Shown here piece by piece: positions 1-51,442 of a stretch of 51,442 bases of DNA. The stretch's first letter is position 1, and each line of letters opens with the position of its first letter. The DNA is from a bacterium (GTDB lineage: Bacteria; Joyebacterota; Joyebacteria; Joyebacterales; Joyebacteraceae), in NCBI GenBank assembly GCA_025774245.1, contig JALGWI010000014.1, positions 1-51,442 on the forward strand, given 5' to 3'. The notes beneath the pieces are model-generated. The model was given only the letters and a program-made list of their open reading frames with translations. It was not told where the DNA came from and did not search any database. A program made the translations under genes and the position numbers.

Positions 1-90
1 CGTGTGCTTGGCGGGGGTAAGTCCGGGAGAGCTCGTGACTCGGGCCCCGGCCGGCCCTCGATACTGAAACACCGGGCCACGCCATGGAGC

Positions 91-119
91 TTGTCAGGCG
101 CGGTGTTATGTGGTATACT
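91..119 (+). promoter_or_regulatory. Sigma-70-type promoter of the first paralogue
   Basis: TTGTCA at 91-96 is followed by a 17-base spacer and TATACT at 114-119. The bases TGG directly before TATACT give an extended -10. The same TGTGGTATACT string occurs before the fourth paralogue at 9529-9538. The match is seen directly; use as a promoter is inferred. Confidence 0.7.
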
Positions 120-152
120 CTGTCGGCTTATGCTCGATCGATGTGTGTGGGA

Positions 153-166
153 CGATGAGTTGGATC
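153..166 (+). promoter_or_regulatory. Leader box, copy 1 (CGATGAGTTGGATC)
   Basis: CGATGAGTTGGATC lies 28 bases upstream of the GGAGG ribosome-binding site. Nearly the same box occurs at 3256-3269 and 6504-6516 at similar distances from the next two paralogues. It may be a 5'UTR element or simply a remnant of gene duplication. Confidence 0.45.
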
Positions 167-190
167 ACCCTTGAACCGAGGGAGGTGAAG

Positions 191-3028
191 GTGCGAATGG
201 AAAGCAGACCTCTTGTCCTCCTGGGCGTCGCGGCCCTGCTCGTCCTGTCCGTGACCGGGGCTGGTGCCAGGGGCCTCGAGATCGACTCGACGGACGACCC
301 CGTGTGGGGTCGGCAGGACGTCGAAGGCGCGGAATTCCAGAGCGCCCGGCTCGAGACGCTCTGGATCTTCGATGCCCAGTTCAACACGACCACGGGAGAC
401 GACGACTGGACCGTTCTGGACCGTAGCGGCACCTTGGGCATGGAGAACGAGTGGCACAAGGACACGATCCGGATCGGCGGATTCCCGCACCTCGGAGACA
501 GCGCGTGGTGGTGCGGCAAGTACAACGAGTGCTGGCGCCAGCCGCGCGGCTACGGAAACAACTGGCTGATGTCGCTCGAGCGCGCGTTCCCCGAGGTTGC
601 GATCAACACCAACCCCGGTGACGAACTGACCCTCGAGTACGACCAGCGCTTCGCGCTGGAGCACGACTACGATTACGGGTACATCGACGTCTCGACGGAC
701 GGCGGCGACACCTGGGTCACGGAGCACTCGGTCAACAACCCGGGCTTCGCCGGCAAGCCGGGGTTGTCCAAGGACTGGGACGACCCGGAGACCGGTCACG
801 ACACGGTCGATCTGACGATCTACGCGGGTTTGGACGTCGACATCAGGTTCCGGGTCGAGTCCGACGGGGCGTACTCCTCGGAGGACGAGCCCGACAACGG
901 CGCGCCGAACCACTCGGTGCAGGACGGCGCGTGGCAGATCGACAACATCGAGCTGATCGGTCCGGGCGGCACCTTCTGGCTCGACGACTGCGAGTCCCCC
1001 GGCGACAACGGATGGGTGCGCGAGGACACCGAGAACACCGGGCAGATCGGCACCGTGTGGTGGAGAGGTCAGTTCGGGGTCGACTTCTTGACCGGCCGCG
1101 CCTTCACGTGCGACGACAGGCCGATGGGCACCTGGATGTTCGCGCCGGTCGACATCGTCACGAGCGCGATGGTCGACAACGAGAACACGTGGCTCATGAG
1201 CCCGCCGATCGACATCTCCGGCGCGCCGAAGCTCGTCGGCCACTGGGACTACTGGGCCGACGCTCCGGATCCGACCGGCGACCGGTACAACCTGTACCTC
1301 GCGTCGAACGACATCGAGGCGTGCGTGCAGGACCCGGGCGGCTTCCTCGACGAGGATCCGGGGTGGTGGTTCGCCACGGCAGGCTGGCGGACGAAGACCG
1401 ACGATTGGGACGCCTTCGCGGGGAACGCCTGGCTCTCGATCCTTCACGTCGCCCTGAACGACACCCTCGACGCCAACGGCGAGCACTGGGGCGGCATGTT
1501 CCTGAACTTCCAGAGGCTCGGGATCCCCTCGGGCGACGCGGGCACGACGTGGGAGCATCACACGTGGGAGGGCTTCAACGACTGGTTCGTCGACCAGCTC
1601 ACCGACGCGCTCCTCGACACGGCGAGCGTCAAGATCAAGGACGACGACGGCATCGTCTCGGCCAACACACTGGCGTCGAACGACGGCGGCCTCACGTGGA
1701 GCTCCTACGCGGGGCGCAAGCAGGCTCCGGACCCCCTCGACCACTGGTGGTACCTGCCTCCGCCTTCCGCCGAGATGACGATGGGCAGCGTGATCCGGTA
1801 CTACTTCGAGGGCATGGACGGCGTGGGCAACATCGCGACCGATCCCGCCGGCGCGCCCGACAGGTGGTACGAGATGACGATCCTGCCGATCGTCGGAAGC
1901 GAGCTCGAACCGGGGATCCTCCTGGTCGACAAGCACGGACGGCGGACGCCGGGAGCGCAGCGCGACTGGCGCCACAGCTCCGAGTACTACTACACCGAGG
2001 CGCTCGGGATCCTGGGGTACGAGTACGACAAGTACGACGTCGAGGTGCCCTCGGGAAGCAGGCTGTCCGACGGTCCCGACTCGGTCGGCATGAAGTACTA
2101 CGACACCCAGATCTGGTTCAACAACTACTTCGACGCCCACACGCTGAACCGGATCGACCAGTACAACCTGCGCGAGTGGCTGAACCAGGCGGCGCTCCCT
2201 GCGGAGCGGAACCTGCTCGTGACCGGGAACAACGTTGGCCGCGAGCTGATCGGCGCCGGCGTGGAGACGCTGGCCTTCTACGAGACGTGGCTGGCATCCG
2301 ACTGGCTCGAGGACGCGGTCGGCTCGGTGACGGTCGACAGCATACCCGGGCTCGAGGACCACGCGGGCGGCTGGGACTTCCTGACGCACGACGACGGCGA
2401 GGCCATCCTGAGGGGCGGGTGTCCGCATCTCTCGTACTACGACGTCGTCACGCCGACATCCGGCATCGCGGGCACCGAGATCGTGGCCGACTACGTGCGG
2501 CTCGACGAGGTGAGGAAGAACGCGGGCGTCGCGTACACGCACCAGACGCTCGGCTACCAGACGGTGAACCTCGGATTCGGCATAGAGTACATGATGGACG
2601 GCACCCACGGCGGCGGTAGCTCGAACTACACGACCGAGGGCTACTACCACACGGGTCTCGACGACCGCCTCAACCTCATGCAGAACATCATGGACTACTT
2701 CGACAAGGCCGCGGGCGGCGATCCGACGGGCATCGTGGACGGAGGGGTGCGGAACACGCTGAGCCAGGCGTATCCGAACCCGTTCAACCCCGTCACGAAG
2801 ATCGCCTACAGCGTGAGGGAGGCGGGTCGCGTCACGATCCGCGTCTTCAACGTCTCGGGCCGCACGGTGAGAACGCTCCTCGAGGAGGAACTCGCCGCGG
2901 GCGCCACGGGCTTCGTGGTGTGGGACGGCGCGAACGACGCGGGGGAGAGGTGCGCCAGCGGCGTCTACTTCTACCGCATCGAAGCCCCGGGCTTCGCCTC
3001 GTCCCGGAAGATGGTGATGCTGAAGTAG
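191..3028 (+). CDS. Exported multidomain surface protein, paralogue 1 of 5
   Basis: I cannot name a specific function. The GTG at 191 follows GGAGG (181-185) at 5 bases; ATG 197 is the alternative. The 945-aa product starts with a signal peptide (VLLGVAALLVLSV, then AGA|R). Residues ~55-260 form a beta-rich MAM/immune-inhibitor-A-like module, with ETLWIFDAQF, the C-x5-C signature WCGKYNECW, DYGYIDVSTDGGDTW and WQIDNIELIG. A second beta module runs to ~565. Residues ~575-815 look like a Rossmann/glutamine-amidotransferase-like fold (GILLVDKHGR, YDVEVPSGS, YYDTQIWFNNY). The last ~95 residues are the FlgD-Ig/type IX-like sorting domain (YPNPFNPVTKIAYSV, VVWDG, SGVYFYR). I see no HExxH zinc motif, so a protease role is unsupported. 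It is the first of five tandem paralogues and is closed by a hairpin at 3072. Confidence 0.9.
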   Translation: MRMESRPLVLLGVAALLVLSVTGAGARGLEIDSTDDPVWGRQDVEGAEFQSARLETLWIFDAQFNTTTGDDDWTVLDRSGTLGMENEWHKDTIRIGGFPHLGDSAWWCGKYNECWRQPRGYGNNWLMSLERAFPEVAINTNPGDELTLEYDQRFALEHDYDYGYIDVSTDGGDTWVTEHSVNNPGFAGKPGLSKDWDDPETGHDTVDLTIYAGLDVDIRFRVESDGAYSSEDEPDNGAPNHSVQDGAWQIDNIELIGPGGTFWLDDCESPGDNGWVREDTENTGQIGTVWWRGQFGVDFLTGRAFTCDDRPMGTWMFAPVDIVTSAMVDNENTWLMSPPIDISGAPKLVGHWDYWADAPDPTGDRYNLYLASNDIEACVQDPGGFLDEDPGWWFATAGWRTKTDDWDAFAGNAWLSILHVALNDTLDANGEHWGGMFLNFQRLGIPSGDAGTTWEHHTWEGFNDWFVDQLTDALLDTASVKIKDDDGIVSANTLASNDGGLTWSSYAGRKQAPDPLDHWWYLPPPSAEMTMGSVIRYYFEGMDGVGNIATDPAGAPDRWYEMTILPIVGSELEPGILLVDKHGRRTPGAQRDWRHSSEYYYTEALGILGYEYDKYDVEVPSGSRLSDGPDSVGMKYYDTQIWFNNYFDAHTLNRIDQYNLREWLNQAALPAERNLLVTGNNVGRELIGAGVETLAFYETWLASDWLEDAVGSVTVDSIPGLEDHAGGWDFLTHDDGEAILRGGCPHLSYYDVVTPTSGIAGTEIVADYVRLDEVRKNAGVAYTHQTLGYQTVNLGFGIEYMMDGTHGGGSSNYTTEGYYHTGLDDRLNLMQNIMDYFDKAAGGDPTGIVDGGVRNTLSQAYPNPFNPVTKIAYSVREAGRVTIRVFNVSGRTVRTLLEEELAAGATGFVVWDGANDAGERCASGVYFYRIEAPGFASSRKMVMLK

Positions 3029-3071
3029 ATCGGACCTTGCGGGCCTGAGCCAGGCCCCGAGGAGACAGTTC

Positions 3072-3103
3072 GGGAGGGGACGGGAGACTCCTCGTCCCCT
3101 CCC
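3072..3103 (+). terminator. Intrinsic-type hairpin after paralogue 1
   Basis: GGGAGGGGACG (3072-3082) and CGTCCCCTCCC (3093-3103) form a perfect 11-bp stem, 44 bases after the stop codon. Only a weak T tract follows, so termination strength is uncertain. A further GC hairpin (CGCGCCC 3191-3197 with GGGCGCG 3221-3227) lies before the next gene. Confidence 0.6.
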
Positions 3104-3255
3104 TCTGCGTGGAGGCACCCCCTGCCCTCCGTTCAACGCGGAAGAGACATCCCGTGTCCAAAGACGTTGGGAGCGTGCGCCTGACGGCGACGCGCCCACC
3201 CCACCCCCCGGCCCCCCCGGGGGCGCGGCGAAACCCAATGAGCATTCGCATGGAT

Positions 3256-3269
3256 CGATGAGCTGGATC
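3256..3269 (+). promoter_or_regulatory. Leader box, copy 2 (CGATGAGCTGGATC)
   Basis: The box differs from copy 1 at one position and lies 28 bases before GGAGG, the same spacing. Its ATG would open a six-codon reading frame ending in TGA (MSWIAT). In copies 1 and 3 that ATG is instead in frame with the main gene, so a conserved leader peptide is unlikely. Confidence 0.45.
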
Positions 3270-3293
3270 GCGACCTGAGAAGGGGAGGTCCGT

Positions 3294-6125
3294 ATGAAGA
3301 GGATGCTTGTCGTGGCGCTCCTGGTCTGCGTCGCGATGGCGATCTCGGCCCCGACGGCGCTCGCTACGGGCGACGGGACCGGGTTCAACAGCAGCAAGGT
3401 ACGTCCCGTCGGCTCGTCCGACGAAGCGGCGTTCCGCGGAGCGAGAAACGAGACGCTCTGGATTTTCAACGCAGACTTCGAGACCGAGACGGGCGACAAC
3501 GCCGGCTGGACGGTTTTCGACCGCAGCGGAACGGTCGCGGTCGAGAACTACTGGCATCACGACACGATCAGGATCCGCGACTTCGCTCACCTGGGCGACT
3601 CGACCTGGTGGTGCGGAACCAACAACGAGTGCTGGGCCCAGTCCCGCGGTTACGCCAACGACTGGATCCAGGTTCTCTCGAGGAGCTTCCCGGAGGTCGA
3701 GGCGAACACGAACGTCGGGGACGATCTCTTCCTCGAGTACGACCAGCGGTTCGCCATGGAGCACGACTACGACTACGGGTACGTCGACGTCTCGACGGAC
3801 GGCGGCGGGACCTGGACCACGGAGCACTCGGTCACAAACCCGGGATTCGCCGGCAAGCCCGGCCTGGCCCAGGACTGGGACAGCCTCGCGCACGGTCACG
3901 CCGAGGTCAACCTGAGCGACTACGCAGGCCAGGCGATCGACATCCGCTTCCGTTTCGAGTCGGACGTCCAATACTCGTCTGAGGACACCTACAACAACGG
4001 CGCGCCGAACAACTCCGTTCTGGACGGAGCGTGGCAGATCGACAACATCGAGCTGATCGGTCCGGGCGGGACCTTCTGGCTCGACGACTCCGAATCCGGC
4101 GACATGGGCTGGGTCCACGAGGACCAGGAAGCGGCCGGCCAGACGGGACTCGTCTGGTGGCGCGGGCAGTTCGGGATCGACTTCGTGACCGGGCGCGACT
4201 TCACCTGTCAGGACAGGCCGGTCGGCACGTGGATGTACGCTCCCGTCGACATCTTCTCGAGCCAGATGATCGACAACCAGAACACGTGGCTCATGAGCCC
4301 GCCGATCGACATCGAGGGCGCGCCGAAGCTCGTCGCGCACTGGGACCAGTGGGCCGACATGCCGGAGTCCTCGGGCGACCTCCACAGCGTCTTCGTGTCG
4401 TCGAGCGACAACTACGAGTGCGCGACGGATCCCTCGGGCTTCATCAACGAGGAGCCGGGCTGGTGGTTCGCCGATCCCTTCTGGTACAACGAGGTCGACG
4501 ACTGGGACGCCTTCGCCGGGAACAGCTGGCTCGCGTTCTACTGGTCCGTCCGTAACGACACGACGGACGCGAGCGGCGATCACTGGGCCGGTCTCATCCT
4601 CAACTTCCACAAGATCGGCATCCCCTCCGGCGACGCCGGGACCGTGTATGAGGTCGATCAGTGGAACAACTTCAACGACTGGTTCCAGGACGACATCGCG
4701 GAGGCTCTGCTCGACTCGGCCCGCGTCAAGATCAAGGACGACGATGGCATCGACGAGGCCTACGTCGTGGCCACGAACGACGGGGGGGCAACCTGGTTGT
4801 CGTACGCGGGTCACCGGGAGACCCCGAGCGATCCGGACAGCCACTGGTGGATCATGGCGCCACCCTCGGGCCAGATGACCCCGGGGAGCGAGATCCGGTA
4901 CTACTACCAGGCCACCGACGGCGTCGGAAACGTGACGACCTATCCCAGCAGGGCGCCCGACCGGACCTACGAGATGTCGATCCTGCCGATCACGGCTTCG
5001 ATCGCGCAGCCGGGCATACTCCTGGTCGACAAGCACGGCCGGAACACGCCGGGCGAGACGCGCTACGGTGACCCGAGGCACTCGTCTGAGTACTACTACC
5101 GAGAGATGCTCGAGAATCTCGGGATCATCTACGACAAGTTCGACGTGGAGGTGCCCTCGGGGAGCATCCACTCGGACGGCCCGGACACGACGGGCATGAA
5201 GTACTACGAGACGCAGATCTGGTTCACGAACGACTTCAACGCCCGGACGCTCAATGCCACCGACCAGTTCAACCTGCGCGAGTGGCTCAACGAGGCGACG
5301 TCCAGCGTCGAGCGCAACCTGCTCCTCACGGGCAACGACATCGGGTACGACCTGGTCGAGAGCGGAAACGAGACGCTGGCGTTCTACGAGACGTGGCTGG
5401 CCTCCGAGTTCATCGACAACACGGTCGGGACGGTGACGATCGACAGCGTTCCCGGAGTCGAGGACCGCGCGGGCGGCTGGAGTTTCATGACGAACGGTGA
5501 CGCCGAGTGCATCGTGAGAGGCGGTTGCCCGGTCCTGAACGCGTTCGACGTCGTGGAGGCCCGGTCGTTCTCCGGGACCGAGGTCGTGGCCGACTACATC
5601 CGGATGGACTCCGGCCGTAGGCCCGCTGGCGTGGCCTACACGCACGGAACCTCCACGTACCAGACGGTGAACCTTGGGTTCGGCATGGAGTTCATGATGG
5701 ACGGCACCGTGGGCGCGGGCTCCTCCAACTACACGGCGGAGGGGTACTACCACACGGGGCTCTACGACCGCATGAACCTCATGGAGAACATCCTGGCGTA
5801 CTTCGGCGTCGCGACGTCCGAGACGGGCGTCGTGGACGGTGGAGTGCGGAACACGCTGAGCCAGGCGTACCCCAACCCGTTCAATCCGGTCACCAGGATC
5901 GCCTACGGCGTGAAGGAGGCGGGTCCCGTGACGATCCGCGTCTACAACGCCGCGGGACGAGCGGTCAGGACGCTCCTCGACGAGGAGATCGGAGAGCCAA
6001 CCTCGAGCTTCGTGGTCTGGGACGGCAGGAACGGGAACGGGGAGAGGTGCGCGAGCGGCGTGTACTTCTACCGGATCGAGGCTCCGGGCTTCGCCTCGTC
6101 CCGGAAGATGGTGATGCTCAAGTAG
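3294..6125 (+). CDS. Exported multidomain surface protein, paralogue 2 of 5
   Basis: The 943-aa product starts at ATG 3294, five bases after AGGGGAGG. The signal peptide is MKRMLVVALLVCVAMA..., with a likely cut after ALA. Domain order matches paralogue 1: the MAM-like module with WCGTNNECW and DYGYVDVSTDGGGTW (residues ~50-260), a beta module to ~560, the GATase-like region from PGILLVDKHGRN (~570) with YYETQIWFTNDF (~640), and the terminal sorting domain (YPNPFNPVTRIAYGV ... KMVMLK). Here the sorting-domain linker is shortened (ATSETGVVDGG), without the extra DP/DG turn of paralogues 1 and 3. It probably sits on or outside the outer membrane. Its function is unknown. Confidence 0.9.
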   Translation: MKRMLVVALLVCVAMAISAPTALATGDGTGFNSSKVRPVGSSDEAAFRGARNETLWIFNADFETETGDNAGWTVFDRSGTVAVENYWHHDTIRIRDFAHLGDSTWWCGTNNECWAQSRGYANDWIQVLSRSFPEVEANTNVGDDLFLEYDQRFAMEHDYDYGYVDVSTDGGGTWTTEHSVTNPGFAGKPGLAQDWDSLAHGHAEVNLSDYAGQAIDIRFRFESDVQYSSEDTYNNGAPNNSVLDGAWQIDNIELIGPGGTFWLDDSESGDMGWVHEDQEAAGQTGLVWWRGQFGIDFVTGRDFTCQDRPVGTWMYAPVDIFSSQMIDNQNTWLMSPPIDIEGAPKLVAHWDQWADMPESSGDLHSVFVSSSDNYECATDPSGFINEEPGWWFADPFWYNEVDDWDAFAGNSWLAFYWSVRNDTTDASGDHWAGLILNFHKIGIPSGDAGTVYEVDQWNNFNDWFQDDIAEALLDSARVKIKDDDGIDEAYVVATNDGGATWLSYAGHRETPSDPDSHWWIMAPPSGQMTPGSEIRYYYQATDGVGNVTTYPSRAPDRTYEMSILPITASIAQPGILLVDKHGRNTPGETRYGDPRHSSEYYYREMLENLGIIYDKFDVEVPSGSIHSDGPDTTGMKYYETQIWFTNDFNARTLNATDQFNLREWLNEATSSVERNLLLTGNDIGYDLVESGNETLAFYETWLASEFIDNTVGTVTIDSVPGVEDRAGGWSFMTNGDAECIVRGGCPVLNAFDVVEARSFSGTEVVADYIRMDSGRRPAGVAYTHGTSTYQTVNLGFGMEFMMDGTVGAGSSNYTAEGYYHTGLYDRMNLMENILAYFGVATSETGVVDGGVRNTLSQAYPNPFNPVTRIAYGVKEAGPVTIRVYNAAGRAVRTLLDEEIGEPTSSFVVWDGRNGNGERCASGVYFYRIEAPGFASSRKMVMLK

Positions 6126-6160
6126 ATCGAAACGGAGCGGGATCGAACGATCGAGACCGG

Positions 6161-6185
6161 ACGGGGACCCCCTTGGGGTCCCCGT
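6161..6185 (+). terminator. Hairpin after paralogue 2
   Basis: ACGGGGACCCC (6161-6171) pairs perfectly with GGGGTCCCCGT (6175-6185) around a CTT loop: an 11-bp stem starting 36 bases after the stop. It is followed by TCGCTTCGT rather than a clean U tract. Confidence 0.65.
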
Positions 6186-6503
6186 TCGCTTCGTGCGGCC
6201 TCGAGGTCGTCGAAATTACGACGCGAGTCGCGTCGACCGCGTCGAGAATGTGACGCGCGAGGACCCGACGCACGTCGCTCGGTCGCGCCGGAGGCGATGC
6301 GCGTTCGTTCGAGAGCGAACGTCAGTCGAACGAAAGCGAGCGCGAGTCGCACGGAAGCGCCGCGACGCCCGTCGTGGACGCAACCCGGAAGGCCCGCGAG
6401 GTGTCATATCATTTGCGGGACGCGCAACCGTGAGGCCGTCGTCCCGCTCCGCGCCGCCGCGACCGACGGGGCGCGGGAGCGACCAGTGAGTGACAGTGCG
6501 ATT
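6186..6503 (+). other. Gene-free, CpG-rich spacer before paralogue 3
   Basis: No convincing gene lies here; the open frames are arginine-rich and lack ribosome-binding sites. The stretch is crowded with short CG-centred repeats (CGTTCG 6302-6307 with CGAACG 6316-6321, and several GCGAGCG or GTCGCG runs). I could not identify a clear promoter for paralogue 3. Confidence 0.5.
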
Positions 6504-6516
6504 CGATGAGCGGATC
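6504..6516 (+). promoter_or_regulatory. Leader box, copy 3 (CGATGAGCGGATC)
   Basis: The box is as copies 1 and 2 but one base shorter, and lies just before the G-rich ribosome-binding site (AAGGGGGGG) of paralogue 3. Confidence 0.4.
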
Positions 6517-6544
6517 GTCTTGTAGAAGGGGGGGTGACGGAGTG

Positions 6545-9385
6545 ATGCAGAAGAGTGCGTACGTGATGCTCCTTGCGGGCATCGCACTGGTGACCTTCGC
6601 GGTCGGAGCGTCGGCGAAGGCGCCCGACACGGAGTTCAGCAAGCAGTGGATGGAGCCTCATTCCCCGGTGATGCCCTCGGGCGAGCTGAGGGGGGCCAGG
6701 CTCGAGACCCTCTGGATCTTCGATGCGGACTTCGAGGACGAGGCCGGCGACAACGCCGGATGGACCGTGTACGACAACAGCGGCACCCTCGGGGTCGAGA
6801 ACTACTGGCACCACGACACCATCAGGGTGAGCGGCTTCCCGTACCTCGGAGACAGCACGTGGTGGTGCGGCACGTACAACGCCTGCTGGCGGCAGCCGCG
6901 CGGCTACGGCAACAGCTGGCTCCAGATCCTCGAGCGGAACTTCCCGGAGATCGAGGCGAACACGAACGTCGGTGACGACCTCTACCTCGAATACGACCAG
7001 CGGTTCGCCATGGAGCACGACTACGACTACGGGTACACCGAGATCTCGGCCGACGGCGGCGCGACGTGGACGACGAAGCAGACGGCGAACAACCCGGGCT
7101 TCGCGGGAAAGCCGGGCACGTCCAAGAACTGGGACGACCCGGCGGAGGGCCACGTCACGATCGACCTCTCCGAGTACGCGGGTCAGACGATCGACATCCG
7201 GTTCCGGATGGAGTCGGACGCCTTCTACTCTTCGGAGGACGAGCCGAACAACCCGCCAAACAACTCGGTCGAGGACGGCGCCTGGCAGATCGACAACATC
7301 GAGCTGATCGGCCCGGGCGGGACGTTCTGGCTCGACGACTCCCAGTCGGGCAATCTGGGTTGGGTCCACGAGGACACCCCTTCGTCCGGCCAGATCGGCA
7401 CCGTGTGGTGGCGCGGCCAGTTCGGGATCGACTTCGTGACCGGCCGTGACTTCACGTGCAACTCCAGGCCCTACGGCAGCTGGATGTACGCGCCGGTCGA
7501 CATCTTCACGAGCGCGATGGTCGACAACGAGTGGACGTGGCTCATGAGCCCGCCGATCGACGTCAGCGGCGCGCCGAAGCTCGTCGGGCGCTGGGACTTC
7601 TGGGTCGACGCGCCACCCTCCACCGGCGACCTCTTCAACCTCTACCTCGCTTCGGATGACACGCGCGACTGCGTGGAGGATCCGGGCGGCTACATCGACG
7701 AGGATCCGGGCTGGTGGTACGTGTCACCCCCGGGCTGGTACAAGGTCTCCGACGGCTGGGACGCGTTCGCCGGGAACAACTGGCTCGGCGTCATGTGGGC
7801 CGTCCGCAGCGATACGATCGACGTCAGCGGCCTGCACTGGGGAGGCATGTTCCTGAACTTCCAGAAGGTCGGCATCCCCTCAGGAGACGCCGGGACTTCC
7901 TGGACGCACCACGACTGGCTCGACTTCAACGACTGGTTCGTGGACGACATGACCGAGGCTCTCCTCGATTCTGCGTACATCATGGTCAGGGACGACGACG
8001 GCATCACGGCGGTGAACCTCCAGGCCTCGAACGACGGCGGCATGACGTGGTCGACGTACCCGTGTCGCCAGCAGGACCCGAACGATCCGGAGGACTTCTG
8101 GTGGATCGCGGGCCCGCCGGTCGGGCAGATGGTGCCGGCCAGCGAGATCAGGTACTACTTCGAGGCGATCGACGGCGCGGGGAACATCGCGACGGACCCG
8201 GCCGCCGCGCCGGACCGCACGTACGAGATGTCGATCCTGCCGATCACCGGGAGCGTGGCCAATCCGGGCATGCTGCTCGTCGACAAGTTCGGGTACTGGA
8301 CGCCGGGCGAGAGCCGCTACGACGTCCTGCGTACTGCCGAGTACTACTACCGCGAGATGCTCGAGATCCTCGGCTACGAGTACGACGTGTACGACGTCGA
8401 GGTGCCGTCGGGAAGCAGGCTGTCCGACGGTCCCGACACGACCGGCATGAGGTACTACGACACGCAGATCTGGTTCTCGAACTACTACTCGCAGTACACG
8501 CTGAACCCGATCGACCAGTACAACCTGCGCGAGTGGCTGAGCCAGTCGACCCCGAGCGGGCCGCGGAACCTGCTCATCACGGGCAACAACGTCGGCTTCG
8601 AGCTGATGCAGGTCGGGCGCGAGACGCTCTCGTTCTACGAGACGTGGATGGCCTCCGACTACATCGAGGACGAGGTCGGCGTGGTGACGGTCGACAGCGT
8701 TCCCGGGCTCGAGGATCACGCGGGCGGCTGGGACTTCATGACCCACGACGACGGCGAGTGCATCATCCGGGGCGCGTGCCCGCTCCTGCATCGCTTCGAT
8801 GTCGTCCAGCCGTATTCCGGAATCGCGGGGAACGAGACGGTCGCCGACTACGTCCGGATGGACGACGTGAGGAGGATGGCCGGCGTCGCGTACACGCACG
8901 GGACGAGCGGCTACCAGACGGTGAACCTCGGGTTCGGCATGGAGTTCATGATGGACGGCACCGTGGGCGCCGGCGCCTCCAACTACACGACAGAGGGCTA
9001 CTACCACACCGGCCTCCAGGACCGCATCAACTTCATGCAGAACATCATGGACTACTTCGGCCAGAGCCCGACGGGCGACGGGACGGGCATCGTGGACGGA
9101 GGGGTGCGGAACACCCTGAGTCAGGCCTATCCCAACCCGTTCAACCCCGTCACCAAGATCGCCTACAGCGTGAAGGAGGCGGGTCCCGTCACGATCCGCG
9201 TCTACAACGCCGCGGGGCGTGCGGTCAGGACGCTCCTCGAGGAGGAGGTCGACGCGGGCGTCGCGGGCTTCGTGGTCTGGGACGGCAGGACCGAAACGGG
9301 AGAGAGGTGCGCCAGCGGCGTCTACTTCTACCGCATCGAGGCCCCGGGTTTCGCCTCGTCGCGCAAGATGGTGATGCTGAAGTGA
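6545..9385 (+). CDS. Exported multidomain surface protein, paralogue 3 of 5
   Basis: ATG 6545 was chosen because it opens directly on a signal peptide (MQKSAYVMLLAGIALVTF, cut near ASA|K) and follows a G-rich ribosome-binding site; GTG 6542 is equally possible. The 946-aa product has the family order: MAM-like module (ETLWIFDADF, WCGTYNACW, WQIDNIELIG), beta module, GATase-like region (GMLLVDKFGYW, YYDTQIWFSNYY, NLLITGNNVGFEL) and the C-terminal sorting domain (YPNPFNPVTKIAYSV, VVWDGR, SGVYFYR). The conserved stretch YYETW.AS or FYETW.AS followed by D(S)VPGLEDHAGGWDFMTHDDG is shared by all members. It resembles paralogues 1 and 2 most at its C terminus. No catalytic motif is recognised. Confidence 0.9.
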   Translation: MQKSAYVMLLAGIALVTFAVGASAKAPDTEFSKQWMEPHSPVMPSGELRGARLETLWIFDADFEDEAGDNAGWTVYDNSGTLGVENYWHHDTIRVSGFPYLGDSTWWCGTYNACWRQPRGYGNSWLQILERNFPEIEANTNVGDDLYLEYDQRFAMEHDYDYGYTEISADGGATWTTKQTANNPGFAGKPGTSKNWDDPAEGHVTIDLSEYAGQTIDIRFRMESDAFYSSEDEPNNPPNNSVEDGAWQIDNIELIGPGGTFWLDDSQSGNLGWVHEDTPSSGQIGTVWWRGQFGIDFVTGRDFTCNSRPYGSWMYAPVDIFTSAMVDNEWTWLMSPPIDVSGAPKLVGRWDFWVDAPPSTGDLFNLYLASDDTRDCVEDPGGYIDEDPGWWYVSPPGWYKVSDGWDAFAGNNWLGVMWAVRSDTIDVSGLHWGGMFLNFQKVGIPSGDAGTSWTHHDWLDFNDWFVDDMTEALLDSAYIMVRDDDGITAVNLQASNDGGMTWSTYPCRQQDPNDPEDFWWIAGPPVGQMVPASEIRYYFEAIDGAGNIATDPAAAPDRTYEMSILPITGSVANPGMLLVDKFGYWTPGESRYDVLRTAEYYYREMLEILGYEYDVYDVEVPSGSRLSDGPDTTGMRYYDTQIWFSNYYSQYTLNPIDQYNLREWLSQSTPSGPRNLLITGNNVGFELMQVGRETLSFYETWMASDYIEDEVGVVTVDSVPGLEDHAGGWDFMTHDDGECIIRGACPLLHRFDVVQPYSGIAGNETVADYVRMDDVRRMAGVAYTHGTSGYQTVNLGFGMEFMMDGTVGAGASNYTTEGYYHTGLQDRINFMQNIMDYFGQSPTGDGTGIVDGGVRNTLSQAYPNPFNPVTKIAYSVKEAGPVTIRVYNAAGRAVRTLLEEEVDAGVAGFVVWDGRTETGERCASGVYFYRIEAPGFASSRKMVMLK

Positions 9386-9416
9386 TATGGAACGGTCGGG
9401 CCCGACCGTTCCATAT
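9385..9416 (+). terminator. 32-base perfect palindrome at the stop codon of paralogue 3
   Basis: A perfect 32-base palindrome (16-base arms, no spacer, centre CGGG|CCCG at 9400/9401) begins at the last base of the TGA stop codon. It may act as a terminator or as a binding site for a dimeric protein. As RNA it needs at least a GGCC-side loop, leaving about 14 bp of stem. Confidence 0.55.
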
Positions 9417-9455
9417 GGTCTAGACGGATCAGAGCAGGATCGAACGACCTCCACC

Positions 9456-9483
9456 GACGGGGGCTCCATGAGGAGCCCCCGTC
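9456..9483 (+). terminator. Second hairpin after paralogue 3
   Basis: GACGGGGGCTCC (9456-9467) pairs perfectly with GGAGCCCCCGTC (9472-9483) around an ATGA loop: a 12-bp stem, about 70 bases after the stop. It probably insulates paralogue 4, whose promoter starts at 9510. Confidence 0.7.
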
Positions 9484-9509
9484 GTGCTGTGCGGACACGG
9501 CGTCAGCAG

Positions 9510-9538
9510 TTGCCGCGGGCTCGGATCTGTGGTATACT
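9510..9538 (+). promoter_or_regulatory. Sigma-70-type promoter of paralogue 4
   Basis: TTGCCG (9510-9515), a 17-base spacer and TATACT (9533-9538) preceded by TGG. The -10 region is the same as at 114-119. The predicted 5' leader is about 155 bases with small GC hairpins such as CCGGCG 9598-9603 with CGCCGG 9611-9616. No known riboswitch was recognised in it. Confidence 0.7.
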
Positions 9539-9701
9539 TGCGCCGAGTCTGGGAAGACGCGCCGTGCAGGTGCGCCTCAGAAGCGGGTACAGCAGCGCCG
9601 GCGAGACCCACGCCGGTAGCACCGACGCCGGCACTGCCAACGCCGCGCGCCACGACAACGCCGATCGACGGTCGCCCCCCCGACCGAGGAGACCGCTCCG
9701 C

Positions 9702-12566
9702 ATGACGAACTCCGTCCCGCGTGTGCTCGTGACCATCGCCCTGGCGGCGACGATCGCGAGCGTTGCCGTGGCGCGAGAGCCCGAGGCCGAGCCCCGGAGT
9801 CGCCTGCCCAGGATCGACGTCGAGACGATGCGCGGAACCCGCAGGCGGGCGCGGCTCGAGACCCTCTGGATCTTCGACGCCGACTTCTCCGACCTGTCGG
9901 GCGACAACGCCGGCTGGACGTCCTACGACGTCAGCGGAACCGTCGGATACGAAAACGTCTGGCACAAGGACACGATCCGCATCGGCGGCTTCGACCAGCT
10001 GGGGGACAGCACGTGGTGGTGCGGCACCTACAGCAGCTGCTGGCAGCAACCCCGGGGATACGGGAACGACTGGCGGATGATCCTCAAGAGGAGCTTCCCG
10101 GAGGTCGCCGCGAACACGGACCCGGGTGACGAGCTGACGCTCGAGTACGATCAGCGGTTCGCGATGGAGAACGATTACGATTACGGCTACACCGACGTCT
10201 CGACCGACGGCGGCGCGACGTGGACGACGAGACACACGATCGACAACCCGGGCTTCGCCGGCAAACCCGGAAACTCGCAGGACTGGGACAGCGTGTCGCA
10301 CGGCCGCGTGACGATCGACCTCTCCGCGTACGCCGGCCAGACGATCGAGGTCCGCTTCCGGTTCGAGTCGGACAACCTGAACTCGTCGCAGGACTCGCCG
10401 AACAATCCGCCGAACGACTCGTTCCTGGACGGCGCGTGGCAGATCGACAACGTCGAGCTCAAGGGGCCGGGCGGCGCGACGTTCTGGCTCGACGACTGCG
10501 AGTCGCCCGGCGACAACGGCTGGGACCACTCCGATCCGCAGTCCTCCGGGCAGGAGGGCGTCTTCTGGTGGCGCGGGCAGTTCGGATACGACTTCGTCAC
10601 CGGCCGCGACTTCACGTGCGACGACCGGCCGGAGGGCTCCTGGATGTACGCTCCCGTCGACATTTTCTCGAGCGCCATGGTCGACAACGAGTTCACCTAT
10701 CTCGTGAGTCCGCCGATCGACATCAGCGGCGCTCCCAAGCTCGTCGGGAAGTGGGACTGCTGGGCCGACGCCCCGTTGCCGACGGGCGACCTCTTCGACC
10801 TCCTCCTCGCATCGAGCGATCTCGTCGAGTGCGTGACCGACCCGTCGGGGTTCACGGACGAGGAGTTCGGATGGTGGTACGCCGACGCCGGATGGTACGT
10901 CCGGATCGACGATTGGGACGCCTTCGCCGGGAACGACTGGTTCGCGATCATGTGGGCCGCGAGGAACGACACGGTGACGGGGAACGGCAACCACTGGGGC
11001 GGGTTCTTCCTGAACCGCCAGATGGTCGGCGTCCCGTCCGGCGATGCGGGGACGGTCTGGGAACGCTCCGACTGGGAGAACTTCAACGACTGGTTCTGGG
11101 AAGACCTCGCCGACGCGGCCCTCGACTCCACGCGCATCCTGATCAAGGACGACGACGGGATCGTGTCCGCGCACGTGATGGCTTCGAACGACGGAGGGAC
11201 GGCCTGGCACTCCTACGCGTGCCACCGCGAGGATCCCGGCAACCCCTCGAGCCACTGGTGGATCGCCCCGCCGCCCTGGAGCCTGATGGTCCGGGGGAGC
11301 GAGATCCGCTACTACTTCGAGGCGATCGACGGCGCCGGCAACGTGGCGACGTTCCCGGACGGCGCGCCGAACGAGACCTTCGAGATGTCGATCCTCCCGC
11401 TCGACGCGACAACGGATGACCCCGGCCTCCTCGTCGTCGACAAGCACGGACGGGCCACACCTGGAGCGCTCCGATACTCGGGCGAGCTCCTCGAGAGCCT
11501 CGAGCTCACGTACAGCACCGAGCGCTACTACCGCGAGGCGCTCGAGATCCTCGGCTACGAGTTCGAGGTCTACGACGTGGAGGTTCCGTCCGGGAACATC
11601 CTCTCCGACGGTCCGGACTCGAGCGGCATGAAGTACTACGACACGCAGATCTGGTTCACGAGCGACTTCGACGCGTTCACGCTGAACCCGCGGGACCAGT
11701 ACCACCTGATCCAGTGGCTCGGACAGGCCGCGGCGGGAAAGGAGCGGAACCTCCTCGTCACGGGGAACGACATCGGCTACGAACTGATGGAGACCGAGAG
11801 GGAGACGCTGGCGTTCTACGAAACGTGGCTCGCGTCGCACTACCTCGAGGATAAGGTGGGGGCCGTCACGGTCGACAGCGTTCCGGGCCTCGAGGACCAC
11901 GGCGGCGGGCACGCGTTTCTCACAGAGGGGGACGGGGAGTGTATCCTCCGCGGCGCCTGCCCGAGACTGCACTACTTCGACGTCGTCGAGCCGCGCTCGG
12001 GCGTCGGCGGGAACGAGACCGTCGCGGACTACGTCCGCACCGACGGGCTCCGGAGGCCGGCCGGCGTCGCGTACACCCACCCGACGTCCGGCTACCAGAC
12101 GGTCAACCTCGGATTCGGGATCGAGTTCATGATGGACGGTGTCGCGAACGGGGGAGCGTCGAACTACACGCCGGAGGGCTACTATCACACCGGGCTCTTG
12201 GATCGTCTCGACCTCGTGCAGAACATCATGGACTACTTCGGGAAGACGGCCCCGGGGACGGGGACGGGCATCGTCGACGGCGCGCCTGTGAACACGCTGG
12301 CCCAGGCGTACCCGAACCCGTTCAACCCCGTGACGAAGATCGCCTACAGCGTGAAGGACGCCGGCCGGGTGACCGTCCGCGTCTACAACGCGGCGGGACG
12401 CACCGTGCGAACGCTCCTCGACGAGGAGACGGCGGCCGGCACCGACGGCCACGTCGTGTGGGACGGAAGGAACGACCGCGGCGAGCGGTGCGGAAGCGGC
12501 GTCTACTTCTACCGCATCGAGGCACCGGGCTTCGCCGCCTCGCGGAAGATGGTGATGCTGAAGTAG
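9702..12566 (+). CDS. Exported multidomain surface protein, paralogue 4 of 5
   Basis: The frame is open from the palindrome at 9385, but the promoter at 9533 and the signal peptide MTNSVPRVLVTIALAATIASVAVA place the start at ATG 9702, about 10 bases after GAGGAGAC. The 954-aa product has the family architecture: ETLWIFDADFSD, WCGTYSSCW, DYGYTDVSTDGGATW, WQIDNVELKG, a GATase-like part (GLLVVDKHGRATPG, YYDTQIWFTSDF, NLLVTGNDIGYEL) and the sorting domain (LAQAYPNPFNPVTKIAYSV). A ten-residue insertion (SGELLESLEL) precedes the YYREALEILGYEF segment. Its last ~270 bases are nearly identical to those of paralogue 5, unlike the more diverged bodies of the two genes. Confidence 0.9.
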   Translation: MTNSVPRVLVTIALAATIASVAVAREPEAEPRSRLPRIDVETMRGTRRRARLETLWIFDADFSDLSGDNAGWTSYDVSGTVGYENVWHKDTIRIGGFDQLGDSTWWCGTYSSCWQQPRGYGNDWRMILKRSFPEVAANTDPGDELTLEYDQRFAMENDYDYGYTDVSTDGGATWTTRHTIDNPGFAGKPGNSQDWDSVSHGRVTIDLSAYAGQTIEVRFRFESDNLNSSQDSPNNPPNDSFLDGAWQIDNVELKGPGGATFWLDDCESPGDNGWDHSDPQSSGQEGVFWWRGQFGYDFVTGRDFTCDDRPEGSWMYAPVDIFSSAMVDNEFTYLVSPPIDISGAPKLVGKWDCWADAPLPTGDLFDLLLASSDLVECVTDPSGFTDEEFGWWYADAGWYVRIDDWDAFAGNDWFAIMWAARNDTVTGNGNHWGGFFLNRQMVGVPSGDAGTVWERSDWENFNDWFWEDLADAALDSTRILIKDDDGIVSAHVMASNDGGTAWHSYACHREDPGNPSSHWWIAPPPWSLMVRGSEIRYYFEAIDGAGNVATFPDGAPNETFEMSILPLDATTDDPGLLVVDKHGRATPGALRYSGELLESLELTYSTERYYREALEILGYEFEVYDVEVPSGNILSDGPDSSGMKYYDTQIWFTSDFDAFTLNPRDQYHLIQWLGQAAAGKERNLLVTGNDIGYELMETERETLAFYETWLASHYLEDKVGAVTVDSVPGLEDHGGGHAFLTEGDGECILRGACPRLHYFDVVEPRSGVGGNETVADYVRTDGLRRPAGVAYTHPTSGYQTVNLGFGIEFMMDGVANGGASNYTPEGYYHTGLLDRLDLVQNIMDYFGKTAPGTGTGIVDGAPVNTLAQAYPNPFNPVTKIAYSVKDAGRVTVRVYNAAGRTVRTLLDEETAAGTDGHVVWDGRNDRGERCGSGVYFYRIEAPGFAASRKMVMLK

Positions 12567-12591
12567 ATGGAGGTACCGAACCGGATGACGG

Positions 12592-12639
12592 CGCCGGAGG
12601 AGACCGGCGTCGGGAACGGACGGGGGAGTCTCGCTCCCT
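12592..12639 (+). terminator. Weak hairpins after paralogue 4
   Basis: CGCCGG (12592-12597) can pair with CCGGCG (12604-12609), and GGGAG (12624-12628) with CTCCC (12634-12638). Both stems are short and no U tract follows, so read-through into paralogue 5 is plausible. I saw no convincing promoter in this 185-base gap. Confidence 0.35.
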
Positions 12640-12751
12640 CGAAGAGGGTGACGCGCCCGGACCGCGGGTCGGGCTGGCGATGCGGCCGGGTGAAATGCAG
12701 TGGGCGCGAAGGCGCAGGAGACGCCTTCGGAAGCAAGGGGGGGATGAGCGC

Positions 12752-15565
12752 ATGCGTAAGAGACCTCTGGTCTTCCTGACCATCGGCATCGCTCTCGTGG
12801 CGATGGTGTCCGCGGCCTCGGCGACGGGGCCCGGCACGGTGCACACGAGCGCGCGGTCGGCGGCAGGCGGTCCCGCGCCGGAGGCCACCGGGTTCAGGGG
12901 ATCGAGACCCGAGACCCTGTGGATCTTTTGGGCTAACTTCGAGGACCTGGAAGGCGACAACGCCGGGTGGACGGTGTACGACCGCAGCGGAACCATCGCG
13001 ATGCAGAACCACTGGCATCACGACACGATCCGCATCCAGACAGCCTTCACGTGGCTCGGCGACAGCACCTGGTGGTGTGGGACCTACAGCGAGTGCTGGG
13101 CACAGCCTCGCGGATACGGAAACGACTGGGTACAGATCCTCAAGAGGAGCTTCCCGGAGATCGAGACGAACACGAACGTCGGCGATCCCCTGTTCCTCGA
13201 CTACGACCAGCGCTTTGCGATGGAGCACGACTTCGACTACGGCTACACCGACGTTTCGACCGACGGCGGCGATACGTGGACCTCGGTCCACGTGGTCTCG
13301 AATCCGGGCTTCGCAGGCAAGCCCGGCCTCTCTCAGGACTGGGACAGCGTTGCGCACGGCCACGTGACGGTCCCGCTGCCGACGCACGCGGGCCTCACGG
13401 TCGACCTCCGCTTCCGCTTCGAGTCGGACATGGGCTACTCGTCCCAGGATCAGTACAACAACGGCCCGCCGAACAACTCGGTCCAGGACGGCGCGTGGCA
13501 GATCGACAACATCTCGTGGACGGGACCAGCCGGCGTCTTCTGGCTCGACGACTCCGAGTCCGGCCTCATGGGCTGGGACAACGCCGATCAGGTGGCCGCG
13601 GGACAGGAGGGCGTCGTCTACGAACGCGGCCAGTTCGGGATCGACTTCCTGACCGGGCGCGGCTTCACCTGCGAGGACCGTCCCGTCGGGACCTGGATGA
13701 TGGGGGCGGTCGATCCCGTGACGAGCCAGATGGTCGACGGGCAGTACTCGTGGCTCATGAGCCCGCCGATCGACATCAGCGGCGCGCCCAAGCTCGTGGC
13801 GCACTGGGATCAGTGGTGCGACATGCCGCGCACCTCGGACGACGTCTGCAACCTCTACCTGGCCTCGGACGACCTCATGGAGTGCGTCACGGCCCTCGAC
13901 GGGTTCATCGACGAGGATCCGGGCTGGTGGTACGCCGACCCGCAATGGTACGAGGAGTTCGACGACTGGGACGCCTTCGCGGGTAACGACTGGCTCGCGG
14001 TCCTCTGGGCGCAGATGCACGATCCACCGGCGTCGGGGCCGTCGGGCGGCCAGCACTGGGCCGGTCTCATCCTCAACTTCCAGAAGGTGGGGATCCCCTC
14101 CGGCGGCGGCGGGACGGTGTTCGAACCCGACACCTGGAACTGGTTCAACGATTGGTTCCAGGAGGATCTCGCCGAGGCCATGCTCGACAGCGGGCGGGTC
14201 AAGATCAAGAACGACAACGGCGTCAATACGGCTCTCCTCCTGGCCTCGAACGACGGGGGCCTGACGTGGAACTCGTACAACTGCCACAAGGAGAGCGCCG
14301 AGAGCAACTGGTGGGTCGCGCCGCCGCCGCACAACGAGATGACGCCGGGCAGCGAGATCCGGTACTACCTCGAGGCGACCGACGGCAACGGCAACGTCGA
14401 GGTCCACCCCGACAGGGCACCCGACGCGTGGTACGAGATGTCGATCCTCCCGATCACGGCGACCGGACCGAACACGGGCATGCTGCTGGTCGACAAGCAC
14501 GGCCGTCGGACGCCGGGCGAGGAGAGGGACTACCGTCACAGCTCGCAGTACTACTACCGCGAGATGCTCGAGATCCTCGGCTACGTGTACGACGTGTACG
14601 ACGTCGAGGTGCCCTCGGGGAGCACCGACCAGTCGGACGGGCCGGACACGACGGGCATGGCGTACTACCACACGCAGATCTGGTTCACGAACGACTTCAA
14701 CGCCTACACGATCAAGCCCGTGGACCAGGTCAATCTGATCCAGTGGCTGAGCGCGGCCGGCGTCGAGAGAAACCTGCTCATGACCGGCAACGACATCGGG
14801 TTCGAGCTCATGGAAGCCGGGAAGGAGACGCTGGCGTTCTACGAGACATTCCTCGCGTCCCACTATCTCGAGAACACGGTCGGGGCGGTCCTCATCGACA
14901 GCGTTCCGGGCCTCGAGGATCACGCGGGCGACTGGGACTTCATGACGCACGACGACGGCTACTGCCTCGTCAGGGGCGGCTGCCCGGCCCTGAACCAGTT
15001 CGACGTGGTCGAGCCGTTCTCCGGCATCGCCGGAACCGAGATCGTGGCCGACTACGTCAGGGCGGACTCAGAAAGGAAGCCCGCCGGCGTCGCCTACACG
15101 CATGCGACCGCGGGCTACCAGACGGTGAACCTCGGGTTTGGCATGGAGTTCATGATGGGCAGCATGCTGGGGTCCGGTCACTACGAGACCGGCCTCCACG
15201 ACCGCCTCGATCTCATGCAGAACATCATGGACTACTTCGCGATCACGCCGACCGCGGACGGGACCGGGATCGTCGACGGCGTGGCGAGGAACACGCTGGC
15301 CCAGGCGTACCCGAACCCGTTCAACCCGGTGACGAAGATCGCCTACAGCGTGAAGGACGCCGGTCGGGTGACCGTCCGCGTCTACAACGCGGCGGGACGC
15401 ACCGTGCGAACGCTCCTCGACGAGGAGATGGCGGCCGGCACCAACGGCCACGTGGTCTGGGACGGACGGAACGGCCACGGCGAGCGGTGCGGGAGCGGCG
15501 TCTACTTCTACCGCATTGAGGCGCCGGGCTTCGCCGCGTCGCGGAAGATGGTGATGTTGAAGTAG
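12752..15565 (+). CDS. Exported multidomain surface protein, paralogue 5 of 5
   Basis: ATG 12752 follows AAGGGGGGG at about 8 bases and begins the signal peptide MRKRPLVFLTIGIALVAMVSAASA. The frame extends far upstream into paralogue 4, but that part is a shadow. The 937-aa product keeps the family order: ETLWIFWANFED, WCGTYSECW, DYGYTDVSTDGGDTW, a GATase-like part from GMLLVDKHGRR, and the sorting domain. Differences from its siblings are WQIDNISWTGPAGVFW in place of the usual WQIDNIELIGPGG, a longer loop around DPPASGPSGGQHW, and loss of the SNYTTEGYY stretch after MMGSMLGSG. Its C terminus is nearly identical to that of paralogue 4. Confidence 0.9.
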   Translation: MRKRPLVFLTIGIALVAMVSAASATGPGTVHTSARSAAGGPAPEATGFRGSRPETLWIFWANFEDLEGDNAGWTVYDRSGTIAMQNHWHHDTIRIQTAFTWLGDSTWWCGTYSECWAQPRGYGNDWVQILKRSFPEIETNTNVGDPLFLDYDQRFAMEHDFDYGYTDVSTDGGDTWTSVHVVSNPGFAGKPGLSQDWDSVAHGHVTVPLPTHAGLTVDLRFRFESDMGYSSQDQYNNGPPNNSVQDGAWQIDNISWTGPAGVFWLDDSESGLMGWDNADQVAAGQEGVVYERGQFGIDFLTGRGFTCEDRPVGTWMMGAVDPVTSQMVDGQYSWLMSPPIDISGAPKLVAHWDQWCDMPRTSDDVCNLYLASDDLMECVTALDGFIDEDPGWWYADPQWYEEFDDWDAFAGNDWLAVLWAQMHDPPASGPSGGQHWAGLILNFQKVGIPSGGGGTVFEPDTWNWFNDWFQEDLAEAMLDSGRVKIKNDNGVNTALLLASNDGGLTWNSYNCHKESAESNWWVAPPPHNEMTPGSEIRYYLEATDGNGNVEVHPDRAPDAWYEMSILPITATGPNTGMLLVDKHGRRTPGEERDYRHSSQYYYREMLEILGYVYDVYDVEVPSGSTDQSDGPDTTGMAYYHTQIWFTNDFNAYTIKPVDQVNLIQWLSAAGVERNLLMTGNDIGFELMEAGKETLAFYETFLASHYLENTVGAVLIDSVPGLEDHAGDWDFMTHDDGYCLVRGGCPALNQFDVVEPFSGIAGTEIVADYVRADSERKPAGVAYTHATAGYQTVNLGFGMEFMMGSMLGSGHYETGLHDRLDLMQNIMDYFAITPTADGTGIVDGVARNTLAQAYPNPFNPVTKIAYSVKDAGRVTVRVYNAAGRTVRTLLDEEMAAGTNGHVVWDGRNGHGERCGSGVYFYRIEAPGFAASRKMVMLK

Positions 15566-15625
15566 ATCGCGGGATCGGACGGAACGACGAGTTCCGGCAG
15601 ATCCGGCCGCACGAGGAGCAGCACG

Positions 15626-15656
15626 GAGACGGGGGGCCCCCGAGGCCTCCCGTCTC
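15626..15656 (+). terminator. Hairpin closing the paralogue array
   Basis: GAGACGGG (15626-15633) pairs with CCCGTCTC (15649-15656), with further GGCC pairing possible inside the loop. It lies 60 bases after the stop of paralogue 5. Confidence 0.55.
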
Positions 15657-15740
15657 TCCGGATGCGGACGGGCCGCGACCCGTGTAGACTCGTCCCTGAG
15701 AGGGGAAGGAGAACGGAACCCGAGAGGAGGGAGAGAACGC

Positions 15741-16088
15741 GTGAAGCACATCCGGAAGACCGACCGGGCCCCGGCGCCGATCGCCGTCGAGGGAGCCAGC
15801 GGGGTCAGCAAGGCGGGGCTCATCGCCGAAGCGGACGGGGCTCCGACCGCCGCGATGAGGCTGTTCGAGCTCGCGCCCGGGGGGAACACCCCGTTCCACG
15901 CGCACGACTGGGAGCACGTGATCTACGCGCTGGACGGGCGGGGAACGGTCGTGACAGGGGACGTGAGGACCGAATTCGGCCCGGGAGACGCCATCCTGGT
16001 GGAGCCCTCAGAGGAGCACAACTTCGTGAATGAGGGGGAGGAGCCCCTGAGGTTCCTCTGCGTCGTGCCCCTGAGGGGAGACGCCTAG
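15741..16088 (+). CDS. Small cupin-fold protein
   Basis: The GTG start at 15741 follows GAGGAGGGAGAG. The 115-aa product is a single cupin. The first motif, PFHAHDWEHVIYALDGRG (residues ~52-69), carries the His and Glu residues expected to bind a metal. The second, GDAILVEPSEEHNFVNEGEEP (~80-100), carries another His. There is no signal peptide, so it should be cytoplasmic. Cupins of this size bind metal and small ligands or act as simple isomerases or oxygenases; no substrate can be assigned. It stands alone between the array and the pyr operon. An inverted repeat at 16136-16160 could be its terminator. Confidence 0.85.
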   Translation: MKHIRKTDRAPAPIAVEGASGVSKAGLIAEADGAPTAAMRLFELAPGGNTPFHAHDWEHVIYALDGRGTVVTGDVRTEFGPGDAILVEPSEEHNFVNEGEEPLRFLCVVPLRGDA

Positions 16089-16135
16089 GAGCCTCCGCGG
16101 AGCCCGGGACCTCCCGAGCGAGCTGGGCGCCGCCG

Positions 16136-16160
16136 GCCGTGCAGAAAGACCTTGCACGGC
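16136..16160 (+). repeat. Inverted repeat overlapping the pyr operon -35
   Basis: GCCGTGCA (16136-16143) and TGCACGGC (16153-16160) are perfect 8-base arms around a 9-base centre. The right arm covers most of the -35 hexamer. It could be a repressor operator or the terminator of the cupin gene; no U tract follows. Confidence 0.5.
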
Positions 16161-16180
16161 TGGGGGCCCTCGCGTATACT
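16152..16180 (+). promoter_or_regulatory. Promoter of the pyr-pur operon
   Basis: TTGCAC (16152-16157), a 17-base spacer and TATACT (16175-16180). Transcription would start near 16187, giving a leader of about 143 bases before pyrB that contains the attenuator. Confidence 0.75.
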
Positions 16181-16202
16181 GTCCGTCCAGTGACATGTAG
16201 TT

Positions 16203-16237
16203 ACCTTTTAATCTAGCACTGCGAGGCTAGAAAGGGT
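16203..16237 (+). promoter_or_regulatory. PyrR-type binding loop in the pyr leader
   Basis: The leader RNA can fold with ACCUUUU (16203-16209) pairing AAAGGGU (16231-16237, one G-U), a small internal loop, then CUAG (16213-16216) with CUAG (16227-16230). The upper part, AGCACTGCGAGGCT (16215-16228), matches 12 of 14 positions of the PyrR consensus ARUCCNGNGAGGYU known from Bacillus. By analogy PyrR with UMP would stabilise this hairpin and favour the downstream terminator. No pyrR gene is in the window. Confidence 0.65.
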
Positions 16238-16260
16238 GCTCAGAAGAGAACGCATAACAG

Positions 16261-16298
16261 CGGGTGATCGCGAGCGACAGCTCGCGTAGCCCGTTTTT
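16261..16298 (+). terminator. Attenuator terminator of the pyr operon
   Basis: CGCGAGC (16269-16275) and GCTCGCG (16280-16286) form a 7-bp stem with a GACA loop. Below it CGGG (16261-16264) pairs CCCG (16290-16293), followed by TTTTT (16294-16298). It is a textbook intrinsic terminator between the promoter and the pyrB start. AACGCA upstream (16249-16254) and TGCGTT downstream can extend the pairing around the U tract. Confidence 0.8.
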
Positions 16299-16329
16299 GC
16301 GTTTCACCCTTGGCCTCGGGGAGGAGAGA

Positions 16330-17298
16330 GTGCGCTGGACACGGAAGCACCTCCTTGGCCTCGAGGGAGTCGAGCGCGAGGAGATCCTCGCCATCCTCGA
16401 CACCGCCGCGAAGTTCCGGGAGGTCCTCGACCGCCCCGTCAAGAAGGTCCCGACCCTCCGGGGCGTGACCATCGTCAACCTCTTCTTCGAGGCGAGCACG
16501 CGCACGCGCATGTCGTTCGAGCTCGCCGAGAAGCGGCTCTCGGCCGACACGCTGAACTTCTCGGCGTCGACGTCGAGCGTGAAGAAGGGGGAGACCCTCC
16601 GCGACACCGCCAAGAACATCGAGGCGATGATGGTCGACATGGTCGTCATCCGCCACTCGGCGTCCGGCGCTCCGCACTTCCTGACCGATCACATCGACGG
16701 CTCCGTCATCAACGCGGGCGACGGAACGCACGAGCATCCCACGCAGGCGCTCCTCGATCTCTTCACGATACGGGAGGCGCTCGGGGACATCGAGGGAAGG
16801 AAGGTCACGATCCTCGGCGACATCCTCCACTCCCGCGTCGCGCGCTCGAACGTCTGGGGCCTGAACGCCCTCGGCGCGAAGGTCACACTCTGCGGCCCGT
16901 CGACCTTCATGCCGGCCGAGATCGAGCGCATGGGCGCCACGGTCACGACCGACCTCCGCGAGGCGACGGCCGACGCCGACGTCGTGAACATCCTCCGCAT
17001 CCAGCAGGAACGCCTGGAGGGCGGCTTCCTCCCGAGCCTGAGGGAGTACGCGAGGCTCTTCGGAGTCGACGCGGCGCGCGTCGCCGAGATGAAACCCGAC
17101 GTCGTCATCATGCACCCCGGACCGATCAACCGCGGAGTCGAGCTCTCGGCCGACGTTGCCGACGGCGACCGCTCGGTCATTCTGGACCAGGTCACGAACG
17201 GCGTGGCCGTCAGGATGGCGATCATCTACCTGCTCTCCAGGGTCCGCGCCCAAGAGAGGGTGGAGGAACCGGAGATCCTGGCGGAGGTGGGACTATGA
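16330..17298 (+). CDS. pyrB: Aspartate carbamoyltransferase catalytic subunit
   Basis: The enzyme joins carbamoyl phosphate to aspartate, the first committed step of UMP synthesis. GTG 16330 was chosen because it follows GGGGAGGAG; frames opening upstream would run through the attenuator hairpin. The 322-aa length is typical. The carbamoyl-phosphate loop [11 protein letters not shown] lies near residue 55, HPTQALLD near 137, [12 protein letters not shown] near 159, and HPGPINRG near 262. No pyrI regulatory subunit follows. Its stop overlaps the pyrC start as ATGA, so the two are translationally coupled. Confidence 0.97.
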
Positions 17299-18641
17299 GG
17301 AAGATCATCCTGAAGGGCGGCCGGCTGATCGACCCGGCCACGAGAACCGACGACTACATCGATCTCCTCCTCGCCAACGAACGGGTGGCGAAGTGGGGAG
17401 AGGGCACGCCGGTCGACGAGGACACGCTCGTGATCGACGTCCGGGGAGCGGTCGTCTCGCCCGGCCTCGTCGACATGCACGTCCACCTGAGGGAGCCGGG
17501 CCGCGAGGACGAGGAGACGATCGAGAGCGGGGCGCTCGCGGCGGCGCACGGCGGCATCACCGCCGTCGCGGCGATGCCGAACACCGAGCCGACGATCGAC
17601 ACGCCCGCGTGGGTCGAGTACGTGCGCTCGAGGGGGACGGCGATCGCGGTCTACCCGATCGCCGCGATCACGGTCGGGCGCGGCGGGAAGACGCTGACGG
17701 AGATGGCCGCGCTGGCCGAGGCGGGCGCGGTCGCGTTCTCCGACGACGGCAGCCCCGTCGAGAGCGCGACGGTCATGCGACGCGCCCTCGAGTACGCCTC
17801 GATGGTGGGACGACCGATCATCTCCCACTGCGAGGATCTCAACCTCACCGGATCGGGCGTCATGAACGAGGGGTTCGCCTCGACGATGGCGGGCCTCCGT
17901 CCGATCCCCGCCGCGGCGGAGGAGGTCGCCGTCGCGCGCGACATCATCCTCGCCCGCACGACGGGCGCGAACCTCCACATCGCCCACGTCTCCACGAGGG
18001 GCTCGGTCGAGCTCGTCAGGAGGGCGAAGGAGGAAGGGATCGCCGTCACCTGCGAGACCTGCCCCCACTACTTCACGCTGACCGACGACGACGTCAGGAC
18101 CTACGCCACGAGCACGAGGGTCAACCCGCCTCTCAGGAGCGCGGCCGACGTGTCGGCCATCAAGGTGGGTCTGGCCGACGGCACGATCGACGCGATCGCG
18201 AGCGACCACGCCCCGCACTCCATCGAGGAGAAGGAGGTCGAGTTCGACGCGGCGCCTCCGGGCCTGATCGGCACGGAGACGCTCCTGCCGCTCACCCTCA
18301 CGCACCTCGTCGAGTCCGGGACGATCACGCTCGGGCGGGCCGTCGAGCTCATGAGCACGGATCCCGCGAGCATCCTCGGGATCCCGCACGGGAGCCTGGC
18401 CGAGGGATCCCGGGCCGACGTCACCGTCTTCGATCCCGACTGGGCCTGGGAGGTCTCCGAGGACTGGTTCCTGTCGAAATCGAAGAACTCGCCGTTCATC
18501 GGACGCACGCTCAGAGGGCGCGCCGTCCTGACCATCTCGCGAGGGGAGATCGTCTTTGAAGAACCGGGTGCCGCGCACCGCGCAGGCGAGACTCACGAAG
18601 AAGGCGAGCATCACGCCGCGGAGCTATCTGTTCACGCTTGA
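17295..18641 (+). CDS. pyrC: Dihydroorotase (class I)
   Basis: This zinc amidohydrolase cyclises carbamoyl aspartate to dihydroorotate. The 448-aa product has the metal and active-site motifs in order: [10 protein letters not shown] (~residue 60), MPNTEP (~95), HCEDLNL (~180), HVSTRGS (~230), CETCPHYF (~255) and SDHAPH (~302). The last ~25 residues ([22 protein letters not shown]) extend beyond the conserved fold and are encoded by DNA shared with the next gene, pyrK, in another frame. ATG 17295 overlaps the pyrB stop. Confidence 0.97.
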
Positions 18642-19356
18642 GGTCGACCGAGAGTTCGCGACGCCGATGCCGGGCCAGTTCGTCCACGTCGCGGCGTCGG
18701 AAGAGCTGACGCTGCGCCGCCCGTTCTCGGTGGCCGGCGTCCCGCGCGAGCGGTCGCTCGATCTGTTGGTCGAGCTCCGGGGGAAGGGCACCCGCACGCT
18801 CGCCGAGCAGGCCGAGGGATCGTCCGTGTCGGTCATGGGCCCCCTGGGGAACTGGTTCTCGCCGCCGCGCGAGGGGGCCACGGCCATCCTCGTCGCGGGC
18901 GGCATCGGCGTGGCGGGCCTCCGCTACCTCGCGGAGGAGTTCGTCCACGACGGACGTCCGGTGCTCCTCCTCGTCGGGGCGCGGACGCGCGAGGGACTCC
19001 TGGACGGACTCATGCCCCGGCCGAACGGCGGAATCACGCTCGAGCTGTCGACCGACGACGGGAGCACGGGTACTGCGGGCACGGTGTGCGAGCTCCTCGC
19101 GAGCCATCTCGAGCGCGTCGAGAACCCGGCCCGCGTCTACGCCTGCGGCCCCCCGGCCATGCTGAAGGAGGCGGCGGCGGTCGCGCTTCGGCACGGCCTT
19201 CCCTGCGAGGTCCTCCTCGAGGAGATCATGGCCTGCGGGACGGGCGCCTGCCGCGGCTGCGTCGTCAACACGAAACACGGCTACAAGACGGTCTGCTCGG
19301 ACGGCCCGGTCTTCGACGCGGCCGAGCTCCTCTTCGAGGGAGGCCCCTATGCCTGA
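18556..19356 (+). CDS. pyrK: Dihydroorotate dehydrogenase B electron-transfer subunit
   Basis: PyrK carries electrons from dihydroorotate dehydrogenase (PyrD) to NAD through FAD and a [2Fe-2S] cluster. The start is a TTG at 18556, eight bases after GAGGGGAG and inside the last 86 bases of pyrC; the conserved fold begins soon after it. The 266-aa product shows RRPFSVAGVP for FAD (~residue 55), GGIGVAGLRYL for the nucleotide (~115), YACGPPAML (~195) and the cluster ligands CGTGACRGC...C (~223-245). It overlaps pyrD by 8 bases. Presence of pyrK marks the NAD-linked class 1B enzyme, which does not need quinone. Confidence 0.95.
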   Translation: MKNRVPRTAQARLTKKASITPRSYLFTLEVDREFATPMPGQFVHVAASEELTLRRPFSVAGVPRERSLDLLVELRGKGTRTLAEQAEGSSVSVMGPLGNWFSPPREGATAILVAGGIGVAGLRYLAEEFVHDGRPVLLLVGARTREGLLDGLMPRPNGGITLELSTDDGSTGTAGTVCELLASHLERVENPARVYACGPPAMLKEAAAVALRHGLPCEVLLEEIMACGTGACRGCVVNTKHGYKTVCSDGPVFDAAELLFEGGPYA

Positions 19357-20296
19357 CATCACGACCAAGATCACGGGTCTCACGCTCAGAAACCCTGTGG
19401 TCCTCGCGTCCGGAACCGTCGGATACGGTCCCGAGTACGCGGAGCTCATCGACTACGAGACCGTCGGAGCGATCGTCACGAAGACGATCACGCGCGAGCC
19501 GCGGGAGGGAAACCCGCCGCCCCGGCTGGCCGAGACGCACGCGGGGCTCCTGAACGCAATCGGCCTCGAGAACGTCGGACTCCGCCGGTTCCTGTCGGAG
19601 AAGCTCCCCGAGGCGGCCGAGCTCCCCACGGAGATCATCGCGAGCGTCGCCGGGGGAACGCCTGCTGAGTTCTGCGAGCTCGCAGGCGCCGTCGGGGAAC
19701 GCGACGCGGTCCGGGCCGTCGAGATCAACATCTCGTGCCCGAACGTCAGACGTGAGCGGCGACCCGTCTGGGACGACCCGGAGGGAACCGCCGCGGTGGT
19801 CACCGCCGCCCGGAGCGCGACCAAGAAGCCGCTCATCGTGAAGCTCTCCCCGAACACGGCCGACATCCTGAGCGTCGCAGAGGCCGCGGTCGGGGCGGGC
19901 GCCGACGCGCTCGTCGTCGCGAACACGATGCCGGGCATGCGGATCGACCTCGAGAAGCGCCTGCCCGCCCTCGGTAACGTCACCGGGGGACTGTCGGGAC
20001 ACGCGCTCATGCCGATCAACCTCGCGCTCGTCTGGAAGGTGTCGGCCGCCGTCGACGTGCCGGTGATCGGCTCGGGCGGGATCGCGACGGCCGAGGACGC
20101 CCTCGAGTTCCTGATGGCGGGGGCGACGGCGGTGCAGGTGGGAACGGCGCTCTTCCTGGATCCCGGGGCGCCCGCGGCCATCGTCTGGGGGATCCGTGAA
20201 CACATGCGAATGAACGGAGCAGAAACGATCGACGAGTACATCGGGCTGGCCCGGGAGGAAAAGCAGAGATGCACGGAGAAGATCGCGGCAGACTGA
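19349..20296 (+). CDS. pyrD: Dihydroorotate dehydrogenase B catalytic subunit
   Basis: This FMN enzyme oxidises dihydroorotate to orotate and works with PyrK. The 315-aa product has the class 1 motifs: NPVVLASGTVGYG (~residue 15), NAIGLEN (~70), EINISCPNV with the catalytic Cys of class 1B (~130), VKLSPN (~170), VANTMPGM (~192) and GSGGIATAEDALEF plus GATAVQVGTA (~235-260) for FMN phosphate. Its 3' end overlaps pyrF by 28 bases. Confidence 0.97.
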   Translation: MPDITTKITGLTLRNPVVLASGTVGYGPEYAELIDYETVGAIVTKTITREPREGNPPPRLAETHAGLLNAIGLENVGLRRFLSEKLPEAAELPTEIIASVAGGTPAEFCELAGAVGERDAVRAVEINISCPNVRRERRPVWDDPEGTAAVVTAARSATKKPLIVKLSPNTADILSVAEAAVGAGADALVVANTMPGMRIDLEKRLPALGNVTGGLSGHALMPINLALVWKVSAAVDVPVIGSGGIATAEDALEFLMAGATAVQVGTALFLDPGAPAAIVWGIREHMRMNGAETIDEYIGLAREEKQRCTEKIAAD

Positions 20297-20970
20297 TGGT
20301 CGCCCTCGACGTTCCGACCTTCGACAAGGCGAAGGAACTCGCGGGCCAGACGGGCGAGTACGTGGCGCACTTCAAGGTCGGGAGCAGGCTGTTCACCGCC
20401 GAGGGCCCGCCGCTCGTCAGGAACCTCAAGGAGTCCGGGTACGGGGTCTTCCTGGACCTCAAGTTCCACGACATCCCGAACACGGTCGCCGAGGCCGCCA
20501 CGGCGGCGACCTCGCTCGGCGTCGACTTCTTCGACGTCCACGCGGCCGGCGGCACCGACATGATGCGCGCCGCGGTGGAGGCGAGCGGGGAGGAGGCGGA
20601 TCGGATCGGCGTGACGCCGCCTCGCATTCTCGCGATCACCGTCCTCACGAGCATGTCGTCGACCGTCGACGAGGTGCTGGCGCTCGCCGAGCGCGCGAAG
20701 GACGCCGGTGTCGACGGCATCGTCTCGTCGGCGTGGGAGGCCAAGGCGATCCGCGAGGCGCTCGGGACCGACTTCCTCATCGTCACGCCGGGCATCCGGC
20801 CGGCGTGGTCTGCGAAGAACGACCAGCGCCGCGTCGCGACGCCGCAGGTAGCGATCGCCAACGGCGCCGACTACATCGTCGTCGGCCGGCCGATCCGGAA
20901 CGCCGAGAGCCCGACCGAAGCGGCGAGGCTCATCGTGGAGGAGATGGCTCCGGCGGAGGTGAGGAAGTGA
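20269..20970 (+). CDS. pyrF: Orotidine 5'-phosphate decarboxylase
   Basis: PyrF decarboxylates OMP to UMP. The 233-aa product is a group 1 type with the signature FLDLKFHDIPNT (~residue 62, catalytic Lys/Asp pairs), a TPGIRP loop near 173 and VVGRPI near 205. ATG 20269 lies within the end of pyrD; the stop overlaps the GTG start of pyrE as GTGA. Together these overlaps suggest one polycistronic message. Confidence 0.97.
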   Translation: MHGEDRGRLMVALDVPTFDKAKELAGQTGEYVAHFKVGSRLFTAEGPPLVRNLKESGYGVFLDLKFHDIPNTVAEAATAATSLGVDFFDVHAAGGTDMMRAAVEASGEEADRIGVTPPRILAITVLTSMSSTVDEVLALAERAKDAGVDGIVSSAWEAKAIREALGTDFLIVTPGIRPAWSAKNDQRRVATPQVAIANGADYIVVGRPIRNAESPTEAARLIVEEMAPAEVRK

Positions 20971-21557
20971 GCACATCCGTGACCGAGAGGGCCGTGGACC
21001 TGATGAAGCAGTGCGGCGCCCTCACGACCGGGCACTTCAGGCTGACGTCGGGACTCCACAGCGACGAGTACTGCCAGTGCGCGAAGGTGCTGGAGCACCC
21101 GGAGATCGCGAGCGAACTGGGCGGGATGCTCGCCGACCGTTTCCGAGACGAGACGATCGACATCGTCGTTTCGCCGGCGATCGGCGGGATCGTCATCGGC
21201 TACGAGGTAGCGAAGGCGCTCGGGGTGCGAGCCATCTGGGCGGAACGGGACGGCGGGGCGATGACCATGAGGCGCGGCTTCGCGCTCAGGTCCGGCGAGC
21301 GCGTCCTCATCATCGAGGACGTGGTCACGACCGGCGGATCGGTCAAGGAGGTCGCCGGACTCGTGAAGGACGCCGGCGCCGAGATCGTCGGGTTCGGGTT
21401 CATCATGGACAGGAGCCGCGAGCCCCTGAACCTCCCGGCGCCGTCGAAGGCGCTCGTCGAGGGGCGAGATATGAAGACGTACCAGCCGGACCACTGCCCG
21501 CTCTGTGCGTCGGGCGTTCCGGTCGAGAAGCCGGGAAGCCGTCCGGTCCAGGAATAG
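20967..21557 (+). CDS. pyrE: Orotate phosphoribosyltransferase
   Basis: PyrE joins orotate and PRPP to form OMP. GTG 20967 overlaps the pyrF stop (GTGA), follows GGAGGTGAGG and gives a normal 196-aa protein. The PRPP motif VLIIEDVVTTGGSV is at ~residues 112-125, preceded by the loop region WAERDGGAMTMRRGF. A C-terminal extension HCPLCASGVPVEKPGS contains a CxxC pair, as in the longer PyrE variants of some phyla. This gene completes the pyrimidine half; an 86-base gap without hairpin leads to guaB3. Confidence 0.96.
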   Translation: MSTSVTERAVDLMKQCGALTTGHFRLTSGLHSDEYCQCAKVLEHPEIASELGGMLADRFRDETIDIVVSPAIGGIVIGYEVAKALGVRAIWAERDGGAMTMRRGFALRSGERVLIIEDVVTTGGSVKEVAGLVKDAGAEIVGFGFIMDRSREPLNLPAPSKALVEGRDMKTYQPDHCPLCASGVPVEKPGSRPVQE

Positions 21558-21643
21558 CACGCCGCGTCGAAACGCGTACGCCGACCAGCACGAAAAGAGA
21601 CAGACGGATAGCACGCGCGAAGGAGCCCGCAAAGGAGGTCTCG

Positions 21644-22804
21644 ATGGCGGACTATATCGGTCATGGAAGGAAAGCCAGAAGGGCGTTCGGCTTCGACGAG
21701 GTCGCCATCGTCCCCGGGAGGGTGACGATCAACCCGGAAGAGGTCGACACGGCCTGGGAGCTCCGCGATCTCAAGTTCCCCGTGCCGATCCTGGCCGCGG
21801 CCATGGACGGCGTCGTCGACACGAAGATGGCGGTCGGGATGTCGAGGCTGGGAGGGCTGGGCGTCCTCAACCTCGAAGGGGTGCAGACGCGTTACTGCGA
21901 CCCCGAGAAGGTCCTGGACGAGATCGCGAGCGCGGGGGCCGACACAGCGACGCAGCTCGTGCAGAAGCTCTACTCGCCGCCGATCCAGGAAGGCCTGATC
22001 GAGAAGCGCATCGAGGAGATCAAGGACGGGGACGCGGTGGCGGCGGTGTCGTGCACGCCGATGGCGGCGGCGAAGTACGGGAAGCTGGCGGAGAGGGCGG
22101 GGGCGGACGTCTTCGTCGTCCAGTCGACCGTGGCGGCGGTCGACCACATATCGAGCGCCTACGAGACGCTCGATCTCCAGTCGTTCATCGACGCGATGTC
22201 GATCCCGGTGATCGTCGGGAACTGCGTGACGTACGACGTGACGCTCGACCTCATGGAGGCCGGCGCCGACGCCGTCCTGATCGGGATCGGGCCCGGAGCC
22301 GCCTGCACGACGAGGGGTGTCCTCGGGATCGGCGTCCCGCAGGTCACGGCGACGGCCGACGGGGCCGCCGCGAGGGACCTCTTCATGAAACGAACGGGGA
22401 AGTACGTCCCGGTCATCACGGACGGCGGGATGGACACGGGCGGAGACGTCTGCAAGGCGTTCGCGTCGGGAGCCGACGCGGTCATGATCGGCTCCGCCAT
22501 GGCGCGCGCGAAGGAGGCGCCCGGGCGCGGGTATCACTGGGGCATGGCCACGCCGCACGTGAACCTGCCGCGAGGCGCCAGGATCAAGACGGGAACGAGC
22601 GGGACTCTCGAGGAGATCATCATCGGTCCGGCGAGGACCGACGACGGGACGCAGAACCTCCTCGGGGCCCTGAAGACGTGCATGGGCTCTGTCGGCGCGA
22701 AGAACATCTTCGAGCTTCAGCAGGCCGAGCTCATCATCGCTCCGGCGATCCGCTCCGAGGGGAAGCTGATGCAGCAGGCGCAGCAGGTGGGGATGTGGAG
22801 GTAG
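21644..22804 (+). CDS. guaB3: GuaB3-family IMP dehydrogenase
   Basis: The enzyme probably oxidises IMP to XMP, feeding GuaA next door. ATG 21644 follows a perfect AAAGGAGGT. At 386 aa it lacks the CBS pair of classical GuaB, which is normally ~490 aa. The catalytic loop [21 protein letters not shown] (~residues 206-226) contains the Cys that attacks [28 protein letters not shown] (~260-285) binds the phosphate. [13 protein letters not shown] is near residue 47. GuaB3 proteins were long listed as IMPDH-related; a cyanobacterial member is reported to be an active IMPDH. The adjacency to guaA supports that role. Confidence 0.9.
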
Positions 22805-22805
22805 C

Positions 22806-24416
22806 GTGAACGAACCGACCGGTGGAAGCGCGGCAGGCAGGACGGCCACGGCGAGCGGAGGAGGAGGGGAGTCCGGGAAGGTGAAGAGAACGCGCGTCGT
22901 CATCCTCGACTTCGGATCGCAGTACACGCACCTGATCGCGCGGCGGATCCGCGAGTGCGGCGTCTACTCGGAGGTCATGCGGTTCGACGCGGACCCCGAC
23001 GAGATCGCGAGCGGCACGGGCGCGATCGTCCTCTCCGGAGGACCGTCGAGCATCTACGACGAGGCCGCCCCGAAGCCCGATCCCAGCATCTACGAGCTCG
23101 GCATCCCCATGCTCGGGATCTGCTACGGCATGCAGGCGATGACGGAGGCCCTGGGCGGCACGGTGGTCCGGGGAACGACGCGGGAGTACGGGCCGATGGG
23201 GTTCCTGCCGACCGACGGGCACGCGCTCTTCCACGGCGTCCCGGAGACGACGCAGGTCTGGATGAGCCACGGCGACGAGGTCGTCGAGCCGCCCGAGGGG
23301 TTCTTGGTGCTCGGACGGAGCACCGACGAGAAGATCGCGTCGATCGGCTCCGACGAGCGCCGGTTCTACGGGCTCCAGTTCCACCCGGAGGTCGTGCACA
23401 CCGAGCGCGGCAAGCGCGTGCTCGAGAACTACGTGCACGAGATCTGCGGCATCCCCTCGAACTGGTCGCCCGAGTCGTTCGTCGAGGAGACCGTCGAGGC
23501 GATCCGCCGCGAGGTCGGCGGCTCGATGGTCGTCTGCGCACTGTCGGGAGGCGTCGACTCGTCGGTCATGGCGGTCCTCATCCACCGGGCGATCGGCGAT
23601 CGGCTCGTGCCGATCTTCGTCGACAACGGACTCCTGAGAAAGGACGAGGACCACGACGTCATCACGAGGCTCAGGACCAAGCTCGGGATCAAGATCGACG
23701 TGGTCGACGCGCGGCGCCGGTTCCTCGATGCCCTCGAGGGCGTCGAGGACCCCGAGCGCAAGCGGAAGATCATCGGGACCGAGTTCATCCGCGTCTTCGA
23801 GGAGGAGGCGAAGAGGATCGGCGGCGCCGAGTTTCTCGCGCAGGGGACGCTCTACCCCGACGTCATCGAGAGCGTCTCCGTCAAGGGGCCGTCCGCGACG
23901 ATCAAGAGCCACCACAACGTCGGCGGGCTCCCGGAGACCATGAACCTCCGGCTCATCGAGCCCCTGAAGACGCTCTTCAAGGACGAGGTCAGGGAGGTGG
24001 GAAGGGAGCTCGGCATCGATCCCGACATCCTCGGAAGGCACCCGTTCCCGGGTCCCGGACTCGCCGTCCGGATCCTGGGCGACGTCACGCCGGAGAGGGT
24101 CGCGCTCCTCCAGGAGGCCGACGCGATCGCGATCGAGGAGATCCGGCGCGCCGGGCTCTACGACGACATATGGCAGGCGTTCGTGGTGCTCCTTCCCGTG
24201 AGGAGCGTCGGGGTCATGGGCGACGAGCGGACCTACGAGCACGTCGTCGCGGTGAGGGCGGTCGACTCGCTCGACGGCATGACCGCCCACTGGTTCCCGA
24301 TGCCGCACGACGTCCTCGAGCGGATGTCGGCCAGGATCATCAACGAGGTTCGCGGCGTGAACCGGGTCTGCTACGACATCAGCTCGAAGCCGCCGTCGAC
24401 GATCGAGTGGGAGTGA
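22806..24416 (+). CDS. guaA: GMP synthase (glutamine-hydrolysing)
   Basis: GuaA converts XMP to GMP with ATP and glutamine. The GTG at 22806 gives 536 aa; GTG 22881, after GGAGGAGGGGAG, gives a more typical 511 aa starting [14 protein letters not shown]. The amidotransferase has nucleophile Cys in GICYGMQAM (~residue 105) and FHPEVVH (~195). The ATP-pyrophosphatase P-loop [10 protein letters not shown] is at ~245. [10 protein letters not shown] and [14 protein letters not shown] (~365-425) mark the dimerisation domain. It starts one base after the guaB3 stop. Confidence 0.96.
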
Positions 24417-24426
24417 TCGCGGGAGA

Positions 24427-24444
24427 CGTGCCTCGAGAGGCACG
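24427..24444 (+). other. Short hairpin between guaA and purB
   Basis: CGTGCCT and AGGCACG form a 7-bp stem with a CGAG loop in the 49-base gap. There is no U tract, so it is more likely an mRNA-processing or stability element than a terminator. Confidence 0.4.
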
Positions 24445-24465
24445 CCGCTTCCGCACGGAGAGAAC

Positions 24466-25824
24466 ATGATCGAGAGATACTCAACACCCGAGATGACGGC
24501 CGTCTGGGACGAGCGCGTGAAGCTCGCGCTCTGGGTCAAGATCGAGATCGAGGCCGTCAAGGCGTGGGCCGAGATCGGCAAGGTCCCGAAGGACGCGGCG
24601 GAGAGGATCGAGAAGAAGGCGTCGATCTCGATCGAGCGCATGAAGGAGATCGAGGAGGAGACGCACCACGACGTCATCGCGTTCCTGAAGGCGCTCGGTG
24701 AAGAGGTGGGGGAGGACGCGAGGTACGTCCACCTCGGGATGACGTCGTCCGACATTCTCGACACGACCATCGGCGTCCAGATCTCCCGATCGGGCCGCCT
24801 CATCGTCGACGCGGTCGACGAGCTCTGCGAGGCCGTCCGCGACCTCGCGCTCACGCACCGGGAGACGCCGATCATCGGGCGGACGCACGGCGTCCACGCC
24901 GAGCCGATGTCGCTCGGGCTCAAGTTCGCCTACTGGTGGGACGAGCTCTCGCGGGCCGGCGACGTCCTCGCGCTCGCGGTCGGCGGCGCCGCCGTCGGGA
25001 AGCTCTCCGGCGCGGTCGGGACGTACGCGAATCTCGATCCGCGGGTCGAGAAGCGCGTCATGGCGGCCCTCGGGATCCGCGCCGCGGACGTCTCATCCCA
25101 GATCGTCTCGCGCGACCGGCACGCGCGGTACCTCAACGCGCTGGCGCTCCTCGGGAGCGTCATCGCGCGCCAGGCGCTCGAGGTGAGGCTCCTCGCGCGC
25201 ACCGAGACCGGCGAGATCCTCGAAGGGTTCGCGAAGAAACAGAAGGGCAGCTCGGCGATGCCGCACAAGAAGAACCCGATCAAGTGCGAGCAGCTCTGCG
25301 GCCTCGCGAGGCTCCTTCGCTCGAACGCCGCGGCCGGGCTCGAGAACATCGAGCTCTGGCACGAGCGCGACATCTCGCACTCGTCGGTCGAGCGCGTGAT
25401 CCTCCCGGACAGCTCGATCCTGGCGCACTACATGACGAGGAAGTTCGAGGCCGTCGTGAGGGCGCTCGACATACGACCGCGGACGATGCTCGACAACATG
25501 ATGGCCACGGAAGGGCTCTTCTTCTCGGGGACCGTCCTCACGAAGCTCGTCGAGGCGGGCATGAACCGCGACGATGCGTACGACAGCGTCCAGAAAGCTG
25601 CGATGCGCGCGCGGGAGACCGCGACCACGTTCCGGGAGGAGATGGAGAAGGACGACGGCGTCCTCGGCATCCTGGGCCGGGACGGGCTCGCCGACGCGTT
25701 TCTGCTCGAGCGGCATCTCGCGCGAACCGACGAGGTGTTCGAGAGGCTCGGCATCAGGGAGATAGCCGAAGAGAGGGAGGCGGCGCTCGAGAAGGCCGCC
25801 GCCGGAGAGACAGGCGTGAACTGA
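24466..25824 (+). CDS. purB: Adenylosuccinate lyase
   Basis: PurB removes fumarate twice in purine synthesis: from SAICAR, and from adenylosuccinate to give AMP. The 452-aa product has the superfamily blocks HLGMTSSDILDT (~residue 86), IGRTHGVHAEPM (~136) and the signature GSSAMPHKKNPIKCE (~261-275). SHSSVERVILPDS (~306) is another conserved block. Length and start (MIERYSTPEM) are typical. Products of purC upstream in the pathway and purA downstream are both encoded in this operon. Confidence 0.97.
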   Translation: MIERYSTPEMTAVWDERVKLALWVKIEIEAVKAWAEIGKVPKDAAERIEKKASISIERMKEIEEETHHDVIAFLKALGEEVGEDARYVHLGMTSSDILDTTIGVQISRSGRLIVDAVDELCEAVRDLALTHRETPIIGRTHGVHAEPMSLGLKFAYWWDELSRAGDVLALAVGGAAVGKLSGAVGTYANLDPRVEKRVMAALGIRAADVSSQIVSRDRHARYLNALALLGSVIARQALEVRLLARTETGEILEGFAKKQKGSSAMPHKKNPIKCEQLCGLARLLRSNAAAGLENIELWHERDISHSSVERVILPDSSILAHYMTRKFEAVVRALDIRPRTMLDNMMATEGLFFSGTVLTKLVEAGMNRDDAYDSVQKAAMRARETATTFREEMEKDDGVLGILGRDGLADAFLLERHLARTDEVFERLGIREIAEEREAALEKAAAGETGVN

Positions 25825-25844
25825 GAAGGGGAGGACTCGACGGG

Positions 25845-26549
25845 ATGAAGAAGACGAAGCCGCTCTACGAAGGCAAGGCGAAGATCCTGTGGGAGACCGA
25901 CTCGCCCGAGCACATGGTCCAGGAGTTCAAGAACGACGCGACGGCCTTCGACGGCACCAAGCACGAGGTGGTCGAGGGAAAGGGGGCGTTCAACAACAGG
26001 ATCTCGTCGCACTTCTACGGGCTCCTCCGGGACGAGGGGATCAGGACGCATTTCGTGAAGACCCTGAGCGACACCGAGATGCTCGTCGAGAGGCTCGAGA
26101 TGCTCTCCGTCGAGGTCGTCGTCCGGAACATCGCCGCGGGTTCGCTCGTCAAGCGCCTCGGCATCAGCGAGGGCACGAAGTTCGACCCGCCGATCGTCGA
26201 GTTCTACCTCAAGGACGACGAGCTGCACGACCCGATCCTCTCCGAGGAGCACGTTCGCGCGCTCGACCTCGCGACGCCCGACCAGGTCGACGCGATGAAG
26301 CGCGAGGCGCTCGCCGTCAACATCATCCTCGGGAACTTCCTCAAGCAGCGCGGGATCGATCTCGTCGACTTCAAGCTGGAGTTCGGAACGAAGGGCGGGG
26401 AGCTCATCCTCGGGGACGAGATCTCTCCCGACACCTGCCGCTTCCACGACTCGAAGACGGGCAGGATCATGGACAAGGACCGGTTCCGCCAGGACCTCGG
26501 CGGGTTCATGGAGGCGTACGGGGAGATCCTGGATCGGGTGAGCTCGTAG
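25845..26549 (+). CDS. purC: SAICAR synthase
   Basis: PurC joins aspartate to CAIR using ATP. The 234-aa product starts at ATG 25845 after AAGGGGAGG and shows LYEGKAKILWET (~residue 7), the nucleotide and CAIR-binding blocks VVVRNIAAGSLVKRLGI (~88-104) and VDFKLEFG (~174), and GDEISPDTCRFHD (~190). Its product SAICAR is the substrate of PurB just upstream. Confidence 0.97.
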   Translation: MKKTKPLYEGKAKILWETDSPEHMVQEFKNDATAFDGTKHEVVEGKGAFNNRISSHFYGLLRDEGIRTHFVKTLSDTEMLVERLEMLSVEVVVRNIAAGSLVKRLGISEGTKFDPPIVEFYLKDDELHDPILSEEHVRALDLATPDQVDAMKREALAVNIILGNFLKQRGIDLVDFKLEFGTKGGELILGDEISPDTCRFHDSKTGRIMDKDRFRQDLGGFMEAYGEILDRVSS

Positions 26550-26626
26550 GGAGTAGGGACGGGCGAGAAGAAACGATCGGGTGAACGGGCACGAACGGGT
26601 GCGATGATTCGCAGGGAGGGAGGACG

Positions 26627-28087
26627 GTGCACACGCCCAGAGCAGCGCACGATCTGACGGACGCGTTCCGCGATGAGTGCGGGGTATTCGGGGTGGTCGG
26701 CAACAACGACGCAGCGAGGCTCACGTATCTCGGCCTCTACGCGCTCCAGCACCGCGGCCAGGAGAGCGCCGGTATCGTGACGTGGGACGGGGAGACCGCA
26801 TTCCAGCACAAGGCCATGGGGCTCGTCAACCACGTCTTCCACGATGAGGCGATCCTCGACAGCCTCCCGGGCCACGTGGCGCTCGGTCACGTCCGCTACT
26901 CGACGACGGGGCAGAGCACGCTCAACAACGCACAGCCGATCCTCGTCCGCTTCCGCGGCGGACCGCTGGCGGCGGCACACAACGGGAACCTCGTCGACGC
27001 CGACCGACTCCGGTCGACGCTCGAGGCGGGTGGCTCGATCTTCCGGACGACGACCGACACCGAGACGATCCTGCATCTCGTCGCCCGGGCGTACTCGAAG
27101 CGGACTTCGAGAACGGTCGAGGACATCCCGGACATCCTCCGGGAGGCGCTCGCCGGCGTCGAGGGGGCGTACTCGCTCCTCTTCATGATCGACGGCCGCC
27201 TCGTGGCGGTGCGCGACCCGCGGGGCTACAGGCCACTCTGCTTCGGTAGACTCCGAAGCGGGGGATGGGCGGTGGCATCGGAGAGCTGCGCGCTCGACAT
27301 CGTCGAAGCCGAGCTCGAGCGCGAGATCGCGCCGGGCGAGATCCTGATCCTGAACGGACCGCGGCCGATCTCGTCCCGACTCACACCGGAGGATTCGCCC
27401 AGGAGCTTCTGCATTTTCGAGTACGTCTACTTTTCGCGGCCCGACTCGTTCGTGGGCGGCGTCTCGGTCGACCACGTCCGCAGGAACCTCGGCAGGCATC
27501 TGGCGCTCGAGCACCCCGTGAACGCCGACTTCGTGATCTCGGTGCCGGACTCGAGCAACTCCGCGGCGATGGGTTACAGCGAAGCATCCGGACTCCCGCT
27601 CGAGATCGGTCTCATCCGGAATCACTACATCGGAAGGACGTTCATCCATCCGAGACAGTCGCTCCGGGACTTCAACGTCAGGATCAAGTACAACCCCGTG
27701 GCGGACACGCTCGCCGGGCGGCGGGTCGTCGTGGTCGACGACTCGATCGTCCGCGGCACGACGAGCCAGAAGCTCATGCACATGATCCGGGACGCCGGAG
27801 CGCGGGAGATCCACCTCCGCGTCGCGTCCCCGCCGATCAGGTTCCCGTGCTTCTACGGGATCGACACGCCGACGAGGGAGGAGCTCGTCGCCTCCGTGAA
27901 GGAGGTTCCCGAGATCGCCGAGTTCATCGGTGTCGAGTCGCTCGGGTACCTCTCGTTCGACGGCCTTCTGGACTCGGCACCTCCGCCCAGGAAGAACTAC
28001 TGCGTGGCCTGCTTTGACGGAAGCTATCCGCACGAAGGCGTCCTTGAGACCGGCGTGGCAGCAGCCGAGGGGAGAAACACCAGATGA
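26627..28087 (+). CDS. purF: Amidophosphoribosyltransferase
   Basis: PurF makes phosphoribosylamine from PRPP and glutamine, the first step of purine synthesis. GTG 26627 follows GGGAGGGAGG. Residues 1-17 look like a propeptide; cleavage would expose the nucleophile Cys18 (CGVFGVVG), as in the Bacillus-type enzyme. Cysteines in FCIFEYV (~264), FPCFYG (~408) and YCVACFDG (~464-467) fit the [4Fe-4S] cluster of that class. The PRPP motif VVVVDDSIVRGTTSQ is at ~368. It overlaps purH as ATGA. Confidence 0.96.
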   Translation: MHTPRAAHDLTDAFRDECGVFGVVGNNDAARLTYLGLYALQHRGQESAGIVTWDGETAFQHKAMGLVNHVFHDEAILDSLPGHVALGHVRYSTTGQSTLNNAQPILVRFRGGPLAAAHNGNLVDADRLRSTLEAGGSIFRTTTDTETILHLVARAYSKRTSRTVEDIPDILREALAGVEGAYSLLFMIDGRLVAVRDPRGYRPLCFGRLRSGGWAVASESCALDIVEAELEREIAPGEILILNGPRPISSRLTPEDSPRSFCIFEYVYFSRPDSFVGGVSVDHVRRNLGRHLALEHPVNADFVISVPDSSNSAAMGYSEASGLPLEIGLIRNHYIGRTFIHPRQSLRDFNVRIKYNPVADTLAGRRVVVVDDSIVRGTTSQKLMHMIRDAGAREIHLRVASPPIRFPCFYGIDTPTREELVASVKEVPEIAEFIGVESLGYLSFDGLLDSAPPPRKNYCVACFDGSYPHEGVLETGVAAAEGRNTR

Positions 28088-29652
28088 GCGTGAGAAGGGC
28101 ATTGGTCAGTGTCTCGGACAAGACAGACGTGGTCGAGTTCGCGAGGACCCTCGTCGACATGGGGGTCGAGATCGTCTCCACGGGCGGGACGTGCCGCGTC
28201 CTCACCGCCGAGGGCGTGCCTTGCCGCGAGGTGTCCGATCTCACCGGGGCGCCCGAGATCCTCGACGGCCGCGTGAAGACGCTGCACCCCAGGATCCACG
28301 GCGCGATCCTCGCGCAGCCAAAGAAGGAGAGCCACGTCGCGACGCTCCAGCGGGAGAAGATCGAGCCGATCGACATGGTGGTCGTCAACCTCTACCCGTT
28401 CGAGAAGGTAGCCGCTGCGGCCGGGGCGACGCTCGACGACACGCTCGAGGAGATCGACATCGGCGGCGTGACGCTCCTCCGCGCGGCCGCGAAGAACTTC
28501 GAGAACGTCGCCGTCGTCTCGAACCCGTCGCAGTACGGGTGGATCGCGAGCACCCTGAAGGAGAACGATCTCGACCTCCCGAAGGACGTCAGGAGAAAGC
28601 TGGCGGTCCAGGCCTTCGCTCAGACGCGAGACTACGACCGAGCGATCCATCGCTTCCTCGCCGGCGTGACGGAACCGGACGACGACTTCCCGGACTTCCT
28701 GAACCTCGAGTACGAGAAGGTCCGCGACACGCGCTACGGTGAGAACCCGCACCAGAAGGCGGCGGTCTACCACACGCGCGCGCGCGACCGCGAGCCGTCG
28801 GTCGTGACGGCCGAGCAGCTCTCGGGAAAGGAGCTCTCCTACAACAACCTCATGGATCTCGACGCGGCGCTCGCCTGCGTGCGCGAGTTCCCGGAGCCGG
28901 CCGCCGCCGTGCTGAAGCACGCGACCCCCTGCGGCGTCGCGTCGGCGCCGACGATCGCCAAGGCGTACGAGAAGGCGCTCGCCTGCGACCCCATCTCCGC
29001 TTTCGGGAGCATCGTCGCCCTGAACCGCAGCGTCGACCTGGAGGTCGGGGAGCTCATACACAACACGCGCTTCGTGGAGGCCGTCGTGGCCCCCGATTTC
29101 TACCGGAACGCGCTCGAGCTCATGCGGACGAAAAAGAACCGGCGGCTGTTGAAGGCGTACTTCCCGGACCTCACGGACATCCATCTGAAGCCCGAGAGGA
29201 TGATGCGGACGCTCCTCGGCGGCGGGCTCCTCGTGCAGGACGTCGACATCGAGGACGTGAGGCCGCAGGAGCTCAAGGTCGTCACCGAGCGTGAGCCGAC
29301 CGACGAGGAGATGAAGTCGCTCCTCTTCGGATGGAGGGTCGTGAAACACGTCCGCTCGAACGCGATCGTGCTGTCGAAGGACACCGAGACCGTCGGGATC
29401 GGCGCGGGGCAGATGAGCCGCGTCGACGCGAGCGTGCTCGCCGTCTGGAAGGCGGGGGAGAGGGTCAGGGGATGCGTGATGGCCTCCGACGCGTTCTTCC
29501 CGATGCGGGACGCCGTCGACGCCGCGGCCGAGGCGGGGATCACGGCGATCATCCAGCCCGGCGGGTCGAAGGGAGACGAGGAAGTCATCCAGGCCGCGAA
29601 CGAGAAGAGCATAGCGATGATCTTCACGGGATTGAGACACTTCAGACACTAG
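28084..29652 (+). CDS. purH: AICAR transformylase / IMP cyclohydrolase
   Basis: This bifunctional enzyme formylates AICAR and closes the ring to IMP. The 522-aa product has the N-terminal cyclohydrolase (VSDKTDVVEFAR, STGGTCRVL, HPRIHGAIL, residues 1-~195) and the transformylase (GENPHQKAAVY ~222, KHATPCGVA ~279, AFGSIVALN ~305, QPGGSKGDEEV ~480, FTGLRHFRH at the C terminus). The usual KHxNPCG reads KHATPCG here, with Thr for Asn. IMP made here supplies both GuaB3 and PurA. Confidence 0.96.
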   Translation: MSVRRALVSVSDKTDVVEFARTLVDMGVEIVSTGGTCRVLTAEGVPCREVSDLTGAPEILDGRVKTLHPRIHGAILAQPKKESHVATLQREKIEPIDMVVVNLYPFEKVAAAAGATLDDTLEEIDIGGVTLLRAAAKNFENVAVVSNPSQYGWIASTLKENDLDLPKDVRRKLAVQAFAQTRDYDRAIHRFLAGVTEPDDDFPDFLNLEYEKVRDTRYGENPHQKAAVYHTRARDREPSVVTAEQLSGKELSYNNLMDLDAALACVREFPEPAAAVLKHATPCGVASAPTIAKAYEKALACDPISAFGSIVALNRSVDLEVGELIHNTRFVEAVVAPDFYRNALELMRTKKNRRLLKAYFPDLTDIHLKPERMMRTLLGGGLLVQDVDIEDVRPQELKVVTEREPTDEEMKSLLFGWRVVKHVRSNAIVLSKDTETVGIGAGQMSRVDASVLAVWKAGERVRGCVMASDAFFPMRDAVDAAAEAGITAIIQPGGSKGDEEVIQAANEKSIAMIFTGLRHFRH

Positions 29653-29656
29653 ACAC

Positions 29657-29679
29657 TGACGGGTACCGGGCACCCGTCA
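29657..29679 (+). other. Hairpin between purH and purE
   Basis: TGACGGGT (29657-29664) and ACCCGTCA (29672-29679) form an 8-bp stem around a 7-base loop in the 67-base gap. No U tract follows, so full termination is unlikely. Confidence 0.45.
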
Positions 29680-29719
29680 CCGGACGGGGCCGAACCTGCG
29701 GGAGCGAGGCGGAAACACC

Positions 29720-30277
29720 ATGGACAGAAACGAGAGGCCAGTGGTCGCGATCGTGATGGGGAGCGACTCCGACCTCCCGACGATGCGCGAGACGGAGAAG
29801 ATGCTCAAGAAGCTCGGGATCTCGTACACCACGCGGATCACGTCGGCGCACCGGTCGCCGAAGAGGACGCACGTCCTCGCGGAGTCGCTCGAGGACGACG
29901 GGATCGAGGTCGTCGTGGTCGGCGCCGGTCTGGCGGCGCATCTGGCCGGCGTCATCGCCGGCGTGACGACGCTCCCCGTGATCGGCGTGCCCATGGAAGG
30001 CGGGAGCCTCCGCGGGATCGACGCCCTCTACTCGACCGTCCAGATGCCCGGCGGCGTGCCGGTGGCGACGATGTCGATCGGGAAGCACGGCGCGAAGAAC
30101 GCCGGCATCTTCGCGGCGCAGATCCTGGCCCTGAAGGACGCGTCTCTGAGGATCCGTCTCAAGGCGTTCAAGGAAGAGCTCGAGCGCTCCGTCGACGAGA
30201 AGGACAGGGCGATCATGTCCGAGGCCGAGACCACGGCCGGCGCGGTGCGGCAACTGGCGAAGGAAGGCGACCGATGA
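29720..30277 (+). CDS. purE: N5-carboxyaminoimidazole ribonucleotide mutase
   Basis: PurE produces CAIR for PurC. The 185-aa product shows VMGSDSDLPTM (~residue 12), SAHRSPKRTH with the conserved His (~42), GAGLAAHLAGV (~74), LPVIGVPM (~90) and VQMPGGVPVAT...IGKHGAKNAGIFAAQIL (~107-135). The last block favours class I, which normally needs a PurK partner; no purK lies in the window. It overlaps purA as ATGA. Confidence 0.93.
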   Translation: MDRNERPVVAIVMGSDSDLPTMRETEKMLKKLGISYTTRITSAHRSPKRTHVLAESLEDDGIEVVVVGAGLAAHLAGVIAGVTTLPVIGVPMEGGSLRGIDALYSTVQMPGGVPVATMSIGKHGAKNAGIFAAQILALKDASLRIRLKAFKEELERSVDEKDRAIMSEAETTAGAVRQLAKEGDR

Positions 30278-31560
30278 GCAGCATCGTGATCGTGGGCGCG
30301 CAGTGGGGCGACGAAGGCAAGGGCAAGATCACGAACAGCCTCGCCTCCTGCGCGGAGATGGTCGTTCGGTTCCAGGGCGGTTCGAACGCCGGCCACACGG
30401 TGTCGGTGAGCGGCGAGCCCGTGGTTTTCCATCTCCTGCCTTCCGGCATCTCGGTCCCCGGAGTGCTCTGCGTCATCGGACCGGGCGTCGTCATCGACCC
30501 GGTGGGGCTCGTCGCGGAGATCGACGAGGTGAGAGGGAAGGGCATCGAGGTGAGCTCGAACTTCCTGATCGACGTCGGCGCGCACATGGTGATGCCGTAC
30601 CACAGGGCGCTCGAGGCGGCCGAGGAGGAATCCCGCGGGAACGCGGCGATCGGGACGACGAAGAAGGGGATCGGGCCGGCGTACGCCGACCGCTACTCGC
30701 GGGAGGGGATCCCGATCGGACTCCTCGCGTCGTTCGACAGGTTTGAGGAGCGCCTCCGCGCCGTCGCGGGCAGGAAGAACGAGATGCTGACGAAGCTCTA
30801 TGGCGCAGAGCCCCTCGACATCGACGGGATGCTCGAGGAGATGCGGCGCGTGGCGGAGAGGCTCGCGCCCCACCTCGCGGACACCCCCGAGCTCGTCAGA
30901 ACGGCCATCCGGTCGGGCGAGAACGTCATCTTCGAAGGCGCGCAGGGGACCCTGCTCGACATCTCGTTCGGGACCTACCCGTTTGTCACGTCCTCGCACA
31001 CGTCGGCGGCGGGGGTCGCGCCGGGCACGGGCGTTCCGCCCTCGATGATCGGCGACATCATCGGCGTCGCGAAGGCGTACGTGACGAGGGTGGGGGCCGG
31101 GCCGTTCCCGACGGAGTCGTTCGACAGGCACGGCGAGACCATCCGGGAGCGCGGGAAGGAGCGGGGAGCGACGACGGGGAGGCCGCGCCGGTGCGGGTGG
31201 CTCGACATCGTCGCCTTGAACTACGCGATCGCGATCAACGGGATCGACCACCTGGTCATCACGAAGCTCGACGTCCTGGACACCTTCGAGCGCATCCCGG
31301 TCTGCGTCGGGTACAGGATCGACGGCGAGGAGACCGACCGGTTCCCGCGGAACGCCGAGGTGCTCGCGCGGGTGGAGCCCATCTACGAAGAGATGCCGGG
31401 CTGGCGGGCCAGCACGCACGAGGCCCGCGAGGACGGTGATCTGCCCGCGGAGGCGCTGGCGTATATCAGGAAGATCGAGGAGCTGACCGGAGTCCCCGTG
31501 GCCGCGGCCTCGGTCGGCGCTTCGCCGCACGCCGTCGTGCAGTTCGCGGAGATCCTCTAG
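30274..31560 (+). CDS. purA: Adenylosuccinate synthetase
   Basis: PurA joins aspartate to IMP using GTP, committing IMP to AMP. The 428-aa product has GAQWGDEGKGKIT (~residue 7), FQGGSNAGHTV (~34), TTKKGIGPAYADRYSR (~128), GAQGTLLDISFGTYPFVTSSHT (~222) and TGRPRRCGWLDIV (~300). It is the last gene of the nucleotide block. The long inverted repeat at 31599-31662 may end the transcript. Confidence 0.97.
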   Translation: MSSIVIVGAQWGDEGKGKITNSLASCAEMVVRFQGGSNAGHTVSVSGEPVVFHLLPSGISVPGVLCVIGPGVVIDPVGLVAEIDEVRGKGIEVSSNFLIDVGAHMVMPYHRALEAAEEESRGNAAIGTTKKGIGPAYADRYSREGIPIGLLASFDRFEERLRAVAGRKNEMLTKLYGAEPLDIDGMLEEMRRVAERLAPHLADTPELVRTAIRSGENVIFEGAQGTLLDISFGTYPFVTSSHTSAAGVAPGTGVPPSMIGDIIGVAKAYVTRVGAGPFPTESFDRHGETIRERGKERGATTGRPRRCGWLDIVALNYAIAINGIDHLVITKLDVLDTFERIPVCVGYRIDGEETDRFPRNAEVLARVEPIYEEMPGWRASTHEAREDGDLPAEALAYIRKIEELTGVPVAAASVGASPHAVVQFAEIL

Positions 31561-31598
31561 CCGGCCGCGGCGGACCCAGTGGACCTTGTTGCTCCGGA

Positions 31599-31662
31599 CG
31601 CCTTCTCCCCGGGCTTCAAACAAGCTCGGCTTCGCCTCGCAAACTCGCGCGGGGAGAAGGCG
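31599..31662 (+). repeat. Long inverted repeat after purA
   Basis: The 12-base arms CGCCTTCTCCCC (31599-31610) and GGGGAGAAGGCG (31651-31662) are perfect, and one more G-C pair extends them inward. The loop is about 38 bases and contains its own short GC repeats (CTCGGCTTCGCCTCG). It lies between the purA stop and the ATPase gene and probably terminates or protects the operon message. Confidence 0.55.
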
Positions 31663-31696
31663 CCCGGAGCCGCTAGAACCCCGAGGCAACCGCGCC

Positions 31697-33412
31697 ATGC
31701 TGAAGAAGTCCGAAGAGCTCGAAAAGACGCTGCGCCGAATCGACGGCCGCGGCTACAAGGCCTACAAGGACATCCAGGGGAGCTACGGTTTCCCGGCGCA
31801 CACCCTCCACATCGATCACGTCCAGGGCGACCCGTTCGCGGCGCCGAGCCGCGTCCGGATCGTTCTGCCTGAGAGAGTGGCCGGGTTCACGCCCGACCTC
31901 CACGACACGCCCGCCAGGAACCGCGCGCTCTGTGACTTCCTGACGCGCGCGGCAGACGCGGCCTGCGAGGAGGCGTCGAGGCGCGCCGGGAGCGGCAAGA
32001 GCGGCCTCATTTCGGTCGATCGTCCCGGACAGGAGGTGCTCGAGCGCACGTCGGTCAACGTCACCGGAGCCGAGGTCGAAGCGAGGATCTCGGTCGGACT
32101 GCCGGCGACCGGGCGGCGCGTGCTCGGGAGACAGGCCGCGTTGATCCTCCTCGACCAGATTCCGAAGATCGCCCGGGCTTCGCTCATCGCCACGAACCTC
32201 GACCCGGAACGGACGCGGCGGCACGTCGAGATCGTCGAGGATCAGTCGTTCCTGCGCGACGCGCTCGGAGACGCCGGGCTCGTGGCGTTCGTCGGCGACG
32301 GCGCGATCCTCCCGCGGAAGAGCGGCGTCGACCCGCGCCCGATGGGGGAGGGGGCGGTGGCGTTCCGATCACCCGAGTCGCTCCGGCGCGAGTTCGACGT
32401 TCCGAACGCCGGTCGGGTCACCGGGATGGGGATCCCCGCGGGCGTCACGCTCATCGTAGGCGGCGGCTACCACGGCAAGTCGACGCTCCTCTCGGCGATC
32501 GAGCTCGGCGTCTACGACCACGTTCCGGCCGACGGCCGCGAGTTCGCCGTTACCGTCCCCGACGCGGTCAAGATCCGGGCGGAAGACGGGCGGAGCGTCC
32601 AGGGCGTCGACATCTCGCCTTTCATCACAAACCTCCCGTTCGGCACGGACACCCGCGACTTCTCGACGGCCGACGCCTCGGGGAGCACCTCTCAGGCGGC
32701 CAACATCGCCGAGGCGCTCGAGTACGGCACGTCGCTGCTCCTCATCGACGAGGACACCTCCGCGACGAACTTCATGATCCGCGACCACCGCATGCAGGAA
32801 CTCGTCGCGAAGGACAAGGAGCCGATCACGCCCTTCATCGACAAGGTTCGGCAGCTCTACGACGAGCGTGGCGTCTCGACGATCATCGTCGTGGGCGGCG
32901 TCGGCGACTACTTCGACGTCGCGGACACTGTCGTCATGATGGACTCCTACCTGCCCCTCGACGTCACCGACCGCGCGAAGGAGATAGCGGCGAAGTACGT
33001 CGCCGAACGCGTGCCCGAAGGAGGGGACTCGTTCGGCCACGTCTCGGCCAGGGCACCCGTCCCGTCGAGCCTCGACCCGAGCCGCGGGAAGAGGCAGGAG
33101 AAGGTCGACGCGAAGGGGCGCGGCACGATCCTCTTCGGAAGGACGCCGCTCGACCTCTCCGCGGTCGAGCAGATCGCGTCGGTCTCTCAGACGCGCGCGA
33201 TCGGCGACGCCCTCGTCCTCATGATGAAGCGGTTCATGGACGGCCGGAGGACGGTCGCAGAGATCCTCGATCTCCTCGAGGGCGAGCTCGACCGCGGGGG
33301 CCTGGATGCGCTCTCGTCGAGGCATCTCGGCACCTACGCGCGGCCGCGCCGTCAGGAGATCGCCGCCGCCCTGAACCGCCTGCGGACGCTTCGGATCGAG
33401 CAGCAACGCTAG
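31697..33412 (+). CDS. ABC-class ATPase of unknown function (PF09818-like)
   Basis: The 571-aa product belongs to the family annotated as predicted ATPase of the ABC class, whose role is unknown. ATG 31697 precedes the conserved N-terminal LEKTLRRIDGRGYKAYKDIQGSYGF. The Walker A is unusual, IVGGGYHGKSTLL (~residue 253), followed by DFSTADASGSTSQAANIAEAL (~321), a likely signature region. Walker B is LLLIDEDTSATNFMIRDHRM (~347). No membrane segment is seen. The 3' end (EIAAALNRLRTLRIEQ) is repeated as decayed copies at 36257-36321 and 37204-37300. The ribosome-binding site is weak (GAGG). Confidence 0.92.
   Translation: MLKKSEELEKTLRRIDGRGYKAYKDIQGSYGFPAHTLHIDHVQGDPFAAPSRVRIVLPERVAGFTPDLHDTPARNRALCDFLTRAADAACEEASRRAGSGKSGLISVDRPGQEVLERTSVNVTGAEVEARISVGLPATGRRVLGRQAALILLDQIPKIARASLIATNLDPERTRRHVEIVEDQSFLRDALGDAGLVAFVGDGAILPRKSGVDPRPMGEGAVAFRSPESLRREFDVPNAGRVTGMGIPAGVTLIVGGGYHGKSTLLSAIELGVYDHVPADGREFAVTVPDAVKIRAEDGRSVQGVDISPFITNLPFGTDTRDFSTADASGSTSQAANIAEALEYGTSLLLIDEDTSATNFMIRDHRMQELVAKDKEPITPFIDKVRQLYDERGVSTIIVVGGVGDYFDVADTVVMMDSYLPLDVTDRAKEIAAKYVAERVPEGGDSFGHVSARAPVPSSLDPSRGKRQEKVDAKGRGTILFGRTPLDLSAVEQIASVSQTRAIGDALVLMMKRFMDGRRTVAEILDLLEGELDRGGLDALSSRHLGTYARPRRQEIAAALNRLRTLRIEQQR
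33316..33401 (+). repeat. ATPase-tail repeat, intact copy A
   Basis: This is the 3' end of the ATPase gene. Bases 33353-33401 (49 bases) are identical to 36262-36310, and 33316-33363 match 37204-37251 with one mismatch. It is the functional source of the two remnants downstream. Confidence 0.85.
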
Positions 33413-33477
33413 ATCACCCGCCTCTTCCCGGTATTGAGATTCCCCGACTTCCATGCATGGATAGTGGTCTTCGTCCG

Positions 33478-33506
33478 TTGACGCGCGTTATGTTCTGTGA
33501 TATCGT
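33478..33506 (+). promoter_or_regulatory. Promoter-like region of PHP protein 1
   Basis: TTGACG (33478-33483) with TATCGT at 33501-33506 (17 bases) or GATATC at 15 bases. The corresponding region before the second PHP gene (37364-37392) keeps the TTGACG and TGTGATA elements, and the string AGAGGCCTACACGAG (33527-33541) recurs at 37415-37429. The remaining leader to 33649 is homologous but diverged. Confidence 0.5.
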
Positions 33507-33649
33507 CAGTAGGTGCGGGTCCCGTGAGAGGCCTACACGAGACGGATCCGATCGCCTCTCACGACTTGCACCTCAAGCCTGTCCGGCCCGGTGCCGCCCG
33601 CACGTGATCTGCACGATCCAGAGCACGGCAGAACAGGAAGGGGCCACCG

Positions 33650-36256
33650 ATGATCTGCCCGCTGGGTCTGGGATCGGGACGGGCCCCGCTGCCAGTTCTC
33701 CTGGCGGTCGTCGCCTGCGCCATCCGAGCGTCGCCTCCGAACCCCCTCGCGAACGATGCCGGATCCGACGCGGCTGCCCGCACCGACACGACGTACGGCT
33801 TCTACGTCGGCGCTCTCCACACCCACACGGCCTACTCGGACGGCGTCGGGACGCCGGCGGAGGCGTTCGCGTACGCCCGGGATTGCGCCGGGATCGACTT
33901 CCTCGCCGTCTCCGACCACCACAATCAGCTCGACGCCGGGGAGTACGCGGACGTCCTCCTTCAGGCCGACGCATACACCGAGGAAGGCGTCTTCGTCGCC
34001 ATCGGGGCGCAGGAGTGGAGCGGCCACGACCCCGAAACGGGGATTCCGAACCACGTCGTGGTCCTCGACGCCGACTACGTGTTCACCGCTCCCGAGGACG
34101 ACCTCGAGGCGTTCTATGCGGAGCTCGTCGCGAGCGAGTGCCTCGCGATCTTCGCGCATCCGGCGGAATGGAGCTTCGAGGACTTCACCTACTCCGCGGC
34201 GGCCGATTCCTGGATCGTGGCGGCCGAGGTGCGCGGCAACTACTACCAGGCCAGGTACGTCGAGATCCTCCAGAAGGGCTGGCGCGTCGGGGCGACGGGA
34301 GGCCCCGACACCCACGACGGCACGTGGGGAGACGGGCCGCGTTGGACCGTGGCGCTGGCACCCGCTCTGACGAAGGCGGACATCTTCGATGCCGTCGCGG
34401 ACCACAGGACCTACTCGACATTCGACAGGAACCTCGAACTCACCTTCCGGATCGACGGACACTGGATGGGAGAGGAGTTCGCCCACGACGGCAACGTGGT
34501 GCCCGACATCACTGCCCTCGATCACGACCCCGGCGACTGCCTCGCGCGGGTCGAGCTCTACCAGAACGGGCGGCTTGTACAGTGGACGAGCGTTCAGGAC
34601 ACGTCGTGGAGCTGGTCGCCCGAGCTGACGCCACCTGCCGGCCTGAACCACTATTTCGTGAAGGCCATCGAAGCCGACGGCGACCAGGCCTGGTCCGCCC
34701 CGATCTGGGCGGACTGCACCACCGACCTCGCCTCGACGCCGTTGCTCCGCCTGCCGCTGGACGAGGCGACCGTGAGCACCTTCACACCGATCTTCGTCTG
34801 GCACCCGTCGGACAGCGCGGATGCCTACGTCCTCGGGTGCTCCGTGTCGGCCGACTTCCCAGAAGACCCAACGACCGTGACCGTCGAGGGGATCGCCGAC
34901 ACGACCGTCAGGCTGCCGGTATGCCTCGCCGAGGACAGCGGCTACTTCTGGCGCGTCGCCGCTGTCAACGCTCACGGGACGAGCGCCTTCTCCGGCGTGC
35001 GCACGTTCTCCATAGGCGAAGTGCCGTTCTTCTCGGGCGACGCCGCTGTGGCGCTCACGACCGACCCGGCGGACGACACGTGCCCCTCGCTCGCGCAGGC
35101 GCAGGAGACGACCTGGCTTGTCTGGGGATCGTCGAGGGACGGGAACCAGGAACTTTACTGCAAGACATCGGACGACTGCGGGGAGAGCTGGTCGGACGCC
35201 ACGCGTATGACGCACGATCCCGACGCGGACCTGCGCCCCTCCGTGGTCGAGGACCCGGAGCAACGCGTGTGGGCCTTCTGGCAGTCCGCGAGGGACGGGA
35301 ATGACGAGATCTACGCCGCGCGGCACGACGGCGCTTCGTGGTCCGAACCACAGAACCTGACGCAGCAGGAAGATGCCGACCACGACCCTTTCGCAGCCGT
35401 CGGGGAAGACGGACTCCTGCGGGTCGTCTGGGCGTCAAGCCGGGACGACCGAGACTACGAGATCTACGGCGCCGCGTTCGATGGCGAGGACTGGACGCCG
35501 CCGGACCGCCTCACGGATCACGGCGCCACGGACACGCAGCCAGCCGTCGTAGGCGTGGACGGCCCGGAGCTCCGGCTCGTCTGGGTCAGCGACAGGGACG
35601 GGAACCGCGAGGTCTACACCAAGAGCTTCGACGGCGGTTCGTGGTCGGAGGACGTGAGACTCTCGTTCACGGTGGAGGACGAGACGAATCCCTCGCTCGC
35701 CCGCACCCACGACGGGCGGATCTGGCTCGCATACACTCGCCGCCGGTCGATCTTCTACCGAATCTGGGAGGGCGGCGCCTGGCTCCCGGAGACGATGCTG
35801 CCGACCCAGGACTCGGTCGGCCAGGATCCCGTCGACAGGCCGGCGCTCGTCCAAGCCTGCGACGGAAGGGTACACATCGCCTATCAGGCCGCCGACTCGG
35901 GAAGCTGGGACATCTGGCTGCAGCGGTCGAACTACATAGGCACGGGGGTCGCCGGACTCGACAGCGACCCGGCGCCCTCGTTCACGCTATCGCAGAACGT
36001 CCCGAACCCCTTCAACCCGACGACGCTGATCGAGTACGGCCTCCTCGAGCCCGCGACGGTCGACCTCGCGATCTACGACGTGGCGGGACGGCTCGTGAAG
36101 AGACTCGTGGCGTCGGAGGCCCGAGGTGCCGGCAGGCACGTCGTGCCGTGGCACGGCCGCAACGAGACCGGGAGACCGGTCGCGTCCGGCGTGTACCTCT
36201 GCACGCTGGAGGTGGCGGGGGACGCGGCGACCCGGAAGATGCTGCTTCTGAAGTAA
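33650..36256 (+). CDS. Exported PHP phosphoesterase with propeller-like repeats and sorting domain, copy 1
   Basis: The 868-aa product has a short hydrophobic leader (LPVLLAVVACAIRA) and a CehA/McbA-type PHP metallohydrolase at ~45-280. Its metal ligands are visible: LHTHTAYSDG, SDHHN, GAQEWSG, FAHPAEWS and GGPDTHDG. A fibronectin/Ig-like region follows (~370-460, with FWRVAAVNAHG). Residues ~470-760 are repeats of the kind SSRDGNQELYCKTS / SARDGNDEIYAARH / SDRDGNREVYTKSF, spaced about 50-60 residues apart, which suggests a beta-propeller. The last ~90 residues are the sorting domain (VPNPFNPTTLIEYGL, SGVYLC, KMLLLK). PHP enzymes hydrolyse phosphoesters or related bonds; the substrate is unknown. 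ATG 33650 follows AGGAAGGGG. Confidence 0.9.
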   Translation: MICPLGLGSGRAPLPVLLAVVACAIRASPPNPLANDAGSDAAARTDTTYGFYVGALHTHTAYSDGVGTPAEAFAYARDCAGIDFLAVSDHHNQLDAGEYADVLLQADAYTEEGVFVAIGAQEWSGHDPETGIPNHVVVLDADYVFTAPEDDLEAFYAELVASECLAIFAHPAEWSFEDFTYSAAADSWIVAAEVRGNYYQARYVEILQKGWRVGATGGPDTHDGTWGDGPRWTVALAPALTKADIFDAVADHRTYSTFDRNLELTFRIDGHWMGEEFAHDGNVVPDITALDHDPGDCLARVELYQNGRLVQWTSVQDTSWSWSPELTPPAGLNHYFVKAIEADGDQAWSAPIWADCTTDLASTPLLRLPLDEATVSTFTPIFVWHPSDSADAYVLGCSVSADFPEDPTTVTVEGIADTTVRLPVCLAEDSGYFWRVAAVNAHGTSAFSGVRTFSIGEVPFFSGDAAVALTTDPADDTCPSLAQAQETTWLVWGSSRDGNQELYCKTSDDCGESWSDATRMTHDPDADLRPSVVEDPEQRVWAFWQSARDGNDEIYAARHDGASWSEPQNLTQQEDADHDPFAAVGEDGLLRVVWASSRDDRDYEIYGAAFDGEDWTPPDRLTDHGATDTQPAVVGVDGPELRLVWVSDRDGNREVYTKSFDGGSWSEDVRLSFTVEDETNPSLARTHDGRIWLAYTRRRSIFYRIWEGGAWLPETMLPTQDSVGQDPVDRPALVQACDGRVHIAYQAADSGSWDIWLQRSNYIGTGVAGLDSDPAPSFTLSQNVPNPFNPTTLIEYGLLEPATVDLAIYDVAGRLVKRLVASEARGAGRHVVPWHGRNETGRPVASGVYLCTLEVAGDAATRKMLLLK

Positions 36257-36335
36257 TGCGGCAGGAGATCGCCGCCGCCCTGAACCGCCTGCGGACGCTT
36301 CGGATCGAGCGGCGCAGGTAAACCCCAAGCGCTTT
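36257..36335 (+). pseudogene. Decayed ATPase-tail copy B
   Basis: Starting right after the PHP stop codon, 36262-36310 is identical to the last part of the ATPase gene. It still reads in frame as RQEIAAALNRLRTLRIERRR followed by TAA (36319-36321). The following AAACCCCAAGCGCTTTCACC is shared only with copy C. It has no promoter or upstream gene body, so it is a duplication remnant. Confidence 0.75.
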
Positions 36336-36627
36336 CACCCCCTGTCAAAGCTCCCCAACATTCCCAAGGCTGGCCACCACCTGTCTCAGAGGGCGCGGCG
36401 TGGTTTGGCGTAGCCCGCGCCCGTGACCACGCGGGGTGAATGCTCGGTTCAGGGAGGCGTCCAGAGAACTGGAGAAGATCGCTGGATCTTGAGCTTGACT
36501 CATGAACGACGGGAGGCGCAAGCTTGTTGGAGGTGATGGCCGCAGGCGATCGCGGCCGAACTGAAGCAGGAGGCACCGCCATCCGTCGGATGGCGGTGGA
36601 ACCGGCGACAACAACGAGGACCGTGTC
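36336..36627 (+). other. Spacer with two hairpins upstream of the orphan gene
   Basis: GGGCGCGG (36391-36398) can pair with CCGCGCCC (36415-36422), or GCGTGGT (36398-36404) with ACCACGC (36426-36432); this may end the PHP transcript. CACCGCCATCC (36574-36584) pairs perfectly with GGATGGCGGTG (36588-36598), just before the next gene. No other gene is supported here. Confidence 0.5.
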
Positions 36628-37197
36628 GTGATTACCGACATCCGATGGCGCAAGCGACTGAACGCCCTGGCTGCGTTGCTGCTGGCAGGAACCGCCTGGA
36701 TCCTGATAGCCGGCATGCGCCACTGCTACTACTCGCCCGTGCGCGTGGAGGTCGTGGCGGAGGAGGCCGATGACGCCCGCCGCGGTCAGGTCGTCGATGT
36801 GCTCTTTGTCGACATGGTCATGGTCAACGAGGGGGACTGCGCGGTCGTGATCTTCGATGTCACGCTGCGGTTCGGACGACATGCGGGGCCTCGCTACCAC
36901 ATGATGCCCGGGCACGTCGATGGCGGTCGGATGGCGGGTCCGGGCCTCGTTCTCGGTCCGGGGGAGGAGATGCGACGCAGGTTCTGGTTCCCCTGGAGCG
37001 GTGGCGATCTCGCGAACGACCTGGCGATCGATCCCCACGGGCATTCGGTGGTCGAGGGGAGCATCCTCGTGACCCTCGGGAGGTACGGGCACATGGAGCG
37101 CCGCCTGGAGCTTCCAGGCGTCTCGGCGTCGATCGAGGACGGCGCGTTCACCGGGCTGAGCCACAGACGCACGGTCGCCCGCTACATCGGCACCTAG
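36628..37197 (+). CDS. Membrane-anchored protein of unknown function
   Basis: I do not recognise this 189-aa protein. It starts at GTG 36628 after AACGAGGA and has one N-terminal membrane segment (LAALLLAGTAWILIAGM, residues ~14-30). A beta-rich periplasmic part follows, with VEVVAEEADDARRG, a charged FRFGRHAGP-like stretch (VTLRFGRHAGPRYH) and VEGSILVTLGRYGHMERRLELPG. It resembles neither neighbour. It is bracketed by the two decayed ATPase tails (copies B and C), so it occupies the gap between duplicated PHP units. Codon use is G/C-ending like its surroundings, giving moderate support that it is real. Confidence 0.65.
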   Translation: MITDIRWRKRLNALAALLLAGTAWILIAGMRHCYYSPVRVEVVAEEADDARRGQVVDVLFVDMVMVNEGDCAVVIFDVTLRFGRHAGPRYHMMPGHVDGGRMAGPGLVLGPGEEMRRRFWFPWSGGDLANDLAIDPHGHSVVEGSILVTLGRYGHMERRLELPGVSASIEDGAFTGLSHRRTVARYIGT

Positions 37198-37203
37198 CAG
37201 CCT

Positions 37204-37318
37204 GTCGAGGCATCTCGGCACCTGCGCGCGGCCGCGCCGTCAGGAGATCGCCCTCCCTGACCCGCCTGCGGACCCTTCAGATCGAGCAGCGCAGGTAAAC
37301 CCCAAGCGCTTTCACCTC
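37204..37318 (+). pseudogene. Decayed ATPase-tail copy C
   Basis: 37204-37251 matches 33316-33363 of the ATPase gene with one mismatch. It then continues with a small deletion (GCCGCC lost) and point changes to CGCAGGTAAACCCC near 37299. From there it shares the string AAACCCCAAGCGCTTTCACC with copy B. It directly precedes the second PHP gene's promoter region. Confidence 0.75.
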
Positions 37319-37363
37319 CTCGGATTTCCCCGATATCCGTGCATGAACGAGCCTTCTCGTCCA

Positions 37364-37392
37364 TTGACGGGCAACCACTTTTGTGATACTGT
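37364..37392 (+). promoter_or_regulatory. Promoter-like region of PHP protein 2
   Basis: TTGACG (37364-37369) with GATACT at 37385-37390 (15 bases) or TACTGT at 17 bases, matching the layout before PHP protein 1. The spacing to the -10 is not ideal, so the exact promoter is uncertain. The rest of the 339-base gap is copy C plus a leader homologous to 33507-33649. Confidence 0.5.
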
Positions 37393-37536
37393 TGCGTCCT
37401 CAGGGTCCCGAGTCAGAGGCCTACACGAGGCGGACCCACTCACCTCCCACAGCTTGCGCCTGAAACATGCCCGGTCCGAGCCACCCGCGCGTGACCTGCA
37501 CGTCGTGGAGCGCCGCACGACAGGAAGGGGACACCA

Positions 37537-40143
37537 GTGATTCGCCCACCGAGCCACGCAGCGAGACCGGTCTTCCTGTTCTTCCTCCTCACGGTCCTCG
37601 TTTGCGCCGCGCACGCCTCGCCCCCGAACCTCGTCGAGAGCGACGCCGATCCCGACGGGGCCGCCCGCACCGACACGACGTACGCCTTCTACACCGGCGT
37701 GTTCCACTCCCACACGTCCTACTCGGACGGCGTCGGGACGCCGGCGGAGGCGTTCGCGTACGCGCGGGACGCAGCCGGAATCGACTTCCTCGCCGTCTCG
37801 GACCACCACAACCAGCTCGATGCGGACGAGTACGCGAACGTCCTTCTCATGGCCGACGCCCACACCGAGGACGGCGTCTTCGTCGCCCTCGCGGCCCAGG
37901 AGTGGACCGGGACCGATCCTGTGACGGGGCTCGGGAACCACGCCGTCGTTCTCGACGCCGATCACGTGTTCACGGCGGCCGAGGACGACGTGGGCGCGTT
38001 CTACGCCGAGCTCGTGGCCAGCGAGCGCTTCGCGATCCTCGCGCATCCGGCGGAAGGCAGCTTCGACGACTTCGACTACATCGAGGGGGCCGACGCATGG
38101 ATCGCGGCGACCGAGGTGCGCGGCGACTTCTACCAGGCCAGGTACGCCGAGATCCTCCGGAAGGGCTGGCGGGTCGGGACGGCTGGAGGTCAGGACACCC
38201 ACGACGGCACGTGGGGGGACGGCGAGCGCTGGACCGTCGCGCTGGCGCCCGCCCTGACGAAGGCGGACATCCTCGACGCCGTCGCGAGCCACAGGACGTA
38301 CGCGACGACCGACAGGAACCTCGAGCTCACTTTCCGGATCGACGGGCACTGGATGGGGGAGGAGTTCGACCACGACGGCAACGTCGCACCGGAGATCACC
38401 GTCCTCGATCGCGATCCCGGCGACCGCCTCGCGCGGGTCGAGCTCTACCAGAACGGGTGTCTCGCACACTGGCAGCCCGTCCACGGAACCTCGTGGAACT
38501 GGTCGCCAGAGCTGACGCCGCCCGCAGGCTTGAACCACTACTTCGTGAAGGCCATCGAGGCCGACGGCGATCAGGCCTGGTCCGCGCCGATCTGGGCGGA
38601 CTGCACCACCGACCTGGCGGCGACGCCGTTCCTCCGTCAGCCGCTCAACGAAGCGACCGTGAGCACGTTCACGCCGACCTTCGTGTGGCACCCGTCCGCG
38701 GGTGCCGCGTCGTACGTCCTCGAGTGCTCGCCGTCGGGCAGCTTCCCCGACGACCCCACGACGGTGACCGTCGAGGGGATCGTCGACACGACCGTGAGAC
38801 TGCCGGTCGGCCTCGCCGAGGGCTCGGGATACTCCTGGCGCGTCGCGGCCGTCAACGCCCACGGGACGAGCGCGTTCTCCTGCGTCCGGACGTTCTCCAT
38901 CGGAGAGGTTCCGTTCTTCTCGAACGACACGGCGGTGGAGCTCACGACCGACCCCGCCGACGACACGTGCCCCTCGCTCGCGCAGGCGCAGGAGACCGCG
39001 TGGCTCGTCTGGAGCTCGTCGAGGGACGGAGACCCGGAGCTCTACTGCAAGACCTCGGGCGACTGCGGGGAGAGCTGGTCGGACGCCTGGCGCCTGACGC
39101 AGCACCCCGGCGCAGACGTCCGTCCCGCCGTCACCGGCGATCCCGCGGGTGGCGCGTGGGTCTTCTGGCAGTCCTCGAGGGACGGAGACGACGAGATCTA
39201 CGCCACTCGCCACGACGGCTGGACGTGGACTGCGCCCGTGAACCTGAGCCAGCACGGGGACGCCGACCGCGGCCCGTCCGCGACCGTCGGGGCGGACGGC
39301 CTCCTGCGGGTCGTCTGGGCGTCGAACCGGGACGACCGAAACCCCGAGATCTACGGAACGACGTTCGACGGCGAGGACTGGACGCCGACGGAGCGCCTGA
39401 CGGACCACGGCGCCATGGACATGCAGCCGGTCGTCGTGGACGTGGACGGCCAGGAGCTCTGGCTCGTCTGGGTCAGCGACAGGGACGGGAACCGCGAGAT
39501 CTACACCAAGAGCTTCGCCGGCGGCTCGTGGTCGGAGGACGTGAGGCTCACGTCCACGGCCGGGGCCGAGGCGAACCCCTCGGTCGCCCGGACCGACGAC
39601 GGCCGGATCTGGCTCGCGTACGCGCGCGGCGGGGCGGTCTTCTACCGGATATGGGAGGGCGGACTCTGGCTCCCGGAGACGAGGCTGCCGACCCAGATCT
39701 CGTTCGGCCAGGCCTCCGTCGACTGGCCGGCGGTCGTCCAGGCATGCGACGGAAGGGTGCACATCGCCTATCACTCCGCCGACTCGGGAAGCTGGAACAT
39801 CTTCCTCCAGCGATCGAACTACCTGAGCACGGGAGTCGCGGAGCCGGTCGAGCACGCGGCGCCCTCGTTCACGCTGTCGCAGAACGTCCCGAACCCCTTC
39901 AACCCGACGACGCTGATCGAGTACGGCCTCCGCGAGCCCGCGACGGTCGACCTCGCGATCTACGACGTGGCGGGACGGCTCGTGAAGCGGCTCGTGGCGG
40001 CGGACGCGCGCGGCGCGGGGAGGCACGTCGTACCGTGGCACGGCCGCGACGAGGGCGGGAGGCGGGTCACCTCCGGCGTGTACCTCGCGAGACTCGAGGT
40101 TGCGGGGGAGGTGGCAACCAGGAAGATGCTGCTCCTGAAGTAG
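37537..40143 (+). CDS. Exported PHP phosphoesterase with propeller-like repeats and sorting domain, copy 2
   Basis: This paralogue of the gene at 33650 is the same length, 868 aa. It starts at GTG 37537 after AGGAAGGGG and has a clearer signal peptide (VFLFFLLTVLVCAAHA|S). All PHP ligands are kept: FHSHTSYSDG, SDHHN, AAQEWTG, LAHPAEGS, GGQDTHDG. The Ig-like part (YSWRVAAVNAHG), the SSRDGDPELYCKTS / SSRDGDDEIYATRH / SNRDDRNPEIYGTTF / SDRDGNREIYTKSF repeats and the sorting domain (VPNPFNPTTLIEYGL ... KMLLLK) line up without obvious gaps. Both copies therefore look functional. Cysteines differ in several places (for example SECLAI in copy 1 against SERFAI here). Confidence 0.9.
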   Translation: MIRPPSHAARPVFLFFLLTVLVCAAHASPPNLVESDADPDGAARTDTTYAFYTGVFHSHTSYSDGVGTPAEAFAYARDAAGIDFLAVSDHHNQLDADEYANVLLMADAHTEDGVFVALAAQEWTGTDPVTGLGNHAVVLDADHVFTAAEDDVGAFYAELVASERFAILAHPAEGSFDDFDYIEGADAWIAATEVRGDFYQARYAEILRKGWRVGTAGGQDTHDGTWGDGERWTVALAPALTKADILDAVASHRTYATTDRNLELTFRIDGHWMGEEFDHDGNVAPEITVLDRDPGDRLARVELYQNGCLAHWQPVHGTSWNWSPELTPPAGLNHYFVKAIEADGDQAWSAPIWADCTTDLAATPFLRQPLNEATVSTFTPTFVWHPSAGAASYVLECSPSGSFPDDPTTVTVEGIVDTTVRLPVGLAEGSGYSWRVAAVNAHGTSAFSCVRTFSIGEVPFFSNDTAVELTTDPADDTCPSLAQAQETAWLVWSSSRDGDPELYCKTSGDCGESWSDAWRLTQHPGADVRPAVTGDPAGGAWVFWQSSRDGDDEIYATRHDGWTWTAPVNLSQHGDADRGPSATVGADGLLRVVWASNRDDRNPEIYGTTFDGEDWTPTERLTDHGAMDMQPVVVDVDGQELWLVWVSDRDGNREIYTKSFAGGSWSEDVRLTSTAGAEANPSVARTDDGRIWLAYARGGAVFYRIWEGGLWLPETRLPTQISFGQASVDWPAVVQACDGRVHIAYHSADSGSWNIFLQRSNYLSTGVAEPVEHAAPSFTLSQNVPNPFNPTTLIEYGLREPATVDLAIYDVAGRLVKRLVAADARGAGRHVVPWHGRDEGGRRVTSGVYLARLEVAGEVATRKMLLLK

Positions 40144-40162
40144 CTGCTCGAGCCGGGTTCTC

Positions 40163-40193
40163 CGCCTCGCGGGGCCGTTCGGCCGCGGAGGCG
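40163..40193 (+). terminator. Hairpin after PHP protein 2
   Basis: CGCCTC (40163-40168) pairs GAGGCG (40188-40193), with inner GGCC/GGCC pairing around GTTC. It is followed by CTTTCC. The stop codon is 20 bases upstream. Confidence 0.55.
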
Positions 40194-40201
40194 CTTTCCA
40201 C

Positions 40202-40231
40202 TTGACCCCTCCGGACGCTCGGGCGTAGGAT
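40202..40231 (+). promoter_or_regulatory. Promoter of the folE2 group
   Basis: TTGACC (40202-40207), 18-base spacer, TAGGAT (40226-40231). The same -10 TAGGAT appears before the DUF1858 gene at 49830-49835. Confidence 0.6.
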
Positions 40232-40301
40232 GGGCCATCATCGGTTGGGCCCGCTCGCTCGATTGCTCCCTGCGTACGAGCCGCGGGTCGGAGGTTCCCC
40301 C

Positions 40302-41072
40302 GTGCCGAACATCCAGGACAGACACGACCACAGGGAGATCGCGCTCGACCGGGTCGGGGTCGTCGATCTCGTTTATCCCGTGACCGTGCCGGAACGAGGT
40401 GGCGGAACGCAGACGACCGAGGCCTCGATCGGCCTCTTCGTGGGGCTCCCGCACTCCTCGCGGGGTGCCCACATGAGCCGGTTCGTCGAGATCCTCGAAG
40501 CGCACGAAGAGGCGCTCACGCCCGAGTCCCTCGGGCGTCTCCTCGAGGAGCTGAGGGGGGCGCTCGGAGCGGAGTCGGCCCAGGCGGAGATCGGGTTCAC
40601 GTTCTTCGTGCGGAAGAACGCGCCTGTCTCCGGCAGCGGGAGCCTCCTGGCGTGCCGCGCGAGCCTCGAGGCGTCGGTCGACAGCGACGGGGACGATCTC
40701 GTGCTGACCGTCGAGGTGCCCGTCCTGACGGTCTGCCCCTGCTCGATCGAGTCGACGGGCGGCCCGGCGCACAGCCAGCGGGGCCACGTCACTGCCTCGG
40801 TCCGCGTCAACGGGCACGTCTGGATCGAGGAGCTCGTGGAGCTCATCGAGGATTCGGCAAGCGCCCCCGTGTTCGCACTCATCAAGGGTGAGGACGAGCG
40901 GGCGATCCTCGAGGAGGCCTACGAGAGGCCGGTCTTCGTCGAGGATCTCGTCAGGAACGTGGCCGAGCGGCTGGATTCGGACGTGAGATTCCCGTGGTAC
41001 AGCGTGGAGGCCGAGAACCTCGAGAGCGTGCACGACCACAACGCTTACGCGAGCGTTGAAAGGAGTCGGTAG
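40302..41072 (+). CDS. folE2: GTP cyclohydrolase FolE2
   Basis: FolE2 (type IB) converts GTP to dihydroneopterin triphosphate for folate or queuosine-type pathways and can use metals other than zinc. GTG 40302, seven bases after GGAGG, gives 256 aa beginning VPNIQDRHDHREIALDRVGV, the normal N terminus. Hallmarks are the redox-exposed LTVCPCSIE (~residue 146), SRGAHMSRFVE (~55), HSQRGHVTASV (~163) and, near the end, WYSVEAENLESVHDHNAYA. The conserved Cys and Glu ligands are present. Confidence 0.95.
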   Translation: MPNIQDRHDHREIALDRVGVVDLVYPVTVPERGGGTQTTEASIGLFVGLPHSSRGAHMSRFVEILEAHEEALTPESLGRLLEELRGALGAESAQAEIGFTFFVRKNAPVSGSGSLLACRASLEASVDSDGDDLVLTVEVPVLTVCPCSIESTGGPAHSQRGHVTASVRVNGHVWIEELVELIEDSASAPVFALIKGEDERAILEEAYERPVFVEDLVRNVAERLDSDVRFPWYSVEAENLESVHDHNAYASVERSR

Positions 41073-41153
41073 GAACGGGGGAGGACCGAGAGACGGATCC
41101 GGTGGGCGCCCCCCCGCGCCCGTGTGGATCGTCGGGCCTCCGAGGAGGAGATC

Positions 41154-41408
41154 ATGGAGAAGAAGGAGATCGGACGGATCTCGCACTACTTCAGCAAGCC
41201 TCAGGTTGCTGCCATCGTGCTGACCGACGGTCTCAAGGCGGGGGAGAAGATCGCGATCGCAGGGCACACGACGGACTTCGAGATGGTCGTCGACTCGATG
41301 CAGATCGAGCACGATATCATCACGGAGGCCAAAGCCGGCGACAACATCGGAATCAGGGTCCCGGACAAGGTGCGCGAGCACGACGTTGTATACAAGATCA
41401 TCGAGTAG
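41154..41408 (+). CDS. Free-standing EF-Tu domain-2-like protein
   Basis: The 84-aa product (ATG 41154, after GAGGAGGAG) is a single translation-factor beta-barrel, as in domain 2 of EF-Tu. It shows IGRISHYFSKPQVAAIVL, LKAGEKIAIAGHTTDFEMVVDSMQIEH and IGIRVPDKVREHDVVYKI. It has no GTPase domain. Similar short proteins are annotated as translation elongation factor-like; their role is unknown. It lies 81 bases after folE2 and nine bases before the SatD-like gene, in the same direction. Confidence 0.85.
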   Translation: MEKKEIGRISHYFSKPQVAAIVLTDGLKAGEKIAIAGHTTDFEMVVDSMQIEHDIITEAKAGDNIGIRVPDKVREHDVVYKIIE

Positions 41409-41417
41409 CCGGGCCGG

Positions 41418-42119
41418 ATGGGCACTTGGATGAACCGATCCACCAGGGCAGTCGCGCTCGTCGCCCGCGGGCACGCGCGAGACGGAACCCAGCTCAATGA
41501 CGTGGAGACGATGGACCTCCTGAGAGCCGCCGGCGCGCGGCTCGGTGAGACGTACTCCGGAGTCCTCACCGGGCCGTCCACGGTGACGCAGGACGGTGTC
41601 CTCGTCCTCTCGCTGGCCTCGCCCGAAGCGATCCTCGACGCGGTGTTGCACGTGGCGTCGGAGCTCCGGCCGGTCACGACGACGTTCTGCGCCGCCGTCG
41701 TGCTGCCGGTGGGCGCGTCCTCCACCGAGCTGACGCAGCCGCTCGAGGCAGCGGTGCTGGCTGCCGGTGCGGCGGAGAGCAAGGCGAACTCCCGGCTCCT
41801 CGACACCGATCCGAGGGAGTGCCGGGCGATCGTCCTCGATGAGGAGGAGGACAGGCTGGCGAGCGTTCTCATCGACCTCGTGCTGGAGTGCTACGACGCG
41901 ATGACCGACCGCCAGAGACAGATCGTGAGCCTCATCACGGAGAGCGACACCCAGCAGGAGGTCGCGACGCACCTCCGGATCTCCCGCCAGGCCGTCAACC
42001 AGAGCCTCGCCGCGTCGGGCTGGCTCCACCTGAAGCGGGCCGAAGACGCCCTCGAGTTCCACCTCGCCGGCCTCGCGGCCGGCTCCGAGGCGGAGTCGAG
42101 GGAGCCGGCGGTGGTCTAG
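41418..42119 (+). CDS. SatD-like protein with C-terminal HTH
   Basis: The 233-aa product starts at ATG 41418 (ATG 41430 possible). Residues ~10-95 form an alpha/beta part (AVALVARGHARDGTQLNDVETMDLL). Residues ~160-205 carry a LuxR/sigma-4-like helix-turn-helix (MTDRQRQIVSLITESDTQQEVATHLRISRQAVNQSL). This arrangement resembles the SatD family, named from a streptococcal acid-tolerance operon; the molecular function is not known. The long acidic linker (LDEEEDRLASVLIDL) precedes the HTH. It probably acts in the cytoplasm and may bind DNA or a nucleic-acid complex. Confidence 0.65.
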   Translation: MGTWMNRSTRAVALVARGHARDGTQLNDVETMDLLRAAGARLGETYSGVLTGPSTVTQDGVLVLSLASPEAILDAVLHVASELRPVTTTFCAAVVLPVGASSTELTQPLEAAVLAAGAAESKANSRLLDTDPRECRAIVLDEEEDRLASVLIDLVLECYDAMTDRQRQIVSLITESDTQQEVATHLRISRQAVNQSLAASGWLHLKRAEDALEFHLAGLAAGSEAESREPAVV

Positions 42120-42162
42120 ACCCTCCCGCCGCGTCGCGATCATCCGAGCCCTGAGAGGCACC

Positions 42163-42627
42163 ATGGCCCGTGTCGTTCGTGGTGTGGGCGCCGTCACTGC
42201 TACCGTCTTCGTCGTCGGCCTCGCGGCATGCGCGGGGCCGGCGACTTTTGTGTCGGCGACGCCTCCTGCCGACGCCGACGCGACGACGACCTTTCGGAGC
42301 GGACCCCCGGACGTGCGCGAGGCGATCGTCCGCGCCATGGCCGAGGAGAGGGTGGCGGTCGATCACGACGCGAGCACGAGGACGCGCGTCGTGGGCCGCA
42401 AGCATCAGATCCCGTACGTCGGCGACGACTCGACCGGACCGGCGCCAGGCGCGCTCCCCTGGCACGCCGTCGAGTTCGAGCTCGCTCAAGACGGCGGGAC
42501 ACTCGTGGCCGCCAGCGCCCGCGCCGTCTGCCCGTCGTGCGACGGCGCGGTTCTGTACGTCTGGGAGCGCCCGGACGACCTCCTCCGGCGGATCCTCCGG
42601 ACGACGGAGCGGATGCTCGACGAGTGA
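42163..42627 (+). CDS. Lipoprotein of unknown function
   Basis: The 154-aa product has a lipoprotein signal (VTATVFVVGLAAC, with Cys23 as the lipidated residue), so it is probably anchored in a membrane. The rest has TTTFRSGPPDVREAIVRAMAEERV, a beta-rich HAVEFELAQDGGTLVAASARAV and a CPSC pair before the amphipathic WERPDDLLRRILRTTERML tail. I recognise no family. A short hairpin (CTCGCC 42629-42634 with GGCGAG 42638-42643) follows the stop. Confidence 0.75.
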   Translation: MARVVRGVGAVTATVFVVGLAACAGPATFVSATPPADADATTTFRSGPPDVREAIVRAMAEERVAVDHDASTRTRVVGRKHQIPYVGDDSTGPAPGALPWHAVEFELAQDGGTLVAASARAVCPSCDGAVLYVWERPDDLLRRILRTTERMLDE

Positions 42628-42780
42628 CCTCGCCGACGGCGAGCTGCTCCCGGAGACGTCGCCACGATAACGGATCGCTGGAGTCAAGCTGGGATAGTTT
42701 ACGATGCCCTGAGAGGGCCCTGAAGCCGTCTCGGGCGGCTCTCCTGAAGGGGGAGGGGTTCGAGGCCGTAAAGGGCGCTC

Positions 42781-42800
42781 AGAGGCCGAATTTCGGCTCT
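42781..42800 (+). other. Hairpin upstream of the TPR/TonB-like gene
   Basis: AGAGGCCGAA pairs TTTCGGCTCT apart from one bulged G, ending 25 bases before the GTG start. It may be a terminator or a leader structure of the gene at 42825. Confidence 0.35.
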
Positions 42801-42824
42801 TGAAGGCGTTTTGGGAGACTTTCT

Positions 42825-44057
42825 GTGATCAGAAGGGACCAGATCCGGCCCAATTCGGGCCTCCCGGCCGTCCTTCTCGTCTGGTGGATGGCCGTGGCAG
42901 CCGGGGTCGCCCTGACCGCGCCATGGGGTGCGTGGGCCGCCGAGGCCGCCGGGTCCGCCGCTGCGAACAGCGACGCGCGACCGACGGCGGAGGCGCTCCT
43001 CGTGCGCGGCGTGCGAGGGTTCGAAGGAAGCGACATGCGCGTGGGCCTTCGCTCTCTGGAGGAGGCCCTCCGGCTCCGTCCCGGGTGGCCGCTCGCGCGG
43101 ACCTCCGTCGCGGCCGCCGTCCTCCGGAGCGGTCAGTTCGGTCGCGCCCGCTCGGAGTACAGCGCGCTCCTGGGTGAGGCCGAGGCGCGCGCCCTCGCCT
43201 CGGGTGACCTCGCGGCGAGCGAACTCCCGCCTGCGACCGACGCGGACGTCCTCTTCGGCCTCGCCGTCTCCTACCACTTCCTCGGGAACCACCGCGAGGC
43301 AGAGAGGCTCTACCGCGCGTACGCCGACCTCGTCGGGCCGACGTCGCGGGAGGCGGGACGGGCCTACGCGCGCCTCGCAGAGATGATCCGCGCCGAGGAC
43401 ATCGCCTGGGGAGACGCCGACGCCGAGGAGGCGAAGGCGCTCGCTGTCGATCCGCGGATCGCGTCGGCGCCGCTCGTGCCCGACTTCCCCGTTCTCGAAG
43501 AGCACGCGGAGCTCATCCCGTATCTCCGGCCGATCGAGCTCGCGCCCGGGCGCGCGCAGAGTCCCGACGCCTACGAGTCGCTCCCGGTCCTCGCGCGCTG
43601 GGAACCGACGGTCGAGGAGACCGTCGCCGGAGCGGGCGCCGCGGAGGACACCGCGGCCACGGAGGACTCGACGGCCGTGGCGGACTCGACGACCGCGGCG
43701 GACTCGGCGCCGGTACCCGGCTACCTCACGATCGAGATCCTCGTCGACACCGACGGTCTTCCTTCGGAGCTCGCAGCTCCCGGGGAGGACGGAACCCCCG
43801 ACGACCTCGCCACCGAGTTCGAGGCCGTTCGGACGTGGCGGTTCGACCCGGCCGTGGCGTCGTCCGGCGTCGACACGCTCGCGTGGATCGCTTTCGAGAT
43901 CGACGTTCTCCGGACGCCCGGCGCCGGGCCCGTCGGGGACTCCGGCGCGGCGGGGACGGGGGAGGAGCCGCCGGGCCAGGCACCGACCGGCCAGGAGCCG
44001 CCGGGGCGGGATTCGCCCGCGGCGGACGGTTTCCGTGGAGGAGGAACGAAGCCCTGA
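42825..44057 (+). CDS. Exported TPR protein with TonB-C-like domain
   Basis: The 410-aa product starts at GTG 42825 and has a signal peptide (LPAVLLVWWMAVAAGVALTAPWGAWA|A). Residues ~50-195 are TPR-like helices (GSDMRVGLRSLEEALRLRPGW, LFGLAVSYHFLGNHREAERLYRAYADL). A low-complexity Ala/Asp/Thr linker (~270-300) leads to YLTIEILVDTDGLPSELAAPGEDG...FEAVRTWRFDPAV (~303-365), which resembles the C-terminal domain of TonB-type proteins. It ends in a Gly/Pro tail. It is likely periplasmic and may bridge envelope partners. Its TGA stop overlaps the probable CTG start of the next gene. Confidence 0.75.
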   Translation: MIRRDQIRPNSGLPAVLLVWWMAVAAGVALTAPWGAWAAEAAGSAAANSDARPTAEALLVRGVRGFEGSDMRVGLRSLEEALRLRPGWPLARTSVAAAVLRSGQFGRARSEYSALLGEAEARALASGDLAASELPPATDADVLFGLAVSYHFLGNHREAERLYRAYADLVGPTSREAGRAYARLAEMIRAEDIAWGDADAEEAKALAVDPRIASAPLVPDFPVLEEHAELIPYLRPIELAPGRAQSPDAYESLPVLARWEPTVEETVAGAGAAEDTAATEDSTAVADSTTAADSAPVPGYLTIEILVDTDGLPSELAAPGEDGTPDDLATEFEAVRTWRFDPAVASSGVDTLAWIAFEIDVLRTPGAGPVGDSGAAGTGEEPPGQAPTGQEPPGRDSPAADGFRGGGTKP

Positions 44058-44971
44058 GGCCCGTCGTCCACTACTCGAATCGCTACTACGCCGACATCGG
44101 GGGGCACGTCTTCCCGATGGTGAAGTACCGGCTCATCCACGCGCGGCTCCTCGAGACCGGCGTTGCGACGGCCGGCGACTTCACGGAGCCCGAGCCGGCG
44201 ACGCCCGACGACGCGCGCCTCGTCCACACGGCCGGATACGTCGAGAAGCTCCTGACGGGAACGCTGTCCCCGCTCGACATCGCAACGCTAGAGCTGCCCT
44301 ACTCGGCCGAGCTCGTCGAGGCCGCCTTCCTCGGCGCCGGCGGGACGATCGGGGCGGTCCGCTCGTCGCTCGAGCGCGGGGTCGGCGTCAATCTCGCCGG
44401 CGGCTTCCACCACGCCTACGCCGACCACGGCGAGGGCTTCTGCGTCCTGAACGACGTCGCGATGGGCGTCGCCCGTGCCCTCGAGGACGGCCTCGTCCGG
44501 AGGGCGGCCGTCATCGACTGCGACGTCCACCAGGGGAACGGCACGGCGTCGATCTTCGGCGGCGACGACCGCGTCTTCACGTTCTCGATCCACCAGGAGT
44601 ACAACTACCCCGCCATCAAGCCACCTTCTGATCTCGACGTCGGCCTCCCGAACGACGTCAAGGGCAGCGTCTACCTGCCTCTCCTCGAGGACGCCGTCCG
44701 GAAGGTCCTCGACGGGCACGAGCCCGAGATGGTCCTCTACGTTGCCGGGGCCGATCCGTACCGGGGCGACCTCCTGGGCGGGCTCGCGCTCACGAAGGCC
44801 GATCTGGCCGCGCGCGACCGGATCGTCATGGAGAACTGCACCGAGCGCGGCGTGCCGTTCGCGGTCACGCTCGCGGGCGGCTACGCCGCCGACACCGACG
44901 ACACGGTGGAGATCCAGGCCGCGACGATCGGGGCCGCCCTCGCCGCGGGGGAGGGCAGCCAGCGTGCGTGA
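44054..44971 (+). CDS. Histone-deacetylase-family amidohydrolase (CTG start)
   Basis: The product is a bacterial class IV-like (HDAC11-type) deacetylase. It has GGFHHAYADHGEGFCVLNDVA (~residues 116-136), the zinc ligands in VIDCDVHQGNGT (~153-164) and AGADPYRGDLLGG (~232-244), and FTLAGGYA-like FAVTLAGGYA (~272). These enzymes remove acyl groups from amines; the bacterial substrate here is unknown. The conserved fold begins RPVVHYSNRYYADIGGHVFPMVKYR, and no ATG, GTG or TTG lies at its head. CTG 44054 is nine bases after GGAGGAGG and forms a CTGA overlap with the previous stop, giving 305 aa. The upstream ATG 43835 would add an arginine-rich shadow. Confidence 0.85.
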   Translation: MRPVVHYSNRYYADIGGHVFPMVKYRLIHARLLETGVATAGDFTEPEPATPDDARLVHTAGYVEKLLTGTLSPLDIATLELPYSAELVEAAFLGAGGTIGAVRSSLERGVGVNLAGGFHHAYADHGEGFCVLNDVAMGVARALEDGLVRRAAVIDCDVHQGNGTASIFGGDDRVFTFSIHQEYNYPAIKPPSDLDVGLPNDVKGSVYLPLLEDAVRKVLDGHEPEMVLYVAGADPYRGDLLGGLALTKADLAARDRIVMENCTERGVPFAVTLAGGYAADTDDTVEIQAATIGAALAAGEGSQRA

Positions 44972-46754
44972 CGGCAGCGTGCGCGACGGCGGCAGCACGG
45001 GGAAGGGGACCACGCGCGAACCGGTCTCCCGACGGGAGTGGATCGCTCTGGGAATCGCCCTCGCCCTCGCGCTCGCGATCCGGCTCGTCTACCTCTCACA
45101 GATTCGGGACCACCCGCTCTTCTCGTCGCTCCTGGGCGACCCCGCCGCCTACCACGATCGCGCCATGGCGATCCTCGACGGAAGCCTCGTCCCGGACCAC
45201 GCGTTCTTCCATTCGAGCCCGCTCTATCCGTTCTTCCTCGCGCTCGTCGCGCGGGTCGCCGGACCCGGCCTCCACGCGGTCCGGGTCGTGCAGTCGCTCG
45301 TCGGTTGCGTGTCGGTCTTCCTCCTCTGGGTGCTCGGCCGGATGACGGTCGGGAAGCGCGCGGCGCTCGTCGCGGCGTTCCTGGGGGCGGTCTACGTCCC
45401 GTTCGTCTTCTTCGATGGGGAGACGCTCGAGATCACGCTCGTGATCGCGTTCGCCCTCGGGATGCTCATCCAGCTCCTCCTCGCGACGGAGCGAACGAGC
45501 GTCGGCAGGGCAGCGGCGGCGGGTGCTCTCCTCGGGCTCGCCGCGCTCGGCAAGCCGAACCTGCTCCTGTTCGCGCCGGTCGGCGCCGGCTGGCTGCTCC
45601 TGGCGACGCTCCCGAAGTCGCGGCATAAGCCAGGACGGTACCGGGATCCGGCGGCGACCCGCCGGGCGGTGGCGACGGTCGCATTCCTCGTCGCGTGCGC
45701 GGCCGTCATCTCGCCGGCGACGATCCACAACCTGAGGTCGGAGGGCGACCTCATCCCGGTCTCGTCGAACGCCGGGATCAACCTCTTCATCGGGAACAAC
45801 CCGAACGCTCCGGGGATCTTCAACGTTCCGCCCGAGATGCGGTTCGACCTCCGGGTCGCGTCGAAGGCGGTCGCCGAGAGGGCCGTCGGGCGGGAGCTCT
45901 CGGCCAGGGAGGTCTCCGACTTCTGGACCGGACAGGCCCGCCGCTTCGTGCGGGAGCGCCCCGGCGCGTGGCTCAGGCTGACGGCGAGGAAGTTCGCCCT
46001 CTTCTGGAACGGTTACGAGGTCCCGAACCACTACGACATCTACTTCGTCGGGCGGTTCGCGCCCGTCCTCAAGATCCCGGTCGGGACGTTCGCGGTCGTT
46101 GCTCCGCTCGGGCTCGTCGGCATCGCCCTCGCGCTCGCCCGCCGGAGGCGAATGGGGCTCCTCGTGGCGTTCGCCGTGACGTTCATGCTCTCGGTCCTTC
46201 CGTTCTTCATCACCGGCCGCTACCGGCTCGCGATCGTGCCGGTCCTCCTGCTCGGCGCCGGTTACGCGGTCGTCGCGATCGTCGAAGCTGCCTCACGACG
46301 GGACTGGGTGTGGCTCGCACGGGCGGGCCTCGCCGTGGCGGGGCTCGCCGTCCTCGTCAACGTCAGCGTCGTCGAGATCGGCTTCTCGCAGATGCACAAC
46401 CGCGTCGGTGCGATCCTCGGCGAGCGCGGCGACATCGAGGGAGCGGTCCGGGAGTTCGAGGCGGCCCTGACGGTGAACGCGCGCGACCTCTCGGCGCGCT
46501 ACAACCTCGGCGTCGGGCTCTCCGAGCTCGGGCGCCACGCCGAGGCGGCGGAGCACTTCCGACTCGCAACCCGCGAGCACCCGCGGTACCATGAGGCGTG
46601 GATCGGTCTCGGCAAGGCCCTCGCTCACGAGGGCGCGATCGACGAGGCACGGCGGGCGTGGGAGCGCGTGCTCGCGCTCGACCCGCCGCGGGGGCCTGCG
46701 GCCGAGGTCGACTCGCTTCTCGGGGCGTGGCCCGCGAGCGAGGCGGGCATGTGA
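44964..46754 (+). CDS. PMT/GT39-like membrane glycosyltransferase with TPR tail
   Basis: The product (596 aa from GTG 44964, 8 bases after GGGGGAGGG) overlaps the deacetylase gene by 8 bases. A short basic head is followed by about 10-12 membrane segments. The PMT_2 region (DPAAYHDRAMAILDG, HSSPLYPFFLALVARVAG, ALGKPNLLLFAPVGAGWLLLA) is typical of enzymes using polyprenyl-phosphate sugars at the outer leaf. SPATIHNLRSEGDLIPVSSNAGINLFIGNNP is a periplasmic part. After the last membrane segment, ~505-590 are TPR repeats (GDIEGAVREFEAALTVNARDLSARYNLGVGLSELGRHAEAAEHF). Transfer to a protein or lipid acceptor is likely; no acceptor is evident. Confidence 0.85.
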   Translation: MRDGSVRDGGSTGKGTTREPVSRREWIALGIALALALAIRLVYLSQIRDHPLFSSLLGDPAAYHDRAMAILDGSLVPDHAFFHSSPLYPFFLALVARVAGPGLHAVRVVQSLVGCVSVFLLWVLGRMTVGKRAALVAAFLGAVYVPFVFFDGETLEITLVIAFALGMLIQLLLATERTSVGRAAAAGALLGLAALGKPNLLLFAPVGAGWLLLATLPKSRHKPGRYRDPAATRRAVATVAFLVACAAVISPATIHNLRSEGDLIPVSSNAGINLFIGNNPNAPGIFNVPPEMRFDLRVASKAVAERAVGRELSAREVSDFWTGQARRFVRERPGAWLRLTARKFALFWNGYEVPNHYDIYFVGRFAPVLKIPVGTFAVVAPLGLVGIALALARRRRMGLLVAFAVTFMLSVLPFFITGRYRLAIVPVLLLGAGYAVVAIVEAASRRDWVWLARAGLAVAGLAVLVNVSVVEIGFSQMHNRVGAILGERGDIEGAVREFEAALTVNARDLSARYNLGVGLSELGRHAEAAEHFRLATREHPRYHEAWIGLGKALAHEGAIDEARRAWERVLALDPPRGPAAEVDSLLGAWPASEAGM

Positions 46755-46823
46755 CGCGGGAGTCAGGCGGGCATCAGGCAGACGGTCGCCCGGCTCTCCG
46801 CTCCCGAAACGGGGTACCCTTCG

Positions 46824-47267
46824 ATGCAAGTCACGCTTCTGACGTGGATCGTCGCCGTCGCGGGTCTCGCCATCATGGGGCTGCTCTTCGCGCTGCAGCT
46901 CGTCGCCGTCGTGAGACCCCGGGGCGAGTGGACGCTCACGAACGTGTACGGCTCCGATCCGGGTGCGACCGACGCCCGAGCCTTCTTTGCGTACAACCAG
47001 GGCCTGGCCTGGGCCGACGTCCTCTTCTGGGGGCCGCTCCAGATCGCCGGCAGCGTTGGCATGCTGCTGGGCCGGCGCTGGGGATTCCTGCTCGCCCTCA
47101 TGGGGGCGGTGCCGTTCCTGTACACGGCGATCTCGATCTTCGTGTGGGACCGTGACATGGGGTTCCGCCGGAACACGTTCACGTACTGGGCGATCGTCTG
47201 GGGGATGTTCCCGGCCTTCGGGGCCCTCGAGCTTGTCTACTGCTTCTCGAGACTCGTGGGCCGGTAG
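46824..47267 (+). CDS. Four-TM membrane protein of unknown function
   Basis: The 147-aa product is mostly membrane: LLTWIVAVAGLAIMGLLFALQLVAVV, LAWADVLFWGPLQIAGSVGML, WGFLLALMGAVPFLYTAISIFVW and YWAIVWGMFPAFGALELVYCF. A short outside loop holds VYGSDPGATDARAFFAYNQG. I recognise no family. It lies 69 bases after the glycosyltransferase and 57 before the ABC ATPase and may belong to the same transcript. The ribosome-binding site is weak. Confidence 0.75.
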   Translation: MQVTLLTWIVAVAGLAIMGLLFALQLVAVVRPRGEWTLTNVYGSDPGATDARAFFAYNQGLAWADVLFWGPLQIAGSVGMLLGRRWGFLLALMGAVPFLYTAISIFVWDRDMGFRRNTFTYWAIVWGMFPAFGALELVYCFSRLVGR

Positions 47268-47324
47268 ACGCGGGCCGGGCGGCGGCTGCCTGACGAGCGC
47301 CGGCACGAGCCGCACGGGAGGATC

Positions 47325-48125
47325 ATGGAGCGAACGGGGACCGACGGGGCGATCGTCTTCGAGAATCTGACGAAGGCCTTCGGAGAGATCGAGGCCGTCC
47401 GGAACGTGAGCCTCGTGATCCCGCGAGGGCAGATCCTGGGCTACCTCGGGCCGAACGGCGCCGGGAAGACGACGACCGTCAAGATGGCGACCGGGATGCT
47501 CGCGCCGACGGGCGGACGGGCGATCATCGAAGGGTACGACATCGCGGCCGACCCGCTCGAGGCCAAGAGCCGGATCGGCGTCGTTCCCGAGACCGGCGCC
47601 CTCTACACGAGCCTGACGCCGAACGAGTACCTCTCGCTCGTCGCCCGGCTCTATCACCTCGACCGCGACGAGGCCGCGCGGAAGGCCGGCACCTTCCTCG
47701 AGCTCTTCGGCATCGCCGACGCCGCCGACCGCCTCATGAACACGTTCTCCCGTGGAATGAAACAGAAGGTCCTCATCTCCGGCGCGCTCATCCACAACCC
47801 GAGCGTGCTCTTCCTCGACGAGCCCCTCTCGGGGCTCGACGCCAACACGGCGCTCGTCCTGAAGGAGCTCCTCCGCGAGCTCGCCTCCCAGGGGAAGACC
47901 ATCTTCTACTGCTCGCACGTCCTCGAGGTGGTCGAGAAGGTGTGCGACCGCGTCGTCATCCTGAACAAGGGCGAGATCATCGCCGACGGAGACATCGACG
48001 AGCTCAAGGACCTCACACACCAGGGCTCGCTCGAGGACGTCTTCAGCAACCTCACGTCACCCGGCGACCTCGACGAGATCGTCAGAGCCTTCACCGAGAG
48101 CGTGACAGGGACGGCGGGGGAGTAG
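47325..48125 (+). CDS. ABC transporter ATP-binding protein
   Basis: The 266-aa ATPase has Walker A GPNGAGKTTTVK (~residue 44), a Q-loop region near VPETGALYTSLT, signature FSRGMKQKV in place of LSGGQ (~143), Walker B VLFLDEPLSGLD (~162) and the switch His in CSHVLEVVEK (~198). This DrrA/NatA-like form drives ABC-2 exporters. It is four bases upstream of the permease gene at 48130, its obvious partner. ATG 47325 follows GGAGGATC. Confidence 0.93.
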   Translation: MERTGTDGAIVFENLTKAFGEIEAVRNVSLVIPRGQILGYLGPNGAGKTTTVKMATGMLAPTGGRAIIEGYDIAADPLEAKSRIGVVPETGALYTSLTPNEYLSLVARLYHLDRDEAARKAGTFLELFGIADAADRLMNTFSRGMKQKVLISGALIHNPSVLFLDEPLSGLDANTALVLKELLRELASQGKTIFYCSHVLEVVEKVCDRVVILNKGEIIADGDIDELKDLTHQGSLEDVFSNLTSPGDLDEIVRAFTESVTGTAGE

Positions 48126-48129
48126 CGCG

Positions 48130-49791
48130 ATGCGACCGCGAAGCCCCGGACCGGGGACGGCACGAGGCGAGGGGACGTTCGACCGGGAGCAGTTCAAGGC
48201 GCTCCTCATCGCGAGCATCAAGCTCGACCTGCGCTCGTCGCGGCTCTCGCACGGTCGGAGGAGCAAGTTCCCACCGCTCGTCGCCGCGTTCATCACCTAC
48301 ATCGTCATGGGCACCCTCCTCGCCGTCGCCCTCGTGTCGACGGCCGACCCGTTTCTCTTCTCGCTCCTAACGCTCTCGGCCGCGATGTTCATGACGGCCC
48401 TCCTCGTCATCATGGAGTACAGCTCCGTCGTCGTGCATCCCGACGACTTCGACGTGCTGGCGCACCGCCCGGTCTCCTCGCGGACGTACTTCTGGACCAA
48501 GATCGCGAACCTCGCGTTCTACGTGACGGCGACGTCGTTCTCGCTCTCCATCCCGGCGGCGGTCGTCGGCGGAATCACGTTCGATCCGGGCGTGGGCTTC
48601 GGGGCGATCTACCTCGTCGTCGCCCTCGTCGCCTGCCAGACGACGGCCGCGCTCGTCGTGCTCATCTACTCGGTCGCCCTCAGGGTCTTCAACTACGAGA
48701 AGTTCACGAGGGCGATCACCTACGTCCACTCGCTCTCGACGCTCGTGATCGTGCTCGGTTACGTCCTCCTCCCGAGGGTGCTCGCGGAGGACGTCACGGT
48801 GCTCTCGCTCGACCGCGGACCGTGGGTCTACGGGGCGCCGCCGGCGTGGTTCGCCGGAGCGATCGAGCTCGCCACGAGCGCCGGCGGGGGAGGGCAGACG
48901 GCGATCCTCACGCTCCTCGCCGCGGGGAGCGCCGTGGCCTTGATCGGCGGAGCCATGAACACGATCTCGCTCGACTACTCCAGGAGGATCGCGGAGCTCG
49001 CGACCACGTCGGCGAAGGCCGCCGAGGTCGCGGGCGCCCCAAGGCGGAGCTTCGCGCGGCTCGGCATCGCGCTCTGCCGGACCGACGAGGAGCGCGCGGG
49101 GTTCGAGCTCATGCGTCGCTACATGACCCGGGACAGGAAGCTCCGCGCGAGAATCTACCCCGCCTACGGCCTGCCCGCCGCGGTCTACATCTACGGCCTC
49201 ATCACGGGCGGGCTCGGCGACCCGTTCGTGCGACGCCAGATCGAGGGCAACGCCCTCCCGGCCCAGCAGCTCCTGGGGTTCTACAGCGTCCTCATCACGC
49301 TCTTCTTCGCGACGGCGCTCTCCCAGTCGGACCAGTGGCAGGCGAGCTGGATCTTCTACGCGGCCCCGACCAGGAGCAGGGCCGCGATCGTGACGGGCGC
49401 CCGGAAGCTCATCATCTGGCGCTACCTGGCCCCGTTCTACGCGGTGCTCTTCGTCCTCCTGGCCTTCGTGATGCCACCGGCGAAGGCCGCGCTCTACGTC
49501 CTCATGGTCTTCCTCCTGGCCATGACCGCCTTCGCGCTCCTCTCGATGGCCTCCGCGTACCTGCCGCTCTCGCAGGCCCTGGAGAAGACCCGCCAGGCCC
49601 GGCAGATCGGGCTCGTCATGCTCCTCGGGGTCGCGATGGGCCTCATGGCGGCCGTCCTCGAGATCCTGAAGGTGATCCCGGCGGCCGGTTTCGTGGTATT
49701 CCCGGTCCTGGCTGTCCTGGCGATCCTGGCCGAGATCGCCCTCAGAGCCCGTCTCAGGAGGAGACTTGCGGGAGAGGAATTCGCCGGCTAG
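48130..49791 (+). CDS. ABC exporter permease
   Basis: The 553-aa membrane protein has about 12 hydrophobic segments in two blocks. The first runs ~50-275 (PPLVAAFITYIVMGTLLAVALV, LLTLSAAMFMTALLVIMEYSSVVV, FGAIYLVVALVACQTTAALVVLIYSVAL). The second runs ~350-545 (ARIYPAYGLPAAVYIYGLITGG, LLGFYSVLITLFFATAL, FYAVLFVLLAFVMPPAKAALYVLMVFLLAM). A ~60-residue cytoplasmic part (~285-340) separates them. With the ATPase 5' of it, this is a two-gene exporter; the substrate is unknown. It starts with ATG 48130 after GGGGGAGTAG. Confidence 0.9.
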   Translation: MRPRSPGPGTARGEGTFDREQFKALLIASIKLDLRSSRLSHGRRSKFPPLVAAFITYIVMGTLLAVALVSTADPFLFSLLTLSAAMFMTALLVIMEYSSVVVHPDDFDVLAHRPVSSRTYFWTKIANLAFYVTATSFSLSIPAAVVGGITFDPGVGFGAIYLVVALVACQTTAALVVLIYSVALRVFNYEKFTRAITYVHSLSTLVIVLGYVLLPRVLAEDVTVLSLDRGPWVYGAPPAWFAGAIELATSAGGGGQTAILTLLAAGSAVALIGGAMNTISLDYSRRIAELATTSAKAAEVAGAPRRSFARLGIALCRTDEERAGFELMRRYMTRDRKLRARIYPAYGLPAAVYIYGLITGGLGDPFVRRQIEGNALPAQQLLGFYSVLITLFFATALSQSDQWQASWIFYAAPTRSRAAIVTGARKLIIWRYLAPFYAVLFVLLAFVMPPAKAALYVLMVFLLAMTAFALLSMASAYLPLSQALEKTRQARQIGLVMLLGVAMGLMAAVLEILKVIPAAGFVVFPVLAVLAILAEIALRARLRRRLAGEEFAG

Positions 49792-49805
49792 GTTGGAAGA
49801 AGCCC

Positions 49806-49835
49806 TTGCGCGGTGAGGCCTGACTCAGGTAGGAT
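49806..49835 (+). promoter_or_regulatory. Promoter of the small redox genes
   Basis: TTGCGC (49806-49811), 18-base spacer, TAGGAT (49830-49835), 42 bases before the ATG of the DUF1858 gene. The -10 equals that at 40226. Confidence 0.55.
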
Positions 49836-49877
49836 TCCCGCGTCGACCCGTGGACCTGAAACGGACAGGAGATCCAC

Positions 49878-50096
49878 ATGACGGACCAGGTGATCACGAA
49901 GGACATGCCGATCAGCGACGTTGTCAAGAAGCACCCGGAGACGATCCCCGTCTTCATGAAGCACGGACTGCACTGCATCGGGTGCGCCGTCGCCGCGTTC
50001 GAGTCGATCGGCGAAGGCGCCGCCGCCCACGGTATCGAGGTCGAGGCTCTCGTCACCGACCTCAATGCCGCGGCAACCGAATCCAAAACCGCCTGA
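49878..50096 (+). CDS. DUF1858 redox-disulfide protein
   Basis: The 72-aa product is a complete DUF1858 domain (hybrid-cluster-protein-associated redox disulfide type). It shows ITKDMPISDVVKKHPETIPVFMKHGLHCIGCAVAAFESIGEGAAAHGIEVE. The C-x2-C of HCIGC is the likely redox-active or ligand-binding pair. Family members are common in anaerobes; their partners are poorly known. ATG 49878 follows AGGAGATC. It is 46 bases before the glycyl-radical-like gene. Confidence 0.93.
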   Translation: MTDQVITKDMPISDVVKKHPETIPVFMKHGLHCIGCAVAAFESIGEGAAAHGIEVEALVTDLNAAATESKTA

Positions 50097-50142
50097 GCGA
50101 ATCAGAGCAGTACACCGGGGTGACAACAAGAAAGGGGTGTCA

Positions 50143-50424
50143 ATGAAGCTTGAGGAGCTCACCGGCTGGATGGACTCGCAGCAGGAGTGGGACTACCAGC
50201 TGGATGACAAGGGTGTTCTCATCAGGAACGACAGGCTCCAGACACTCACGCACTGCACCTTCGACGCCGTCGAAAAGAACACCGTGGAGACGCTGAGAAC
50301 GGCCTGTTCCCAGGGGAAGGACGTAGACCAGATCACCCGGGTGACAGGATACTTCTCCCGCGTCAGCGGGTGGAACAAGGGCAAGACCGGAGAGCTCCGG
50401 GATCGACACCGGAGCGAGGTCTAG
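50143..50424 (+). CDS. Stand-alone NrdD C-terminal (glycyl-radical-like) domain
   Basis: The 93-aa product starts at ATG 50143 after AAAGGGG. Its last third, ITRVTGYFSRVSGWNKGKTGELRDR (residues 64-88 in two halves, split at the SRVSG turn), resembles the extreme C terminus of anaerobic ribonucleotide reductase NrdD. In that enzyme the Gly of the RVxGY motif carries the radical; here it is Gly69. The catalytic barrel and the CxxC zinc pairs of NrdD are absent. The N-terminal ~60 residues (DYQLDDKGVLIRNDRLQTLTHCTFDAVEKNTVETLR) are unfamiliar. It may be a spare radical subunit, as YfiD/GrcA is for pyruvate formate-lyase; that role is inference. Confidence 0.8.
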   Translation: MKLEELTGWMDSQQEWDYQLDDKGVLIRNDRLQTLTHCTFDAVEKNTVETLRTACSQGKDVDQITRVTGYFSRVSGWNKGKTGELRDRHRSEV

Positions 50425-50517
50425 CCCTCGGATCGAAGAGACAGGGACGCCCGGCGGACACACCGCCGGGCGTTTCGATGTACGACCGACCAGCCGGGAG
50501 AGAGGGGACGGACCGAC

Positions 50518-50718
50518 TTGGGCGACTTCTGCACGAACCGGGACGCGAACCTCGAAGCGTGCACCTGCACCTACGAGCCGTGCAGCCGCAAGGGTCTCTG
50601 CTGCGAGTGCATGCGGTACCACCTGAAGCTCGGGGAAGTTCCGGGCTGCTTCTTCAGCAAGGAAGACGAGAGAAGTTACGACCGCACGATCGCGCGCTTC
50701 GTCGCGTCGAACTCCTGA
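50518..50718 (+). CDS. Cys-rich DUF6485-like protein
   Basis: The 66-aa product probably starts at TTG 50518 after GAGAGGGG. It contains CTNRDANLEACTCTY, CSRKGLCCECMRYH and VPGCFFSKEDERSYDRTIARF, with eight Cys in about 40 residues, as in DUF6485 proteins. The pattern suggests a metal or Fe-S site. The function is unknown. It follows the glycyl-radical-like gene by 93 bases. Confidence 0.8.
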   Translation: MGDFCTNRDANLEACTCTYEPCSRKGLCCECMRYHLKLGEVPGCFFSKEDERSYDRTIARFVASNS

Positions 50719-50741
50719 GCGATCGCGACGGGGGAGGAGCC

Positions 50742-51089
50742 ATGCCCCCCAGGATCGAACACTACGCGTTCGGCACGGTGACGGTCGACGGCCAGGTCTA
50801 CACGTCGGACGTGATCGTCCTGCCGGACCGTGTCATCCCGGACTGGTGGCGCAAGAGCGGCCACCGCCTCGCCGCCGACGACCTCGAGTCGATCGCCGAG
50901 GGGGCGGTGCGCATCCTCGTCGTCGGAACCGGCAGCCCGGGCATGATGAAGGTCCCCGGAAGCACGATCCGCGCCCTCGCGAAACGCGGCATCGAGACCG
51001 TCATCGAGCCGACGGACCGGGCCGTCGAGACGTACAACCGCCTGGCGCCCAAGGGCGGCGTGGCGGCCTGCCTCCACCTCACCTGCTGA
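50742..51089 (+). CDS. Mth938-like (DUF498) protein
   Basis: The 115-aa product starts at ATG 50742 after GGGGGAGGAG. It is a single Mth938/DUF498 domain: YAFGTVTVDGQVYTSDVIVLPDRVIPDWWRKSGHRL, ILVVGTGSPGMMKVP, GIETVIEPTDRAVETYNRLA, CLHLTC at the end. The family is structurally known but its role is unclear. It is the last complete gene of the window. Confidence 0.93.
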   Translation: MPPRIEHYAFGTVTVDGQVYTSDVIVLPDRVIPDWWRKSGHRLAADDLESIAEGAVRILVVGTGSPGMMKVPGSTIRALAKRGIETVIEPTDRAVETYNRLAPKGGVAACLHLTC

Positions 51090-51199
51090 ACCTGCCCCGC
51101 CGGATGGGTCCGAAGAGGCCCCAGCGGCTGGGCCATCACGCGGGGCTCCGGAGGCCACGCGGGGGCCGCCTGGAGGCATCCCTGAGGCCCGAGGCACGC

Positions 51200-51229
51200 T
51201 TGACGATACCCCCTGCCCTATGATATAAT
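51200..51229 (+). promoter_or_regulatory. Very strong promoter near the right edge
   Basis: TTGACG (51200-51205), 18-base spacer, TGATATAAT with a perfect TATAAT at 51224-51229 and an extended TGn. It is the best consensus match in the window and stands out in an AT-rich pocket (TATGATATAATATATGC). Confidence 0.8.
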
Positions 51230-51235
51230 ATATGC

Positions 51236-51442
51236 ACGTAGTCCATGAAGCGTTCGCCTTCTGAGGAGACGTGCGGAGGTTTCTGACTGCGCGCATGGAT
51301 AGGTGTCTCTGGACGGAGGAGTCGGCGCGCCGGAGTCTCGCGGGCCGGGTCCGAGCAATGTGAAAGGAGGTGGTTGCGAGCCCACTTCGCTGCCGGTCGT
51401 GACCGGTCGTCTGCACGGCGGGTCCGCTCGCCGTAAGCAACA
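51236..51442 (+). other. Unidentified leader or RNA downstream of the strong promoter
   Basis: No complete gene is seen. A near-perfect Shine-Dalgarno (AAAGGAGGTGG at 51363-51373) lies about 130 bases into the transcript. A GTG frame from 51360 stays open to the window end, but it contains the Shine-Dalgarno itself, so a start further downstream is more likely. A TTG frame from 51374 stops after 20 codons. The sequence matches no rRNA, tmRNA, SRP RNA or RNase P RNA core that I recognise. Confidence 0.4.

What the first reader, a model, noticed from the sequence alone, without database searches (positions are those of the whole stretch)
191..15565. Five tandem paralogues of a large exported protein family without recognised function
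Five consecutive 937-954-aa proteins share one unusual order: signal peptide, MAM-like module with an invariant W-C-G-x4-C-W signature, second beta module, a Rossmann/GATase-like part (LLVDKHGR, YYDTQIWF), and the sorting domain. No HExxH or other catalytic motif is visible. Such local amplification of large surface proteins suggests selection for dose or variety, for example in adhesion, surface layer or polymer binding. The sequence order is seen; the role is inferred.
Basis: partly seen in the sequence, partly recalled or inferred. Interest (0 to 1): 0.6.

Follow-up and report, generated by a model that had tools for sequence, protein, structure and literature searches.

The report
Exported protein array with Cys-to-selenocysteine switch
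Five large exported proteins of unknown role really do sit side by side in this uncultured bacterium, and because some of their sister proteins appear to carry the rare amino acid selenocysteine where these carry one conserved cysteine, that cysteine probably does chemistry (most likely redox chemistry) outside the cell rather than merely holding the protein together.

Summary
The array is real: five intact paralogues (945, 943, 946, 954, 937 aa; 64-69% identical to copy 3). It is no assembly artefact: a congeneric genome has six copies at the same place, before pyrB. The family occurs in 19 of 20 held genomes of the phylum (named relatives: Candidatus Eisenbacteria), with 1 to 26 matches each. 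Order: signal peptide, InhA-like MAM jelly roll with invariant WCGx4CW, a second jelly roll, an Ig-like domain, a GATase-like alpha/beta domain, and a T9SS type A sorting domain; the genome has a SprA homologue. I found a candidate: Cys745 (RG-[GA]-C-P) in the GATase-like domain, Cys in 53 of 61 copies. In five paralogues of five genomes the codon there is in-frame TGA. Downstream sequence is conserved (dN/dS as upstream); a bSECIS-type hairpin follows at 32-33 nt with two compensatory pairs; all five genomes have tRNA-Sec(TCA) and a TGA-containing selD. These are almost certainly selenocysteine forms, absent from a 2026 list of 119 prokaryotic selenoprotein families/subfamilies. By the Cys/Sec rule, Cys745 is probably a redox-active thiol; reaction and substrate are unknown. 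The fold rests on weak structural matches. selB was found in two of the five genomes.

The parts
191..3028 (+). Paralogue 1 (945 aa, GTG start, GGGAGG just upstream); Cys744 codon at 2420-2422
3294..6125 (+). Paralogue 2 (943 aa); Cys745 codon at 5526-5528
6545..9385 (+). Paralogue 3 (946 aa), reference numbering; Cys745 codon at 8777-8779
9702..12566 (+). Paralogue 4 (954 aa); Cys753 (equivalent of 745) codon at 11958-11960
12752..15565 (+). Paralogue 5 (937 aa); Cys744 (equivalent of 745) codon at 14981-14983
6707..7306 (+). Copy 3, first jelly roll (residues ~55-254): InhA-like MAM with WCGx4CW at 107-115; Foldseek matches to B. anthracis InhA2 zymogen, reelin, Eph ligand-binding domain
7319..7882 (+). 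Copy 3, second beta-rich (jelly-roll-like) module (residues ~259-446), Cys305 and Cys376 conserved
7973..8239 (+). Copy 3, Ig-like domain (residues ~477-565)
   Evidence: secondary structure of the model; the name is inference
8228..9082 (+). Copy 3, GATase-like alpha/beta domain (residues 562-846), model pLDDT 88.6; Foldseek matches to GH42 beta-galactosidase, gamma-glutamyl peptidase 1, CTP synthase, NDST1
8777..8779 (+). Copy 3, Cys745 codon, the position that is TGA in five sister paralogues
9128..9382 (+). Copy 3, T9SS type A sorting domain (residues 862-946)

Best explanation
The five genes are an old, retained tandem array of a lineage-restricted family of T9SS-exported surface proteins. 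Two jelly-roll modules and an Ig-like module form a binding or display stalk. A C-terminal alpha/beta GATase-like domain carries one conserved cysteine (Cys745) that works as a reactive thiol, most likely in redox chemistry (thiol/selenol-disulfide exchange, peroxide or other oxidant reduction) at the cell surface. In some sister paralogues this cysteine has been exchanged for selenocysteine, encoded by TGA and specified by a hairpin just downstream. Several copies in one genome would give proteins with different binding faces and with Cys or Sec in the active place. Shown: array, architecture, in-frame TGA at the Cys position, constraint downstream, hairpin with covariation, Sec machinery (incompletely). 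Inferred: that TGA is read as Sec, that Cys745 in the window copies is catalytic, that the reaction is redox, that the stalk binds a substrate.
For: TGA at exactly the Cys745 column in 5 of 61 copies, from five genomes; in the 20-genome search the family's interrupted matches carry TGA only, never TAA or TAG. dN/dS downstream of the TGA 0.18-0.40, the same range as upstream, over 193-197 codons that end in an intact sorting domain. Hairpin with G in the first two loop positions, loop starting 32-33 nt after TGA, stem energy -10.6 to -14.5 kcal/mol, in all five, within the published bSECIS limits (16-37 nt, loop 3-9 nt, stem 4-16 bp, <= -7.5; PMC13188914); two pairs with compensatory changes, 17 of 500 shuffles as good. 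At that spacing the only non-TGA copy with the same hairpin (GCAGCCG-GGTC-CGGCTGC) is one with TGG, which looks like a remnant. tRNA-Sec with anticodon TCA beside a TGA-containing selD in each of the five genomes and in the window's genome; selA in 4 of 5. Cys/Sec pairs mark catalytic redox Cys (PMC2673044). Cys745 is the only Cys of the domain in 12 copies, so it is not simply half of a fixed intradomain disulfide. T9SS: sorting domain over cut-off, SprA in 17 of 20 genomes including this one.
Against: selB was found over cut-off in only 2 of the 5 genomes with TGA copies, although two of the other three are 94-98% complete. At 66% GC, hairpins are common: 10 of 56 non-TGA copies have one somewhere in the searched range, and synonymous recodings of the same peptides give one in 5-22%. 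One related copy has Trp (TGG) at the site, so TGA could in principle have come from TGG. The five TGA copies are not one clade (p-AU 6e-5), so gains or losses must be repeated. Three copies have Trp, Leu or Ala there, so the residue is not indispensable. Known Sec families are mostly Trx-like; this domain is not. The GATase-like assignment rests on TM-scores of about 0.5. In the usual GATase place of the nucleophile this family has Asp/Asn, not Cys (the equivalence is my inference).
Confidence: 0.62

Rival explanations
1. Non-catalytic adhesin, surface-layer or polymer-binding proteins: all modules serve binding, Cys745 is structural (for example a disulfide with Cys739), and gene number reflects selection for variety of surfaces.
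For: First module is MAM/reelin/Eph type, second a jelly roll. GH42's GATase-like domain (the best fold match) is, from general knowledge, an oligomerisation domain without activity. No HExxH. Cys739 is Cys in 48 of 61 copies and could pair with Cys745. The whole unit is fused to beta-helix and Laminin-G domains in giant proteins.
Against: TGA (Sec) replaces Cys745 in five copies, and known Sec functions are redox (PMC2673044). Cys745 stays without Cys739 in 12 copies.
Confidence: 0.25
2. The TGA codons are ordinary nonsense mutations or assembly errors (decaying paralogues), and there is no selenocysteine; Cys745 says nothing about catalysis.
For: One copy in G015 has TGA at a Trp codon elsewhere (residue ~390), probably a plain nonsense mutation or error. 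A related copy has TGG at the site. These are metagenome assemblies.
Against: Same column in five genomes, preserved reading frame and dN/dS beyond it, only TGA, bSECIS-type hairpin with compensatory pairs at constant spacing, Sec machinery.
Confidence: 0.06
3. Cys745/Sec binds or detoxifies a soft metal or metalloid at the cell surface (thiol or selenol ligand), or is a site of covalent attachment, rather than a redox catalyst.
For: A lone exposed thiol or selenol would suit this; metal-related selenoproteins (mercury, MbdU) are on the published list (PMC13188914).
Against: No CxxC or CxxU pair beside it; nothing metal-related was seen among the Pfam hits of the neighbourhood examined.
Confidence: 0.12
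4. Assembly artefact: a repeat of one gene falsely multiplied.
For: The contig begins just before copy 1.
Against: Copies are only 64-70% identical to copy 3 and the array stands at the same place in a second genome.
Confidence: 0.01

Closest known systems
Immune inhibitor A (InhA, peptidase M6) MAM domain, PF20773
   Same: First module matches PF20773 above cut-off in all five; the full model matches the InhA2 zymogen 4yu5 by fold.
   Different: No M6 peptidase domain and no HExxH; the module is joined to a GATase-like domain, which InhA lacks as far as I know.
T9SS-dependent type A cargo (TIGR04183)
   Same: Sorting domain above cut-off at the C-terminus; SprA homologue in the genome.
   Different: The architecture is not one of the named NCBIfam T9SS cargo families (M36, M6i, PorU, PorZ match only through the sorting domain).
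Class I glutamine amidotransferase-like fold (GH42 beta-galactosidase domain, gamma-glutamyl peptidase 1, CTP synthase)
   Same: Foldseek matches at E down to 2.7e-6, TM about 0.5.
   Different: No Pfam GATase match; the likely nucleophile place is Asp/Asn; the conserved Cys lies about 63 residues later.
CTP synthase C-terminal-region-related selenoprotein (NF004836, GxUxG), in the list of PMC13188914
   Same: Also a GATase-like domain with Sec.
   Different: Its Sec is in a GxUxG motif (my reading: the nucleophile elbow); here it is in a DG-U context about 63 residues beyond the elbow, in a secreted multidomain protein.

Membership tests
Selenoprotein (bacterial, TGA-decoded): the five sister paralogues, not the window copies | In-frame TGA aligned with a conserved Cys of homologues | tested here: met
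   5 of 61 copies TGA, 53 Cys
Selenoprotein (bacterial, TGA-decoded): the five sister paralogues, not the window copies | bSECIS hairpin 16-37 nt downstream, G in first two loop positions, stem 4-16 bp, MFE <= -7.5 | tested here: met
   5 of 5; loop at 32-33 nt; -10.6 to -14.5 kcal/mol; covariation
Selenoprotein (bacterial, TGA-decoded): the five sister paralogues, not the window copies | Sequence after TGA under protein-level selection | tested here: met
   dN/dS 0.18-0.40 downstream
Selenoprotein (bacterial, TGA-decoded): the five sister paralogues, not the window copies | Host has tRNA-Sec, SelA, SelB, SelD | tested here: inconclusive
   tRNA-Sec(TCA) and selD in 5 of 5, selA in 4 of 5, selB in only 2 of 5; incomplete metagenome-assembled genomes
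Selenoprotein (bacterial, TGA-decoded): the five sister paralogues, not the window copies | Selenium shown in the protein | not testable with these tools
   needs mass spectrometry or 75Se labelling
T9SS type A cargo | C-terminal sorting domain over TIGR04183 cut-off | tested here: met
   28.7-31.7 bits against 23
T9SS type A cargo | T9SS translocon in the genome | tested here: met
   SprA (TIGR04189) over cut-off in this genome and in 16 of the other 19; other T9SS parts not tested
Peptidase M6 / InhA | HExxH zinc peptidase domain | tested here: not met
   no HExxH, no M6 Pfam match
Class I glutamine amidotransferase (active) | GxCxG nucleophile elbow | tested here: not met
   the only candidate motif, TGN[DN]xG, has no Cys
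Class I glutamine amidotransferase (active) | GATase fold | tested here: inconclusive
   AlphaFold model pLDDT 88.6; Foldseek TM about 0.5 to GATase-fold chains

The most novel reading that the evidence does not exclude
A new selenoprotein family of an unusual kind: large T9SS-exported surface proteins that carry a redox-active Sec/Cys in a GATase-like, non-thioredoxin domain outside the nucleophile elbow, multiplied in tandem arrays in which Cys and Sec forms stand side by side.
Probability: 0.45. Interest if true: 0.8.

Novelty: new variant of a known kind. Interest (0 to 1): 0.6.

Why it matters
It turns a family of unknown function without visible catalytic motif into one with a named candidate catalytic residue that can be tested by a single substitution. 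It adds a probable new selenoprotein family (none of the 119 listed in PMC13188914 is described as MAM- or T9SS-related) and would place selenocysteine chemistry in large outer-surface proteins of an uncultured phylum, where Cys and Sec versions coexist in one tandem array.

Tried and rejected
Whole-protein matches: none in PDB by sequence (the 0.43 hit to 2p67 is chance). Metallopeptidase reading: no HExxH. Artefact reading: rejected by synteny. The sixth TGA copy (G015, L087:5540) is at a Trp codon and was not counted as Sec. Wider distribution: 79 genomes of the phylum of a Poribacteria record gave only two weak MAM-stretch hits; the genome-contig scan found full members only in Eisenbacteria-type records, but it used just two peptide patterns. 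A first try to centre a search outside the phylum by locus id failed. A phage search with one TGA copy failed on coordinates and was not repeated. Literature: no paper on Eisenbacteria with selenoprotein or with type IX secretion in the held library. The 3D position of Cys745 relative to conserved His785 and Asp residues could not be measured, as model coordinates are not given.

Full report
Observation. The window is a whole contig (G000:C64) of a 3.23 Mb, 128-contig genome, 97.4% complete. Five + strand frames end at 3028, 6125, 9385, 12566 and 15565; with starts at 191, 3294, 6545, 9702 and 12752 they give 945, 943, 946, 954 and 937 aa. Copies 1, 2, 4, 5 are 69, 67, 67 and 64% identical to copy 3. 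WCGx4CW is in each; HExxH is in none.

Not an artefact, and old. The same array stands upstream of pyrB in a second species of the genus (G015): six copies, in the order 5-like, 1-like, 2-like, 4-like, 5-like, 3-like, then pyrB, pyrC, pyrD, guaB, guaA, purB; identities of the copies are 62-73%, those of pyrB, pyrC and the purine genes 79-87%, pyrD 65%. A contig of another genus (G016) has 1-, 4-, 2- and 5-like copies in a row. The copies are therefore diverged and retained, which speaks for variety rather than dose. A search of the 20 held genomes of the phylum with the 850-residue profile gave matches in 19, from 1 to 26 each; the window's genome has 13 match rows, about 12 genes, one of them (C52) suspect as a mis-binned contig (see noticed items). 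The named relatives are Candidatus Eisenbacteria or unnamed metagenome-assembled bacteria. In 79 genomes of the phylum of a Poribacteria record only two weak MAM-stretch hits appear.

Architecture. Pfam sees PF20773 (InhA-like MAM) and FlgD_ig, NCBIfam the T9SS type A sorting domain TIGR04183 over its cut-off. The AlphaFold model of residues 25-846 (pLDDT 77.4, pTM 0.62, parts of the first module below 50) shows two beta-rich modules, an Ig-like beta module and an alpha/beta domain. Foldseek finds the InhA2 zymogen 4yu5, reelin and Eph ectodomains. The alpha/beta domain alone (residues 562-846) models well (pLDDT 88.6, pTM 0.91) and matches GH42 beta-galactosidases, gamma-glutamyl peptidase 1, CTP synthase and NDST1, TM about 0.5; I call it GATase-like. 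The SprA translocon protein is in 17 of 20 genomes over the cut-off, this one included, so export by T9SS is likely. The same unit, without its sorting domain directly behind it, forms the N-terminus of much larger proteins with beta-helix and Laminin-G domains.

The candidate catalytic residue. In an alignment of 61 copies, column 745 (copy 3 numbering) is Cys in 53, TGA in 5, Trp, Leu and Ala in one each. The five TGA copies lie in five genomes (G014, G018, G019, G020, G023). No TAA or TAG interrupts any member in the 20-genome search; one more TGA lies elsewhere, at a Trp codon, in G015, and is probably a nonsense mutation or an error. After the TGA the frame runs 196-197 codons to an intact sorting domain, and dN/dS there (0.18 for the closest pair, 0.27-0.40 for the others) is like that before it. 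A GC-rich hairpin with G in the first two loop positions begins its loop 32-33 nt after the TGA in all five; among 56 other copies ten have such a hairpin somewhere in the searched range, but at this spacing the only one with the same hairpin is the Trp copy, which has the identical sequence. That copy looks like a former Sec gene with a remnant SECIS; remnant SECIS structures are described for Cys homologues of other families (PMC1794560). The hairpin meets the published bSECIS limits (PMC13188914), and two of its six pairs show compensatory changes (17 of 500 shuffles as good; five sequences only). Synonymous recoding of the same peptides gives a hairpin of this sort in 5-22% of trials (with a stem as long as observed in 0.6-22%), so the hairpin alone is weak evidence; together with position, frame and selection the case is strong.

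Machinery. tRNA-Sec with anticodon TCA is found by ARAGORN next to selD in all five genomes and in the window's genome, and these selD genes have the Sec TGA with their own hairpin. By family search tRNA-Sec scores over the cut-off in all 20 genomes, though in G026 at 50 bits only; selD is in 20 of 20, over the cut-off in 19, selA over the cut-off in 16 of 20. selB was searched in 14 genomes: 9 over the cut-off, including this one and two of the five TGA genomes (G019, G023, handles matched through the loci they hold). The other three may have lost it in assembly, but G018 is 98% complete, so this is a real gap.

Evolution. In the family tree the TGA copies lie in one set of 13 rows (SH-aLRT 98) with Cys, Trp and Leu copies; one clade of the five alone is rejected (p-AU 6e-5), so Sec was gained more than once or was gained once and lost several times. 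In G020 and G018 the TGA copy lies within a tandem array beside Cys copies. The window's own genome has a Leu copy in this part of the tree.

Function. Known functions of Sec are redox functions, and a Cys that pairs with Sec in homologues is generally redox-active (PMC2673044). Cys739 is Cys in 48 of 61 copies and could form a disulfide with residue 745, but in 12 Cys copies Cys745 is the only Cys of the domain. I therefore take Cys745 as a reactive thiol (probability about 0.65) and the protein as a surface-exposed thiol/selenol enzyme with binding modules. Substrate and reaction are not known. The strongest rival is a purely binding protein with a structural Cys.

Compared with what is known. 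The table of 119 prokaryotic selenoprotein families/subfamilies of 2026 names none that is described as MAM-, InhA- or T9SS-related; the nearest by fold is a CTP-synthase-related GATase with GxUxG, where Sec takes another place. I file the TGA copies as a probable new selenoprotein family, and the window proteins as its Cys-containing relatives.

Noticed in passing
window 16264-31560 (+): Directly after the array: a pyrimidine and purine biosynthesis cluster (pyrB, pyrC, pyrK-like, pyrD, pyrF, guaB, guaA, purB, purF-like, purH, purA), in part with the same order in G015.
   Followed up: partly
window 33650-36256 and 37467-40205 (+): Two more probable T9SS cargo genes; the first has FlgD_ig and a sub-cut-off BNR_2 match, the second no Pfam match; both tails match the sorting domain.
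   Followed up: no
G000, whole genome: 149 stretches match the query in a 3.2 Mb genome, nearly all through the sorting domain: a very large T9SS-type cargo load.
   Followed up: no
L087:5540 (G015:C18): A family copy is interrupted by TGA at a Trp codon (about residue 390); its relative in the window's genome (C11) is uninterrupted. Probably nonsense or error, though a hairpin can also be drawn after it.
   Followed up: partly
G000:C52 (L094) and L034 (Meg19_46_Bin_182): The family copy on C52 is almost identical to one from a genome of another genus (tree branches 0 and 0.0024): C52 may be a mis-binned contig.
   Followed up: no
G000:C97:2223-3388 and G000:C30:94415-95571: Two selD plus tRNA-Sec pairs in the window's genome: duplication or contamination (3.2%).
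   Followed up: no
window, last 84 nt before the stop of each of the five copies: These stretches are 87-94% identical in DNA among the copies, well above the rest: strong constraint or gene conversion of the sorting tail.
   Followed up: partly
L095 (G019:C104), G000:C111, G000:C52: The same N-terminal unit heads giant open frames (6030, 3134 and 2112 aa); the two scanned with Pfam (C104, C52) have beta-helix domains, C104 also Laminin-G.
   Followed up: partly
alignment A5, columns 48-52 (after the hairpin of the TGA copies): AGGAG is invariant just after the hairpin in all five TGA copies; it could be coding, chance or a ribosome-pausing site.
   Followed up: no
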